Shown piece by piece: positions 1 to 54,454 of a stretch of DNA of 54,454 nucleotides (position 1 is the stretch's first letter; the number at the start of each line of letters is the position of its first letter). This stretch comes from Gemmatimonadota bacterium (lineage in GTDB: Bacteria > Gemmatimonadota > Gemmatimonadetes > Gemmatimonadales > GWC2-71-9). The notes beneath the pieces are model-generated. The model worked only from the letters and a program-made list of their open reading frames with translations. It was not told where the DNA came from and did not search any database. The position numbers and the translations under genes were made by a program. The stretch spans positions 1-54,454 of the forward strand of contig JANYLJ010000044.1 of NCBI GenBank assembly GCA_025357945.1, read 5' to 3'.

Positions 1-95
1 TCTTGCGGAAGTCGGTCGAGACCGCGCTCCTTCGCCACACTGGCGATCAGCGCGATCAGGTCGTGTTTGGATGGAGGTGGAGGTTGCTTGTGCAT
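1..95 (-). CDS. Possible 5' end of a gene running off the left edge
   Basis: An open minus-strand frame starts at an ATG at 95 (an upstream in-frame ATG lies at 137) and runs out of the window. The visible residues begin MHKQPPPPSKHDLIALIASV and continue as a basic amphipathic helix. I do not recognise a family from about 31 residues. The upstream extension carries a second copy of the K-Q-P-P segment, matching a 12-base direct repeat in the DNA (about 79-90 and 115-126), so the start could have been altered by a small duplication. No convincing ribosome binding site is visible. It may be a real start codon region or chance. Confidence 0.3.
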   Translation of the reverse strand, partial: MHKQPPPPSKHDLIALIASVAKERGLDRLPQ

Positions 96-137
96 CTGCG
101 AGGCTCGCATGCAAGGAGGTTGCTTGCCAAGTGTCAT

Positions 138-437
138 TGCGCGCAGGGTTCTGCACCCTAACTCTCAATTATACCGCTTGGTGCGCCCCCCGATGGCCTC
201 CTCTCGCAGCCGAATCCGGAAATGATGCCGTCGACGGAGCTAAATCGTCCACCATTTTGCACCAAGCCGCAAGCGTAACCACCTCGACCGGGGAGGGGGG
301 GGGAGGACACGGAGCGATTCCTGTCTACTAACCCCCGATGTATCCGGGCGAGCGCACCCGACAGGGAGCGTTCTTCACGCTGCAAGCTAGCTGGCGCCGC
401 TACCCGGTCCGCCGCCAGCATCCGCCGTACTCCGCTC
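138..437. other. Intergenic stretch with no gene seen
   Basis: No frame here looks like protein; the open frames are shadows or chance. It has a G-run near 294-305 and an AT-richer patch near 160-185. It lies between the end of the aminopeptidase gene and the possible leftward gene, so it probably holds the former's 3' untranslated region and the latter's promoter. I could not identify a terminator hairpin or clear promoter boxes. Confidence 0.5.
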
Positions 438-1874
438 CTAGCGCTTCGCCCTTTTCGCCATGATCGCCTCGATCTCCGCAATCTCTCTCGGCGCGGTGCT
501 GATGCGCTCCAGCCCCGTTGCCGTGATGACGTAGTCGTCCTCAATCCGCACACCAGTCATGTCGTACTTGGCCACGACCGCACGTACCTTCGCGATGAAG
601 GCCCGGTTCCGCGGCGTGTCGGGGAGCACATCGAACATCTTCGAGGAGATGTAGATCCCGGGCTCGATCGTGAAGGCATCACCCACCTGGTAGGCCGCTC
701 CCGATTGGACATAATCATGGACCGCGACGCCAAGTCCGTGGCTGATGCCGTGTATCATCCAGAAATTGGCCTGGTCGCAAGCGTGGCGCTGGGCGCAGGC
801 GACCGGCGGCGGCGGATCGTAGCTGGCATCGACACTTTCGGTAAGACCAAGTTGCGCCAACCCACGGGCGCGAACATCGTACGCAGAATCGACGCTCGCC
901 GCGCGCGGCATGCCGGGCTTGGCGTTGCGTTCGGTGGCCGCCTGCGCGTCGCGCACGAGCTGGTAGAGTTGCTTCTGCGCCACGGTGTACCGCCCGCTGA
1001 TCGGGATCACTCGCGTCACATCCGCCGCGTAGCCCTCGTACTGGGTTGCCGCATCGATCACGACGAGATCGCCCGGCCGCGCCGGCCCGCGATCGAGCAT
1101 GTAGTGCAGCAGCGTTCCGTTGGACCCCGAACCGACAATGGATCCATAGGCCGGGCGTTCACCGCCGAGTCGCAGAAACGTGGCCTCGAGTACCGCCTGC
1201 ATTTCATACTCGTGCGCCGGTTGCGGCATCATCAGCACGGCGCGATGCCCGGCGGAGCTGATCTCCGCGGCCTTCCGCAGTAGCGCGATCTCGACGTCGC
1301 TCTTGCGGGCACGGAGCTGATTCACCAGCTGATGCGCATTGCGAACGACCAACCCGGCATGCCGGGCGCTCAACGCCTTCACGAACTGCTGTCCGCGGGT
1401 CAGCGAATCGGCGCCGGCAAAATCGGCGTCCTCAAAATCGGTCAGCGCGTAGAAAGGCAGCTGGCTACCCGCGAGTGAATCCGCCATCGCAGTCAGCGCG
1501 CTCGACGAACGGGCCTGCACCGCCATGGTTCGCGCCAGCGTGGCCGTGTCGGCGCGCTGGCCGTAATAGAACGCCGTCCGCGCCGCGAGTCTGGTGACGA
1601 AGAGGGTGGTCGTCTGGTGGCCACCGCGCACGACCATCACAAACGCCGCGTCGGGTTCGTCGTATCCCGTGAGGTAGTGAAACGCGCCGAGCTGGAAGAA
1701 CCGGCTGAAGTCCGTCACCAGGGTTCGCCCGCCGAAAGCGATCACCACGCCGCTGTCGATCCGGGCGGCGAGGGCATCCCGGCGCGCGGCATACTCGGCG
1801 GTCGGGATCTGGGCACCGAGTGGTGCCGTCAATCCCGCGAGCGCGATGCACCAGAGCAACGATTTGCTAGCCAT
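438..1874 (-). CDS. Exported Xaa-Pro aminopeptidase (peptidase family M24)
   Basis: Predicted metallopeptidase that removes an N-terminal residue preceding proline, probably acting in the periplasm on peptides. Residues 1-21 form a signal peptide ending GLTAPLGAQ. Residues about 22-180 resemble the aminopeptidase P N-terminal domain and 190-470 the pita-bread catalytic domain. The five metal ligands of the M24 family are visible: D274 and D285 (VVIDAAT, AADVTRV), H379 (HGISHGLG), E404 (FTIEPG) and E445 (VRIEDD). The length of 478 is normal for the family. Its ATG overlaps the last 8 bases of the symporter gene upstream, so the two are probably cotranscribed and translationally coupled. That would pair carboxylate or amino-acid uptake with peptide breakdown. 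The family call is firm; the export location rests on the signal peptide. Confidence 0.94.
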   Translation of the reverse strand: MASKSLLWCIALAGLTAPLGAQIPTAEYAARRDALAARIDSGVVIAFGGRTLVTDFSRFFQLGAFHYLTGYDEPDAAFVMVVRGGHQTTTLFVTRLAARTAFYYGQRADTATLARTMAVQARSSSALTAMADSLAGSQLPFYALTDFEDADFAGADSLTRGQQFVKALSARHAGLVVRNAHQLVNQLRARKSDVEIALLRKAAEISSAGHRAVLMMPQPAHEYEMQAVLEATFLRLGGERPAYGSIVGSGSNGTLLHYMLDRGPARPGDLVVIDAATQYEGYAADVTRVIPISGRYTVAQKQLYQLVRDAQAATERNAKPGMPRAASVDSAYDVRARGLAQLGLTESVDASYDPPPPVACAQRHACDQANFWMIHGISHGLGVAVHDYVQSGAAYQVGDAFTIEPGIYISSKMFDVLPDTPRNRAFIAKVRAVVAKYDMTGVRIEDDYVITATGLERISTAPREIAEIEAIMAKRAKR

Positions 1875-3126
1875 AGGTCAGTTCCTTCTCTGCTGGTGGA
1901 TGGATAAACGCATTCTCACTCCTGGCGATCACGACTGTCGCGACCGCATTGCCAATCACGTTGGTGATCGCCCGCGCCTCGCTCATGAATCGGTCGACGC
2001 CCAGCACAAGGGCGACACCTTCGATCGGCACCACCCGGAGTGCTGACAGCGTGCTCGCCAGGACGATGAATCCCGAACCGGTTACGCCAGCAGCGCCCTT
2101 CGAGGTGATCATCAGGATGGCGAGGACGCTCAGTTGTTGCGCGAGCGAAAGGTGAACGCCGTACGCCTGGGCAATGAAGAGCGTCGCCATCGAAAGGTAA
2201 ATCGAGGTGCCGTCGAGGTTGAACGAGTATCCGGCGGGAACCACCAGACCCACCACCGCACGCCCGCACCCGTATCGCTCCAGCTTGTCGATGAGCCGGG
2301 GGAGCACGGCTTCGCTCGAGGCGGTCCCGAGGACGACCATGATTTCATCGCGGATGTACACCAGCAGCTTCCACAGCGAGAAGCCGAACGCGCGCGCGAC
2401 AAGATTGAGCACCACGAAGATGAACACGGCCATCGTGAGGTACACGCAGAGCATCAGGCGACCGAGCGTGAGCAGCGAACCGAGGCCGAAGTTCCCCACC
2501 GTGAACGCCATCGCGCCGAATGCACCGATCGGAGCAACCCGCATCACGATCGCGACAATCTTGAAGAAGATGACTTCCAGGTACTCCAGCCCGCGCACGA
2601 CGGGCTGTCCAACGTCGCCGAGCGAGGCGACCGCGACACCGAAGAGCACCGAAAAGAACACCACCTGGAGGATCTCGCCCTGGGCGAAGGCCCCGATCAC
2701 GCTCGACGGGACGATGTGCGCCAGGAAGTCTACCAGCGAAAGCTTCGCGGCCGACGTGGTGTACTGCGTCACGTCCGCCAGCGGAATCCGCGTGGCGTCG
2801 ATGCCTGCCCCCGGACGTACGACGTTCATGACGATCAAGCCGATCGCCAGCGCGAACGTGGTCACGATTTCGAAGTAGATCAGCGCCTTGAGGCCCACCC
2901 GGCCGACGCGCTTGAGGTCGCCGGTTCTGGCGATGCCGAGCACGACGGTGAGAAAGATCACCGGCGTGATGACCATCTTGACGAGGTTGATGAACGTGTC
3001 GCCCAACGGCCGCATCCTGGCGGCGGTCGCGGGTGCGAGCGCGCCGAGCAGCGCGCCGCACCCGATGGCGACGAGGACCTGGACGGTGAGGTTACGGCTG
3101 AGTCGGCGGATCCGGGCCTCGAACAG
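1867..3126 (-). CDS. Sodium/proton dicarboxylate or glutamate symporter (DctA/GltP type)
   Basis: Inner-membrane secondary transporter of the DAACS family, which imports C4-dicarboxylates or glutamate/aspartate with sodium or protons. Family hallmarks, numbered from the ATG at 3015: serine motif TASSEAVLPR (231-240), substrate/cation motif YSFNLDGT (263-270), TSKGAAGVTGSG (304-315) and DRFMSEARAITNVIGN (341-356). These fit the DctA branch best. The start is a problem. The ATG at 3015 would remove the first transmembrane helix, yet the frame continues upstream with typical N-terminal residues (RLSRNLTVQVLVAIGCGALL). No ATG, GTG or TTG occurs there before an in-frame stop; only a CTG at 3126 is available and is used here, giving about 419 residues. 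A sequence error or a non-canonical start is possible. The substrate cannot be fixed from sequence alone. Confidence 0.9.
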   Translation of the reverse strand: MFEARIRRLSRNLTVQVLVAIGCGALLGALAPATAARMRPLGDTFINLVKMVITPVIFLTVVLGIARTGDLKRVGRVGLKALIYFEIVTTFALAIGLIVMNVVRPGAGIDATRIPLADVTQYTTSAAKLSLVDFLAHIVPSSVIGAFAQGEILQVVFFSVLFGVAVASLGDVGQPVVRGLEYLEVIFFKIVAIVMRVAPIGAFGAMAFTVGNFGLGSLLTLGRLMLCVYLTMAVFIFVVLNLVARAFGFSLWKLLVYIRDEIMVVLGTASSEAVLPRLIDKLERYGCGRAVVGLVVPAGYSFNLDGTSIYLSMATLFIAQAYGVHLSLAQQLSVLAILMITSKGAAGVTGSGFIVLASTLSALRVVPIEGVALVLGVDRFMSEARAITNVIGNAVATVVIARSENAFIHPPAEKELTYG

Positions 3127-3180
3127 GGGGACCCGGAAGACTAGGCGACCAACTCACCCCCGACAACCTTCACCCGGCCG

Positions 3181-4302
3181 CTATCGCGCGCCGAACATCG
3201 TGATCAGCTGCAGCTCGCCGGGCTGTCTGAAGTCCGGCCCCAGCGAAATGTCCAGCAGGTAATCCTTGCTCGTCTTGTCGACCTTCGGCCACTCGCGGAT
3301 GTCGTCGGGCGCGAACAAGCCGCCGAGCACACCCATCACGCCGTGGATCGGCTCGTTCGTCTTGTTCTCGTAGACCGAGACCATGCGGTACGGATGACCG
3401 GCGCGCAGGTGCGGTCCGCGTCCCTTGATTGCCAGCAACTGGCGCGACACGCCAATCACGTCGCCCGCGGCGTTGTGCAGCGTGTGCACCCGCGCGAGCA
3501 CCTTGCCGGACTGCACGTCTTCCAGACGCATTTCCACACCGTTGTCGTGCATGTGACCGCCGGCGCCGAGCAGACGGCCGCTCACCGGCACGGTGAATTC
3601 GTATGACTTCGAACTGCCGCCGGGCGGCACATCGTACGAGTCCGGCAGGCCCGGGTGATTGTTGGCGTCCACCTTGAACGGGAGCACGGCCACTGGCCGC
3701 GGTGTCAGGTTGCGGGGTGCCGTGATCAGTTCGAAACGGAGGTTGATCCCATCAAGCTCGTGACCGGTGTCGTTGTTCCACATCAGGAAAACACCGACTT
3801 CCTGGCCGGCATCCATCGGGACGCCGATCGTTCTCGGCATCTTGATGCCGGCGGTTTCTTCGCCAATGCCGAGGACGCGTTCGGCCAACGGGTACACCAG
3901 CTGGCGCCGGTCGAAGTTGACGAACTCCATGTGATGCATGGTGCGCTGCGGCATCACCTGACCGTTCCTGTCGGTGATCGTGAGCTTGAAGCCGCGCAAC
4001 CACATATCCTGCGGCCACGGGAACCGCACCAGGGTCTGCTCCTGGTGTGCTTCGTGGCTGCCACCCATGTTGCCGCCCATCATCATCATCGGCATGTCGC
4101 CGTCCATCAGCATCGGCGGCAGTGTCCACGGTCCCGTCGTGATGACCACGTGGTGTGTGGCCGAATCAACGTTCACGTGTACCGGCGCGTGCGGTGTCGG
4201 CGGTATGGCCATCTTGACGTCGGTCACCGCCTGTGCCTTGGCGCGCGTCGCGGCAAGAGACAGGACGATGGCAAGCAGTTTCCACGGACGGGAGTGACCC
4301 AT
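3181..4302 (-). CDS. Secreted PHM-like type II copper protein, Met/His-rich
   Basis: Protein of 373 residues with a signal peptide ending ATRAKAQA. The start at 4302 is chosen because GGAG lies 7 bases upstream and the signal peptide begins there; an upstream ATG at 4410 would bury it. Two histidine signatures recall peptidylglycine alpha-hydroxylating monooxygenase (PHM) copper sites: MHHMEFVNFD in the first half and GGHMHDNG in the second. Between the signal peptide and the first domain is a run rich in Met and His (DGDMPMMMMGGNMGG, then SHEAH). From family knowledge, the two beta domains of PHM each hold one copper. The combination suggests a periplasmic copper-binding protein or copper monooxygenase, but no substrate is evident. 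Homology is recognised from motifs only, so enzymatic activity is unproven. It lies upstream of the symporter on the same strand. Confidence 0.7.
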   Translation of the reverse strand: MGHSRPWKLLAIVLSLAATRAKAQAVTDVKMAIPPTPHAPVHVNVDSATHHVVITTGPWTLPPMLMDGDMPMMMMGGNMGGSHEAHQEQTLVRFPWPQDMWLRGFKLTITDRNGQVMPQRTMHHMEFVNFDRRQLVYPLAERVLGIGEETAGIKMPRTIGVPMDAGQEVGVFLMWNNDTGHELDGINLRFELITAPRNLTPRPVAVLPFKVDANNHPGLPDSYDVPPGGSSKSYEFTVPVSGRLLGAGGHMHDNGVEMRLEDVQSGKVLARVHTLHNAAGDVIGVSRQLLAIKGRGPHLRAGHPYRMVSVYENKTNEPIHGVMGVLGGLFAPDDIREWPKVDKTSKDYLLDISLGPDFRQPGELQLITMFGAR

Positions 4303-4460
4303 TCGATCTCCGACAGCTCGTGTTGCGAGGGGAGCTCGGTCCGGCGGGGGATCCGAGGCTGCCGCAATGTCGGGCACGGCACAACGCAGGTCAAGAGCGT
4401 CACGCTTCATGACGCCTGGATGACAACTGGTATGACGAAAATTGTCGGTGTTGCGTTCGC

Positions 4461-4754
4461 CTATCGCGGTCGACCTTGCTTCAGGAAACGCTCGGCGACC
4501 TGCTCCAGCCGCTCATCGCCGTCGCCAATCGCTCGTTGCAGTATCCGTTCGACGTGCGGGCGCAATCGTGGTTCGCCCCAGCCATAGCCGGTGGCTTCTT
4601 CTGCCGTGGCAGTGTCGCCAACGCGGGCGCCGTGCAGCAGCGCGGCGGCCGCGGCCGCATCGTAGCCCGCGTCATCGCGAGGAGGCAGCGCGTACGTTGC
4701 GCGAGGCGGATCGGGTGGGTCGTCCTTTGGAGCGAACGCGCGCGACATGGTCAC
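4461..4754 (-). CDS. Small hypothetical protein coupled to a VOC-family gene
   Basis: A 97-residue frame whose ATG overlaps the stop of the VOC gene in an ATGA junction, the arrangement used by many true gene pairs here. The protein is hydrophilic and has an acidic/proline N-terminus (KDDPPDPPRATYALPP), an alanine run and a helical C-terminus (RLEQVAERFLKQ). No signal peptide or membrane segment is seen and I recognise no family. Codon usage looks like its neighbours. Function unknown; the overlap suggests it is made together with the VOC protein. Confidence 0.55.
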   Translation of the reverse strand: MTMSRAFAPKDDPPDPPRATYALPPRDDAGYDAAAAAALLHGARVGDTATAEEATGYGWGEPRLRPHVERILQRAIGDGDERLEQVAERFLKQGRPR

Positions 4755-5137
4755 CCGGCCTGGGCAAACCCGACGGTGTGGCCGCCGGGCTCGCGCACGT
4801 AGATCTCGGTGCTGCCATAAAACGTCTGATGGCGTGGCTTCACGACTGGCGCACCGGCGAGAGCCTGCTCAGTCGCATCAAAATCATCGACCGTGACAAA
4901 AAGCACGATCGAGCGTCCGTTGAGCTCGGCCGCACGCTCCGGTGCGTCGGCGATCATGCTGGCGCGCGTCTGGTACATCACCTCGATTCCGTCCTTGTCG
5001 ACGCTGGCAAAAACCAGCGACCCATCCGGGCCAGGGACCTGGTTGGTTGCGGTGAAGCCGAAGCGATCCACCCAGAACTGAAGGCACGGTTCGACCTGGT
5101 CGACGATGAGCACGGGAGTCAGCTGTTTGAGCGCCAT
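4751..5137 (-). CDS. Glyoxalase/bleomycin-resistance-like VOC protein
   Basis: A 128-residue cytoplasmic protein of the vicinal oxygen chelate superfamily. It shows the paired beta-alpha-beta-beta-beta modules: TPVLIVDQVEPCLQFWVDRF at the start and a closing EIYVREPGGHTVGFAQ strand. Such proteins act as lyases, dioxygenases or antibiotic-binding proteins. The metal ligands that would place it in a subfamily are not clear, though the C-terminal H in GGHTVGF and the E in TEIYVREP are candidates. Start ATG at 5137. The downstream small gene overlaps it by 4 bases. Specific function unknown. Confidence 0.85.
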   Translation of the reverse strand: MALKQLTPVLIVDQVEPCLQFWVDRFGFTATNQVPGPDGSLVFASVDKDGIEVMYQTRASMIADAPERAAELNGRSIVLFVTVDDFDATEQALAGAPVVKPRHQTFYGSTEIYVREPGGHTVGFAQAG

Positions 5138-5224
5138 GGGAGCCTGAATCGGACAGGGTTGAACTCAAAACGGTCGGTGTAGTTTACCGAATAGATGCCG
5201 AAATCAAACGATCGCCCGCCGACC

Positions 5225-5479
5225 TCAGGCCCGCTTGATCAACCGGATCAGGAACAGCAGGAGCATGGCGCCGATGGTGGCGACGATGATCGAGCCGATG
5301 ATCCCGCCGCCGATGCCGACGCCGAGCGTGGCAAAGAGCCAGCCGCCCAGGAAGGCGCCGATGATGCCGACCACCAGATCACCGAGCAGGCCGAAGCCGC
5401 TCCCCTTCATGATCTTGCCGGCCAGGAAACCTGAGATGATGCCGATCAACAGGAAGACGAGCAGATTTTCACCGGTCAT
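5225..5479 (-). CDS. GlsB/YeaQ/YmgE-family small membrane protein
   Basis: An 84-residue protein made almost wholly of three hydrophobic helices: LLVFLLIGIISGFLAGKI, LVVGIIGAFLGGWLFATL and IIGSIIVATIGAMLLLFLI. It carries the glycine-rich pattern of the transglycosylase-associated (GlsB/YeaQ) family and ends in basic residues (RLIKRA). Members are inner-membrane proteins linked to general stress or envelope responses; no biochemical activity is established. A purine-rich AGAGAGAG lies just upstream of the ATG. It has its own intergenic region of about 85 bases on the promoter side, so it is probably a single-gene transcript. Confidence 0.9.
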   Translation of the reverse strand: MTGENLLVFLLIGIISGFLAGKIMKGSGFGLLGDLVVGIIGAFLGGWLFATLGVGIGGGIIGSIIVATIGAMLLLFLIRLIKRA

Positions 5480-5564
5480 GGCGCACTCTCTCTGAAGGCG
5501 TGAAGCTGCGAAGGTCGGACCATGCCTCTATGGCGCTTCTATGACGATTGTCGTGCCTTTTCTG

Positions 5565-6035
5565 TCACAACTTGCGTCGCAGTTGCTGGCTGCGGGGCTT
5601 CTCGTCGAGCCATGTCACCGTGCAGGTGATCCGACCCACCTTGTGCGCGGCGAGCGCCGCCTCGGCTTCCTGCGTGGTCTGTGTGGGGTCGAGCGGGACG
5701 TACGTGAACAGCGACTCCTTGGTGCGCACGAGGTACTCGACTTCGGTCAGTGTGCGGCCGTCCGGTCCCGGGAACTTCACCTCGAACTCGCCAGACGGCG
5801 TATCGCCCTGGGCGCGCGCATCGGGCCGCAGCTTGCCGAACTCGAACCAGGCGTTCGAGATGACTGCTGTTCGCCCGGTGAGATTGCGAATCTCGAGATC
5901 GAGACGGAGCGGGAACTCGGCATCACCCTGTCGGATCCGGGTGGCGAAATTCAGGTGCCGCACGCGGGTTCGCGGGAAGAACAAGAGCTTGACGCCGACC
6001 AGCACCGAGCCGATCAGCACCACGGTCTGCGTCAT
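5565..6035 (-). CDS. Hypothetical protein with one N-terminal membrane helix
   Basis: Last gene of the pyruvate dehydrogenase/lipoate unit. From the ATG at 6035 it is 156 residues: one membrane helix (VVLIGSVLVGVKLLFF) followed by a soluble beta-rich domain (NLTGRTAVISNAWFEFGKL, FEVKFPGPDGRTLTEVEYLV). The frame stays open upstream with plausible coding residues (LVDSLKWINEHGLWE) but no ATG, GTG or TTG, so the true start may be a rarer codon such as ATT near 6095. No family recognised. The open frame extending to 6587 is not real gene sequence, because it overlaps the preceding gene in another phase. Confidence 0.65.
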   Translation of the reverse strand: MTQTVVLIGSVLVGVKLLFFPRTRVRHLNFATRIRQGDAEFPLRLDLEIRNLTGRTAVISNAWFEFGKLRPDARAQGDTPSGEFEVKFPGPDGRTLTEVEYLVRTKESLFTYVPLDPTQTTQEAEAALAAHKVGRITCTVTWLDEKPRSQQLRRKL

Positions 6036-6112
6036 TTCCCACAGGCCATGTTCGTTGATCCACTTCAGCGAATCGACGAGGTTGGTACGAATTGGAATCT
6101 CCCGGGAAAGGT

Positions 6113-6667
6113 TTATCCGTCGTCGCGTGGCACCGGCGGACGTCCCTTGCCGGCATACTGTGCTTCGATACGCGAATACAGGTCGTCGGCGCCGATGATA
6201 CCTTTCACCGATGCGATGACACCGGCGACCACATCGTCCGCCCAGTATTCGTCGGGACGATCCGCGACCGGAACGTCGAGCGATTTCTTCTGGAGGAAAT
6301 CGATCGCGGTCTGCACCCACTCCGATTGCGCAGCTGCCACGAGCGACCACGATCCCGTCGCACGCAACTCCATTTCGGCGAGGGCATCGAGGTGTTCCTT
6401 CAGTTCGCGTGCGATCGGGCCGCTGCGGAGGCGATCGGCGACCTCGGTCAGCATCGCCTTGCGTTCCGATTCCTGCGGCTCGGGCAGGGGCGCGAGATAG
6501 TGTCGCTGGTCGGCGACCATCTCGGCCAGGCGAACGCACACCGCGCGGATCGGTGGTGTCAGCTGCGGCGGTGCCTCTGACGCCCATGACCCGGCCGCCC
6601 GCAATATGGCGGCGATCTTCTCGTCTGCGGTTGCAGCGATACGGGCGAGGTCCAGCGGTTCGGCCAT
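6113..6667 (-). CDS. Hypothetical 184-residue helical protein
   Basis: The start at the ATG at 6667 lies 4 bases after the lipB stop; a longer frame reaching 6874 would overlap lipB and reads as shadow sequence. The protein is mostly helical, acidic and alanine-rich (LDLARIAATADEKIAAILRA, REHL-type helices). The C-terminal half is richer in aromatic residues and ends YAGKGRPPVPRDDG. No signal peptide, membrane helix or known motif is visible. It sits inside the pyruvate dehydrogenase/lipoate unit after lipB, so coexpression is likely. Function unknown. Confidence 0.7.
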   Translation of the reverse strand: MAEPLDLARIAATADEKIAAILRAAGSWASEAPPQLTPPIRAVCVRLAEMVADQRHYLAPLPEPQESERKAMLTEVADRLRSGPIARELKEHLDALAEMELRATGSWSLVAAAQSEWVQTAIDFLQKKSLDVPVADRPDEYWADDVVAGVIASVKGIIGADDLYSRIEAQYAGKGRPPVPRDDG

Positions 6668-6671
6668 GGCC

Positions 6672-7439
6672 CTAAGGATTTCCGGTCGGGCGAGCGATAG
6701 CAAGTGTGGCGAACGCGCCGCGCTCGTCGTGGTGCGGGCCTTGCGCGGCGAACGCTGCCATCGTAGCGGGCAATGCCCCGAGGTGAGGTTCCAATCCGAA
6801 CGCTCGGCCGAACGACGCGACCACCGCTTCCCGGGTTCGGTGCTCCAGCACAACGTCCGATTCTCCGGCATCAAGTTCGCGCCGGACGGAGGTCATGCCG
6901 ACGCCGTGGATTCCGCACGGCACGATCGAGTCGAACCAGCTGAGGTCGGCAACGACGTTGAGGGCAAAGCCGTGCAGCGTGACCCATTGCTTCACGTGGA
7001 TGCCGATGCTGGCGATCTTGCGGCCGCGCGTCCACACACCCGTCTTGCCCGGATTGCGTTCGGCCGGGATGCCGAGCTCGGCGAGTGCGTCGATCAGCGC
7101 CTGCTCGAGCCTGCGCAAGTACCAGTGCAGGTCTTCGCGGTGCTCCGACAGGTGGATGATCGGGTAGCCGACCAACTGGCCCGGACCGTGCCACGTGACA
7201 TCACCGCCGCGCTCGATCTCGACCACGTCGGCGCCGAGCGCGCGAAGCGTCTCGGCGGGGAAGGGCAGCGACGCCTCGTGCGTGCCGCGACCGAGGGTGT
7301 ACACCGGGTCGTGCTCGACCAGTAGCAGGACGTCGCGCGGGACTGAGCCGTCGATCCGGCCGAGTCGCAGCGCGCGCTGCAGCTCAAGCACGTCGTGATA
7401 CCGACGGCGGCCGAGGTCGACCACGTCGAGCGGGCGCAC
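6672..7439 (-). CDS. lipB: Lipoyl(octanoyl) transferase LipB
   Basis: Transfers the octanoyl group from acyl carrier protein to the lipoyl-domain lysine of E2 enzymes, the first step of de novo lipoylation. The protein is 255 residues. Motifs: HDPVYTLGRGTH, GGDVTWHGPGQLVGYPI, the lysine segment KIASIGIHVKQWV and the catalytic cysteine in IVPCGIHGVGMTS. A GTG start at 7439 is chosen because it overlaps the stop of the upstream membrane-protein gene by one base and gives the usual length; a much longer frame to 7973 would run through that gene. It acts with lipA at the head of the same unit, on the PdhC encoded between them. Confidence 0.97.
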   Translation of the reverse strand: MRPLDVVDLGRRRYHDVLELQRALRLGRIDGSVPRDVLLLVEHDPVYTLGRGTHEASLPFPAETLRALGADVVEIERGGDVTWHGPGQLVGYPIIHLSEHREDLHWYLRRLEQALIDALAELGIPAERNPGKTGVWTRGRKIASIGIHVKQWVTLHGFALNVVADLSWFDSIVPCGIHGVGMTSVRRELDAGESDVVLEHRTREAVVASFGRAFGLEPHLGALPATMAAFAAQGPHHDERGAFATLAIARPTGNP

Positions 7440-7903
7440 TATTGGCCGCTCACAACGGCACGCCGGCCGAGCCAGAAGGCGATGGCAAGGGAAAAGACGG
7501 CGAGCCCGATCAGGGCCATCCGGCCGATCAGTTGATCGACCATGTACGTCGCGACCATGGCGAGCGACGTGCCGCCGAGTGCGGCCACCATGGCGAGGGC
7601 GCCGCGACGGTAGGTCGACGGAATTGGTGCGAGCAACAACCATGCGCTCACACCCGTTAGCCCGAGCCCGAGCACGGCGCCGTACACCAGGAAGTTGACG
7701 TAGCCCGCGTTGGGATTGATCTGCGCGACGGATTGTGCGGTGGAGCCGGCCGCGAGTCGCGCGCCGATGAACGTGAGGATCGCGAACCACGTGACGGACG
7801 CCGCCGCCGCCGACCCCATCGACAGCATCGCCGTGCCGATGCGGTCTTCGGTCGGCGCGTCGGATGGGACCGGCGAGAACTCGGGTTCGTCGGACGGCAT
7901 CAC
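7439..7903 (-). CDS. Hypothetical four-helix membrane protein
   Basis: A 154-residue inner-membrane protein with an acidic, proline-rich N-terminus (SDEPEFSPVPSDAPTEDR) and about four hydrophobic helices: SAAAASVTWFAILTFIGARL, VNFLVYGAVLGLGLTGVSAW, GALAMVAALGGTSLAMVATY and MALIGLAVFSLAIAFWLG. No family recognised. The first start is a GTG at 7903 that overlaps the lpdA stop; an ATG at 7900 is the alternative. It lies between lpdA and lipB with overlaps on both sides, so it is translated with them. Why a membrane protein sits there is unknown. Confidence 0.75.
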   Translation of the reverse strand: MMPSDEPEFSPVPSDAPTEDRIGTAMLSMGSAAAASVTWFAILTFIGARLAAGSTAQSVAQINPNAGYVNFLVYGAVLGLGLTGVSAWLLLAPIPSTYRRGALAMVAALGGTSLAMVATYMVDQLIGRMALIGLAVFSLAIAFWLGRRAVVSGQ

Positions 7904-9300
7904 ATGTCGATCGCGCGTCCCATCGAATCCAGCGCGGCCTGGCCGATCGCCTCCGACAGCGTCGGATGCGCATGGATGGCGAGGTCGATCTCTTCGACGG
8001 TGTACTCGTTCGTCCGCGCCATGACCAGCTCGCCGATCAGCTCCGATGCATGGCCGCTGACGATATGCGCACCGAGGATCTCGCCGTACTGCTTCCCCCG
8101 GATGATCTTGACGAATCCTTCCGTCTCATCGGTCGCCCTGGCACGGCCGTTGGCGGAGAACGGGAATCGGCCGACCTGGAAGTCGATCCCCTTCGCCGTC
8201 GCCTGTTCTTCGGTGAGGCCGACGCTGGCTACTTCGGGATGGCAGTACGTCACGCTCGGCACGTTGGTGTAGTCGATCGCCTTGACCGTGTGTCCGGCGA
8301 TCACCTCGGCGACGTGCTCGCCTTCGCGGGTGCCCTTGTGGGCAAGCATCGGCGGTCCGGCCACGTCGCCGACGGCGTAGACGCCCTTCACGGTCGTCTG
8401 CAGTGTCGTCGGATCCACCTGGATGAAGCCGCGATCGGTCAGCTTGACACCCACCTTCTCGAGGCCGATGTTCTCGGTGTTCACCGCGCGTCCGGCGGCC
8501 ATCAGCACTTTGTCGGCCGTCACCGATTGCGCCTTGCCGGCCACCTCGAGCTGCAACGTGACGCTGTTGTCCGTGACCTCGGCCTTCACGACCTTGACGC
8601 CCGCCAGCACGTTGATACCGCGCTTCTTGAAGCTCTTGGCGATCACGTCCGACGAATCGGCGTCTTCCACCGGCAGGATGCGCGGCAGTGCCTCGATCAA
8701 TGTGACCTGTGAACCGAAGGCGTGGAAGATGTCGGCAAACTCGGACCCGACCGCACCGGCGCCGACGATCGCGAGTGTCTTCGGCACCTGTTCCAGGAAG
8801 AGTGCCTCGTCGGAACTGATCACGGACGTCTTGTTGATCTCGAGTCCGACCTGCGGAATCCCCTTGGTGCGCGATCCGGTGGCGAGCACCACACCCTTCG
8901 TGGCCGTCAGCGTGTCGCTGCCAACCTGCACCGTCGTCGCCGACGTGAGCACGCCGGTGCCCTTGATGACGGTGACCTTGTTCTTCTTCATCAGGAAATC
9001 GGCGCCCTTGGAATTCTGGTCGGCCACCTTCCGCGAACGGCGCATGGCGACCCCGTAGTCGACCTTGACTTCGCCGACCTCGATACCGAGATCCTTGGCC
9101 TGTTTGCGGATCATGTTGGCGGTGAACGCGCTATAGAGCAGCGCCTTGGTCGGGATGCAGCCGATATTGACGCAGACGCCGCCCATCTTGTCGCGTTCCA
9201 CCAGGCCCACCGTCAGGCCGAGTTGCGAGGCGCGAATGGCGCACGGATACCCGGCGGGGCCACCGCCGATGATGATGACGTCGAACGAACTATTTGCCAC
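7900..9300 (-). CDS. lpdA: Dihydrolipoyl dehydrogenase (E3)
   Basis: FAD enzyme that reoxidises dihydrolipoyl groups of E2 with NAD+, completing the pyruvate dehydrogenase cycle. The length of 466 is typical. Seen: FAD-binding GGGPAG (12-17); the redox disulphide C43/C48 in CVNIGC followed by IPTK; an NAD-binding AIVGAGAVGSEFA; the second FAD motif VYAVGDVAG; and the C-terminal catalytic AIHAHPTLSEAI. The gene follows pdhC after 57 bases in the same unit and overlaps the next gene. It could also serve other 2-oxo acid dehydrogenases, but the context points to PDH. Confidence 0.97.
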   Translation of the reverse strand: MANSSFDVIIIGGGPAGYPCAIRASQLGLTVGLVERDKMGGVCVNIGCIPTKALLYSAFTANMIRKQAKDLGIEVGEVKVDYGVAMRRSRKVADQNSKGADFLMKKNKVTVIKGTGVLTSATTVQVGSDTLTATKGVVLATGSRTKGIPQVGLEINKTSVISSDEALFLEQVPKTLAIVGAGAVGSEFADIFHAFGSQVTLIEALPRILPVEDADSSDVIAKSFKKRGINVLAGVKVVKAEVTDNSVTLQLEVAGKAQSVTADKVLMAAGRAVNTENIGLEKVGVKLTDRGFIQVDPTTLQTTVKGVYAVGDVAGPPMLAHKGTREGEHVAEVIAGHTVKAIDYTNVPSVTYCHPEVASVGLTEEQATAKGIDFQVGRFPFSANGRARATDETEGFVKIIRGKQYGEILGAHIVSGHASELIGELVMARTNEYTVEEIDLAIHAHPTLSEAIGQAALDSMGRAIDM

Positions 9301-9357
9301 GCGATGATCTCCAGCGAGAAGTCATTTGTACCATCGTCGCCTCCGGCGACCGTGTTG

Positions 9358-10665
9358 TCACCACACCAACGCGAGCGGATTCTCGAGCATCCCCACCAGC
9401 GTCTTGAGGAACGCGGCTCCGGTGGCACCATCGATCACGCGATGATCGCAGCTCATCGTAATCCGCATCCGGCGCCGGACCGCGACCGTACCATCCACCA
9501 CCACGGCCTTCTGTCCGATGCGGCCCACGGCGAGAATCGCCGCCTCAGGCGGGTTGATGATCGCCGTGAACTCCTCGATGCCGAACATGCCGAGGTTGGA
9601 GATCGAGAAGGTCGCACCAGTGTATTCCTCCGGCTTGAGCTTCTTCTCCCGCGCTCGACCGGCGAGTTCGCGGACCTCGGCGGCGATTTCGCGGAGCGTC
9701 TTCTGGTCCGCATGACGCACGATCGGCGTGATCAGTCCCTCATCGATTGCGACCGCTACGCCAATGTGCACGTCATGCCACTGGCGCACTCGGTCGTCCA
9801 GCCACCACGCGTTGACCCACGGATGGAGCCGGAGTGCGGCGGCGGCGGCGCGGATCACGAAATCGTTGAACGAGAACTTGCTCGTTTCGTCCCGGGCCAG
9901 CAGCGCCTCGCGCGCCTCGTGGGCCCGTTCCATATCGGCTTCGGCGGTCAGGTAGTAGGTCGGTATCGGCCCGATCGACTGAACCAGGCGCTTGGCGATG
10001 GTCTTCCGCATCTGGGAGACCGGCACGTCCGAGAACGCCTCGCCGCTCGGCGCGATGGTACGAGGCGCCAACGCGACGCTCATCTGTTCGACGTCACGCT
10101 TGATGATCCGGCCTTCGGGGCCGGAGCCGGCCACGCCGGCAAGGTCAAGGCCCTTGTCAGCGGCGATACGCCGGGCAAGCGGCGATGCCTTCATGCGGCC
10201 ATCAGGACTGACCGCGCCGACAGCAGGGTCGCCACGCGGCGCATCGGTCGCCGCAGGTCCGACCGGTGCCGCGGGCGACCCTGCTGTCGGCGCGATGCGG
10301 GCAGTCGCTCCCGGTGACGCCACGCCCGGTACGCCCAGGGTGGCCTCGGTCACAACGGGTGGACGGTCCGCTCGTCGTTCCGGCGCTGGCGCTGCGGCCG
10401 GGGCGCCAGCGCCCGGAATCGCTTCGCCTGCCGCGCCGATCCACGCCACCACCGCAGCCACCGGCACCGTCGCACCCGCCGGGACCGCCTGGTTGATCAG
10501 TGTCCCCGCAGCGCGCGCCACCAGTTCCATGACGGCTTTGTCTGTTTCGACATCGGCCAGCACGTCGCCCACGGCGATGGCGTCGCCGGTGTTCTTCTTC
10601 CACTCCACGAGGCGGCCTTCTTCCATCGTGGGCGACAGCGCTTCCATTACGACTTTGGTCGCCAT
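9358..10665 (-). CDS. pdhC: Dihydrolipoamide acetyltransferase, pyruvate dehydrogenase E2
   Basis: Core of the pyruvate dehydrogenase complex; it transfers the acetyl group from lipoamide to CoA. Length 435. One lipoyl domain occupies residues 1-80, with the lipoylated K43 in DVETDKAVME. A long Ala/Pro linker follows (about 85-155), then an E3/E1-binding domain (KASPLARRIAADKG to EGRIIKRDV) and the catalytic acyltransferase domain with SCDHRVIDG near the C-terminus. The start is the ATG at 10665, 4 bases after the pdhB stop, where the lipoyl domain begins (MATKVVMEALSPTMEEG). K43 is the expected target of the LipA and LipB encoded in the same unit. A branched-chain or 2-oxoglutarate role is less likely given the adjacent E1 genes. 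Confidence 0.95.
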   Translation of the reverse strand: MATKVVMEALSPTMEEGRLVEWKKNTGDAIAVGDVLADVETDKAVMELVARAAGTLINQAVPAGATVPVAAVVAWIGAAGEAIPGAGAPAAAPAPERRADRPPVVTEATLGVPGVASPGATARIAPTAGSPAAPVGPAATDAPRGDPAVGAVSPDGRMKASPLARRIAADKGLDLAGVAGSGPEGRIIKRDVEQMSVALAPRTIAPSGEAFSDVPVSQMRKTIAKRLVQSIGPIPTYYLTAEADMERAHEAREALLARDETSKFSFNDFVIRAAAAALRLHPWVNAWWLDDRVRQWHDVHIGVAVAIDEGLITPIVRHADQKTLREIAAEVRELAGRAREKKLKPEEYTGATFSISNLGMFGIEEFTAIINPPEAAILAVGRIGQKAVVVDGTVAVRRRMRITMSCDHRVIDGATGAAFLKTLVGMLENPLALVW

Positions 10666-10669
10666 GTTG

Positions 10670-11650
10670 TCAGTTCCGGTAGCAGACCTGGTGGACGGCC
10701 GCGACGATCTTCGTCGCATCCGCTTTGGCGGCCTTCTCGAGGTGTTTGTTGTACGGCATCGGCACGTCGGCCTGGTGCACCCGGATGATCGGCGCGTCCA
10801 ACGCGTCGAATGCCTCACGCTGGATCACGTCGACCACTTCGGCGCCCACGCCGGCGAAGCCCCAGCCCTCTTCGGCGACCACGACGCGATTCGTCCTGGC
10901 GATCGACGCGAGGATCGTCTCGTGATCGAGCGGGCGAATCGTGCGCAGGTCGATCACTTCCGCATCGATCCCTTCCTCCGACAGCGTCTTCGCCGCGTTC
11001 AGGGCGGGCGCGACCGTCTTGGAATGACAGATGATGGTGACGTCGTTGCCGGCCCGCTTGATGTCCGCCCGGCCGAGCGGGATCACGTACTCGCCGTCGG
11101 GCACCTCGCCCTTCATGTTGTACAGCATCTCGCCTTCGATGAACACGACCGGGTTGTCGTCGCGAATCGCCGCCTTGAGCAGGCCCTTGGCGTCGGCCGG
11201 CGTGGCCGGCATCACGACCTTCAAGCCGGGGATGTGCGCGTACCAGCTCTCGAACGCCTGGCTGTGCTGTGCCCCGAGTTGCAGTGCCGCGCCGCCCGGG
11301 CCGCGCATCACGAGCGGGCAGCCGATCTGGCCGCCGCTCATGTAGCGGATCTTTGCCGCGGCGTTCACGATCTGGTCGATCGCGAGCAGCGCGAAGTTCA
11401 TCGACATCATTTCGATCACCGGCCGCAGCCCGACCATCGCGGCACCGACCCCGATGCCGGCGAATCCCAGCTCCGCGATCGGGGTGTCGACCACGCGGCG
11501 CGGGCCGAATTCCTCGAGCAGGCCGCGCGACACCTTGTAGGCGCCGTTGTATTCCGCGACCTCCTCGCCCATGAGAAAGACGTTCTCGTCGCGATGCATT
11601 TCCTCGCGGAGGGCCGCGTTGAGGGCGTCCCTGTAGGTGAGGACCGCCAT
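10670..11650 (-). CDS. pdhB: Pyruvate dehydrogenase E1 component, beta subunit
   Basis: Beta subunit of the heterotetrameric E1, which with the alpha subunit decarboxylates pyruvate using thiamine diphosphate. The length of 326 is normal. Typical segments are LTYRDALNAALREEM at the N-terminus, FLMGEEVAEYNGAYKVSRGL, DTPIAELGFAGIGVGAAM, the middle MRGPGGAALQLGAQHSQ, and DLRTIRPLDHETILASI in the C-terminal domain. The ATG overlaps the pdhA stop (TGATG), ensuring equimolar synthesis with the alpha subunit. Confidence 0.96.
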   Translation of the reverse strand: MAVLTYRDALNAALREEMHRDENVFLMGEEVAEYNGAYKVSRGLLEEFGPRRVVDTPIAELGFAGIGVGAAMVGLRPVIEMMSMNFALLAIDQIVNAAAKIRYMSGGQIGCPLVMRGPGGAALQLGAQHSQAFESWYAHIPGLKVVMPATPADAKGLLKAAIRDDNPVVFIEGEMLYNMKGEVPDGEYVIPLGRADIKRAGNDVTIICHSKTVAPALNAAKTLSEEGIDAEVIDLRTIRPLDHETILASIARTNRVVVAEEGWGFAGVGAEVVDVIQREAFDALDAPIIRVHQADVPMPYNKHLEKAAKADATKIVAAVHQVCYRN

Positions 11651-12672
11651 CAGGTCGTCGCCGGCGCGTACACGTCGGTCCAGAGCGCGCCGGGTTCCGG
11701 TTCGGGCGACTCTTCGGCGAACTTGACGGCGTCGGCGATTTCTTCAATGACTTCCGCCTCGAGCTTCTTGACGCTGTCGTCGTCGAGCATGCCGAGTTCG
11801 CGCATCCGCATCTCGAGCAGCACGATCGGGTCGCGCTGGCGCGAGGAGTCGAGTTCTTCCTTGCTGCGATAGGTGCCGCTCGCCGCATCCGACATCGAAT
11901 GGCCGACGTAGCGAAACGTCTTGATCTCCAGCAAGGTCGGACCCGCGCCGGCGCGGGCATGGGCCACCGCGTCGTCGGTCGCCTGCTTCACGGCGACGAC
12001 GTCCTGGCCGTCCACCTCCACACCGGGCATGCCGTAGCTGGCGGCGCGCCGGTACAACTCGGTGATCGCGGATGCGCGCTTGAGCGCGGTCCCCATGCCG
12101 TAGCCGTTGTTCTCGATGACGAAGATCGCCGGCAGCTTCCACAGCCCCGCCATGTTCAGCGCCTCATGGAACGAGCCGATGTTCACGGCCGCCTCGCCAA
12201 AGTACGTCAGCGAAACCTGGTCGGTGCCACGGTACTTCGCCGCAAAGGCGAACCCCGCACCGAGCGGAATCTGGCCGCCCACGATGCCGTGACCACCCAT
12301 GAAGTTGATCGACGCATCGAACAGGTGCATCGACCCGCCCTTGCCCTTGGAGCAGCCGGTCGCCTTGCCGAAGAGTTCCGCCATGACGGAGCGCGGCGTC
12401 ATGCCGCGGGCCAGCGCCTGGCCATGTTCGCGGTACGCACTGATGACGTAGTCGTCCGGTCGGAGCGCGGCGAGGGTTCCCACGGCGACCGCTTCCTGGC
12501 CGATATACAGGTGGCAGAACCCGCCGATCTGTCCCAGGGCATACGCCTCACCGGCCTTCTCCTCGAAGTGCCGGATCAACACCATCGTTCGCAGCCACGC
12601 GTGGTACTGGTTCGCGAACGGTGCGTCTGGGCCGCGCCGCTTTGCGCGCGCGGGGGCCTGCGTTACTTCCAT
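11650..12672 (-). CDS. pdhA: Pyruvate dehydrogenase E1 component, alpha subunit
   Basis: Thiamine-diphosphate subunit of E1. 340 residues from the ATG at 12672, where the real protein begins MEVTQAPARAKRRG; upstream in-frame residues overlap lipA. Family segments: FCHLYIGQEAVAVGTLAALR, HGQALARGM, KGKGGSMHLFD and GHGIVGGQIPLGAG. The cofactor loop reads YFGEAAVNIGSFHEALN followed by ENNGYGMGT. The family normally has GDG at the head of that motif, with the Asp binding magnesium; here it is GEA. Later parts (FRYVGHSMSDAASGTYR, EVIEEIADAVKFAEESPEPE) are standard. The gene lies 10 bases after lipA, so cofactor synthesis and complex are made together. The assignment to pyruvate rather than branched-chain substrates rests on context and overall similarity. 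Confidence 0.94.
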   Translation of the reverse strand: MEVTQAPARAKRRGPDAPFANQYHAWLRTMVLIRHFEEKAGEAYALGQIGGFCHLYIGQEAVAVGTLAALRPDDYVISAYREHGQALARGMTPRSVMAELFGKATGCSKGKGGSMHLFDASINFMGGHGIVGGQIPLGAGFAFAAKYRGTDQVSLTYFGEAAVNIGSFHEALNMAGLWKLPAIFVIENNGYGMGTALKRASAITELYRRAASYGMPGVEVDGQDVVAVKQATDDAVAHARAGAGPTLLEIKTFRYVGHSMSDAASGTYRSKEELDSSRQRDPIVLLEMRMRELGMLDDDSVKKLEAEVIEEIADAVKFAEESPEPEPGALWTDVYAPATT

Positions 12673-12682
12673 AAGTGCGTCC

Positions 12683-13627
12683 TCATTGAGCGCTCGCGGC
12701 CATCTTCTGTTCCCACGCATGGTACGACGATCTCGTCAGCGGTGATGATTGCACGTGGGTGAACCCCATCCGCCTGCCGATCTCGGCGAGTTCGTTGAAC
12801 TCCTCGGGCGTGTAATAGCGCACCACCGGCAGGTGCCCGTCCGACGGTCGCAGGTACTGCCCGATCGTCACGATGTTCACGTCGCTTCGGCGCAGGTCGC
12901 GCAGGCAGGTGACAATCTCGTCCCACTCCTCACCCATGCCGAGAATGATGCCGGACTTGGTGAGCGCGGCGGCGTTCATCGCGCGCGCTTGGGCAAGCAG
13001 TGCGAGCGCCCTGTCATACCGGCCACCTGGGCGCGCCAGGCGATAGAGTCGTTCCGCGGTCTCGAGATTGTGGTTCAGGATGTCCGGCCGGGCGTCCATC
13101 ACGATCCGGAGTGCGCGCTCCGATCCCTTGAAGTCAGGGATCAGCACCTCCACCGACGTGTCGGGCATCCGTCGCTTGATCTCGGTGATGCATCCGGCAA
13201 ACGCCTCGGCGCCGCCATTCTCCAGGTCGTCGCGATCGACTGACGTGATCACCACGTGCTCGAGCCCCATCTGCGCCACCGCGTCGGCCAGTCGCACCGG
13301 CTCGGCCGGGTCGAACGCCTTCGGTGTGCCATGGGACACGGCACAGTAGGCGCAGTTCCGGGTGCACACGTCACCCAGGATCATGAAGGTGGCGGCTTTG
13401 TGCTCCCAGCACTCGCCGATGTTGGGGCAGCGCGCCTCTTCACAGACGGTATGCAGGCCGAGCTCCCGCATCATCGTCTTGATATGGAGGTAGCTCGGTC
13501 CACCCGGGGCTTTGACCTTGAGCCAGGACGGCTTGCGTACCGGCGTGAACAACAGCGCCGGGGTGGCCGGCGGCGAGGGCGGGGATCCGGGCGTTGCGCG
13601 GGTCAGCTGGACAAGCGGTGCGGCCAC
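12683..13627 (-). CDS. lipA: Lipoyl synthase LipA
   Basis: Radical-SAM enzyme that inserts two sulphurs into the octanoyl group on lipoyl domains. Length 314 from a GTG at 13627 with GGAG 5 bases upstream; a frame reaching 13720 has unlikely N-terminal residues. Both iron-sulphur motifs are present: the auxiliary cluster CEEARCPNIGEC and the radical-SAM CTRNCAYCAV (CxxxCxxC). The C-terminal RSSYHAWEQ contains the conserved RSSY serine that ligates the auxiliary cluster. It is the promoter-proximal gene of the pyruvate dehydrogenase unit, preceded by about 130 bases without a gene. Confidence 0.97.
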   Translation of the reverse strand: MAAPLVQLTRATPGSPPSPPATPALLFTPVRKPSWLKVKAPGGPSYLHIKTMMRELGLHTVCEEARCPNIGECWEHKAATFMILGDVCTRNCAYCAVSHGTPKAFDPAEPVRLADAVAQMGLEHVVITSVDRDDLENGGAEAFAGCITEIKRRMPDTSVEVLIPDFKGSERALRIVMDARPDILNHNLETAERLYRLARPGGRYDRALALLAQARAMNAAALTKSGIILGMGEEWDEIVTCLRDLRRSDVNIVTIGQYLRPSDGHLPVVRYYTPEEFNELAEIGRRMGFTHVQSSPLTRSSYHAWEQKMAASAQ

Positions 13628-13755
13628 CCGAACTCCATATCCTGCAAAGGGTTGACATGCCGAGTCGTTCCGGCGCCAGCCCATAAAGATAGCGCGCCCG
13701 GTGAGGGACGCGCCACGCACTGCTGATTTCGGCCGGAGGGTCGGCGGCCGCGGAC

Positions 13756-14499
13756 CTACGGCGTCGCTGAAGCGCTCACTTCGGTGGTCACCTTCATCGG
13801 GATCGAGTTGCCGCCCATGTTCATGTTGGCCTGCCCGTTTCCGGTCGACCGGCCGGTCTCGCTCAATGCACCTGGCATACCGGTGACGTGGACCACGCCG
13901 GTCATCTGCATTTCAAGCTTCATCGGACCCGCGCCGACGGTCGTCGTTCCCGCCCAGGTCCCATCGGTCTGCATCCGACCGTCGTTGCCAGCCGTTGCCG
14001 TCCAGGTCGTAATTCGGGTCGACGCCGCGCTGCCCTCGGCCAAGGCAGTGTCGCTCTTCGTCGTATCCACCCAGCTCTCGGCCAGCCTGGTTGGCCGCAT
14101 GCCGGCCAGCATCAGTTCAATCCCTGGTACGAGCTGCGCCGACTGGACGCTCACCGGCGTCGCACTGATCGGGGCGTTCGCCTTGCCGTTCACGAGGTAG
14201 ACGTGAAACACTGTGCCCTGGGAGCTCGCGGTCATCGCCGGCGGCATTTGGGTGGTAAACATTCCCGCATCGAACCGGCTCGAGTCAACGACAATGCTGG
14301 CCAGCTTGCCGCCGACCGTATCGGTGATCATCACCGACACAAACCCGGAAACGGTCATCACGATGTCCTGCGCCGGCGCACCCATCGCCGAGAGATCGAG
14401 TTGTGTGCTCGTCTTTGCCACGATCGTGAAGTGCATCGGGGCGCGCACCGGCACCGGGGTCGGTCCGGCGATCAGGTGCAGCGACAGCAGCGTCAGCAT
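13756..14499 (-). CDS. Hypothetical secreted protein downstream of the anti-sigma gene
   Basis: A 247-residue protein of low complexity, rich in Thr, Ser, Ala, Gly and Met, with a short hydrophobic N-terminus (MLTLLSLHLIAGPTPVPV) that may act as a signal peptide. It looks beta-rich with repeated T/V strands and a Met/Asn-rich tail (NGQANMNMGGNSIPMKV). GGAG lies 8 bases before the ATG, and the start is 5 bases after the anti-sigma stop, so it belongs to the sigma/anti-sigma transcript. No family recognised. It could be an exported target or signal partner of that pair, but this is only a positional inference. Confidence 0.7.
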   Translation of the reverse strand: MLTLLSLHLIAGPTPVPVRAPMHFTIVAKTSTQLDLSAMGAPAQDIVMTVSGFVSVMITDTVGGKLASIVVDSSRFDAGMFTTQMPPAMTASSQGTVFHVYLVNGKANAPISATPVSVQSAQLVPGIELMLAGMRPTRLAESWVDTTKSDTALAEGSAASTRITTWTATAGNDGRMQTDGTWAGTTTVGAGPMKLEMQMTGVVHVTGMPGALSETGRSTGNGQANMNMGGNSIPMKVTTEVSASATP

Positions 14500-14504
14500 C
14501 AGCG

Positions 14505-15287
14505 TTACTCCGTTGCGAGTTTGCCGACGAACAGCACCGGCGTTGTCGGGGCGGCCGAGCCGGCCTCAGGTTCCTGCGTGATCGCGGTGGCGGCCACCGC
14601 GCCTGCCGGCATCGGCAGCTCGCGGAGGAGCGCCAGACCCGCCGCATCCGGACGGAACGTAACCGACGGAACCGGCTTGCCGTCCACGATGAACCACACC
14701 TGGTACGCCCGCCCAACCGGCAGGGTGTCAAGCAACCCTGCCGACAGCATCATCGTCCGGCGCGCCCGGTTGACGTAGACCCGGATCACCGGCTTGGCGG
14801 CACCGGTTGCGGCCAGCGTGACCGTCTCCGTGGCCGGATCGGTCAGCTGCGCGATCAGCGAGTCGCGCTGGGCCAGCGATCGGTGACCGTCGTTCACGGC
14901 GAGTTGCGCAGCCGCGGCGTCGTGGCGTGCATCCCGAAGGTCGACGGAGAGCTTGGCCACCAAGGCGAGCGAGGCGGCGAGTGCCGCGCCAAACCAGAGC
15001 GGCGCTCGCGACCGGCTGGCCGAGGCGGGGAACGGGAGTTCCTTGGCGCCGCTCGGCGCCGCCTCGGCGATCCGCGTCATCACGCGACGCTTCAGCTCCG
15101 GCGTTGGCGCCGCCGGTGTGCTCAAGGCAAGCGCGCCGAGTGTGTCGAGTGTTGCCGCCAGTTCCTTGCGCAGGTCGGCGTCGGCGTCCAAGCGGGCCTC
15201 GAACGCGGCGCGCTGTCCGTCGTCGAGTACCCCGAGGGCGTAGTCCTCGACCAGGTCGCGCAGCGGTTCGATCGGTGTGTCGCTCAT
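14505..15287 (-). CDS. Anti-sigma factor, RskA (anti-sigma-K) type
   Basis: A 260-residue single-pass membrane protein that should bind and hold the ECF sigma factor encoded just upstream. The N-terminal cytoplasmic domain starts with the typical LRDLVEDYALGVLDD helix. One membrane helix (APLWFGAALAASLALVAKL) lies near residues 95-113. The outer C-terminal domain has the RskA-type strands VIRVYVNRARRTMMLSAGLL and GRAYQVWFIVDGKPVPSVTF. There is no zinc-binding HxxxCxxC motif, as usual for RskA-like members. The ATGA overlap with the sigma gene ties their synthesis. In known members, release depends on regulated proteolysis; whether that applies here is not visible. Confidence 0.9.
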   Translation of the reverse strand: MSDTPIEPLRDLVEDYALGVLDDGQRAAFEARLDADADLRKELAATLDTLGALALSTPAAPTPELKRRVMTRIAEAAPSGAKELPFPASASRSRAPLWFGAALAASLALVAKLSVDLRDARHDAAAAQLAVNDGHRSLAQRDSLIAQLTDPATETVTLAATGAAKPVIRVYVNRARRTMMLSAGLLDTLPVGRAYQVWFIVDGKPVPSVTFRPDAAGLALLRELPMPAGAVAATAITQEPEAGSAAPTTPVLFVGKLATE

Positions 15288-15889
15288 GCCGTCCCTCCCG
15301 GTCCCAGCGGCGCGAGCAATTCCCGCAAGCGGCGCAAGCCCAGGCGCATCCGGGTTTTCACCGTTCCCAACGGCTCATCGAGGCGTTCGGCGATTTCGCT
15401 CTGCGACAGACCCTCGAAATAGGCGAGTTCAAGCGCCGAACGCTGCGGCGCGGGCAGCGTCGCGAGCGCGGCCTGCACCCGGCGGGAGCGTTCGTCGGCG
15501 AGGAGCGCCGACATTGGCGACGGCGTGGCGGTCCCCATCGCCGGTGGTGACGCGCTGACTTCGGCCTCGGCGGCGTCGTCGAGCCGGTTCCGTCGCCCGC
15601 GCGAACGCAGCAGGTCGAGCGCGCGGCTGCGCGCAATGGTGGCGAGCCACGATGCCACCGATCCGCGCTGGGCCTGGAACCGGGATGCGTCGCGCCAGAC
15701 CTGCGCGAAGGTGTCGACCACGACGTCCTCCGCGTCGGCACGCTCGCGCGTAATGCGCAGGGCGAGGCCGAGGACACCCGCCGCGTATCGATCATACAAC
15801 GTCGACATGGCCGCCTGGTCTCCGCGCATCATTGCCTCGATGAGCGGAGCATCGTCGGGTTGCGTCGGGGCGGCGGCGGTCGGTGCCAT
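15284..15889 (-). CDS. ECF RNA polymerase sigma factor (SigK-like)
   Basis: A 201-residue group 4 sigma factor. Region 2 spans about residues 26-95, with LYDRYAAGVLGLALRI and DAEDVVVDTFAQVWRD (-10 recognition and core binding). An Ala/Pro/Ser linker follows, then region 4 (LPAPQRSALELAYFEGLSQ, EIAERLDEPLGTVKTRMRLG) holds the -35-binding helix-turn-helix. Pairing with a RskA-like anti-sigma factor places it near the SigK group. The start ATG at 15889 has only a weak ribosome site (AGGAG is 16 bases away). A good housekeeping-type promoter lies upstream, so basal expression may not need autoregulation. Likely target genes include the adjacent TonB/DUF4331 module, but this is unproven. Confidence 0.94.
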   Translation of the reverse strand: MAPTAAAPTQPDDAPLIEAMMRGDQAAMSTLYDRYAAGVLGLALRITRERADAEDVVVDTFAQVWRDASRFQAQRGSVASWLATIARSRALDLLRSRGRRNRLDDAAEAEVSASPPAMGTATPSPMSALLADERSRRVQAALATLPAPQRSALELAYFEGLSQSEIAERLDEPLGTVKTRMRLGLRRLRELLAPLGPGGTA

Positions 15890-15940
15890 CTCGGGAACGG
15901 GGCCACTCCTGTGGTGATGAACGGCCTGACACGGTCCGCA

Positions 15941-15970
15941 ATATTACCGGGCCGGGAGGCACCCTCACAA
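15941..15970 (-). promoter_or_regulatory. Candidate housekeeping promoter of the sigma/anti-sigma transcript
   Basis: On the minus strand a TTGTGA box (15970-15965) is followed after 18 bases by TAATAT (15946-15941), close to sigma-70 consensus. The TAATAT lies about 50 bases before the sigma-factor ATG. The stretch is unusually AT-rich for this genome and lies just downstream of the DUF6702-like gene. Predicted by eye; no transcript data. Confidence 0.5.
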
Positions 15971-15980
15971 GCGCGTTGTA

Positions 15981-16424
15981 TCACGGCAGCGCCTGCGGAC
16001 CATCGCCACGGAGGAAGACGAGTTGCGCCCGGCGGCCCTGCACCCGGGCGTCGACCACGTTGACCTGGTCGGAAAAGCGTTCCTGCAGCAGGGTGAGCGC
16101 GATATGGCCCCGGCTCAGGCCGCCCACGGCCTTGCCCACCAGCGAAATCCTCAGGCGATCCCCCTCGGGTATCATGTCGGTGGGGTGAAGCGGCACCCGG
16201 ACCGCTCGCGCATCGGTCAGGACCAGGACCCGGTCGAGGTAACTGGCGATGTCGGGCAGTTTCGCCGTGGGCGGAAAGTCGTCGCGGTAAACGTGTATGA
16301 CGGCATGCACAGCGCCGTCCGGCGCGGCATCAAGTTCGACGCGCGCGGCGTGGATCGGATGAAACCGTGATGCGGTGAGCATCAACGCGAGCACGACGAG
16401 CCACCCGGCGCGGCGCGTGTTCAC
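15981..16424 (-). CDS. Secreted DUF6702-like protein
   Basis: A 147-residue exported protein with signal peptide GWLVVLALMLTASRFHPIHA. The mature part resembles the DUF6702 pattern from memory of the family: HP at the mature start, a VHAVIHVYRDDFPP strand with the acidic DD, SYLDRVLVLTD, a middle EGDRLRISLVG, and the closing ERFSDQVNVVDARVQGRRAQ. The match is recognised by eye, not by search. A GTG at 16424 that overlaps the permease stop (GTGA) gives a clean signal peptide; a longer frame to 16496 does not. It ends the five-gene chain and probably works in the periplasm with the HupE-like permease. Function unknown. Confidence 0.7.
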   Translation of the reverse strand: MNTRRAGWLVVLALMLTASRFHPIHAARVELDAAPDGAVHAVIHVYRDDFPPTAKLPDIASYLDRVLVLTDARAVRVPLHPTDMIPEGDRLRISLVGKAVGGLSRGHIALTLLQERFSDQVNVVDARVQGRRAQLVFLRGDGPQALP

Positions 16425-17005
16425 CACGGGGCTCGCTCTGCCGCCATCACGAGCGCGACGCTGGCGGCGGCGAGTGAGGTCATCCGGATGCGCCACACGA
16501 GGGCGTGGTTCGCGTCACCAGCCGGCGCGCGCAGCAGCCGATCGGCGATGGTCAGCATCGAGATCATCACCGTCAACACGAGCGCCTGTCCCAACTCGAT
16601 CCCGATGTTGAAGCTCAGCAACGGCAACACGACGCTGCCGTCGAACAGGTCGCGGAGCGTGGTGGCGAAGCCGGCACCGTGGACGAGGCCGAAGAGTCCC
16701 GCGAGCGCCGGGCGGAGCCAGCCCGCGGGCCGGCTGCGGCGGTCGAACAGGTTCTCCGCACCCGCGAGTATGATGGTGCACGGGATCAGGAACTCGACGA
16801 GGCGGGTGGGAAACCGGATCACATTAAGCGTCGCGAGCGCGAGCGTCAGGCTGTGACCGACCGTGAAGGCACTGACCACGGTCAACCCGTGGCGCCAATC
16901 GCGCGGGCGGTAGCACGCGGCGAGTGCGAGCAGGAAGAGCAGGTGATCGAGCGCGTCGAGTGCGACGATGTGGTGGAACCCCACCCCGATGAATCGCCCG
17001 ATCAT
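16421..17005 (-). CDS. HupE/UreJ-like inner-membrane protein
   Basis: A 194-residue polytopic membrane protein with about six helices. Family marks: GFHHIVALDALDHLLFLLAL at the N-terminus, FTVGHSLTLALAT, FGLVHGAGFATTLRDLF, and LLSFNIGIELGQALVL. The conserved His/Asp residues inside helices resemble the metal-handling residues of HupE/UreJ proteins, some of which import nickel. The ATG at 17005 overlaps the TPR gene by 4 bases; upstream codons to 17125 are shadow. It is the only clear permease of the DUF4331 module, so it is the best candidate for the inner-membrane step. The substrate is not shown by sequence. Confidence 0.85.
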   Translation of the reverse strand: MIGRFIGVGFHHIVALDALDHLLFLLALAACYRPRDWRHGLTVVSAFTVGHSLTLALATLNVIRFPTRLVEFLIPCTIILAGAENLFDRRSRPAGWLRPALAGLFGLVHGAGFATTLRDLFDGSVVLPLLSFNIGIELGQALVLTVMISMLTIADRLLRAPAGDANHALVWRIRMTSLAAASVALVMAAERAPW

Positions 17006-18198
17006 CGTGACACGCTGAGTGCCCTGGCGTGGTCCGCGAGCATCACGTCCTCGGTGCCCCACTTGAGCGCCTCGCGCATCGCCCTGCGGGCTTCCGGGTC
17101 GCGGCCTGCCCGGTGCAGCGCCCACGCGTACTGGTCCCAGCCGTAGACGTCCGGGCGAGTCGCAAGTTCGTCCGTGGCCTGCGCGAGCACGGCGTCAACC
17201 TGTCGGCCGCGGTCGAGTAGTTCCAACCGCCACTGCCGATGCCAGGCACTCGGCGGCGCGGCGGTGATCGCCGTCTCGAAGGCGCGGAACATCCGTTCGG
17301 CGTCCGTCGCGTCGCCGAGGAGCAGGTGCGCGTCACTCGCCAGCGCGAAGGCAAGCGGGTCTTCGCCGGCGTTCATCGCATCGGTGGCGAAACGGAGTGC
17401 CTTCGTGCCGTCGCGCCTTGCCAGCGCGAGCCGTGACAGCGCGAGCAGCACGCGCGGATCGTCGGGTGCAACGTCACGCGCCATCGCGAGGCGGCTCGAC
17501 GCATCGGCAAGCTGGCCCGTGGCCAGCGCCATTTCACCGAGCCGCAGGTCGTACCATGCGATCTGCTCGGCGGGGGTCCCGGCACGGCGATGCGCCTTCT
17601 CACGGGCGCTGATCAGCAGGTTGCGCGCGTGCTCCGAATTGCCCCGCAACGAGGCCCAGCGCGCGACGCGGGCCAGCACCGGCGGCTCGGCCGCATTGCG
17701 ATCGAGGGCAGTGAAGATGGTGTCGGCCTCGAGGTACCGACCCAGTTCAAGGTCGATTTCGCCGAGGAGAGATCGCGGACCGGCGGCGCTCGCGTCGCCC
17801 GCGAGCAGCGACTCGGCTGATGCGCGTGCCTCGAGGAATTTGTGCTGGCCGACCTGTGCCAGGGCGAGTTCGTGCCACGCCTCACCGTTGTGCGCACGGC
17901 GGTTCGCGAGCGAGATGCGCGCTTCCGCCTCCGCGCGGCCGATATCGGCCGGAGTGGCCCGCTCGCGGGCGCGCTGCAGGTACAACGCTGCCAGGTGGAG
18001 ATGGTCGAGGGCGCCCGTGGGGTCGCGGAGCGCGCGTTGCTGGTAGAAGGCAATGTCCGCATCGCGCATGGCGCGCTCGGCGACGATGTCGTAGCGCGGC
18101 GTCGCGGGCTTCGCCGCGACCGACCGCGCCGTGGCGGCGGCGCCCGCAACCAGCGCGAGCGCCGCAACCACGAAGCCGATGGTAGGATACCGGCTCAA
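17002..18198 (-). CDS. Exported tetratricopeptide-repeat protein
   Basis: A 398-residue protein with an N-terminal signal peptide or anchor (TIGFVVAALALVAGAAATAR) followed by helix-turn-helix repeats over most of its length. TPR-like units include HLHLAALYLQRARERATPAD, AWHELALAQVGQHKFLEARA, SLLGEIDLELGRYLEADTIF, LRLGEMALATGQLADASSRL, VLLALSRLALARRDGTKALR and DQYAWALHRAGRDPEARRAM. TPR proteins scaffold protein-protein contacts. It overlaps the DUF4331 C-half gene and the permease gene by 4 bases each. It may join the exported DUF4331 proteins to the membrane parts of the module, which is inference from order. Confidence 0.85.
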   Translation of the reverse strand: MSRYPTIGFVVAALALVAGAAATARSVAAKPATPRYDIVAERAMRDADIAFYQQRALRDPTGALDHLHLAALYLQRARERATPADIGRAEAEARISLANRRAHNGEAWHELALAQVGQHKFLEARASAESLLAGDASAAGPRSLLGEIDLELGRYLEADTIFTALDRNAAEPPVLARVARWASLRGNSEHARNLLISAREKAHRRAGTPAEQIAWYDLRLGEMALATGQLADASSRLAMARDVAPDDPRVLLALSRLALARRDGTKALRFATDAMNAGEDPLAFALASDAHLLLGDATDAERMFRAFETAITAAPPSAWHRQWRLELLDRGRQVDAVLAQATDELATRPDVYGWDQYAWALHRAGRDPEARRAMREALKWGTEDVMLADHARALSVSR

Positions 18199-18728
18199 CG
18201 GTTTGCCGGGGCCACGTACGGGAACGTGGTCAGGAAGGGTGAATCGCTGGCGACGTTATCGGTCGCCAATCCCGGCGAGGTGTTGCTTGGGTCGAGCAGC
18301 GATCCGAAGATCGCCGACAGCCCGGCATCCACCACGTCATCGGACAGCTTGCGGCCGCCCCAGCCGTTCGCCAGCGCCCAGCTCAGCCAGCCGGCCGTGG
18401 ACTGCGCCTTGTCGGTCTGCACGATCAGCATGTCGGGCAACAGGACCGCGGCCAGCGTGTTCTGCACCGTGGCGTTGCGACCGGCGACGGTCGCCACGAA
18501 CGAGATCATTTCAGACTTGATCAGGCTCACGTCCTGCGACGGTCCGGTGCTGCCGTGCGTGGCATGACTGCGCTTGGCCAGGAAGACCTCGCTCACCAGT
18601 GGATTGCCGAGGCGCTGCACCTGGTTGTACATCCGGGTCGGCGTGGTGGTCGTCATCGAATTGTCACTGTTGCACGCCGTAGTGCCGAGCAAGGCGACGG
18701 CGGCGAAGGCGAGGCGGTACCGGCTCAT
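18195..18728 (-). CDS. DUF4331-type C-terminal half, as a separate lipoprotein
   Basis: Starting at the ATG at 18728 (GAGG 10 bases upstream) gives a lipoprotein-type leader ending LLGTTAC, 177 residues in all. An earlier ATG at 18764 forms an ATGA overlap with the previous gene but would push the leader inward. The body resembles the C-terminal half of DUF4331 proteins: RLGNPLVSEVFLAKRSH, then NTLAAVLLPDMLIVQTD and WGGRKLSDDVVDAGLSAIFG. It follows directly the gene for the N-terminal half, so one usual protein appears as two exported products. Function of DUF4331 is unknown. The lipobox is imperfect, so lipidation is uncertain. Confidence 0.75.
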   Translation of the reverse strand: MSRYRLAFAAVALLGTTACNSDNSMTTTTPTRMYNQVQRLGNPLVSEVFLAKRSHATHGSTGPSQDVSLIKSEMISFVATVAGRNATVQNTLAAVLLPDMLIVQTDKAQSTAGWLSWALANGWGGRKLSDDVVDAGLSAIFGSLLDPSNTSPGLATDNVASDSPFLTTFPYVAPANR

Positions 18729-18760
18729 CGAAGCGGTCCTCACGAGTTGATTGGTTGTCA

Positions 18761-19489
18761 TCATCGGGAAATGGTCCCCCAGAGACCGATCTTGGTGTTG
18801 CCGCCGGTCGTGAGCATTGCCGTTGGCAGCTCGATCACGATCGACAGGACGTTGAAGCCGGCGAGGAAGTCGACGGCCTGACCCGGAGCGCGGAACGCGC
18901 TGGCAGTCGGCGTGGACGGCAATGCCGCAAGCGAGCCCGTGACGGGCTTGCGATCCGGCAGGATGCGGAAGAACTGCTCGAGATCGATGAAGAACGGATC
19001 GTCACGCACGCCGGCGTACACCTGGATGCCGCTCGCTGTGCCAAGCACGGTGTTGATCGCGCCCATGACCACGGGGGCATCACTGGCGATCTCGTTCTGC
19101 ATTGCGCCCTTGACCGATGGCACCAACGGGCCGCGCACCTGCACCTGCTGGTTCGCGCCGGTGCCGGTAAACGTGATCTGCAGCACCTTGTCTTCCACCG
19201 CGTCACCGGTGTTGTCGACCTTGATCTGGTAGAGCAGGTTCGGATCGAACGTGACCGTGTTCGCCTGGGCAGGCGTAATCACCGGCCATGAGTTGAGCAC
19301 CAGCGTGATCCGATCGTTGGTGGCGCCTGGGAAGGCGTAGAAGTCCGTCATGTCCTGCGACGGATTGAGCTCGACATCGGCAGTGTCCTGATGGTCGGAA
19401 GCGTGCGCCAAGTGGCGGGCTCCGATGACACCGGCGATGCCGATCGCCACGGCAAGGCCGAGGCGCGCGGTACGGGGAAAGCGGTTCAT
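18761..19489 (-). CDS. DUF4331-type N-terminal half, secreted
   Basis: A 242-residue exported protein with a leader ending GARHLAHA, then the DUF4331 opening SDHQDTADVELNPSQDMTDF with YAFPG. Continuing blocks ITLVLNSWPVI, FDPNLLYQIKVDNTGDAVED and DDPFFIDLEQFFRIL are typical of the family, in which acidic and His residues may bind a ligand. The protein ends after LLTTGGNTKIGLWGTISR, where single-chain family members would continue. The start ATG at 19489 has GGAG 10 bases upstream; an earlier ATG at 19534 would hide the leader. It is the first gene of the five-gene chain and is divergent from the TonB receptor. Confidence 0.85.
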   Translation of the reverse strand: MNRFPRTARLGLAVAIGIAGVIGARHLAHASDHQDTADVELNPSQDMTDFYAFPGATNDRITLVLNSWPVITPAQANTVTFDPNLLYQIKVDNTGDAVEDKVLQITFTGTGANQQVQVRGPLVPSVKGAMQNEIASDAPVVMGAINTVLGTASGIQVYAGVRDDPFFIDLEQFFRILPDRKPVTGSLAALPSTPTASAFRAPGQAVDFLAGFNVLSIVIELPTAMLTTGGNTKIGLWGTISR

Positions 19490-19638
19490 CCTGCGTTGAC
19501 TCCTGGAAAGAGGTGACGGTTGTCCGGCAAGCACGGGGAGTACGCCGCGGATTGGTGGGTGGATTTCGGGGCCGCCCGATACATCCGATTCGGGGAGACG
19601 CGACGTACCAGTTCCGAATCCCTCCTTGGAGCCACGGC
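19490..19638. promoter_or_regulatory. Divergent control region between TonB receptor and DUF4331 chain
   Basis: 149 bases separate the two starts, so promoters for both directions must lie here or within the 5' ends. On the minus strand a GGAACT near 19617-19612 resembles the -35 element of ECF promoters. The matching -10 is not clear, because candidate CGTC or CGAAT elements do not fall at ideal spacing. GGAG at 19627-19630 is the ribosome site for the TonB GTG start. The shared region suggests common control. Confidence 0.4.
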
Positions 19639-21726
19639 GTGCGCGTCCGGTCCGGTTTGCTCTTCAGCTGTCTGGTCGCCGGTGGCGCCATGCCTGCTCG
19701 GGGGCAAGGCGGCGTCCCCGATACCGCCACCGCCCGCAAGCCGTTGCCCCGGCTCGACACCCTGGTGGCCACGGGGCGGGTGAGCGATCTCGTCGGCGTG
19801 GCGGCCTCGCCCAATCAGGGAACCGTCGGCGCCGCCGATCTCGCGCTCCGCCCGCTGCTTCGCCCAGGCGAGGTGGTCGAGAACATCCCCGGCGTGATCG
19901 TCACGCAACACAGCGGCAGCGGGAAGGCCAACCAGTACTTCCTGCGCGGCTTCAACCTGGACCACGGTACCGATCTGGCGATCAGCGTCGACGGGGTGCC
20001 AGTGAACATGACCAGCCATGCCCATGGTCAAGGGTATGCCGACCTGAACTTCCTGATTCCGGAGCTGGTCCAGCGAGTCGATTTCAAGAAGGGGCCTTAC
20101 TACGCCGACGTTGGCGATTTCGGATCAGCCGGTGCGTTCAACGTCCGCTACTTCGACCGGCTTCCCGCCGGGATCCTGCGCGTCGATGGTGGCCAACTCG
20201 GCTATGGCCGCGCCCTCGTCGCCAACAACATCGGCTCCGGCAACCTGTTGTATGCCGGCGAGTTCGAACACAACGACGGCCCGTGGACTCAGGGCGACAA
20301 CGAACGCAAGTACGGTGGGCTCCTTCGGTACGCGCGGGGGACCGAACATGCTGGGTTTACCCTCACGGTTCTCGGCTACCACAACGATTGGCGTTCGACC
20401 GATCAGATCCCGGATCGCGCCGTCGCCGCGGGACTCATCGGTCGTTTCGGTAGCATCGATCCGACCGACGCCGGCCGGAGCGGTCGGTATTCGCTGACGG
20501 CCGATTGGCGCACGCAGGGCGCCAACTCGACCTCCCATGTCCTGGCCTACGGTCTGCACTACGACCTGCACCTGTTCTCGGACTTCACCTACTTTCTCAA
20601 CGATCCCGTGCACGGCGATCAGATCGAGCAGCAGGACCGCCGCTACGTCGTCGGTGCCGCGGCGAGCCACACGCGGCTCGGGACGCTCTTCGGCGCGCCG
20701 ACGCAGACCACCGTGGGGGTCGACGTCCGCCACGACAACATCGACAACGGACTGTACCATTCCGAGGCCCAAACCCGCCTGAGCACAACGACCGTCAATC
20801 GCATCATCGAAACGAATGCGGCGCCATACGTCGAAAACCGGACCTACTGGAACGGGTGGTTTCGCAGCATCGTCGGCCTGCGTGGCGACGCCTTCTGGTT
20901 CGACGTTCGCAACGTGTCGGGCGGCAACTCGGGCAACGTGCAGGCCTCCCTGCTCAGCCCGAAGGTCACCGTCATTTTCGGCCCGTGGGCCAGGACGGAG
21001 TTATACCTCAACGGCGGCTTCGGCTTTCACAGCAACGACGCCCGCGGGGTGACGGCGGCGGTCAATCCGGCGACCGCCCTCGCCCGGAGCAAGGGCGGCG
21101 AGTTGGGCGCGCGCACCAGCCTGATTCCAGGATTGCAGAGTTCCATCTCGTTCTGGCTGCTCGACCTGAATTCCGAACTGGTCTGGTCCGGGGACGATGG
21201 CACCAACACACCGAGTGGACCGACGCGGCGCTATGGCATCGAGTTCGCCAATTTCTACACGCCGGTCAGGTGGCTCACCGTCGACGCCGATTACGCCTGG
21301 TCGCACACGCGCTACACTGATAACGAGCCTGACGGTCGGTACGTTCCGGAAGCGCTGGTCTCGACGTTCGACGGCGGCCTCGCCGTGCATGACCTGGCGG
21401 GACCGCTGCGCCGACTGCGCGGCAGCGTGCGGCTGCGGTATTTCGGGCCGCGGCCGTTGACGCAGGACGGCAGCGTCACTTCGCCGGCGACGTCCCTGGT
21501 CTACACCGACGTGGGATACAACCTGAGCGACACGTGGAATATCGGGGTGTCGGTGTTCAACGTGTTCAACTCCCGCGTCAGTGAAATCGACTACTTCTAC
21601 ACCTCCCGCTTGCCCGGCGAGCCACTGTCCGGCGTGGACGACGTGCACACCCACGCAGCGGATCCACGCTCCGTGCGGGTGTCGATCACGGCGCGACTCG
21701 GCTCCGCCGGCATGAAGCAGCATTAG
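19639..21726 (+). CDS. TonB-dependent outer-membrane receptor
   Basis: A 695-residue outer-membrane receptor that should import a ligand with energy from TonB. The GTG start at 19639 is favoured by GGAG 8 bases upstream and a signal peptide (VRSGLLFSCLVAGGAMPARG); an open frame back to 19513 has no such features. The plug domain shows LRPGEVVENIPGVIVTQHSG, QYFLRGFNLDHGTDLAISVD and the Met/His-bearing VPVNMTSHAHGQGYADLNF. A beta-barrel with many aromatic/Asn-Gly turns follows; the C-terminal strand RSVRVSITARL is not ended by the usual aromatic residue. No CarboxypepD-type N-terminal extension is present. Divergence from the DUF4331/TPR/HupE chain suggests it is the outer-membrane step of that system. 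Confidence 0.92.
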   Translation: MRVRSGLLFSCLVAGGAMPARGQGGVPDTATARKPLPRLDTLVATGRVSDLVGVAASPNQGTVGAADLALRPLLRPGEVVENIPGVIVTQHSGSGKANQYFLRGFNLDHGTDLAISVDGVPVNMTSHAHGQGYADLNFLIPELVQRVDFKKGPYYADVGDFGSAGAFNVRYFDRLPAGILRVDGGQLGYGRALVANNIGSGNLLYAGEFEHNDGPWTQGDNERKYGGLLRYARGTEHAGFTLTVLGYHNDWRSTDQIPDRAVAAGLIGRFGSIDPTDAGRSGRYSLTADWRTQGANSTSHVLAYGLHYDLHLFSDFTYFLNDPVHGDQIEQQDRRYVVGAAASHTRLGTLFGAPTQTTVGVDVRHDNIDNGLYHSEAQTRLSTTTVNRIIETNAAPYVENRTYWNGWFRSIVGLRGDAFWFDVRNVSGGNSGNVQASLLSPKVTVIFGPWARTELYLNGGFGFHSNDARGVTAAVNPATALARSKGGELGARTSLIPGLQSSISFWLLDLNSELVWSGDDGTNTPSGPTRRYGIEFANFYTPVRWLTVDADYAWSHTRYTDNEPDGRYVPEALVSTFDGGLAVHDLAGPLRRLRGSVRLRYFGPRPLTQDGSVTSPATSLVYTDVGYNLSDTWNIGVSVFNVFNSRVSEIDYFYTSRLPGEPLSGVDDVHTHAADPRSVRVSITARLGSAGMKQH

Positions 21727-21746
21727 CGTCGGCGGAGTCCTGTCCT

Positions 21747-21773
21747 GTCATCCCTCGCTGCGTTCGGGACGAC
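21747..21773. repeat. REP-like palindromic element (copy 1)
   Basis: An intergenic stretch, GTCATCCCTCGCTGCGTTCG followed by GGACGAC. It resembles elements near 24015 and 53421-53526, sharing a CGCTGCG or CGCTTCG core flanked by CATCC/GGAC-type arms. It lies between the TonB receptor stop and the ABC ATPase gene and could form an imperfect hairpin. Confidence 0.5.
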
Positions 21774-21796
21774 GGGGCGCTGCTAGCTTTCGGTTC

Positions 21797-22525
21797 ATGG
21801 ACTCCGCTCTGCCGATCCTCGCCGTCAACAACCTGGTCGTTCAGTACCCATCCTTCACGCTCGGTCCGCTGTCGTGCGCCGTGCATGGTGGCGAGACGGT
21901 GGCCCTCCTCGGCGCCAACGCGGCTGGCAAGACCACCTTTCTTCGCGCGATCACCGGCCGCCTCCGCGAACGCCAGGGCGAAATCCTCATTTCCGGGCGT
22001 GAGCCGCGTGACGCGCCGCCGTCATGGCGCGCAAAAATCGGCTTTGCGGCCGAAAAGCCGCAGGCCGACGGCGCGCTCCGGGTCCGCGAGTGGTTCGCGT
22101 TCCTCGCCGACTGCTATCCCACCTGGGATGCCGCTTACCAGCAGGACCTCACCAGCCGACTCGGCCTCGATGCTGGTGAGCGTATCGCGGCGCTGTCGCG
22201 TGGGACGGCGGTCAAGGCGGCGTACGTCGCGGCCGAGTCGTATCGTCCCGACCTGCTGGTGCTCGACGAACCGACCAACGGCCTCGATCCGGTCGTCCGC
22301 CTCGACTTTCTCGGGTTGCTCGGTGAATGCTTCGCCAACGCGCCCAACCGCGCGCTGATCTTCTCGTCCCACTTGCTCGAGGACGTCGAAGCGCTCTGCG
22401 ATCGCGCGCTGCTGCTGCGCGCGGGACAACTGGTCGACGAGATTCCGGGCGAACGGCTCACCGAGGCTCGCGCGTCGGGGCGACTCACCGAACTGGTCGC
22501 CCACGTGTTGCGGGCGACGCCGTGA
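21797..22525 (+). CDS. ABC transporter ATP-binding protein
   Basis: A 242-residue nucleotide-binding subunit. Walker A is GANAAGKT (residues 39-46), Walker B LLVLDEPTNGLD, the H-loop is in FSSHLLEDVEAL, and the signature reads ALSRGTAVKAA instead of LSGGQ. Variants of this kind occur in small ABC-2-type exporters. It overlaps its permease gene by 4 bases (GTGA), so the two form an exporter pair, probably a homodimeric ATPase with the membrane protein. The substrate is unknown; no regulator gene is adjacent. Confidence 0.93.
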   Translation: MDSALPILAVNNLVVQYPSFTLGPLSCAVHGGETVALLGANAAGKTTFLRAITGRLRERQGEILISGREPRDAPPSWRAKIGFAAEKPQADGALRVREWFAFLADCYPTWDAAYQQDLTSRLGLDAGERIAALSRGTAVKAAYVAAESYRPDLLVLDEPTNGLDPVVRLDFLGLLGECFANAPNRALIFSSHLLEDVEALCDRALLLRAGQLVDEIPGERLTEARASGRLTELVAHVLRATP

Positions 22526-24015
22526 ACTGGCGCGCGTTCCGGGCGCTCTTCCACCGCGAGGTGGCGCGCGGGCGACGGAGCATGCTGGGGTTTGCGGTCA
22601 TGGCACTGGCCGCGATCGTGCTGGCGTTCGTGCTCTCGGACGCGGCATCGGTCGGGCCCGCTATCGTGAGTGTGCTCGCCGGGATGATTCTTGTTTTCAC
22701 GCCCCTTGGCGACCTCCGCTCGGACAAGACCCTCGGTCACCTCGAATTCGACCGGGTGCTGCCGATCGACCACCGGGCGATTGCGACCGCTCGCCTCTTC
22801 GGCGCTGCGGTGCGCACCTCGCCGCTCCTGCTATTGTCGCTTCCGATCATCATCACGGTGGACCGGGGCCACGCGTTCAGTGCCGTGCGGCTGGTGGGCG
22901 CTGTCGCCATCCCGTTGGTCGTCTGGATGCTGTTCACCGCGGTCATGTGGGTGATGATGGCGGTGAACATCCGGTGGAATCTCCGCCGTCTCTGGTGGCT
23001 GCCGATGACCATCGTCATCGGCCCGCAGCTCGTCCTCTCGATGCTGCCGCCCGCCGTGAAGGAAGCCATCAAGACCACGTTCACGCGCGTCGGCGAACCG
23101 ATCGCCGGGTTCTTGTCCGCACCGATCGGGGTCGCGCTCATGATCGTGATCGTGCTCGCAATTCCGCTGGTGCTTTTCTGGCTTGCGGTGTCGGTGTTCG
23201 CCGCCGGGCTGGAACGCTACACCTATGACGCGTCCGCGGCGGTGCCGATGAGCGCCGCACCGCCGAAGCGTGAACTTGCGTCGATCGGACGCGGGCCGAT
23301 GCTCGCCGTGGCGCGCTACTGCATTCGACTCGCCACGGAGCAGTCGCGTCGCCGTCTCATCCTCCTCGCCGTGTTCGTTGCCGCGCTCCTGTTTGGCACT
23401 CACGAGATGAAGGAATACGCGCGGTTGTACGTGCGCATCCTCGCCGCGATGATCCCGGGCGGCATCGCGCTGCAGCTGAGCGTCGCGCGCACGCGGGGCC
23501 ACCTCGAAGGGATCCAGCAACTACCTCATCCGGCGATTACCATCGGCGCGGGTTACCTCCTGGGTATCGCCGTGCTTGCCACGCCGGGAGCTGCCGTGTG
23601 GGTGCTGGCGCGCGCCGTGACCGGTACGCCAGCGACGTCGAGCTATGCCCTGTCGCTCTGGGCATGGATGGTCGGGTGGTCTTGGCTCGCGAGCGTGAGC
23701 GTGGTGTGGCTGACGTCGCGGCGGACGCTGATGATCGCCACGATTCCCGTGCTCGCGGTCGTGACGTGGGCGGGGTATGCCGGCCTGCCGCAATTTCTCG
23801 ACGGCGTCCAGGCCCTGGCGACCGCCTTCGCCGAATTTCGGGCGAACGCCGGCGTCGCAGTCCCGCTGGTATTGGCCGGCGCGATGATGAGTGGCGGTTT
23901 GCCGCTCTTCGCCCGGGGATTGAACGAATTCGAATTTGCGGGGGCGAAGAAGCTGAACTGGTTCAGCCGTTGGCAGGAGCGGGCACGGGGCAGGCGGGTG
24001 CCTGGAGTCGGCTAG
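22522..24015 (+). CDS. ABC transporter permease, ABC-2-like
   Basis: A 497-residue membrane protein with about 12 hydrophobic segments, for example MLGFAVMALAAIVLAFVL, IVSVLAGMILVFTPL, LLLLSLPIIITV, ALMIVIVLAIPLVLFWLAVS and LILLAVFVAALLFG. A GTG start inside the ATPase stop (GTGA) is used; the frame continues farther upstream only as a shadow of the ATPase gene. A cytoplasmic stretch between the two halves contains SAAPPKRELASIGRGPMLAV. The gene ends just before a REP-like element. It forms an export system with the preceding ATPase. Confidence 0.85.
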   Translation: MNWRAFRALFHREVARGRRSMLGFAVMALAAIVLAFVLSDAASVGPAIVSVLAGMILVFTPLGDLRSDKTLGHLEFDRVLPIDHRAIATARLFGAAVRTSPLLLLSLPIIITVDRGHAFSAVRLVGAVAIPLVVWMLFTAVMWVMMAVNIRWNLRRLWWLPMTIVIGPQLVLSMLPPAVKEAIKTTFTRVGEPIAGFLSAPIGVALMIVIVLAIPLVLFWLAVSVFAAGLERYTYDASAAVPMSAAPPKRELASIGRGPMLAVARYCIRLATEQSRRRLILLAVFVAALLFGTHEMKEYARLYVRILAAMIPGGIALQLSVARTRGHLEGIQQLPHPAITIGAGYLLGIAVLATPGAAVWVLARAVTGTPATSSYALSLWAWMVGWSWLASVSVVWLTSRRTLMIATIPVLAVVTWAGYAGLPQFLDGVQALATAFAEFRANAGVAVPLVLAGAMMSGGLPLFARGLNEFEFAGAKKLNWFSRWQERARGRRVPGVG

Positions 24016-24040
24016 GATCCATCGCTTCGCTCCGGATGAC
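24015..24040. repeat. REP-like palindromic element (copy 2)
   Basis: A short intergenic palindrome-like stretch beginning GGATCCATCGCTTCGCTCCG, followed by a GATGACA arm, directly after the permease stop. It shares the arm and core pattern of the copies at 21747 and 53421-53526. It may fold into a hairpin between two convergent genes and act as a transcription barrier. Confidence 0.5.
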
Positions 24041-24059
24041 AGCCCGCGTGGTGTCGCAG

Positions 24060-25166
24060 TCACCAATCCCAGAAGCGCGTCGGTCGGAACGGGTCCAGTT
24101 CCTCGGTCACCGACGCACCGCACACGCCGCGCGCAATCAGCTCCCCGGTAATTCCCGAGAGGAGAATCCCGTTTCGTCCGTGTCCGGTGGCATACCAGAG
24201 CCCCGGCAGGCGCGGTTCGGCGCCGACGATCGGCAGTCCGTCGGGCGTCACCGGACGCAGTCCCGCCCACGCGCGCAGCGGTTGCATCGCTGCAAGCGCT
24301 GGGTAGACGACGCTGGCGCGATCGTGCAGGTCGGCGAGACCGGTGGCGGTGACGCTCGCGTCGAACCCGGCGTGCTCGACCGTCGCCCCAACCAGCATCT
24401 CGGCGCCGCGTTGGAGTAAATAGCACCCCTCGCCGTACACGATCGCCGGGCGCGCCCCTGCCGGCCAGGGAAACGCCATCATCTGGCCGCGCACCGGTTC
24501 TACCGAGAGCGGACGCGGCAATGATTGCAGCCTCCCCGACCACGCTCCCGCCGCGATCACGACGGTTCCGGCGGTGTAACGCTGCCGCTCGCCGATGACG
24601 CCGCGCAGTTGCTTGCCGTCATGATCGAGGCCCACGATCGTATCCGCGACGACCCGGGCACCCAATCGGGTGGCGTCGCTCAGGAAGGCAGCCACCAGAT
24701 TTTCCGGATCGACCGCGCCGTCTTCCGGCGACCAGAAGGCGCCCAGGCAGGGGCCGAGCCACGGCCAGCCGTCGAATACGTCATCGCCGTCGAGCCAATT
24801 GGCGCGGAGTGCTTGCTGGCGCTGCCAGGCGACGCGCTCCTTGATCGCTGCGACGTCGGCCTCGCGCCGCACCACCTGCAGGATGCCGCTGGGCATGAAG
24901 CCGATGTCGATCCCGGTCGTCCGGCCAAGCTCACTGGCATGCCCAGCGAAAAACTCCCGCCCGGCCAGGGCGAGCTCCAACACGGGATCGTCGGGGCCGG
25001 CGTCGATCTGCGCGGCGAGCATCCCGGCGGAGGCGCGCCATGCCTCACCGGCCGCCCCCGGGCGATCGATCAGGGTCACCGCTGCCCCCGCGACCGCAAG
25101 CGCCCGGGCACAGGAGGCCCCAACCGCACCGCCGCCGATTACGAGAACGTCAGGAATGGGTGGCAT
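24060..25166 (-). CDS. FAD-dependent amino-acid oxidase, glycine oxidase ThiO type
   Basis: A 368-residue DAO-family flavoenzyme. Dinucleotide-binding motif DVLVIGGGAVGAS lies at the N-terminus and is followed by VTLIDRPGAAGEA. Other family parts are the SAGMLAAQ loop, WSPEDGAVDPENLVAAF, TVVIAAGAWSG and the C-terminal PLRAWAGLRPVTPDGLPIVG with YATGHGRNGILLS. ThiO enzymes make dehydroglycine for the thiazole of thiamine, while relatives oxidise D-amino acids or sarcosine. No thiamine genes are adjacent, so the substrate is open. The ATG at 25166 is used; the frame extending to 26012 is a shadow. The gene converges with the ABC permease and diverges from the small membrane gene. Confidence 0.85.
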   Translation of the reverse strand: MPPIPDVLVIGGGAVGASCARALAVAGAAVTLIDRPGAAGEAWRASAGMLAAQIDAGPDDPVLELALAGREFFAGHASELGRTTGIDIGFMPSGILQVVRREADVAAIKERVAWQRQQALRANWLDGDDVFDGWPWLGPCLGAFWSPEDGAVDPENLVAAFLSDATRLGARVVADTIVGLDHDGKQLRGVIGERQRYTAGTVVIAAGAWSGRLQSLPRPLSVEPVRGQMMAFPWPAGARPAIVYGEGCYLLQRGAEMLVGATVEHAGFDASVTATGLADLHDRASVVYPALAAMQPLRAWAGLRPVTPDGLPIVGAEPRLPGLWYATGHGRNGILLSGITGELIARGVCGASVTEELDPFRPTRFWDW

Positions 25167-25256
25167 GACGGTGCGAGTTGAAACCTCAGGCCGGGGGTCG
25201 ACGTATGCTGTGGTCAGGGGAACCGCAGAGTCGTTCCCAGTTTCCAGGAGTCTAAC

Positions 25257-25478
25257 ATGGTTCGGACCGTAGGTGGATTTGCCGTACTCGCCTTCGTCGC
25301 GATGATCGGCTTCAAGCTGCTGGTGGGTGTGTTCGGCACCCTCGTGGGGCTCGCCGTGACGTTGCTCTGGTGGGGCTTCCTGGGCTTCGTGGTGTACACC
25401 CTGCTCAAGATCTTCGCGCCTGGCCTCGCGGCGCGGATTCGCGACATGATCCGCGGGACGTCGACCAGCGCGTCGTAA
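25257..25478 (+). CDS. Small hypothetical membrane protein
   Basis: A 73-residue protein with two hydrophobic helices (GGFAVLAFVAMIGFKLLVGV, GLAVTLLWWGFLGFVVYTLL), a basic end (GLAARIRDMIRG) and a Ser/Thr tail. A strong AGGAG sits 7 bases before the ATG, supporting a real gene. No family recognised. It has its own upstream region of about 90 bases shared with the divergent oxidase gene and is followed by the palindromic repeat array. Confidence 0.75.
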   Translation: MVRTVGGFAVLAFVAMIGFKLLVGVFGTLVGLAVTLLWWGFLGFVVYTLLKIFAPGLAARIRDMIRGTSTSAS

Positions 25479-25481
25479 GGA

Positions 25482-25592
25482 ACGAGAGCGACGAGAGACG
25501 AGAGACGAGGCGGCGGTCTTGACAACGGTGCGGGCAAGCCATTTTCCGTTCTCTCGTCTCTCGTCTCTCGTCTCTCGTCTCTCGTCTCTCGT
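25482..25592. repeat. Inverted arrays of a 7-base repeat between convergent genes
   Basis: The right arm is six perfect tandem copies of CTCTCGT (25551-25592), ending inside the stop region of the lipoprotein gene. The left arm holds three copies of the reverse complement ACGAGAG plus a partial copy (25482-25510), one interrupted by two bases. The arms can form a perfect stem of at least 19 bp, with many register-shifted alternatives. The spacer is about 40 bases. It may serve as a two-way terminator, or be an expanding microsatellite. Confidence 0.85.
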
Positions 25593-26047
25593 CAGTTCCC
25601 GTCCGTCGCGGCAGTCGACGAATGCACGTGCAAAATCCTCCATTCGCCGCCTTTCAGTCGTGCGATCACCAGCGTCGCCCAGCCGTCGACCATGCGCTTG
25701 TCGGCCGACGGCGGCACCCAGCGATACTGGATCGTGCCCCAGACATAGTTCCCGGTGACGGCGAAGCGACTCGACCCGAGTTGCACGCTTCCGTCGGCAC
25801 CAATGCCGGCGAAGCGCGGCGCGTCGGCCCGCGGCGCGCCATTGGCGATCACTTCGGCGTCGGCGAAGTAGAGCGAGTCGGGATTCCTGAACCGGGCGTC
25901 GGCGTCGAACGCCTGCTGCACCATGAGGTGGGCGATGGAGTCGGCGCGGAGTGCGTCGACCGTGATCGGGATCCTCGGCATCGCGTTCGGCGACGGCGAG
26001 GGCCGGCCACACCCGGCGATGAGGAGGAGAATCGCTGCGCGTTTCAC
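25592..26047 (-). CDS. Lipoprotein with a SnoaL/NTF2-like domain
   Basis: A 151-residue exported lipoprotein: leader AAILLLIAGC gives a clear lipobox, with Cys13 as the lipidated residue. The remainder looks like the NTF2-like fold used in DUF4440/SnoaL proteins: a helical start (LRADSIAHLMVQQAFDADA), central strands (GSSRFAVTGNYVWGTIQYRW) and a closing WRILHVHSS strand. Such domains bind small ligands or act in stress. The ATG overlaps the stop of the DUF3108-like gene, so it ends the six-gene coupled unit. The stop lies next to the repeat array. Ligand unknown. Confidence 0.75.
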   Translation of the reverse strand: MKRAAILLLIAGCGRPSPSPNAMPRIPITVDALRADSIAHLMVQQAFDADARFRNPDSLYFADAEVIANGAPRADAPRFAGIGADGSVQLGSSRFAVTGNYVWGTIQYRWVPPSADKRMVDGWATLVIARLKGGEWRILHVHSSTAATDGN

Positions 26048-26772
26048 TGCGCGCGTGAAATCTTCCTCAGCTTGAGGGTGACACTGCCGACGCCGACCTC
26101 CGAGCGGATCTGCACCGGGATGCGGACGCCGTCGTCACTCAGCCACAGTTTCGCGTTGGCCTTTTTCGAGAACATGCCGTTCGGCTCATCCACGAGAAGA
26201 TGCAGTAGCCAGCATCGCCGCCGGCTTCCGTCCGGCATGCCCAGCGTATCGTGACCCAGTACGGTCACTTCCACCGGATTGTGATCCTGCCGGAAATACC
26301 GTTGGAAGTGATAGGTCTTTCCGTCCTGTAACTCCATCGTACGGATGTAGTAGATAAAGGAGAGGTCGTCCAGCGCGTCGCGCGGCGTCGGCTTCGACAC
26401 GGTGTCGGCGTGATTTCGGAAGTAGCCCGAATCGGCGTGGATCTGAAAGTCATCGTCGGCGTACTGCTTGCCGTTCTCGTTGACCACGTGAATGAATCGC
26501 CGGGACACGAAGTCCTTGACGCTGGTCCACGATTCGAGGCGGGATTGATTCTTGTAGAACGGCGCACTGACCGTGGTCATCAGCGTGAAGTGCCAGCTTG
26601 GCACACCGCGCACGGTGTCGATGCCCACGACCGTCATCGTGGTGCTGCCGAGCGACCCAAACAAATTCACGCTGTAGTGTGGGCTGTACTCGTACGTCTC
26701 GCCCACCGCGAACGGCACTGGTGGCGCCGACACCGCTTGCAACAACACCGCAGCTACGACGAACGGAATCAC
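26044..26772 (-). CDS. DUF3108-like exported protein
   Basis: A 242-residue protein starting at a GTG at 26772 that overlaps the glycosyltransferase stop (GTGA). The leader is VIPFVVAAVLLQAVSA; the frame extending to 27015 is a shadow. The body is beta-rich, with FAVGETYEYSPHYSVNLFG, SRLESWTSVKDFVSRRFIHV, YFRQDHNPVEVTVLG and a late AKLWLSDDGVRIPVQIRSEV. This order and the K-L-W-L-S-D-D-G motif recall DUF3108 periplasmic proteins. Their role is unknown; some sit with envelope polysaccharide genes, as here. Confidence 0.75.
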   Translation of the reverse strand: MIPFVVAAVLLQAVSAPPVPFAVGETYEYSPHYSVNLFGSLGSTTMTVVGIDTVRGVPSWHFTLMTTVSAPFYKNQSRLESWTSVKDFVSRRFIHVVNENGKQYADDDFQIHADSGYFRNHADTVSKPTPRDALDDLSFIYYIRTMELQDGKTYHFQRYFRQDHNPVEVTVLGHDTLGMPDGSRRRCWLLHLLVDEPNGMFSKKANAKLWLSDDGVRIPVQIRSEVGVGSVTLKLRKISRAQ

Positions 26773-27554
26773 GCGGCTTCCTTTTCCTTGGGGGCGGGTT
26801 TCGATGCCCGGTCCACGCGCACGTCCTGCGGCGGCGGCGTGATCTGTCGGCGCGCGGCCCACAGCCCGCGCGCCCGTTCCCACGGCGCGTGACGGCGTTC
26901 CCGCACGTGCCGTGCCGCCAGTTCGATCACCGGAACGGTTTCCACTCGCCGCGCTCCCGCGGCGGCCCAGGCAAGCAACTGCGCGTTGGCCGCCCAGCCG
27001 TCGGCCGTGAGCCACGGTCCGGGGCGGTCGCGGAAGGCGTTGCGCAGCGCCACCAGCCGGAACGCTGCATACCCGGAGACGACATCGCGCACCCCATCAA
27101 CACGGGCGTGCCGGCCGAGCAACCGCGGCGCCCACTTGCGTACCCGGCGTTGCCACTTGTCCGGCTCCCCGTCGAGCGTCGATTCGCCAACGATGACGTC
27201 GGCGCCGCTGTCGATCCGCTTGAGGAACTCGGGCAGCGTGGCGGGATCAGCGGCAAAATCGGCCGGGAGCAGGATTGCCACGTCGCGCTTGTGCCGGTCC
27301 GACCGCGACAGCGCTTCCTTGAGCAACGCCTCGACCGTCGCGGCATACCCCTGGCGGGTTGCCGACCGGAGCACCGTCAGCGGCAGCACCGTCGCGTACG
27401 GTTCCAGCACCGCCGCCGTCGCGTCGGTCGACGCGTCGTCACCGACCAGCAGGTGGTACTCCCGCGGCGAATCCTCCAGCACCCGACGAATCTTCCACAG
27501 GACGAGGCCGATCGTTGCCGCTTCGTCATGCGCCGGAATGCAAAAATAGATCAT
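26769..27554 (-). CDS. Glycosyltransferase family 2 protein
   Basis: A 261-residue GT-A-fold enzyme that would transfer a sugar from a nucleotide-sugar to lipid or glycan acceptors. Motifs: FCIPAHDEAATIGLVL, the nucleotide-binding VGDDASTDAT, LLPADFAADPATLPEF in the position of the D-x-D region, and GYAAFRLVALRNAF. A basic C-terminal tail (APKEKEAA end) may contact the membrane. No transmembrane helices, so it is cytoplasmic. Its ATG overlaps the preceding glycosyltransferase stop, so both act in one pathway. Donor and acceptor unknown. Confidence 0.9.
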   Translation of the reverse strand: MIYFCIPAHDEAATIGLVLWKIRRVLEDSPREYHLLVGDDASTDATAAVLEPYATVLPLTVLRSATRQGYAATVEALLKEALSRSDRHKRDVAILLPADFAADPATLPEFLKRIDSGADVIVGESTLDGEPDKWQRRVRKWAPRLLGRHARVDGVRDVVSGYAAFRLVALRNAFRDRPGPWLTADGWAANAQLLAWAAAGARRVETVPVIELAARHVRERRHAPWERARGLWAARRQITPPPQDVRVDRASKPAPKEKEAA

Positions 27555-28624
27555 CGGGTCCCCTGGGTCTGAGCGACGGAACGATACACATCGAGCGTCC
27601 GCTGCACCAATCGCTCGACGCTGAAATGCCCGGCTGCAATGCGTCCCGCCGCGCCGAGGCGCTGGCGCTCCACGGCGTCATCTAACAGACGTCCGACAGC
27701 CGCCGCGAGTTCCACCGGCGACCCCGGCGGCACCAGCACGCCGCCGCCGTGGGCCAGTGCCTCGGGGAGCCCACCTGCCGTCGTGGCAACGATCGGCACG
27801 CCAAGAGCCAGCGCGTCGAGGACCGACGAACCAAGGCCTTCGCTGAGCGACGGCTGGACGGCGACGGTGGCTTCGCGGAGGATCGCTTCGGGTGCGGCAA
27901 CGAAGCCGGCCAGGTTGACGACGAATTCGGCGTCGAGCGCCAAGCGCCGGGCCTCGAGGGCGGCGCGCTCCGGCCCTTCGCCGAGCACGATCCAGCGCGC
28001 GCTCGGATGCGTGGTGCGGAGGTGCGCCGCCGCCTCCAGCAGCACGTCAACACCCTTCTCGCGCGTCAGCGCGGCGACGGCGACAATCAGCGGCACGTCG
28101 GCGGCAACGCGCGGAACCTCCGCTGGCCAGTCGCGCGGCGCGGTGACATGGGCGAGGTCGACCGCATCGGGTACGACGTGGATGCGCTCCGCCGGAATCC
28201 CGGCTCGGAGCAACAGCGAGCGGACCGCCTCCGAGATGGCAATGACCGCCTCGGCGCGTCGGTACCGCTGCGGATTCTTGATCGGGATCGTCACGCGTCG
28301 CGTCACGACGATCGGTGTCCGGCGCATGCGCGAGAGGGCGTCGGCGAGCGCATGCGCGTGACTGTCGTGGGCGTGGAGAATGGCACCCGGACGGAGGGCA
28401 CCCATGGCGTACATCGCGACGCGCGGGTCGAGGCCCGGGCCCCACGGGGTGACATAGGTCGGCACAGCGGCAGCGGCGAGCCGGGCGGCAAGTACGGTTC
28501 CCTGGCCGGTCACGACGACGGAATCGACATGGGCGCTGCCATGCAGGCCGCCGGCAAGAATCAAGACCTGTCGCTGGCCGCCGCGCCACTCGCGCCCGCT
28601 CGCCAGGTGCACGATGCGGGGCAC
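27551..28624 (-). CDS. Glycosyltransferase family 4 protein
   Basis: A 357-residue GT-B enzyme with an N-terminal HLASGREWRGGQRQVLIL start typical of GT4, the linker motif RIHVVPDAVDL, LIVAVAALTREKGVDVLLEA, and the donor-binding LSEGLGSSVLDALALGVPIV with TAGGLPEAL. The GTG at 28624 is taken as start because it places the first strand correctly. An alternative CTG at 28666 overlaps the previous stop in a CTGA junction and would add 14 residues. It is coupled to the GT2 gene and likely contributes to a surface glycan or glycolipid. Confidence 0.9.
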   Translation of the reverse strand: MPRIVHLASGREWRGGQRQVLILAGGLHGSAHVDSVVVTGQGTVLAARLAAAAVPTYVTPWGPGLDPRVAMYAMGALRPGAILHAHDSHAHALADALSRMRRTPIVVTRRVTIPIKNPQRYRRAEAVIAISEAVRSLLLRAGIPAERIHVVPDAVDLAHVTAPRDWPAEVPRVAADVPLIVAVAALTREKGVDVLLEAAAHLRTTHPSARWIVLGEGPERAALEARRLALDAEFVVNLAGFVAAPEAILREATVAVQPSLSEGLGSSVLDALALGVPIVATTAGGLPEALAHGGGVLVPPGSPVELAAAVGRLLDDAVERQRLGAAGRIAAGHFSVERLVQRTLDVYRSVAQTQGTR

Positions 28625-28662
28625 GGCGTCGCCTGCGGGCGTGGCCGGTGGAAAGGGATCGA

Positions 28663-29385
28663 TCAGCTGCGACGTGCCGCCGCGATCAACGCCGCGAACA
28701 ACTTGAGATCGGCGGCGTCCGGTTCGTGGGCGAGTTCCTCGGGGTGCCATTGCACCGCGACGACCCACTCGTGCGCGTCGGCGCTTTCCAGCCCTTCGAT
28801 CACCCCATCGGGCGCGACCGCCGTTACGACCAAGCCCTGGCCGAGGCGATCGACCGCTTGATGGTGGAACGAGTTGGCGGCGAATTCGGTGGTGCCGAGA
28901 ATGTCGGCGAGCCGGCTCGATTCGGTTACTGCGATGTGGTGACTGCGCCCGTCGCGCTTGGTGGGCGGATCATGATCGATGGCGCCGGGGCGCTGCGATG
29001 GGAGGTCCTGGAAGAGTGTTCCGCCGAACGCCACGTTGCACAACTGAATCCCGCGGCAGATCCCCAGGATCGGGAGGTCGCGTGCCCGCGCTTCGGCGAC
29101 CAGCGCCAACTCGTTGGCATCGCGTCGCGGATCGACGGTGCCGAGTTTCGGATGCGGTATCGCGCCGTACTGGCACGGGTCCACGTCCTCGCCTCCGGTG
29201 AGCAGCAGCCCATCGCATTCACCAAACAATTCGACGGTCTCGTCGGTCGACAGGTCCGGGACGAAAATGATCGGGAGGCCACCAGCGGCCAGGACCGCCC
29301 GGATATAGTTCGCGTTGACTCCGGAACGGGGCTGGCCATCCCAGGTCCGGGTGACTCCGGTGACAGCGATGCGAGGGCGGCTCAT
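28663..29385 (-). CDS. Class-I glutamine amidotransferase-like hydrolase (peptidase C26, PuuD-like)
   Basis: A 240-residue enzyme with the nucleophile C110 in LGICRGIQ and the partner residues H214 and E216 in AVQWHPEEL. Other family parts: GLLLTGGEDVDPCQYG and NSFHHQAVDRLG. Relatives hydrolyse gamma-glutamyl amides such as gamma-glutamyl-GABA. It starts at the ATG at 29385, overlapping the stop of the lipoprotein gene (ATGA). Its place in a glycosyltransferase unit is unusual for PuuD, and no putrescine genes are near. It may act on a gamma-glutamyl compound in another pathway. Confidence 0.88.
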   Translation of the reverse strand: MSRPRIAVTGVTRTWDGQPRSGVNANYIRAVLAAGGLPIIFVPDLSTDETVELFGECDGLLLTGGEDVDPCQYGAIPHPKLGTVDPRRDANELALVAEARARDLPILGICRGIQLCNVAFGGTLFQDLPSQRPGAIDHDPPTKRDGRSHHIAVTESSRLADILGTTEFAANSFHHQAVDRLGQGLVVTAVAPDGVIEGLESADAHEWVVAVQWHPEELAHEPDAADLKLFAALIAAARRS

Positions 29386-29870
29386 CGTAGCGAGTCCGGG
29401 AAGATGGGGCACCGGGCGTTCTGGATGGCGGCGGGATCGAGGCGCACGCCGAGGAGCGGCACGACGGTGTCACCGATGGCGAGCCGGCCCAAGGCGGCCG
29501 CGCCACGAATGGTCTGGCCGTCGAACGCCAGGACACCCAGCGCGGTATTGTGGTAGTCGACAACCAGCACGCCATATCCCACCCGCGCCTGTTTCGACAC
29601 CGCGCCCTGCACCGTGACCAGCCAACCGCCAGTGCTGTCGCCCGCCACCGTCCCGCGCCAGGCCGGACCCGCGACCAAGCGAATCGGCAGCCTGGTCGGC
29701 ATTCCCTCGGGCACCGTCCGGAGCGCCGCCCCCTTGCCAAACGACTCCTTCACGACGAGCGGACCGGTGAACGCGTCGATGCCGCAACTGACCGAGCCGG
29801 CGTTCTTGTCGCAGGCGGCGAGGCCGGCAACCAGCAGCGCACCGAGTGCTGAAACGGACGGGCGGACCAT
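29382..29870 (-). CDS. Hypothetical lipoprotein
   Basis: A 162-residue exported lipoprotein with leader ALGALLVAGLAACD and lipidated Cys20. The mature part contains two further Cys residues (SVSCGIDAF and NARCPIFPD) that may form a disulphide, and a beta-rich middle (GWLVTVQGAVSKQARVGYGV). No family recognised. It is the first gene of the six-gene unit and is divergent from the coiled-coil protein gene across about 76 bases. Confidence 0.75.
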   Translation of the reverse strand: MVRPSVSALGALLVAGLAACDKNAGSVSCGIDAFTGPLVVKESFGKGAALRTVPEGMPTRLPIRLVAGPAWRGTVAGDSTGGWLVTVQGAVSKQARVGYGVLVVDYHNTALGVLAFDGQTIRGAAALGRLAIGDTVVPLLGVRLDPAAIQNARCPIFPDSLR

Positions 29871-29891
29871 GGCCGCAATCTAGCAGCCTGC

Positions 29892-29921
29892 TTGACCATC
29901 GTGCCGCCCGGCTGGTAGCAT
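29892..29921 (+). promoter_or_regulatory. Candidate promoter for the coiled-coil and peptide-transporter genes
   Basis: TTGACC (29892-29897) and TAGCAT (29916-29921) are separated by 18 bases, a good match to sigma-70-type elements. The predicted transcription start near 29928 would leave a leader of about 20 bases before the ATG at 29947. It lies in the divergent gap with the lipoprotein gene. Read by eye only. Confidence 0.5.
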
Positions 29922-29946
29922 TCCGCATTCCCCTTCAGCAGCTTGC

Positions 29947-30483
29947 ATGGATCTCGACGACATCAAGGCACAGTTCGACCGCATCTTTGCGGCCGGGACC
30001 AGGACATCCTCGCGAACGCAGGCGGCCGGGCTTCGCGAAGCACTGCTTGAGTTCAAGGTTGGCATTGGCCAGTTGCACGAGACGCTCGCTCGCTCAGAGC
30101 GCGAGCTGGACGTCGCGCGCCGGGAGGCGACCGACTACAGCCGACGCGGCCAACTCGCCGGCGCGATCGATGACAAGGAAACCGTGCGCATCGCCGAGGA
30201 GTTCACCGCCAAGGCTCGCGAACGGGTCGACCTGCTCGAGCGCAAGGTGATCGTGCAGCGCGACGAACTGACGATGGCGGAACGGGACTATGAGTCTACC
30301 AAGCAGCGATTTCAGTTGGCGTCGCGCGGCACACCGTTGGTTGCCCCGTTGTCGCGTGATCCGATGGCTGACCCGGAGCGGATGTCGCCGGTCGAACAGA
30401 TGATGATCGATCAACGCGCCAGGGAAGCGGCCGTTGAAGCACAGCTCGAACGCCTGAAAAAGAAGCTCGGCGAACGCAAGTAG
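29947..30483 (+). CDS. Hypothetical coiled-coil protein
   Basis: A 178-residue cytoplasmic protein dominated by charged helices with heptad character (GQLHETLARSERELDVARRE, ERVDLLERKVIVQRDELTMA, EAAVEAQLERLKKKLGERK). There is no signal peptide or membrane segment. A Pro/Asp-rich segment (PLSRDPMADPERMSPVEQ) separates the last helix. No family recognised. It is followed 22 bases later by the peptide transporter gene, so they are probably cotranscribed. Function unknown. Confidence 0.75.
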   Translation: MDLDDIKAQFDRIFAAGTRTSSRTQAAGLREALLEFKVGIGQLHETLARSERELDVARREATDYSRRGQLAGAIDDKETVRIAEEFTAKARERVDLLERKVIVQRDELTMAERDYESTKQRFQLASRGTPLVAPLSRDPMADPERMSPVEQMMIDQRAREAAVEAQLERLKKKLGERK

Positions 30484-30505
30484 GCCCACATCAACCGGCC
30501 ACCTC

Positions 30506-32053
30506 ATGCAACCGAACTCCACGCCGCAGGCTCCCATGACGCTGCCACCGCAGACTGGATTTTTCGGCCAGCCCGCTGGTTTGCGGACGCTCTTCTTCAC
30601 CGAGGTCTGGGAGCGCTTTTCGTTCTACGGCTTGCGGGCAATCCTCGTCCTCTTCATGACCACGCCGCTCGCCCTCGGCGGGCTCGGCTGGAGCGTCGAG
30701 AAGGCCGGGCCGATCTACGGCATGTACGCGGCACTTGTCTACCTCGCCGCCCTTCCTGGTGGGTGGATGGCCGATCGCCTGCTCGGCCAGCGGAGGGCGG
30801 TCTTTATTGGCGGTGCGGTGATCATGACCGGACACATCTGTCTCGCCATCCCCGCGCAATCGACCTTCTTCCTCGGCTTGCTGTTCATTATCGTCGGCAC
30901 CGGCCTCCTCAAGCCGAACATCTCGACCATGGTGGGGCAGCTGTACTCCACGGACGACGTGCGACGCGACGGTGGCTTCTCGATCTTCTACATGGGGATC
31001 AACATCGGGGCGATGGTCGCACCGCTGGTGACGTCGGGACTGGCGCAGAGCGCTTCGTTCAAGGCCCGGCTGGTGGGCTGGGGCATTTCGCCGGAGAACT
31101 CGTGGCACTGGGGCTTCGGCGCTGCCGCGGTCGGGATGTTCTTCGGGCTGGTATGGTACCTGGTGGACGCCAAGGCGCTCGGTGAGGCTGGCCGGGCTCC
31201 CGCGGTGACGGGGGCCGACGACGTCCGCCGCGCCAAGGCCACCTTCGGCAAGGGCGTGCTGCTTACGCTGGCGATCGTGGCGATCATGTTCGCGCTCAAC
31301 GCCAGTGGTCTGGTCGTGATCACTCCCGACAGGATCGCGGGATCGTTCAAATACATCCTGCCGCTGACGGTCGTGGCTTTTTTCGTCTGGTTGTTTACCA
31401 ACGGCAGCTGGACGCGCGACGAACGGAATCGCCTCATCGTGATCACGGTGCTCTTCGTTGCGGCCGCGGTATTCTGGTCGGTCTTCGAACAGGCGGCATC
31501 GACGCTGACACTCTTTGCCGATCGCAGCACGCGCAACGAAATCCTCGGGGCGCACTTCACCTCGGGTTCATGGCAGTCGGTGAATTCCGGGTTCATCGTG
31601 CTCCTGTCGCCCGTGTTCGCCTGGATCTGGGTGAAGCTCGGATCGCGCAATCCCTCCAGCCCCGCCAAGTTCTCCGTCGGCCTTTTCTTCGCGTCACTTT
31701 CGTTCGTCATCATGGTACCGGCCGCCGCCATGGCGGTGGGTGGCAACAAGGTCGGCTGGATCTGGCTCACGCTTTCGTACCTTTTCGCGACGATCGGCGA
31801 ACTCTGCCTCAGTCCGGTCGGTCTCTCGGCGATGACACGGCTGGCACCGGCGCGCGTGGCGTCGCTGATGATGGGTGTGTGGTTCCTCGCGACGTCGGTG
31901 GGCAACTTTATTGCCGGCAACATGGCGGGTCTCTACGAGTCGCTCTCGCCGCCGAAGGTGTTCGCCCTCGGTGCGGCGTTCGCAATGGTATTCGCCATCG
32001 TGCTCGCGATTCTGGTGAAGCCGATCAAGCGGATGCTGGAGCGCCCATCGTGA
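30506..32053 (+). CDS. Proton-dependent oligopeptide transporter (POT/PTR2 family)
   Basis: A 515-residue inner-membrane importer of di- and tripeptides, driven by protons. The POT hallmark ExxERFxxYG is present as EVWERFSFYG (E33, E36, R37), and the PTR2 signature appears in FSIFYMGINIGAMVAPL. About 12-14 membrane helices are visible. The C-terminal half has ATIGELCLSPVGLSAMTRLA, typical of the family. Start ATG at 30506; an ATG 10 codons later (before TLPPQTGFF) is an alternative. Peptide uptake fits the peptidases encoded elsewhere in the window. Confidence 0.95.
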   Translation: MQPNSTPQAPMTLPPQTGFFGQPAGLRTLFFTEVWERFSFYGLRAILVLFMTTPLALGGLGWSVEKAGPIYGMYAALVYLAALPGGWMADRLLGQRRAVFIGGAVIMTGHICLAIPAQSTFFLGLLFIIVGTGLLKPNISTMVGQLYSTDDVRRDGGFSIFYMGINIGAMVAPLVTSGLAQSASFKARLVGWGISPENSWHWGFGAAAVGMFFGLVWYLVDAKALGEAGRAPAVTGADDVRRAKATFGKGVLLTLAIVAIMFALNASGLVVITPDRIAGSFKYILPLTVVAFFVWLFTNGSWTRDERNRLIVITVLFVAAAVFWSVFEQAASTLTLFADRSTRNEILGAHFTSGSWQSVNSGFIVLLSPVFAWIWVKLGSRNPSSPAKFSVGLFFASLSFVIMVPAAAMAVGGNKVGWIWLTLSYLFATIGELCLSPVGLSAMTRLAPARVASLMMGVWFLATSVGNFIAGNMAGLYESLSPPKVFALGAAFAMVFAIVLAILVKPIKRMLERPS

Positions 32054-32067
32054 TTGGCCAGATTCCC

Positions 32068-32895
32068 CTATTGGGGTGAGCGCCTCCCCCCGAGCGTGGT
32101 GTACGGCGCGTCCGGCGGCGCATCGCCCCGGGGCCAGTCGCGTTCCTTCCCGGCAAAATCCGGTCGCGGACGCGACGTGACATAGGCCGCGACGTTGAGC
32201 GCGTCGAGATCGGTCAGGCTACCAGCACGGTCCAGCGGCATGTTGTGGCGGATGAATGCGGCAGCGGTCCGGACGCGCGCCATCCCGGCGCCAATGTTGA
32301 AGCTCCGGCTCCCCCAGAGCGGCGGAACTGGAGCGATTCCTGCTCCCTCGGCGCCGTGGCAGCGCGCGCAGTGGCTCCGGAACACCTGCGCACCGGCCAC
32401 CGCGTCGCCGGCCGCCGGCCCGCCGGGCACCCCACGTCCCGTGTCGCCCACCGGAACCCCCCGCGAGATGAACGCGAGGTAGACGACGATGTCGCGCATC
32501 GCGGGATCGTCGAACGCCAGTGCGCTGCCGTTCAGCGAACGGAGCAAGCAATCGTTAATGCGATCCTCGATTCGCTGAATCGCCGCGGCGCGGGCCCCGT
32601 ACCGCGGATACCGCGCGTACGCGCCGGTCAGCGGGATGGCATCCTTCTGGCGGCCGTCGCCGAGATGGCACGACGTGCAGCGGAGCGTGCTGCCAACGTG
32701 GCTGGGCAACGAATCGCGCGTGGCGGCGAGGATGGCATGGCCGCGCCGGATACTACGGCCGAGTTCGCCGCCCGGCACCGCAGAACCGTCGGGGGCACGG
32801 AACGAAGTGTCCGCCGTCACCGCGGCAGACGCCGACCCATGCGGCGCGCGATCGCACGCGGCCACCGCCACCGTCAACACGAGGAGGTATCGCAC
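32068..32895 (-). CDS. Dihaem cytochrome c, TsdA (thiosulphate dehydrogenase)-like, lipoprotein
   Basis: A 275-residue exported cytochrome with two haem sites, CTSCH (73-77) and CARCH (176-180). The segment AAIQRIEDRINDCLLRSLNG is typical of TsdA/SoxA-like proteins; the Cys at 116 sits where TsdA has an unusual haem-ligand Cys. A Met-bearing region (IRHNMPLDRAG) may ligate the second haem. The leader VAVAACD suggests a lipid anchor. TsdA couples thiosulphate oxidation to tetrathionate, or the reverse. A half-size TauE gene is next upstream, which fits sulphur metabolism. It is the last gene of the DUF1800 unit. A different electron donor cannot be excluded. Confidence 0.85.
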   Translation of the reverse strand: MRYLLVLTVAVAACDRAPHGSASAAVTADTSFRAPDGSAVPGGELGRSIRRGHAILAATRDSLPSHVGSTLRCTSCHLGDGRQKDAIPLTGAYARYPRYGARAAAIQRIEDRINDCLLRSLNGSALAFDDPAMRDIVVYLAFISRGVPVGDTGRGVPGGPAAGDAVAGAQVFRSHCARCHGAEGAGIAPVPPLWGSRSFNIGAGMARVRTAAAFIRHNMPLDRAGSLTDLDALNVAAYVTSRPRPDFAGKERDWPRGDAPPDAPYTTLGGRRSPQ

Positions 32896-32901
32896 GGCGC
32901 G

Positions 32902-33261
32902 TTACGCCGCCTTGACCCACATTCGGATGGCCATCACTACCAGGAGAATTGCGAAACCGCGCTGCAGCATGGCGGGCGCCAGGCCCTGGGCGTAGCGTGC
33001 ACTCACCCAGGCACCGCCCGTGATGCCGAGGGCGACCAGCCAGGCGGCGCGCACATCGATATTGCCCGATTTCCAGTACTCCAACGCGGCGAGGATGCCG
33101 ACCGGCAAGAGCAATGCGCCGATCGACGTGCCCACGGCGCGCTTGTATTCCATACCCATACCCAGTGCGAGGGCCGGCACAATGACGATTCCGCCGCCAA
33201 TGCCGAAGAGTCCCGCAAGGAGACCGGCGGCGATTCCGATGATGACGTAGAGCAGGGCCAT
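32902..33261 (-). CDS. Half-size TauE/SafE-family membrane permease
   Basis: A 119-residue inner-membrane protein with about four helices. N-terminal IIGIAAGLLAGLFGIGGGIV carries the family's glycine-rich G-x-G-G-G motif, followed by AVGTSIGALLLPVGILAALE. TauE/SafE proteins export sulphite or organosulphur compounds and usually have about 250 residues in two repeats; this has only one, so it may work as a dimer. It sits 6 bases upstream of the TsdA-like gene and 8 bases downstream of the TonB receptor gene. Substrate unproven. Confidence 0.88.
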   Translation of the reverse strand: MALLYVIIGIAAGLLAGLFGIGGGIVIVPALALGMGMEYKRAVGTSIGALLLPVGILAALEYWKSGNIDVRAAWLVALGITGGAWVSARYAQGLAPAMLQRGFAILLVVMAIRMWVKAA

Positions 33262-33269
33262 GTGAACTC

Positions 33270-36050
33270 CTAGAAGCGCAATTCCATGCCGAACCGGATC
33301 AGGCGCGGCGGGCCAAACACGAAGAGCGGCCAGGTGAAGTCGCGTGCGGCGGCAAGGTACAGCGGCATCAGTTCCGTCGTGCCAGAGATGATACCGTCAC
33401 CGTTCAGGTCGGCGGCTCGTCGGTACCGCGGTGACTCATAAGGTATCGGGTTGGGATTGGTGTTGTACGCGGTCTGCGCCAGGCGGAGCACCGTGGCGCT
33501 GTCGGCGTTCGCCGTGCCGGTGTCACGGCGGACGCTGGTCTGGTTCGCCGTGTTCAGGATGTTCCGCGCGTCGATGTAGATCCCGCCGTTCAGCTTGCCG
33601 AAACGCACCGGCCGCCGCAGCAGGGCATCGAACGTGTGTTGGCTGGGAAGGCGGCTGCCGTTGATCTCGCCAATGAGCGTATCGCCCACGGCACTGGTGC
33701 GGGTGTACGGCAGCCCGCTCCAGTAGTGCCCCACGGCAGAGATTTCCAGCCCGGCGAATGGCCGGACGCCGAAGAGCTTGATGCCGCCCGTGGGATCGAT
33801 CTGGCCAGTCATCACCGCGGTGACCGCGATGCGACGGTCGTAGTCCAACGGGAACTGGAAGCGCGACGCGGCGATGGTGTCGTGCGTGTTCGGGTCGATG
33901 TGGGTCTGGTTGTAGATATTGAACGCGTTGCTGACCGTCGCCGTCGCTTGTTGCACCACCCCCGACACCTTGATGCCCCAGTTCTTCGTCAGTTCCTGCT
34001 CGAAGATCAACTCGGCTCCGGTGACGGTACCGATGTCGGCGTTGATGAACTTCGACGAATCCGGGTTGACGTTCAGTGGTACCGATGCGACCAGACCATC
34101 GAGGTGCTTCTCGTAGATGTTGACCTTGACCGTGTTGCCGGTGGCGAGCCGCACCCGCACGCTCAGCTCGTACTGCATCGCCGATTCGAACCCGAGGTTG
34201 GGATTGCCCCGCCGGAACCGCCCGGTGCGCGTGGTGTCATCGAACGCTGCGTCCACCAGGTATTGCAGGTCGGGCGGCTGGGAGAACTTGCCCATGCTGG
34301 CTACGAACGTGGCACCCGCAACCATCGTCGAGACCGCCACCCGAGGATTGAAAGACCTGTGCGACTTGAGCGTGGTGTTGGTCGCGTCCGCCCCACCGGG
34401 AGAGAACCCGTCGAGCCGCATCCCGGCGGTGAAGCCGAGATCCTTCACGCGCGCCTGCGCCTCCACATAGGCACCAGAAAGCGACGGTGAGAAGTGTGAC
34501 GCGGTCGGCGGCGGCACGGTGCCCGCGACGGGCTGGTACGCCAGCACCCGCTGGAACGTCTTCACCGTCTGTGCTGCGTATACCCCGCCGAAATGCACGT
34601 CGAGATAGCGGCCGAGTCCCAGGGTGGCATCCAGCTGGGTCCGCAACTCCGAGAACTCGTTCCACGCGAGTTCGCCGGAGCCCGCGCCGGCCTTGAAGAA
34701 CGCCGGAACGCCCCACGGCGTGTTGCTGGCCAGCTGCGGTGTGCCGAAATCCGGCAATGCTGCCCGCGTGGCGAGGGTGTCCTGCGCCTGAGCGATGGTC
34801 TCGTCGAGGATGTGCAGCCGCTTGGCCGTGAACGCACCGAACTTGTAATCCGGCGCAGCCACCGTGCCGCGCACAAACTGCTTGTCGAAATAGCCAACGC
34901 GCAGGTCGCCGAACAGTGGCAGCTCGCTCTCAGCCGGCGGTAGCAACTGCAGATGTCCGGTCAGCAGCTTGCCATCGGTGCGGCTTCCTGGCGCGGAATT
35001 CTGGTCGTACTTGTAGACCGGATCGTACAGGTAGGCCTGCTGCGTCGTGGCGAGTCCGAAGAACCGGCCGACGGCGCGCGCTGTGAATGGCACCGTCAAC
35101 TTGGCGCCCACGGTCCACGTTTCAGCACTGCTGTGGGGCAGCGGATACGGCGTGGTGTAGCGCGGATCGAGCGGGTTGGTCGGCGCCGGTGCGGTCGAAG
35201 GATCCGCGTCCAGCTGTCCATTCAGGTCGAGAATGGCGACGGCCTTCACTTTTTTGCCGATCGGCCCGTCCGCCTGCAGGACGAGGCGATCGATGCCGTG
35301 GTCTGCGGCACCCGTGAGCGGGCGATCATTTTCGTACGCGACGCGACCGCGCCACGCGTCGCCGCCATCGCGAGTCGTTACATCGACCACGCCCGAGATG
35401 GCCTGGCCGTAGCGGGCCGAAAAACCGTTGGTGACCAGCGATGCCGACGTGATCAGGTCGGGCGGAATCTGGAGCGACGACCTGCCGTTGGTGGATGCGT
35501 CTAGCTGATTCTTGATCCCGAAGCCGTCCAGCACGAACGCCTGCTGTCCCGGCCGTCCACCACGATAACTCTCGCCGACCACGCCGGCCTGCAGCGCGAT
35601 TGCCTCCTGTAGACTCGTCACCGGCAGGCGTCGCAGCTGGTCGGCAGTGATCCGCTGTTCAGTAGCGGTGGCGAGCGGATCGAGTACCGGGTCCTGGACG
35701 CCCACCGCACGGAGTTCGGCCAGCTGTACGGCGAACGGGGCCAGTCGGACGTCGGCGCGAGTGATCTCGCCGCCGCGGATCTCGACCCCGGCACGCCGCT
35801 CCGGGCGATATCCCGGCCGGGTCACCGCCAGTTGATGCAGCCCCGCCGGAATGCCGCGAATCCGATACTCACCGAGGGTGTCGGTCGTGGTGAAGTAGCG
35901 GCCGCCGTCGACGCGTACTTCCACGCCGCGCACCGGCCCGTCGTTCGTGGCGTCGATCACCCGACCGGTGAGCCCGCCGACTCCCTGGGCCGCAAGCGGA
36001 ACGAACGCCACAACGCTGGTGACCAGCGCGAGTCGAAGGCTGCCTGTCAG
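33270..36050 (-). CDS. TonB-dependent receptor with carboxypeptidase-regulatory-like domain
   Basis: A 926-residue outer-membrane receptor. The mature N-terminus is a CarboxypepD_reg-like domain (GGLTGRVIDATNDGPVRGVE, then GRYFTTTDTLGEYRIRGIPA). The plug follows (ITADQLRRLPVTSLQEAIAL, QQAFVLDGFG) and then a long beta-barrel ending RLIRFGMELRF with the aromatic C-terminus needed for insertion. The start is assigned to a CTG at 36050: it overlaps the lipoprotein stop (CTGA) and yields a signal peptide (TGSLRLALVTSVVAFVPLAA). The GTG at 36011 would cut that leader in half. Synthesis is thus coupled to the lipoprotein, a likely partner. The ligand is unknown. Confidence 0.92.
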   Translation of the reverse strand: MTGSLRLALVTSVVAFVPLAAQGVGGLTGRVIDATNDGPVRGVEVRVDGGRYFTTTDTLGEYRIRGIPAGLHQLAVTRPGYRPERRAGVEIRGGEITRADVRLAPFAVQLAELRAVGVQDPVLDPLATATEQRITADQLRRLPVTSLQEAIALQAGVVGESYRGGRPGQQAFVLDGFGIKNQLDASTNGRSSLQIPPDLITSASLVTNGFSARYGQAISGVVDVTTRDGGDAWRGRVAYENDRPLTGAADHGIDRLVLQADGPIGKKVKAVAILDLNGQLDADPSTAPAPTNPLDPRYTTPYPLPHSSAETWTVGAKLTVPFTARAVGRFFGLATTQQAYLYDPVYKYDQNSAPGSRTDGKLLTGHLQLLPPAESELPLFGDLRVGYFDKQFVRGTVAAPDYKFGAFTAKRLHILDETIAQAQDTLATRAALPDFGTPQLASNTPWGVPAFFKAGAGSGELAWNEFSELRTQLDATLGLGRYLDVHFGGVYAAQTVKTFQRVLAYQPVAGTVPPPTASHFSPSLSGAYVEAQARVKDLGFTAGMRLDGFSPGGADATNTTLKSHRSFNPRVAVSTMVAGATFVASMGKFSQPPDLQYLVDAAFDDTTRTGRFRRGNPNLGFESAMQYELSVRVRLATGNTVKVNIYEKHLDGLVASVPLNVNPDSSKFINADIGTVTGAELIFEQELTKNWGIKVSGVVQQATATVSNAFNIYNQTHIDPNTHDTIAASRFQFPLDYDRRIAVTAVMTGQIDPTGGIKLFGVRPFAGLEISAVGHYWSGLPYTRTSAVGDTLIGEINGSRLPSQHTFDALLRRPVRFGKLNGGIYIDARNILNTANQTSVRRDTGTANADSATVLRLAQTAYNTNPNPIPYESPRYRRAADLNGDGIISGTTELMPLYLAAARDFTWPLFVFGPPRLIRFGMELRF

Positions 36051-37162
36051 GGCACGAGCCCTTGGTAGAGGTGCAAATCGGACCCCGAGCTGGTGAACGT
36101 CTGCAGGTGACCAAATCCACCGCCCACTTGCGCGACCAGATCACCGGTCACCGGTGACATCTGTGGCGTGGCGACGACGCCTGCGGTAGTGCGAATTACC
36201 TGCCCGACGCCCGTCGTCAACGAGATCGCGCGCAATTCGAAAGTGCCCGGATTGAGCTGCCCGAAGACCACGCCGTTTGGAGTTGCGGTCGAGAGGGTCA
36301 CCGGATCGACGGCGACCACGCAGATCGATCCCCGGCACGAAACACCGAGAAGCTGCGCGCCGCCGTTGGGGCTGACGATGCCGACGGATGTTACCGTGCC
36401 CCCAGCCGCGGGCACCCTGAAGAGCCGGCGGTCATCACGGCGCGTGAACACCATCGACGCGCCGTTCTCCGCCAGCGAGTAGGAGGTGGCGCCGGTGGTG
36501 CCCGACACGACCTGGAGCGTCGCGCCCGTCTCGGTAATGGCGCCCCGCACCACCGCCTGGCCGTAGAAGATCGTATCGATCGGTGCACAGTTGAAGCAGT
36601 GCCCGAGCGCCGAAAAGTCCTGGGCGAGCGCGATGAACGTCGTTGACCCGGTCCAGCTGATGTCAGCCAGCCACGACACCGGCGTTGTTCCGGCAAACGT
36701 TGGCAGCGTCAACAGCGCACGGCGCCGAAACGGCGCCGCCGAGTCCGCCAACCAGACTGTGGTCTCGGACGGCGCCGTCGACCCGGCGCCACTGCCGGAG
36801 ACGGCCTCCGCGTAGAGCAGTCGTCCGTCGGCACCGAGCGCGTACGCCAGGAAGCTGTTCACGCTGTCGGTCTGGGTGGCGCGTTCGTCGCAGAGCTGCC
36901 AGATGCGCGTGCCACCTGCCGCGGGGAGGAGTCCGAGGCAACGATGTTGCGACCCGGGCACCACGTCGACGTACGAGTAGAGAATCCCCCGGCCGTCCTC
37001 CGTCCAGGTCGGCCAGTAATCCTGATTGCTGTTCAACGTGAGCCGGATGTCGGCGCCGGTGTTGAACGGCCCGATCGGTGTGGCCGGGTTGGCGAAGCCA
37101 TCACTGTGGCCGCAGCCCAGCAACACGATCACTGACCACACGACGTGCTTGCGACCCGGCAT
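36047..37162 (-). CDS. Lipoprotein with a TolB/beta-propeller-like fold
   Basis: A 371-residue exported lipoprotein with leader VVWSVIVLLGCG and a lipidated Cys17. The body has repeated four-strand motifs expected of a propeller: YWPTWTEDGRGILYSYVD, FLAYALGADGRLLYAEAV, SYSLAENGASMVFTRRDDRR and TPQMSPVTGDLVAQVGGG. This resembles TolB/WD40-like PD40 repeats. Several Cys pairs (HRCLGLL, WQLCDE, GHCFNCAP, SCRGSICVV) may form disulphides. Its stop overlaps the TonB receptor start. It could be a surface or periplasmic ligand-binding partner of the receptor, which is inference from pairing. Confidence 0.75.
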   Translation of the reverse strand: MPGRKHVVWSVIVLLGCGHSDGFANPATPIGPFNTGADIRLTLNSNQDYWPTWTEDGRGILYSYVDVVPGSQHRCLGLLPAAGGTRIWQLCDERATQTDSVNSFLAYALGADGRLLYAEAVSGSGAGSTAPSETTVWLADSAAPFRRRALLTLPTFAGTTPVSWLADISWTGSTTFIALAQDFSALGHCFNCAPIDTIFYGQAVVRGAITETGATLQVVSGTTGATSYSLAENGASMVFTRRDDRRLFRVPAAGGTVTSVGIVSPNGGAQLLGVSCRGSICVVAVDPVTLSTATPNGVVFGQLNPGTFELRAISLTTGVGQVIRTTAGVVATPQMSPVTGDLVAQVGGGFGHLQTFTSSGSDLHLYQGLVP

Positions 37163-37174
37163 GGTACCGGAAAG

Positions 37175-38422
37175 CTACCCGAACATGCCCACCTTCGCCG
37201 GGTGATCGAATCCGGGGAAGACCTGCGAAATGTTCGCCGGTCCGAGATGCCCTTGCAGCACCTCGCTGAACACGGAGCGGAAATCCGTCGTGACGGCGAG
37301 GTCGCGTCCTTCGTAGCGCTGTTCCGGCGAAAGACCGGGCCAGCGACCGTACACCTTCCCGCCTTGGACGTTGCCGCCCATGATCATCATCGCGGTGCCG
37401 TGACCGTGATCGGTGCCGCTGGTGCCGTTCTCCTTCACGGTGCGGCCGAATTCGCTCATGGTGATCACGACGACATCCCGCATCTGTTCGCCAAGATCGG
37501 TGGTGAACGCGGCGAGCGCGCCGGCGAGTTCGTCGAGACGCCCGGCGAGCTGTCCCTGATCGGCGCCCTGGTTGACGTGCGTGTCCCAGCCGCCCACGTC
37601 GACGAAGGCGATCTCGACGCCGAGGTCGGCCTTGATCAGTTGGGCGATCTGCTGGAGCGAATTCGCCAGCTTGCTCTTGCCGTAGACGGCGCCGTTTGCC
37701 GGCGGCATCGCCGTGGGGTTCGCGGTCTTGAGCATCTTGATCGCCTCGAAGCTTTCCGCCGACGACGACGCCACCAGTCCGGTGGCCGCGCCCTGGTAGA
37801 GTTCCTCGAACGCGCGCGTCAGCTTGACCTCGCCGCTTGCCTGGGCGGCGCGCATACCGAAAGTGCGGAGGTCGTCGATCGCCAGCGACGGTGCGCTGCC
37901 GGCCATGGTGCGGGGGAGTTGTGGCCCGAACGCGACGGCGCGAAATGGCGTGCTGGCGTGTTCCTCCGGATGGTTGCAGTAACGATTGGCCCAGCCGTCT
38001 GGTGTGCTCTTGACGTCCGGTGTGCCCGACTCCATGTAGTCCTGCGCATCGAAGTGAGAGCGCGTGGTCGAGGGTGAGCCAACCGCGTGGACAATCGCCA
38101 GGGAGTGCTGGTCCCAGAGTGGCTTGAGTGGTGCCAGCCGCGGATGCAGCGCGAACATGCCGTCGAGCGACACGAGCTGTTCCTTCGGCAAGGCGATCCG
38201 GGAGCGTTCCTGCCAGTACCACGGGTCGCCGGCTGGCACGATCATCGACAGGCCGTCCACCGCGCCGCGCTGGAACAGGCAGACGAGCGTCTTCCTGGCC
38301 GAACCCGTGCCGCCAGCGGTCTTGAGTGCATAGGCAGCGCGGTCGAGGAAGATCGGATCAGCACCGAGGGAGACGAGCGCGAGCCCGCCTGCCTTCATGA
38401 ATGCGCGGCGTGAGATTGCCAT
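37175..38422 (-). CDS. DUF1501 protein with Tat signal
   Basis: A 415-residue exported protein whose N-terminus SRRAFMKAGGLALVSLG is a twin-arginine signal, implying folding before export. The DUF1501 family belongs near the sulphatase/alkaline-phosphatase fold; visible blocks are LVCLFQRGAVDGLSMIVPAG, FALHPRLAPLKPLWDQHSLA, THVNQG with the preceding GGWD, the metal-site-like ITMSEFGRT and GTDHGHGTAMMIMGGNVQGG. Members usually stand next to DUF1800 genes, as here. Their biochemical role is unknown. It follows DUF1800 by 21 bases. Confidence 0.92.
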   Translation of the reverse strand: MAISRRAFMKAGGLALVSLGADPIFLDRAAYALKTAGGTGSARKTLVCLFQRGAVDGLSMIVPAGDPWYWQERSRIALPKEQLVSLDGMFALHPRLAPLKPLWDQHSLAIVHAVGSPSTTRSHFDAQDYMESGTPDVKSTPDGWANRYCNHPEEHASTPFRAVAFGPQLPRTMAGSAPSLAIDDLRTFGMRAAQASGEVKLTRAFEELYQGAATGLVASSSAESFEAIKMLKTANPTAMPPANGAVYGKSKLANSLQQIAQLIKADLGVEIAFVDVGGWDTHVNQGADQGQLAGRLDELAGALAAFTTDLGEQMRDVVVITMSEFGRTVKENGTSGTDHGHGTAMMIMGGNVQGGKVYGRWPGLSPEQRYEGRDLAVTTDFRSVFSEVLQGHLGPANISQVFPGFDHPAKVGMFG

Positions 38423-38443
38423 GGTGTTACTCCTGGGTCGCCG

Positions 38444-40141
38444 TCATTGCCGTTGAAATTCCGGGCCGCCGATCGCGAGCCCCACTGCCAGTGCCCGCGC
38501 CATGCGAGGATCGGGCACGTCCGCCAGTTCCTTCAGGATCGTTTCGCGCGTCCGCTGCGTCATCGCGCCACCAAGCACCGCCTTGTCCACGGCGGCGATC
38601 AGCGCGGCGTGGTCATCGGTGACGGCAACAACGCGGTCGAGGTCGACCACGGCGCCCGGCATCTTTCCACCGGCGAGTTGCACCGCGAAGTTCATCCGCG
38701 CCAGCAGCGCGCCGCTGTTGACCCAGTCCTGCTGCCGTTCGCCGTATCCGTCGGGAGTCGCGTGCTGGAAGAGCGGTTCGCCGAGTTGCCCGACGCGCTG
38801 GGCGAGGCGCGGCGTCGAGTCCGGCGTACCGTTCACGGCCCGCAGCGCACTGACGACGAACTCGAGCGGCGTCTTGACCTTGCTCTGCACGTTGACGGAC
38901 GCCCAGAAGTCTGGCGAATGGAGGATCGCCCGCACGACCTCACGGATATCGCCACCGCTCTTCTGCCAGGCATGCACCGCGTCGTCGATGCAGCCATCGG
39001 GCGGCACGTCGTTGACGAATCGCGCGCAGAGCTGCGCGCTCACGTGATGCATCGTCGCCGGCTCGTTCGCCAGCATTTTCAACAGGCGCATCCCTTCATC
39101 CTCGCCATGCCCGCCACTGAACTGCTGGCCGAGCACCATCTTGGACTGGTTGTCGTGCACTGCGTCGCGGAACGTGTACGCTGCGTCTTTACGGTCGATG
39201 CCCCAGCCGGTGAGGATCCGCGCGACAGCAATGACGTCCTGCTGGCTGTACCCGCCGTCGACGCCGAGGGTGTGCAGTTCCATCAGTTCGCGGGCGTAAT
39301 TCTCGTTCAAGCCGCGGGGGGCGCGTTGCTTCGCCGCCAGTTGGGTTGGCGTCATCGGGTCGGCGCCGTTCTGCGGGAAGACACCGGGCCGGGGATTGGG
39401 GAAGATGCCGCGGCCCCGGCCGATCGCCGGGAACGGGCGCACGCCGCCGTGGCCGCGTTGCATCGCGGCGAGCCGCTGGTCCGAACCGTCGGCGACGCTC
39501 TCGGCGTTGTCGAGGTAGAAGAGCATCGCCGGGCTCTTGGCCGTCGCCACTAACAGGTCCTCGAACCGGCCGAGGCTGTGGCCGCGGATGGTCCGGTCGA
39601 GATAGTCGGCGAAGTAGGGGCGGTCCTGGCCCTTGTTGATGAATACGTTGAAGTGATTCGTCCAGAAATCGACCAGGATCTCATCCAACTGGCGGTCAGA
39701 TTGGACGGCCCGCACCAGCGTGACCGTTTGCAGCTGCGCGATCAGGGCCTGGAGTGAGCGGCGGCCACCCTGCTGCTCGGTGCGGATTTCGTCGAGCAGG
39801 CGCTGGCGGGCGGCCGAGTCGCCGATCGCCTGTGCCTGCTGCACCTTGGCCTGATTCTTCTGCTGGAGATCCTGCATTTCCAACCGCGACACGTGGAGCA
39901 CGTCGAAGCCGCGCTCCAGGTCGGCAAGTGCCGGGTCGTGGACGTCGCTGAACCCCAGCTGTCGATCCACCCATTTCATGACCCCGTCGTGGGCGATTGC
40001 TTCGATTTCCCCCGGGGTGGCGCCGTAGGCCAACCGGCTGAGCACGTGACGGGCAGAGTCGATGGCAGTCATCGGGGCTTGTGCCGGTAGTGGAGCAGCC
40101 AGCCGGAGTCCAAGGCCGAGGACCGGAATGATGCATTTCAT
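38444..40141 (-). CDS. DUF1800 family exported protein
   Basis: A 565-residue protein with a leader ending RLAAPLPAQA. The ATG at 40141 is used because AGGGA lies 8 bases upstream. DUF1800 blocks: AIDSARHVLSRLAYGATPGE, DEILVDFWTNHFNVF, PRGLNENYARELMELHTLGV, DVIAVARILTGWG, and AILHSPDFW with VKTPLEFVVSALRAVNG. A coiled stretch (LQQKNQAKVQQAQAIGDSAA) and a Gly/Pro/Arg-rich loop (GRGRGIFPNPRPGVFPQNG) are insertions. It heads the six-gene unit; an AT-richer 150-base region upstream likely holds its promoter. Function unknown. Confidence 0.92.
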   Translation of the reverse strand: MKCIIPVLGLGLRLAAPLPAQAPMTAIDSARHVLSRLAYGATPGEIEAIAHDGVMKWVDRQLGFSDVHDPALADLERGFDVLHVSRLEMQDLQQKNQAKVQQAQAIGDSAARQRLLDEIRTEQQGGRRSLQALIAQLQTVTLVRAVQSDRQLDEILVDFWTNHFNVFINKGQDRPYFADYLDRTIRGHSLGRFEDLLVATAKSPAMLFYLDNAESVADGSDQRLAAMQRGHGGVRPFPAIGRGRGIFPNPRPGVFPQNGADPMTPTQLAAKQRAPRGLNENYARELMELHTLGVDGGYSQQDVIAVARILTGWGIDRKDAAYTFRDAVHDNQSKMVLGQQFSGGHGEDEGMRLLKMLANEPATMHHVSAQLCARFVNDVPPDGCIDDAVHAWQKSGGDIREVVRAILHSPDFWASVNVQSKVKTPLEFVVSALRAVNGTPDSTPRLAQRVGQLGEPLFQHATPDGYGERQQDWVNSGALLARMNFAVQLAGGKMPGAVVDLDRVVAVTDDHAALIAAVDKAVLGGAMTQRTRETILKELADVPDPRMARALAVGLAIGGPEFQRQ

Positions 40142-40245
40142 GGTCATGTCCCTTAGACGCTGGGTTGGCGCAGGGGTTAAGGCCGCGAGTACGCAAACGG
40201 CGACCCCGGCAGTATTCTTGTCCCGTATCCGTAAACCGTTATTGG

Positions 40246-40262
40246 ACGGCCAGATCGGCCGT
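40246..40262. promoter_or_regulatory. Short perfect inverted repeat in a divergent promoter region
   Basis: ACGGCC and GGCCGT flank the 5-base loop AGATC, followed by TTTTC. It lies between the DUF1800 gene and the divergent lipoprotein gene in a stretch with lower G+C. It could be an operator half-site pair for a dimeric repressor, or a weak hairpin. No regulator gene is adjacent. Confidence 0.35.
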
Positions 40263-40294
40263 TTTCGGGTTCCCACCGTCGGGAGACCGCAGCT

Positions 40295-41104
40295 TTGATC
40301 GTACCACGCCGCCGCGATACCCGTGCGCTCTGGCCGACGGCCTGCCTGGTGGCTGGCCTGATCGGCTGCGTACCGCTCGGCCTGAACCTCCCCTCCGACG
40401 ACGGCCCGCCCGCACCCGACGGGGGCCGGATCAAGTCCGCCGTTGGCTGGCTGACGACGCGCCCGGGAGAAACGACCAGTCGTGGCCCCGACGGTCAGAT
40501 CGCGATCCAGGTCGTTCACTTCGCCGGTCGGACGTTCCTGCAACAGGTGCGGCACTACAAGGTGGGCGACGCGGCATACGGCGATTCGGTGCTGCTCGAC
40601 CGGACGTCACTCCGACCGTTCGAAACCTGGCGGTGGACACCCCGGGGCACCTACATCGCTCGCTACAACCACCGGGTGGTGGAGCGAGCGTTCCATCCCG
40701 TCCGAGGCGCGGCGATACGGTCGAGCGAAACGATGGACGTCGAGCCGTACTCGGCCCTTGGCGTGGAGCTGCTCGTCGCGTCGTTGCCGCTCGGGCAGGG
40801 GTATCACGGCGTGCTGCCGGTGGCGGTCGACACCGCGCTGCGTGGCTGGAGTTGGCTGCGGTTCGAGGTCCAGGCCGAGATGACGATGCAGGAGCGCCCG
40901 GACCAGAAGGCGATCGAGACGTGGATCGTCGATTACGACAACGGCGTCAAGTCCACCGGGCTCGAACGGACCCGACTCTATATCGCCATCGATGGTCGAT
41001 CGGTTCGCAAGATGCAGCACCTGGGACCGGACAACGAGGTCCTGGGCACGCTGCGGCGCCTGCTCCTGGCGGTGCCGGCAGCGCGCACGAGAGTCGGTGC
41101 GTAG
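40295..41104 (+). CDS. Hypothetical lipoprotein
   Basis: A 269-residue exported lipoprotein; the leader LWPTACLVAGLIGC gives a clear lipobox (Cys25). The start is an assigned TTG at 40295 giving a basic N-region (PRRRDTRALW); no ATG in frame precedes the leader. The mature part is beta-rich (GQIAIQVVHFAGRTFLQQVR, HYKVGDAAYGDSVLLDRTSL, RYNHRVVERAFHPV) with one acidic region and ends in a basic tail. It recalls DUF3108-type barrels but the match is weak. It is divergent from the DUF1800 unit and followed by a terminator. Function unknown. Confidence 0.7.
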   Translation: MIVPRRRDTRALWPTACLVAGLIGCVPLGLNLPSDDGPPAPDGGRIKSAVGWLTTRPGETTSRGPDGQIAIQVVHFAGRTFLQQVRHYKVGDAAYGDSVLLDRTSLRPFETWRWTPRGTYIARYNHRVVERAFHPVRGAAIRSSETMDVEPYSALGVELLVASLPLGQGYHGVLPVAVDTALRGWSWLRFEVQAEMTMQERPDQKAIETWIVDYDNGVKSTGLERTRLYIAIDGRSVRKMQHLGPDNEVLGTLRRLLLAVPAARTRVGA

Positions 41105-41159
41105 GCGTCCGGCCGCAGGTTCAACTCCGCTCTCGGCGCAGGGGGTTGTTTCGTGACGT

Positions 41160-41196
41160 CCCGCAACGCATTACATGCCGTGCGGGGCTTTTTTTT
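41160..41196 (+). terminator. Rho-independent terminator
   Basis: Stem CCCGCA (41160-41165) pairs with TGCGGG (41181-41186) across a 15-base loop and is followed by a run of eight T residues (41189-41196). It lies about 55 bases after the stop of the lipoprotein gene and is the clearest intrinsic terminator in the window. Confidence 0.75.
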
Positions 41197-41851
41197 CGCC
41201 GATTGTGGGTTGTGGTGTTGAATTATGGTGTCGATTAATTGCTAGAGCGAGCTTGCCGCTCATCGCCGTCGGCAGCGCAACGCCCTTCCCGATCGACTTC
41301 GGCTCGGTGAGTTCAACATGGTCTTCAACTTGATTCTGAATGGGAAGGACGTGGCGAAACCAGCGAAAAAATAAAACTTCCGCAGCAGCGACCGTCATGG
41401 CCGATGAGGCGAACATGGCTTCGAGCGAGACCGCCTGTCGACCCAGGAACGTGGCGATGCTCCGATGTGGATCCGTCGCGGATTTCTTCAGGTGCGCATT
41501 GCCGTGAACCGCGTCGTGGTCGCTACCCGCTGGTGCAGCCAGCGCGGCGCTGACGGCACCACCGGGTTTCGCGTCAACCACTGGCGCAGCGTTCCCGTGG
41601 CGGCGTTGACCGTGGCCAAGGGCCAATAGATCTTGCAGGACGGGGCAGCGAGGCGCTTCCCCCGACGCATTCCACGCCCACCATTCAGCCGGACCGGCGC
41701 ACATGGATCACGGCTTCGCCGCGACGGGCCCGCACCGCTCGCCGGACATGATCAAGGGCGCGGAACGGTTCTCGGCGAACGTGCCGATGCGTCAGTTGCC
41801 GGAGGAAGCACAACCGATCATTGGGCGGGCAACCGACGTCGGCGCGAGCAG
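41197..41851. other. Unexplained intergenic stretch, possible decayed gene
   Basis: This 650-base region has lower G+C than its surroundings, notably 41200-41400, and no frame that I recognise. A minus-strand frame of 177 codons crosses it (41704-41171), containing FLGRQAVSLEAMFASSAMTV and ALPTAMSGKLALAINRHHNS, but shows no start signal or family. A short plus-strand frame (about 41240-41372) reads LPDRLRLGEFNMVFNLILNG before its stop. These look like remnants or chance frames. The upstream region and promoter of the glucan synthase gene must also be here. Confidence 0.4.
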
Positions 41852-44800
41852 GTGACGGTGCGGCTACGGATTCCCAAGCTTCCGCGCATTCCGCTGATCC
41901 CGCTGCGCGCATCGGTGCACGACCCGATTGAGCCACCGATCCGGGCGGAGCTGTTCGGGATCGAGCGGCTGGAGCAGCACGCTGAGAGCCTGGCGGCGGC
42001 ACAACAGGTCACCGAGGGGTCCGCGGTCGGTCGGGCGCTGCTGGCGCGGGTGGAAGAGAACGGTCGCGCGCTACGTGACGCGCACCGTGCCATCGCGGAC
42101 GCGATGCAGGAGGATCACTGGATCACCCCCGCCGCGGAATGGCTGCTCGACAACTTCTTTGTGGTCGACGAGCAGCTGCGCGAGATCCGCGACGACCTGC
42201 CGGCGCAGTATTACCGCGAGCTGCCGAAGCTGGCCGACGGCGCGCTTGCCGGATACCCGCGCGTGTACGGCATCGCGTGGGCCTTCGTCGCGCACACGGA
42301 CAGCCGGTTCGACCCCGACACCCTGCGCCGATTCGTGCAGGCCTACCAGCGCGTGCAGCCACTCACGATCGGCGAACTCTGGGCCGTCACGATCACGTTG
42401 CGCGTGGTACTGGTGGAGAACCTGCGCCGCATTGCCGCGGCGCTGGTGCGCGGGCGTGCGGCGCGCGAGGAGGCGGATGCCTTCGCCGACGAACTCCTGG
42501 GTCAGGACGACCGCGGCGTCCGGTCGATCACCAGCGCGCTACGTCGCGCCGAAGGCGCACCACTGGCAACGGCGTTCGCGGTGGAGCTGGTCCAGCGGCT
42601 GCGTGACCAGGATCCCGCGGTTACGCCCGGACTCGCCTGGCTGCACCGCCGGCTCGCGGCACAGGGCACCACGCCGGACGAGATCGCGATGGTGGAGCAC
42701 CAGCGGCAGGCCGCCATGACGGTCACGGTGCGCAACATCATCACCAGCATGCGGCTGATGTCGGCACTCGACTGGACGGTGTTCTTCGAGAGCGTGAGCC
42801 TGGTGGATGCCGTGCTGCGCGGCGACGACAACTTCGCGGCGATGGATTTCCACAGCCGCGACAGCTACCGGCATGCGGTCGAGGACCTCTCGCGCGGCGC
42901 GCGGCGCACGGAACTGGACGTCGCAGGCGCGGCGCTGGCCGAAGCGGCGCGCGCGCGCGCCGAGGCGGCGGACCCGGATCGGCGACACGCGGATTCCGGC
43001 TTCTACCTCGTGGGGGGCGGGCGCCGTGACTTCGAGCGCACCATCGGATTCCGGCCGCCATGGCAGCTGCGCCTTGAACGCGCCTTCATCGACGCGGCGA
43101 CGCCAGGGTACCTGGGCACGCTGGTGCTGCTCACGTTGCTGATCCTCGCCTGGCCCCTCAGCCGTAGTGCGGCGGGTGGGGTGAGCCCGTTGGGCCTGGT
43201 GATCCTCGGGCTACTGGCAGCCGTTCCCGCGTCCGACCTGGCGGTCGCGCTGTTGAATCGCGCGGTCACCGCGCTGGTGTCGCCGCGGCTGCCACCCCGG
43301 CTGGAATTCCGCAGCGGCATACCGCCGGAATTCCGGACGATGGTGGCGGTGCCGACGCTGCTGACGAGTCGCGACGACGTCGAGGAAGAGATCGAGCGAC
43401 TCGAGGTACACTACCTGGCCAATGCGGATGGCGACGTGCGATTCGCGTTGCTCTCCGACTGGATCGATGCCCCGCAGGAGTCGGTGCCCGGCGACCAGGA
43501 GATCCTGGCGGCTGCGCGCGACGGGATCGCCCGGCTCAACGCGCGCCACGAACCGCTGCCCGATGGCAGCCCGCGTTTCCTGCTCTATCATCGGCAGCGC
43601 CGCTGGAACGCGGGTGAAGGGACGTGGATGGGATGGGAGCGCAAGCGCGGCAAGCTTCACGAACTGAACCGCCTCCTGCGCGGCGCCACCGACACCACGT
43701 TTCTCGCTAACGCCGACGGCACGCTGACCGTCCCTGCCGACGTGCGTTACGTCGTCACGCTCGACACTGACACGCGCCTGCCGATCGGTGTGGTCCGGCG
43801 ACTCGCCGGTACCATGGCGCATCCACTCAACCGGCCACGGCTGGATGCCGCCACGCGGCATGTGGTGGACGGGTACGCCGTGCTGCAGCCGCGCGTGACC
43901 CCGCCGCTGCCGGGCCGCACCGGCTCCCGCTTTCAACAACTCTCCTCGGGCTCTGCCGGAGTCGACCCCTACGCGGCGGCCGTGTCCGACGTCTACCAGG
44001 ACCTGTTCGACGAAGGATCCTACGCGGGCAAGGGCATCTACGACGTCGACGCGTTCGAGGCGTCACTCGCGGGTCGGGTACCCGAGAATGCCCTGCTGAG
44101 CCACGACCTGTTCGAGTCGGTGTTCGCGCGCGCCTGCCTGGTGACCGACGCCGAGTTCTTCGAGGCGGCGCCGCTACGCTACATCGCCGCAGCGGCACGC
44201 CAGCATCGCTGGGCCCGCGGCGACTGGCAGCTGCTGCCGTGGATCCTGCGCGAGCGCATGACGGTGATCGAGCGGTGGAAAATGATCGACAACCTCCGCC
44301 GTACGGTATCGATGCCGACGGCCCTGGTGACGCTGGTGGTCGGCTGGACATGGCCGCGGTCGTCGCCGCTCCTGTGGCTGGCGTTCATCCTCGCCGTGAT
44401 CGCCATCCCCGGCCTGTTACCGGTGCTGGCGGGGGTCGTCCCGCGGGCGTCGGGGATCTCGAAGCGCAGTCATGTCCGGGCGGTGGCGCGCGATTTGTCG
44501 CTGGCGGTGCGACAGTCGCTGTTCACGCTCACGATGATGGCACATCAGGCGTGGCTGATGACCGACGCGATCGTGCGCACGCTCTGGCGGCTGTGTCTGT
44601 CGCGCCGGCGGATGCTGGAGTGGGTTCCCGCCGCCGATGCCGCGTCGCAAGTGCCGGTCAACGTGGCGGGTTTGTACCGGCGTATGGCAGGTGCCGTCGT
44701 GCTCGCCGCCGCCGCCGCCGCGGTCGTGACCTCGCAGCACCCCGGGGCGTGGCCCGTCGCGCTTCCCTTCGTCGCGCTGTGGGCATTGTCGCCGGCTATC

Positions 44801-47800
44801 GCCGACTGGCTGAGCCGGCCAGGCGCCATCGCCGCGGCGGCGCCATTGTCGCCGGAGGACGCCCGCGTCCTCCGGCTGATCGCGCGGCGCACGTGGCGCT
44901 ACTTCACGACATTCGTGACGCCGGAGAGCGGCGCACTGCCCCCCGACAACTTCCAGGAAATCCCCCAGGCGATCGTCGCGAACCGTACCTCACCGACCAA
45001 TATCGGGATGTACCTGCTCGCAGCCGTCTCGGCCCATGACTTCGGATGGATCGGCACCCTCGACCTCGTCGAACGGCTCGACGCGACGCTGCAACGTATC
45101 GCGGCACTCGAGCACCATCGCGGTCACCTCTACAACTGGTATGACACCCGGGATGGCACGCCGCTCGAGCCGCGGTATGTGTCTTCGGTCGACAGCGGCA
45201 ACCTCGCTGGCGCGCTGATCGCGCTTGGCAACTCCTGCCTGGAAATCATCGACGAGCCGATCGCGCGCCTCGCCGCGCTCACGGGAATCGAGGATGCGGC
45301 CCTCCTGCTCCAGCGTGCCGCACACCGGGCGGACGCCGATCGACCCGTGAGCGCCCCCGAGGTGCACCGCCTCGACGAGGCGCTCGATGTGGTGATGGCA
45401 GTACTGCGGCAGCCGACCCGTACGCCGGCGGAGTGGGCGGCGCGCCTGGCAGAACTCGAATCGGCGGCGCACACCGCGGCCAGTCGCGCCCGTGCCATCG
45501 GCGCAGAACTGGACGACAGCGGCGAATCCGAGATCGTGGCGTGGGCGGCGGCGTTGCGCGACGCGGTGGACACCCACGCCCGCGTCTTCGATGCGTTGAT
45601 ACCGTGGGCGCGCCTGCGGCCAAGCAACGACCCGGCCACGGTGCAGGCGATGGCCTCGCTGATGTCGGTGCCGTCGCTGGCAGAGTTGCCGCACCGCTGT
45701 CAGGTGGCGCTGATTCAATTGGCCGGCGTGCGCGAGGCGATGGCGGGCCGGGCCGACTCGGGCCAGGATGACGAGCGCGCCGTCGACAGCCTCACCGCCG
45801 CGCTGGAAAACGCTGCCGCGGCGGCCGCGGCGCTCGAGCAACAACTCAGGCAGCTGGCCGCGACCGCCCGCGCCATGGTCAGAGCGATGGAGTTCCGTTT
45901 CCTGTTCGATCCGACGCGCATGCTTTTTTCGATCGGATACCGGATGACCGACGGAAGCCTCGACGCGGGGCGCTACGATCTGCTCGCCTCCGAGGCACGC
46001 CTGATGAGTTTCATCGCCATCGCCAAGGGCGATGTGCCAGTGGCGCACTGGTTCCGGCTCGGCCGGGCCCTGACCCCGGTCGGCCGGGACTCGGTGCTGC
46101 TCTCGTGGTCAGGGTCGATGTTCGAGTACCTGATGCCGGACCTGATCATGCGATCACCCCTGGGCGGCCTGCTGGAGCAGACCCGCCGCTTGGTGGTGCG
46201 GCGGCAGATCGAGTACGGCAACGCACGCGGCATCCCGTGGGGCATCTCCGAATCCGGCTACAACGTCCGCAACCTCGAGATGACCTACCAGTATTCGAAT
46301 TTCGGAGTGCCGGGCCTCGGTTTGCGTCGCGGGCTGGCGGACGACGTGGTCATCGCGCCGTACGCGGCCGGCCTGGCCGCGATGATCGAGCCCGCTGCCG
46401 CCGTGACGAACTTCCAGGCGCTGGCGGTTGCCGGAGCCGATGGCCCCTACGGACTCTATGAATCGCTCGACTACACCGCGTCGCGACTGCCCACGGGCGC
46501 GACGCATGCCGTGGTGCGCATGTACATGGCGCATCACCAGGGAATGCTGATCGTCGCGATCGCGAACGCGCTCCACCGCGGCGCGATGCGCCGCCGGTTT
46601 CACGCGGAACCGATGGTGTGCGCCAGCGAGCTCTTGTTGCAGGAGCGCACGCCGCGCGACGTGGCCGTCGCCCGCCCGCGAGTGGATTCTGTTGCCAGCA
46701 TGAGCGAGGTTCGCGAACTGGTGCCGCCGCATTCGCGCCGCTTCTCGTCCCCGCACGGCGCGACGCCGCGCACCCACTTGCTGTCGAACGGTCGATACGC
46801 GGTGATGATCACCGCCGCAGGCTCGGGGTACAGCCGCTGGCGTGACCTTGCGGTCACCCGGTGGCGCGGCGACGTGACCCGCGACGACACCGGTTCGTTC
46901 ATCTTTCTTCGCGATGTCGCGACCGGCGATTACTGGTCAGCCGGCTTCCAGCCGAGCGGCGCGCTACCAACGAGCTACGAGGCCGCGTTCTCCGAGGATC
47001 GCGCCGAGTTCGTTCGGCGTGATGGCGCCATCACCACGCGACTCGAGGTGATCGTGTCGTCGGAAGACGACGCGGAGGTGCGCCGGATCTCGCTCACCAA
47101 CGTCGGCGCGCGGACGCGCGAGATCGAGGTGACGTCCTACGCCGAGCTCGTCCTCGCACCACCCGCGGCCGACGCGGCGCACCCGGCCTTCTCCAATCTC
47201 TTCGTCCAGACCGAGAGCGTCGCCGAGCGCGACACGTTGCTCGCCACGCGCCGCCCGCGATCGCCCGAGGAAGCCGAAGTGTGGCTGGCCCACGTGCTGG
47301 CCGTGGAAGGTGAAACCATCGGTGACCTCGAGTGGGAAACTGATCGGGCGCAGTTCCTCGGCCGTGGCCACGGGGTGCGAACGCCCCACGCGATCACCTC
47401 CGGGCGGCCGCTCAGCAACACGGTCGGCTCGGTGCTCGATCCGGTCGTCAGCCTGCGTCGCCGGGTCAGGATCCGCCCCGGGAAGACGGTGCGCGTGGCG
47501 TTCTCTACCGTGATGGCGTCGTCGCGCGGCGCGGTGCTCGACCTGGCCGACAAGTATCACGACGTGACGACGTTTGAACGCGCCGCCACGCTGGCGTGGA
47601 CCCAGGCGCAGGTGCAATTGCACCACCTCGGCATCGGGCCGGACGAGGCCGACCTGTTCCAGGCCATCGCCGCGTCGATCCTCTATGCCGATCGCGCCCC
47701 ACGCGCGTCGGCCGACGTGCTGATGCGGCAGACGGAGGGCGCTCAGGCGCTGTGGGCCCACGGCATCTCGGGTGATCTCCCCATCGTGCTGGTGCAGATC

Positions 47801-50614
47801 GACGACGCTGACGACATCGGCATCGTCCGGCAGTTGCTGCGGGCTCACGAATACTGGCGGATGAAGCGCCTCGCCGTCGATCTCGTGATCCTCAACGACC
47901 GGGCACCGTCATATGTGCAGGACCTGCAGTTCCTGCTGGAAACACTGGTGCGTACCAACCAGGCGATGCCGCGCCACGAGGGTCATGAATCGCGCGGCCG
48001 CGTGTTCGTGCTGCGGACCGACCGGGTGACGGCCGCGCAGTGCGACGTGCTGCTCGCGGCGGCCCGTGTGGCGCTCTCGAACCGGCGCGGTACCCTGGCC
48101 GCCCAGGTCGCGCGCGCCAATCGGTTCGAGCCGGTCGCGGTCGCCGCACCGCCGCAGATGCCGCGCGCCGAGGCGCGGACGCCGGACCGTCGACGGCCGC
48201 ACCCCGACCTCGAATACTTCAATGGCGTGGGCGGATTTGCGGACAACGGGCGGGAGTACGTGATCCGCCTCAACGGTGCGGCGTCCACGCCGGCGCCGTG
48301 GGTCAACGTGCTGGCCAACGCAAACTTCGGGTCGCTGGTGTCGGAATCGGGCACCGGATGCAGCTGGTCGATCAACAGCCAGGAAAACCAGCTGACGCCG
48401 TGGTCGAACGATCCCGTCAGCGACCCGCCCAGCGAGATGTTCTATGTTCGCGATGACGACTCCGGCGAGCTGTGGAGTCCGACGCCGCTGCCGATCCGTG
48501 AGGAGGCCGGCGAGTACGTCGTGCGGCACGGGCAGGGCTACACGCGCTTCCACTACAGCAGCCACGGGATCGAGCACGAATTGCTGCAGTTCGTGCCCAC
48601 CGACGATCCGGTGAAGATCTCGCGGCTGACGCTCACCAATCGCTCGCTGCGCCCGCGGCGCCTGACGGTGACGGCGTACCTGGAATGGGTTCTCGGGGCG
48701 TCCCGCGGCGGATCGGCGCCCTTCGTGATCACCGAAATGGACACGCCCACGGGCGCCATGTTCGCCCGCAATTCGTGGAGCCGCGACTTCAGTACGCGCG
48801 TCGCGTTCGCCGACCTCGGCGGCGCGCAGTCGGCGTGGACCGCGGACCGGACCGAGTTCCTCGGCCGCAACGGCAGCACCGATCGGCCCGCCGCGCTGGT
48901 CCGGCGCGCCCGATTGTCAGGCCGCAATGGTGCCGCGCTTGATCCGTGCTGTGCCATGCAGACCGCCGTGGAACTGCCAGCGGGCGGACGAGCGACGGTG
49001 GTCTTCGTCCTGGGCCAGGCGGCCACGCGCGACGAGGCACGGGCACTGGTGCAGCAGTATCGCTCCGAAGATCTCGACGCCCGGCTACAGGCCGTGATCG
49101 ACCGCTGGGACGAGGTCCTCGGCACGGTGCAGGTGAAGACACCCGATCGGGCGATGGACCTGCTGCTCAACCGGTGGCTCCTCTATCAGACGCTCGCGTG
49201 CCGGCTTTGGGCACGGACCGCGTTCTATCAGGCGAGCGGCGGGTACGGCTTCCGCGACCAGTTGCAGGACGTGATGGCGCTGATGGTGGCGTGGCCTGAA
49301 CTGGCGCGCAACCACCTGCTGAAGGCCGCGTCGCGGCAATTCGTCGAGGGTGACGTGCAGCACTGGTGGCATGAGCCGGTGGGCCGGGGCGTGCGCAGCC
49401 GGATTTCCGACGACCTGCTCTGGCTTCCGTTCGTGGCGAGTCACTATCTCGGCGTGACCGGTGACCACGCGATCCTCGACGCCAATGTCACCTTTCTCGA
49501 CGGGCCGCTACTCGCGGCGGGACAAACGGAATCGTACTTTGAGCCACGGATCGCGTCCGGCCCAGCGACCCTGTTCGAGCATTGCGCGCGGACGCTCGAC
49601 CGGAGCCTCTCCGTGGGCGCCCATGGACTGCCGCTCATCGGCACGGGAGACTGGAACGATGGCATGAACCGCGTCGGTGCCGGCGGCACGGGAGAAAGCG
49701 TGTGGCTTGCCTGGTTCCTGCACTCGGTGCTCTCGGCCTGGGCGCCGATCGCCGATGCGCGAGGTGAGCCGGCGCGCGCCGAAGCGTGGCGCACGCATGC
49801 GGCGACGCTCAGCGCGGCGTGCTCGCAGGCCGGATGGGACGGCAACTGGTATCGCCGCGCGTACTTCGACGACGGCACGCCGCTGGGCTCGGCCGCCAAC
49901 GAAGAATGCATGATCGATTCGATCGCCCAGTCATGGAGCGTGCTGTCGGGCGGCGCCGATCACGACCATGCCCGGCAGGCAATGGCGTCGCTCGACCAGC
50001 ACCTGGTGCGACGCGACGATCGACTCATCCTGTTGCTGACGCCCCCGTTCGATCACACGACGCTCGAGCCTGGTTACATCAAGGGCTATGTTCCGGGCGT
50101 GCGCGAGAACGGCGGGGAATACACGCACGCGGCGGCCTGGGTGGTGCTGGCCTTTGCCGCGCTGGGTGACGGCGACAAGGCGGGCGAACTGTTCTCGATG
50201 CTCAATCCGATCACCCACGCTGCCACACCAGCGGCCGTACGTCTCTACAAGGTCGAACCGTATGTGATCGCGGGTGATGTGTACGGCGCGCCGCCGCATG
50301 TCGGCCGCGGCGGCTGGACCTGGTACACCGGTGCGGCCGGCTGGGTGTACCGGGCCGGGCTTGAAGGACTGCTGGGCTTCCGGGTGCGCGGAACGCAGCT
50401 CATGCTCGATCCGTGCATCCCGTCGCCATGGCCCGGGTTCAGCATCACCTACCGGTATCGCGCCACCCACTACGAGATCACGATCGAAAACCCGAGCCAC
50501 CGGTGCGGCGGTGTCTCGCTGCTCGAACTCGACGGTGCGGTGCGCGACGACCGCAGCGGCATTCCGCTGGTCGACGATCACGGCGTGCACCGCGTGCGGG
50601 TGGTACTGGGATGA
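41852..50614 (+). CDS. ndvB: Cyclic beta-1,2-glucan synthase (NdvB/ChvB type)
   Basis: A giant inner-membrane enzyme of about 2,920 residues that polymerises glucose from UDP-glucose into beta-1,2-glucan, cyclises it and adjusts its length. Hydrophobic helices lie near residues 411-476, 823-862 and 946-992. Between them is the GT84 domain, with RYVVTLDTDTRLPIGVVRRL near 633 and FLANADGTLTV before it. The middle has a glycoamylase-like region (HLYNWYDTRDGTPLEPRYVS). Two GH94-type N-terminal domains follow (TRTHLLSNGRYAVM-like and GREYVIRLNGAAS regions), then the GH94 catalytic domain with LIGTGDWNDGMNRVGAGG near 2,600. Start is a GTG at 41852 (or 41858); upstream residues of the open frame look non-coding. 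In other bacteria the product is a periplasmic osmolyte/virulence glucan. It stands alone, with no export gene adjacent. Confidence 0.95.
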   Translation: MTVRLRIPKLPRIPLIPLRASVHDPIEPPIRAELFGIERLEQHAESLAAAQQVTEGSAVGRALLARVEENGRALRDAHRAIADAMQEDHWITPAAEWLLDNFFVVDEQLREIRDDLPAQYYRELPKLADGALAGYPRVYGIAWAFVAHTDSRFDPDTLRRFVQAYQRVQPLTIGELWAVTITLRVVLVENLRRIAAALVRGRAAREEADAFADELLGQDDRGVRSITSALRRAEGAPLATAFAVELVQRLRDQDPAVTPGLAWLHRRLAAQGTTPDEIAMVEHQRQAAMTVTVRNIITSMRLMSALDWTVFFESVSLVDAVLRGDDNFAAMDFHSRDSYRHAVEDLSRGARRTELDVAGAALAEAARARAEAADPDRRHADSGFYLVGGGRRDFERTIGFRPPWQLRLERAFIDAATPGYLGTLVLLTLLILAWPLSRSAAGGVSPLGLVILGLLAAVPASDLAVALLNRAVTALVSPRLPPRLEFRSGIPPEFRTMVAVPTLLTSRDDVEEEIERLEVHYLANADGDVRFALLSDWIDAPQESVPGDQEILAAARDGIARLNARHEPLPDGSPRFLLYHRQRRWNAGEGTWMGWERKRGKLHELNRLLRGATDTTFLANADGTLTVPADVRYVVTLDTDTRLPIGVVRRLAGTMAHPLNRPRLDAATRHVVDGYAVLQPRVTPPLPGRTGSRFQQLSSGSAGVDPYAAAVSDVYQDLFDEGSYAGKGIYDVDAFEASLAGRVPENALLSHDLFESVFARACLVTDAEFFEAAPLRYIAAAARQHRWARGDWQLLPWILRERMTVIERWKMIDNLRRTVSMPTALVTLVVGWTWPRSSPLLWLAFILAVIAIPGLLPVLAGVVPRASGISKRSHVRAVARDLSLAVRQSLFTLTMMAHQAWLMTDAIVRTLWRLCLSRRRMLEWVPAADAASQVPVNVAGLYRRMAGAVVLAAAAAAVVTSQHPGAWPVALPFVALWALSPAIADWLSRPGAIAAAAPLSPEDARVLRLIARRTWRYFTTFVTPESGALPPDNFQEIPQAIVANRTSPTNIGMYLLAAVSAHDFGWIGTLDLVERLDATLQRIAALEHHRGHLYNWYDTRDGTPLEPRYVSSVDSGNLAGALIALGNSCLEIIDEPIARLAALTGIEDAALLLQRAAHRADADRPVSAPEVHRLDEALDVVMAVLRQPTRTPAEWAARLAELESAAHTAASRARAIGAELDDSGESEIVAWAAALRDAVDTHARVFDALIPWARLRPSNDPATVQAMASLMSVPSLAELPHRCQVALIQLAGVREAMAGRADSGQDDERAVDSLTAALENAAAAAAALEQQLRQLAATARAMVRAMEFRFLFDPTRMLFSIGYRMTDGSLDAGRYDLLASEARLMSFIAIAKGDVPVAHWFRLGRALTPVGRDSVLLSWSGSMFEYLMPDLIMRSPLGGLLEQTRRLVVRRQIEYGNARGIPWGISESGYNVRNLEMTYQYSNFGVPGLGLRRGLADDVVIAPYAAGLAAMIEPAAAVTNFQALAVAGADGPYGLYESLDYTASRLPTGATHAVVRMYMAHHQGMLIVAIANALHRGAMRRRFHAEPMVCASELLLQERTPRDVAVARPRVDSVASMSEVRELVPPHSRRFSSPHGATPRTHLLSNGRYAVMITAAGSGYSRWRDLAVTRWRGDVTRDDTGSFIFLRDVATGDYWSAGFQPSGALPTSYEAAFSEDRAEFVRRDGAITTRLEVIVSSEDDAEVRRISLTNVGARTREIEVTSYAELVLAPPAADAAHPAFSNLFVQTESVAERDTLLATRRPRSPEEAEVWLAHVLAVEGETIGDLEWETDRAQFLGRGHGVRTPHAITSGRPLSNTVGSVLDPVVSLRRRVRIRPGKTVRVAFSTVMASSRGAVLDLADKYHDVTTFERAATLAWTQAQVQLHHLGIGPDEADLFQAIAASILYADRAPRASADVLMRQTEGAQALWAHGISGDLPIVLVQIDDADDIGIVRQLLRAHEYWRMKRLAVDLVILNDRAPSYVQDLQFLLETLVRTNQAMPRHEGHESRGRVFVLRTDRVTAAQCDVLLAAARVALSNRRGTLAAQVARANRFEPVAVAAPPQMPRAEARTPDRRRPHPDLEYFNGVGGFADNGREYVIRLNGAASTPAPWVNVLANANFGSLVSESGTGCSWSINSQENQLTPWSNDPVSDPPSEMFYVRDDDSGELWSPTPLPIREEAGEYVVRHGQGYTRFHYSSHGIEHELLQFVPTDDPVKISRLTLTNRSLRPRRLTVTAYLEWVLGASRGGSAPFVITEMDTPTGAMFARNSWSRDFSTRVAFADLGGAQSAWTADRTEFLGRNGSTDRPAALVRRARLSGRNGAALDPCCAMQTAVELPAGGRATVVFVLGQAATRDEARALVQQYRSEDLDARLQAVIDRWDEVLGTVQVKTPDRAMDLLLNRWLLYQTLACRLWARTAFYQASGGYGFRDQLQDVMALMVAWPELARNHLLKAASRQFVEGDVQHWWHEPVGRGVRSRISDDLLWLPFVASHYLGVTGDHAILDANVTFLDGPLLAAGQTESYFEPRIASGPATLFEHCARTLDRSLSVGAHGLPLIGTGDWNDGMNRVGAGGTGESVWLAWFLHSVLSAWAPIADARGEPARAEAWRTHAATLSAACSQAGWDGNWYRRAYFDDGTPLGSAANEECMIDSIAQSWSVLSGGADHDHARQAMASLDQHLVRRDDRLILLLTPPFDHTTLEPGYIKGYVPGVRENGGEYTHAAAWVVLAFAALGDGDKAGELFSMLNPITHAATPAAVRLYKVEPYVIAGDVYGAPPHVGRGGWTWYTGAAGWVYRAGLEGLLGFRVRGTQLMLDPCIPSPWPGFSITYRYRATHYEITIENPSHRCGGVSLLELDGAVRDDRSGIPLVDDHGVHRVRVVLG

Positions 50615-50658
50615 ACCTCACGTCGTGTCAGGACCGGTGCGTGATGGGCGAGTCAGCG

Positions 50659-51453
50659 TCAGACCCGCAGGACACCGATCAGCGTCGTGACGGCGCGCCC
50701 GGTGAGCTCGACCCGATCGCCGACGACGGCGCACCGCACGGTGCCGCCGCGCGCCGAGGCTTGTAACCCCACCATCTCGGCGCGTCCCAGCACCTCGCGC
50801 CAATGCATCGCGAGCGCGCAGTGCGCCGATCCCGTCACGGCATCTTCCGGTACTCCCAATGCCGGAAAGAAACAGCGCGACACAAAATCGATCCCGCTCA
50901 CATCACCCGGCGCGGTGACCAGCACGCCACGGGCGTCCCAGCGGGCCATCGCGCCAAGGTCAGGTCGCAGGTGTCGCACCGTGGCGGCGTCCTGCATTAC
51001 GCAGAGGACGTCGAAGTCGCCGCGCAGCACCTCGCATGGTTCGGCGCCGAGCACCGCCGCGAGATCGGGCGGCGCCTGCGTCGGGTGTGACGCGATCGCC
51101 GGAAGGTCGATCGTAATCCAACCGTGGTCGTCGCGCCGCGCCGTGAGCCACCCGCTTCTGGTATGGAAGCGAGCGACGGCGCTGGTATCGAGGTGATCTG
51201 CTTCCCAGAGATAGTGCGCGCTCGCCAGCGTCGCGTGCCCGCACAGGTCGACTTCCTTGTTCGGCGTGAACCACCGCAACGAAAAGCCGCTCTCCTGGCC
51301 GAGCAGAAAGGCGGTTTCGGCCTGGTTCATCTCCATCGCGACTCGCTGCATCCAGTCGTCCGGGCGAGCGGCGGGGAGGAGCACGACCGCGGCGGGGTTC
51401 CCCGTGAACGGCCCGTCGGCGAAGGCGTCGATCAGGTGCAGCGGAAGCGTCAT
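50659..51453 (-). CDS. PhzF-family isomerase-like protein
   Basis: A 264-residue cytoplasmic protein of the PhzF/diaminopimelate-epimerase fold. The N-terminal IDAFADGPFTGNPAAVVLLP and the catalytic acid E46 in NQAETAFLLG are typical, as are FTPNKEVDLCGHATLASAHY and the mirrored second half (FFPALGVPEDAVTGSAHCAL). PhzF itself isomerises a phenazine precursor, but most family members have unknown substrates and no phenazine genes are near. ATG at 51453; the frame continuing to 51615 is a shadow. It follows the M61 peptidase gene by 7 bases. Confidence 0.93.
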   Translation of the reverse strand: MTLPLHLIDAFADGPFTGNPAAVVLLPAARPDDWMQRVAMEMNQAETAFLLGQESGFSLRWFTPNKEVDLCGHATLASAHYLWEADHLDTSAVARFHTRSGWLTARRDDHGWITIDLPAIASHPTQAPPDLAAVLGAEPCEVLRGDFDVLCVMQDAATVRHLRPDLGAMARWDARGVLVTAPGDVSGIDFVSRCFFPALGVPEDAVTGSAHCALAMHWREVLGRAEMVGLQASARGGTVRCAVVGDRVELTGRAVTTLIGVLRV

Positions 51454-51460
51454 ACCGTGC

Positions 51461-53344
51461 TCACTTCGCCTTCGGCGCCAGCCACTTCGCCCGGAACGCC
51501 AGCTGTTCAGCCGATGGCGTGCGGCCCGCGTCCTCGACAAGTACCGCTTGCAACTGCGGATTTTCAGCAATCGTGATCGTGCTGGTACGCTGGCCGGCCA
51601 GGTTCGTGTACGCAACCGACATCTTGTCGCCCGGCTTGTGCCCGGCGACTGCGGTAGCGAACTCCGCGGCAGTGCGGATCAACTTGCCATCGACGGACGT
51701 GATCACGTCGCCGGCGTCGAGCCCTGCCTGATAGAGCGGACTGCCCGCCGGCGCGCTCGCCACCCGCGCAGGAGGATCGTTCGGGGCAGCGGCGGGTGGC
51801 GCGCCGCCGCGTCCGACGCGCCCGCCACCGCCGATGAATCCACCGATCCAGGGCTGGCCGGGCGACGACTTCTGCACCAGGATGCCGGCGGGTTCGAGTA
51901 GCGGCGCATAGTTCGGCAACTCATGGCCCTCGACGTAGCGAGTCCAGAAATCCACGGCCCACGCCGAATCGCCCGACGTCGTGATCAGCGCGTGCCGCGC
52001 GTCGTGCATCGAGTAGGGAATCTCGGGCTTGCCATGGTTGAGCCACATGGTGCGCATGAAATCGTCGAGCGACCAGCCGCGGGCGCGCAGCGAAAAGTCG
52101 AGCGCAATGGCGATCCCGGCGCCGTAGGTGTAATACGAAATGAACGTATTGGGGGCGGTCGGATCGGCAGCCGCTGCCCCGTCATGAAACGGTGCCTGCT
52201 GGCTCATGCCGATCGGTCCGAAGTAGAGGCGCCCGGGCGAATTCGCAACGGCATTGATCGTCCCACTCAGGCCCTGGATCACCTGTTCGACATCGAGCAC
52301 GCCGGCCCGCTCCTCGAGCAGCGGTCCGTAGTACTGGGTGAACCCTTCGGCGATCCAGAGACCATCGGTCATGTTGGCGCGATCGTAGTCGAACGGCTCC
52401 AGTCCCACGGGGCGGATGCGCTTGACGTTCCACGAATGGAAGTACTCGTGCGACAGCGTGCCAAGGCCCGCGGCACCGTTGCCATTCATGCTGCCGCCGG
52501 TGACACTGGTCGAGTTGCGGTGTTCCATCCCGTCGCCCTGGCAATCGGAGCGGTAACACGCAACGAAAGTGTAGCTGCCGTAATCAAATCTGGGGAACTC
52601 GCCGTACACGGCCCCGGCTTCGTGCACGATCTTCCTGGCGCCCTCGGCGTAGGCGGCGATCGCCTGCGGCCCGGTCGGATCGTCGAGGGCCACGCGCCAC
52701 GTCTGCGTCACGCCGTCGTGCGTCTCGGTCCACTCACGCCACTCGATGTTGCCAATGTGCGTGGGCGAGTCGAACAGGTATTGCATCCCGGGTGCCGTGA
52801 ACGTTTCCGGATCCGTGGTCGGCACCAGCTGCGTCGCGATGGTCCAGCTCGGGTCGAGGCGATGAAACGTGACCCTGATCGGACGGGCCTCGAGTCCCTT
52901 CACGTACACCAAGGAACCCTGCGGCTGGATGTGTTGCTGGTCGACGTTGTATCCCGAAAACGTGCCGCTGCCGACGTTGGCGTAGTTGGTGTAGCTGAGT
53001 GTCACCGTGCCGTCGTGCCCGCCCACGGTCCAACTATAGGGGTCGGGATGCGTGACCACGAGCGACTTTCCGTTGCCGTCCACTGCCTTCACCGAATAGA
53101 CATTCTTGGCATACTCGGTAAGGGCGTAGCGGCCGGTCGACGAGCGCGCCATCCGGAAGTTGACCGGACCGACGGGGAGTGCGGTGAACGTTGCCGCCAC
53201 CTCCGCTTCGTGATGCGCGGCGTTGGGAAAGGAGAGGTCATAGACGATCTGGGGACCCTTGTCGCAGCAGGTGACGGGGCGAAGCTGGGCCGAGAGTGGT
53301 GCCGCGGCGAACAGCAACGTGGCTGGCAGGACGAGTGCGCGCAT
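51461..53344 (-). CDS. Exported M61 glycyl aminopeptidase with PDZ domain
   Basis: A 627-residue zinc peptidase with signal peptide RALVLPATLLFAAAPLSAQ. Zinc motif HEYFH at 299-303 plus E333 in WIAEGFTQYY supply the ligands; the NSTSVTGG and SHEYFHSWNVKRIRPVGLEP surroundings are classical for M61. The N-terminal domain (25-200) is beta-rich with two Cys (VTCCDKG). A PDZ domain lies near 515-600 (GLDAGDVITSVDGKLI), after a Gly/Arg/Pro linker. ATG at 53344 is preferred; ATG at 53350 adds two residues. M61 enzymes release N-terminal Gly/Ala/Ser from peptides. It probably works in the periplasm, feeding peptide uptake. Confidence 0.95.
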   Translation of the reverse strand: MRALVLPATLLFAAAPLSAQLRPVTCCDKGPQIVYDLSFPNAAHHEAEVAATFTALPVGPVNFRMARSSTGRYALTEYAKNVYSVKAVDGNGKSLVVTHPDPYSWTVGGHDGTVTLSYTNYANVGSGTFSGYNVDQQHIQPQGSLVYVKGLEARPIRVTFHRLDPSWTIATQLVPTTDPETFTAPGMQYLFDSPTHIGNIEWREWTETHDGVTQTWRVALDDPTGPQAIAAYAEGARKIVHEAGAVYGEFPRFDYGSYTFVACYRSDCQGDGMEHRNSTSVTGGSMNGNGAAGLGTLSHEYFHSWNVKRIRPVGLEPFDYDRANMTDGLWIAEGFTQYYGPLLEERAGVLDVEQVIQGLSGTINAVANSPGRLYFGPIGMSQQAPFHDGAAAADPTAPNTFISYYTYGAGIAIALDFSLRARGWSLDDFMRTMWLNHGKPEIPYSMHDARHALITTSGDSAWAVDFWTRYVEGHELPNYAPLLEPAGILVQKSSPGQPWIGGFIGGGGRVGRGGAPPAAAPNDPPARVASAPAGSPLYQAGLDAGDVITSVDGKLIRTAAEFATAVAGHKPGDKMSVAYTNLAGQRTSTITIAENPQLQAVLVEDAGRTPSAEQLAFRAKWLAPKAK

Positions 53345-53420
53345 GGGCATCGCTGGTTGGGGGACGGAAGGGAAACTAAGAGTTGAGCGGTGAGAGGTAA
53401 GCGGCGACACCGATCAACCC

Positions 53421-53526
53421 GTCGCCCTGAGCGGAGCGAAGGACCGACGTGGGCCCGAACGACTGACGCCTGCCGTTCCCGTCAACAGTGCCGACTACGT
53501 TGGTCCTTCGCTGCGCTCAGGACGAC
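53421..53526. repeat. Pair of inverted REP-like sequences (REPIN-like)
   Basis: Two 25-base arms, 53421-53445 and 53502-53526, are inverted copies of each other with two mismatches. Both contain the core CTGAGCG..AGCGAAGGAC. They are separated by 56 bases, giving a 106-base element able to fold into a long hairpin. The arms match in pattern the single elements near 21747 and 24015. Such paired elements are non-autonomous mobile repeats in other bacteria. Confidence 0.65.
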
Positions 53527-53545
53527 AAGGAGCAGGGTCCAGCGG

Positions 53546-54013
53546 ACCACCGACCGCAACGGGACGTACCTGACGGCGGTACGGCGGGCGTTCGACATTG
53601 GCGAAGCGGATAGCGCGCAGCTGGTGAAGTCCTACGGGCAGGGTCCGGAGCAGGGGCCGAGTCGCCGGTATGGTCCGACAATCTGCACCGGGGCGAGCAA
53701 GGTCCGGATGATTGGCCGCCCGAACATGGAAAAAATCTCCATGTCATTCGTGGAGCGGGCCAATCGGTCGATGCGGATGAGAATGCGCCGGATTGCCCGG
53801 TTGACGGATGGCTTCTCGAAAAAGGCCGAAAACCACGCTCACTCGGCCGGTCTTTACTTCATGCACTACAACTTCTGCCGCCCGCATATGACGCTGACCA
53901 AGGCCGCTGGCGGCATCCACACCACCCCGGCGATGGCCGCGGGCGCAGCCAATCATATTTGGACAGCGGAAACGATTCTCGGCCTGATGAGCGACGAAGC
54001 CGTGATCGGATGA
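53546..54013 (+). pseudogene. Truncated transposase gene, C-terminal part (IS1-like annotation family)
   Basis: From about 53546 the frame reads as the C-terminal half of a transposase: NGTYLTAVRRAFDIGEAD, SMSFVERANRSMRMRMRRIA, RLTDGFSKKAENHAHSAGLY and FMHYNFCRPHMTLTKAAGGI, ending near TAETILGLM. These match, from memory, a family often annotated as IS1-type transposases with the DDE-fold core. The first half, with the HTH and the first catalytic acidic residues, is missing, and the frame enters from unrelated sequence at the REPIN-like element. It cannot be active. Inverted terminal repeats were not identified. Confidence 0.8.
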
Positions 54014-54086
54014 TAGAATAGGGGTAACGGCGTGAGTTCGGTGTCGGGATGGAGAACCGTATTGGACCTCAAAAGCTACCGGATTC

Positions 54087-54263
54087 TTGACGGCCCTCGA
54101 CTCGGTAGACGCGGGAAGCTTCAACGACTACTTATTGGTAGCGCAGGAGGCGGACTGCGGGCACTGCAAGCACGCTCACCGGCGCCTGGTCAACTTGGCC
54201 TACGCCCACCATCACGTCGACCTGGCGGCCAAACTCCTTGCCGAACGCCACGGCTCAAAGTGA
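54087..54263 (+). CDS. Small Cys/His-rich hypothetical protein
   Basis: A 58-codon frame starting at TTG (a longer frame reaches back to an in-frame stop near 54033). It contains EADCGHCKHAHRRLVNLAYA followed by HHHVDLAAKLLAERHGSK, so it has a C-x-x-C pair and seven histidines, suggestive of a metal-binding motif. No ribosome site stands out. It lies just past the truncated transposase, so it may be accessory DNA or a chance frame. Confidence 0.35.
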   Translation: MTALDSVDAGSFNDYLLVAQEADCGHCKHAHRRLVNLAYAHHHVDLAAKLLAERHGSK

Positions 54264-54454
54264 CCCAGTACCGATCCGATCGGGTCGGCTTACCGCTTGG
54301 ACCCCCGAGTGTTACCCTAAGGAAGCTCTGCACAGGTGACTCGCACGCTCTCCGGCGTGGAAAAGCCGGGTGCAGGACGGAGATTTCCCGTTCGGGATCG
54401 TCGCGTGGTGGCGTGATGCACCGCCACCTGACGTCGATTCGGTGCGGTGGACCC
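54264..54454. other. Right-edge stretch with no gene seen
   Basis: No coding frame is recognised. An AAGGAAGCTCTGCACAGGTG stretch near 54319-54338 resembles the tip of some insertion sequences, and the CGGCGTGGAAAAGCCGGG segment near 54353 can form a hairpin. Both readings are tentative. The region follows the transposase remnant, consistent with decayed mobile DNA. Confidence 0.3.

Follow-up and report, generated by a model that had tools for sequence, protein, structure and literature searches.

The window analysed here is a stretch of 54,454 nucleotides (positions 1–54,454, forward strand) of contig JANYLJ010000044.1, from the assembly of a soil-type Gemmatimonadota bacterium (GCA_025357945.1). 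The following genes and predicted promoters form the cluster considered in this study:

14505–15287, minus strand: RskA-type anti-sigma factor (RskA_C match)
15284–15889, minus strand: ECF sigma factor, SigK-like (Sigma70_r2/r4 match)
15981–16427, minus strand: DUF6702 protein, predicted periplasmic metal binder and detached anglerase-type domain (PF20420, 6e-7, passing the cut-off)
16421–17005, minus strand: HupE/UreJ_2 permease without a periplasmic domain of its own (PF13795, 7e-42; start ATG at 17005)
17002–18198, minus strand: TPR protein, exported or membrane-anchored, presumed scaffold (TPR matches below the Pfam threshold)
18195–18764, minus strand: C-terminal half of DUF4331 (D4331b), a separate lipoprotein-like protein (PF14224)
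18761–19489, minus strand: N-terminal half of DUF4331 (D4331a), exported (PF14224; start ATG at 19489; AF2 model)
19541–19564, minus strand: putative promoter for the DUF4331 operon, of SigK-like ECF type (ATCC-N16-CGTA)
19583–19607, plus strand: putative promoter for the receptor gene, of SigK-like ECF type (ATCC-N17-CGTA)
19639–21726, plus strand: TonB-dependent outer-membrane receptor (Plug PF07715; start GTG at 19639)

The gene junctions on the minus strand are 4-base overlaps of the ATGA/TTGA type, and the DUF6702 gene would overlap its upstream neighbour by 4–7 bases if it starts at GTG 16424 or 16427. A gap of 149 bases separates the DUF4331 operon (ATG 19489) from the divergent receptor gene (GTG 19639). 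Profile searches and coordinates confirmed the open reading frames, domains, head-to-tail overlaps and divergent receptor given in a preliminary description of this DNA. The extent proposed there (15981–21726) holds for the six genes it covered, but it left out the sigma/anti-sigma pair, which we consider part of the system, and overlooked the promoters. Two flanking candidates were rejected: few relatives have the ABC transporter (21797–24015) at this place, and the open reading frame at 13756–14499 is likewise present in few. No riboswitch or other known RNA control element reached the gathering score in the window or in five related loci.

The arrangement recurs across the phylum and is therefore far beyond chance. 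Among 36 well-flanked Gemmatimonadota loci carrying DUF4331, the second DUF4331 half lies beside the first in 35, and the TPR gene is a neighbour in 34. DUF6702 (20/36), HupE (19/36), the ECF sigma factor (15/36), RskA (14/36) and the TonB receptor (13/36) are found near DUF4331 less often. Most DUF4331-bearing relatives thus keep the neighbourhood, contrary to the possibility, raised in the preliminary description, that these genes are rarely neighbours elsewhere. HupE was ruled out as a marker of the cluster on its own, being present in 179 of 298 genomes of the phylum. DUF4331 also adjoins a nickel/cobalt-type permease in Proteobacteria, Actinobacteria and Cyanobacteria, where the permease may be a HupE, a NicO-like “nickel transporter”, a NiCoT or a His-rich TauE/NicO-like protein. 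In eight of the 36 Gemmatimonadota loci, and in several from Rhodobacterales, DUF4331 stands with no permease, receptor or ECF gene nearby, and the family may therefore take part in more than one system; in Rhodobacterales it adjoins type II secretion genes.

Both DUF4331 halves match the PF14224 profile (133.7 bits for the first and 61.5 bits for the second, against a cut-off of 27), the second at profile positions 248–420. Since the two-gene form is kept in nearly all hits in the phylum, an origin of the split by local frameshift or pseudogene formation was rejected. The second half has a lipoprotein-like signal of its own, and its His43 and D118/D119 region are invariant (alignment A3). In the first half, the predicted mature N-terminus is Ser-Asp-His-Gln-Asp (codons from 19399), which is ATCUN-like. 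ATCUN sites bind Cu(II) strongly, usually in preference to other metals. Cleavage is predicted between [A/G/S] and [SA]-D-H in all 56 of the 56 Gemmatimonadota sequences bearing this motif. The other exported DUF4331 proteins mostly show SSH at the predicted start, so that nearly all exported forms are predicted to begin with S-[DS]-His. Cytosolic forms, which are short, begin with Met-Ser-[HN]-His. A histidine is thus kept at position 3 whether counted from the predicted signal peptidase site or from the residue that follows the initiator methionine, a pattern suggestive of two different ways to the same ATCUN-like site for Cu or Ni. A search of sequences against solved structures returned no relative of DUF4331. 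With the N-terminal half, the structure search gave Ig-like matches only (Z < 6) from a middling AF2 model (pLDDT 76, first 12 residues below 50), and therefore no relative can be named.

The DUF6702 protein matches its Pfam profile with 30 bits (cut-off 24) and has HPIH as its predicted mature N-terminus (codons from 16361). Residues H1, H4, D28, D98 and N101 are invariant, H1 and H4 in 12 of 12 sequences of an alignment trimmed to begin at this motif. H-x-x-H is found in nearly all of 33 loci, the signal cleavage before it being predicted. A sequence search against solved structures found no relative, whereas the structure search did: the model (pLDDT 93.9) aligns with 9gce, the Ang-1 domain from a HupE protein with copper bound (RbAng-1a; Z 11.4, 2.6 Å over 117 residues), and with zinc-binding ZrgA (Z 11.7), the first unrelated row having Z 6.5. 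The preliminary description regarded the DUF proteins of the cluster as being without known function. This stands for DUF4331, whose name was not mentioned and for which no published function was found in the literature searched, but not for DUF6702, a Pseudomonas homologue of which binds nickel, cobalt and copper with Kd values of 5.6 pM, 3.6 nM and 3.3 nM, respectively (PMC12537917).

The permease belongs to HupE_UreJ_2 (143 bits, cut-off 24.5). H12, D20, H21, H51 and H109 occur in 28 of 28 sequences, and the fuller set that includes E71 and E137 is kept in 27–28 of 28; a lack of metal-binding residues, which the preliminary description had envisaged as a counter-indication, was thus not observed. 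Rhizobium leguminosarum has a nickel permease, HupE (Brito 2010, as cited in PMC12537917), that is of the same superfamily and shares a conserved His/Asp motif, but the protein here is of the PF13795 type rather than the classical hydrogenase HupE, and its genome holds no hydrogenase. Likeness is also seen to the Ang-1/Ang-2-HupE/UreJ-2 “anglerase” permeases and the DUF6702 metal sequesterase (PMC12537917), in which a HupE_UreJ_2 protein is served by an N-terminal-His beta-sandwich domain of the same fold. In the window, however, a gene of its own encodes this domain, and the split DUF4331, TPR protein, TonB receptor and ECF/RskA pair are additions not described there.

In seven of ten plasmid loci examined, receptor relatives that are 40–47% identical have nikR, NiCoT permease or hydrogenase genes as neighbours; such nickel loci are those of Proteobacteria. 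This argues against the import of an unrelated ligand, the other counter-indication envisaged earlier. The receptor of C. necator pHG1 is 44.6% identical. Plug residues H91, D108, H109, D112 and H129 are invariant in 20 of 20 relatives. In Bacteroidota the same receptor family is divergent from DUF4331-TPR, and some DUF4331 clusters have a TonB receptor of an unrelated kind. The family resembles the NikR-regulated Bll6948/Daro_3944-type receptors of Proteobacteria, known nickel transporters of the TonB-dependent class (PMC11247825), since its relatives have nikR, genes for HoxN-type permeases and hyp/hydrogenase genes next to them; that the families are the same is our inference. The system differs in that the partner permease is a HupE rather than a NiCoT, and in that no NikR_C match was found in its own genome, where a predicted ECF-type promoter precedes the receptor gene instead.

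The sigma factor gene adjoins the RskA gene, and both products are domain-matched. SigK is among the best matches of the sigma factor, but with 151.9 bits against the SigK NCBIfam model, whose equivalence cut-off is 226, the protein is SigK-like and not SigK. The motif ATCC-N15-17-CGTA lies upstream of DUF4331 in 56 of 64 loci, where shuffled sequence gave a mean of 0.4. It lies upstream of the ECF gene in 14 of 22, compared with 2 of 160 for D4331b, TPR, HupE and D6702 combined; it is also found in Adhaeribacter and, as a variant, in Pseudoalteromonas. In the window, a predicted SigK-like promoter stands before each of the two divergent genes, with a −35 element that resembles the SigK type. 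This shared motif argues that the ECF/RskA pair belongs to the system, as judged from sequence. The pair resembles SigK/RskA of the ECF18/ECF19 groups (PMC7509140) in its best matches, its RskA partner and the −35 element, whereas its predicted target is a metal-uptake operon rather than the mpt70/mpt83 genes.

The best explanation, with a probability of about two in three, is that the cluster spans the envelope and takes up a first-row transition metal, in the likeliest case nickel and possibly cobalt. Since its relatives occur in nickel loci, the receptor would bring chelated nickel through the outer membrane. The DUF4331 halves, whose homologue elsewhere is a single protein, would act as a periplasmic or membrane-bound metal acceptor through their conserved, predicted S-D-H N-terminus, and the TPR protein may keep the periplasmic parts together. 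DUF6702, the free-standing counterpart of a domain with N-terminal His that other bacteria carry as a fusion to HupE, could then pass the ion to HupE for import. The SigK-like sigma factor, held by RskA, would activate operon and receptor from the paired divergent promoters, in the place taken by NikR in Proteobacteria. The dedicated metal importer of the preliminary description is supported by synteny, HupE residues and the nickel loci of receptor relatives, transport and metal identity being inferred.

The host genome (99.8% complete) yielded no urease, NiFe hydrogenase, CobN, CbiM, LarA or NikR, and thus no known nickel or cobalt user. Strong NiFe hydrogenase matches occur in only 3 of 43 DUF4331-bearing genomes, and nickel supply to urease or hydrogenase found no support in the genome search. 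This could fit the same architecture with copper or zinc as physiological cargo, as could the copper affinity of ATCUN sites and the zinc binding of the DUF6702 fold neighbours ZrgA and PA4063. HupE-fused Ang domains bind copper and nickel, copper better (PMC12537917). We nevertheless consider such a cargo unlikely, given the NikR, NiCoT and hydrogenase associations of the receptor family, the nickel/cobalt-type permeases adjoining DUF4331, and the one DUF6702 tested, which binds nickel ~600-fold tighter than copper (PMC12537917).

More improbable still is a system that captures metal to sequester or detoxify it, controlled by an envelope-stress sigma factor and switched on by excess metal rather than need. 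ECF/RskA control with no metal repressor and the missing nickel or cobalt user would agree with it, and relatives in the NicO family include exporters. High nickel raises the levels of a HupE/UreJ-like protein and of TonB receptors in Sphingobium (PMC5557971). However, the TonB receptor and HupE are of kinds that serve import, the receptor relatives are tied to NikR and hydrogenase synthesis, and P-type ATPase or RND efflux genes do not recur in the neighbourhoods. Another envelope role for DUF4331 and TPR (adhesion, secretion or matrix), with metal genes as frequent but unrelated neighbours, would suit the generic Ig-like fold, the type II secretion genes and the eight loci with only DUF4331, with or without TPR, but is very improbable given at least three types of nickel/cobalt permease beside DUF4331 in three other phyla and the N-terminal S-X-H kept in secreted and cytosolic forms alike.

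The cluster therefore looks like a complete importer of nickel or a similar metal, with receptor, metal-binding carriers, inner-membrane channel and a switch of its own, and it gives DUF4331 a likely role. The word “undescribed”, used for the import pathway in the preliminary description, fits DUF4331 with TPR and also the predicted control by the ECF factor, but not nickel receptors or HupE permeases as such. More tentatively, DUF4331 might represent metallochaperones or metal acceptors of a new class, acting through a free N-terminal Ser-X-His, exposed by signal peptidase or initiator methionine removal, and coupling, with TPR, TonB receptors to HupE/NicO/NiCoT permeases in several phyla, under a SigK-type sigma factor that would sense metal state. 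If the importer reading is true, it would provide the first function for DUF4331, the periplasmic step that has been lacking to connect nickel TonB receptors with permeases of the HupE type, a place for DUF6702 in a pathway, and a metal-uptake regulon for SigK/RskA-type sigma factors.

The cluster, in a genome of 3.0 Mb that is 99.8% complete and whose closest kin among named collections belong to Gemmatimonadota, joins a TonB receptor to a split DUF4331 protein and a string of minus-strand genes, with 4-base overlaps at junctions between its genes:

19639-21726, plus: TonB receptor, divergent from the DUF4331 gene across a 149-base gap
18761-19489, minus: N-terminal half of DUF4331 (D4331a)
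18195-18764, minus: C-terminal half of DUF4331 (D4331b)
17002-18198, minus: TPR protein
16421-17005, minus: HupE_UreJ_2 permease
15981-16427, minus: DUF6702 protein
15284-15889, minus: ECF sigma factor, after DUF6702 in the same direction
14505-15287, minus: RskA-type anti-sigma factor, after ECF in the same direction

Downstream of the TonB receptor come genes for an ABC ATPase and for a membrane protein (21797-24015, plus). In three close relatives (L032, L092 and L093) an ATPase homologue is oriented divergently from DUF4331, and the neighbourhood is therefore partly inherited. Further along the window are another outer-membrane protein of the TonB type, which contains a carboxypeptidase-regulatory-like domain (33270-36011, minus), a DUF1800 protein (38444-40555, minus) and a 2993-residue ORF (41633-50614, plus), predicted to be a cyclic beta-glucan synthase (NdvB-type) protein, with C-terminal GH94 domains, a glucoamylase-like match and a weak DUF3131 match.

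PF14224 occurs in 43 of 298 Gemmatimonadota genomes, representing 24 of 119 genera, and is nearly always encoded by a pair of adjoining genes. In the 36 non-redundant loci whose flanks extend at least 6 kb downstream and 3 kb upstream, D4331a is found close to D4331b (35 loci), TPR (34), DUF6702 (20), HupE (19; jointly with DUF6702 in 18), ECF (15), RskA (14) and the TonB receptor (13), while DUF4331 stands alone, with or without TPR, in eight. Elsewhere in the phylum the receptor's position is taken by a second type of receptor, unrelated to the window's. Homologues of queC and queE (deazaguanine pathway; assigned from inspection of the sequences alone) lie immediately upstream of the DUF4331 operon at the related loci L042, L046, L051, L061 and L072, which is possibly mere inheritance.

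A two-box promoter motif, ATCC-N15-17-CGTA, was discovered upstream of ECF genes and then counted everywhere. It precedes D4331a at 56 of 64 loci (200 shuffles: mean 0.37, maximum 3), the discovery set having included the window's own DUF4331 upstream region, and ECF at 14 of 22 (shuffles: mean 0.15, maximum 2). Only base composition was preserved in these shuffles, and related genomes do not give independent counts; the internal genes D4331b, TPR, HupE and DUF6702, preceded by the motif in only 2 of 160 cases combined, are the better control. The window has eight matches on both strands, including one toward each gene in the divergent gap. In the corresponding divergent gap of Adhaeribacter both sides carry the motif, and in Pseudoalteromonas a variant (TGCATCC...CGTT) precedes both ECF and DUF4331.

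Plasmid records contain 50 matches to the receptor family with E below 1e-30. Seven of ten contexts, taken from the top of the match list where annotated rather than at random, are nickel loci: Cupriavidus necator pHG1 (HoxN/NixA permease 4.4 kb from the receptor), Afipia pHCG3 (hyp genes and nikR), Paraburkholderia (nikR and NiCoT), Bradyrhizobium (NiCoT and hydrogenase genes), and Methylomagnum, Comamonadaceae and Polymorphobacter (nikR). Those of Methylorubrum, Indioceanicola and Methylobacterium are not. All 20 receptors compared, the Adhaeribacter copy among them, share H91, D108, H109, D112, H129 and H464.

The DUF6702 model, a confident one (pLDDT 93.9, pTM 0.87), matched zinc-bound ZrgA (Z 11.7), RbAng-1a of a HupE/UreJ-2 protein (Z 11.4) and PA4063 (Z about 10) in a structure search, with unrelated rows at 6.5 or below. 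The predicted mature protein starts with HPIH, and H1, H4, D28, D98 and N101 are invariant among relatives in an alignment cut at the HPIH-type motif. One DUF6702 has affinities of 5.6 pM for Ni, 3.6 nM for Co and 3.3 nM for Cu, while HupE-fused Ang domains bind Cu and Ni and have been proposed as feeders of the permease (PMC12537917); that paper does not mention DUF4331. HupE or NicO-like proteins lacking a DUF6702 gene usually carry a fused periplasmic domain, His-initial past the predicted signal peptide, which appears to correspond to the separate DUF6702 of the window.

All 56 motif-bearing Gemmatimonadota DUF4331 sequences have A (48), G (7) or S (1) followed by [S/A]-D-H-[QKR]-[DQ]; eight more fall outside the search pattern, several with visible S-D-H, A-D-H or S-S-H. 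Exported full-length proteins of Actinobacteria, Proteobacteria and Bacteroidota mostly have A-S-S-H-x-[DE]-A-P, with poorer fits in Marinovum (GASHREAP) and Adhaeribacter (ESSSHREAP), and short cytosolic relatives start Met-Ser-[HN]-His. Exported S-X-H and the cytosolic start thus arrive independently at the same arrangement, with His as third residue of a chain whose N-terminus is presumed to be free; judged from sequence, this would match an ATCUN Cu/Ni site in geometry. The D4331a model has low confidence over its first 12 residues, and the DUF4331 fold search gave generic Ig-like matches only.

In other phyla, as seen in plasmid records, DUF4331 is a single protein. It adjoins HupE/UreJ in Comamonadaceae, Marinobacter, two Lichenicola plasmids and Rhizobium leguminosarum, a NiCoT permease in Rhizobium, a His-rich TauE/NicO-like permease in Nostoc and a His-rich "nickel transporter" in two Streptomyces; in Adhaeribacter the gene diverging from it encodes a TonB receptor. 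Of the 20 contexts inspected, roughly half lack a permease. On Streptomyces plasmid L117 (5878-12886), two DUF4331 genes surround TPR and a His-rich nickel transporter; each copy has a hydrophobic segment and a basic tail at its C-terminus, and a sortase gene is next, which suggests cell-wall anchoring. Four Rhodobacterales copies (plasmids L115, L118, L119 and L124) have an A24 prepilin peptidase gene on one side and genes for type II secretion on the other, which hints at secretion of DUF4331, or a different role for it, in this group.

We propose that the cluster takes up a transition metal across the envelope, most likely nickel. The TonB receptor would import a metal chelate, DUF4331 would accept the metal, DUF6702 would hand it over and HupE would import it; the TPR protein may serve as a scaffold, and a signal through RskA would free the sigma factor. 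Urease, NiFe hydrogenase, CobN, CbiM, LarA and NikR were looked for in the organism's own genome and none was found; copper or cobalt is a possible cargo. The receptor and permease classes are already known; what is new is the gene combination, DUF4331 and the ECF control.
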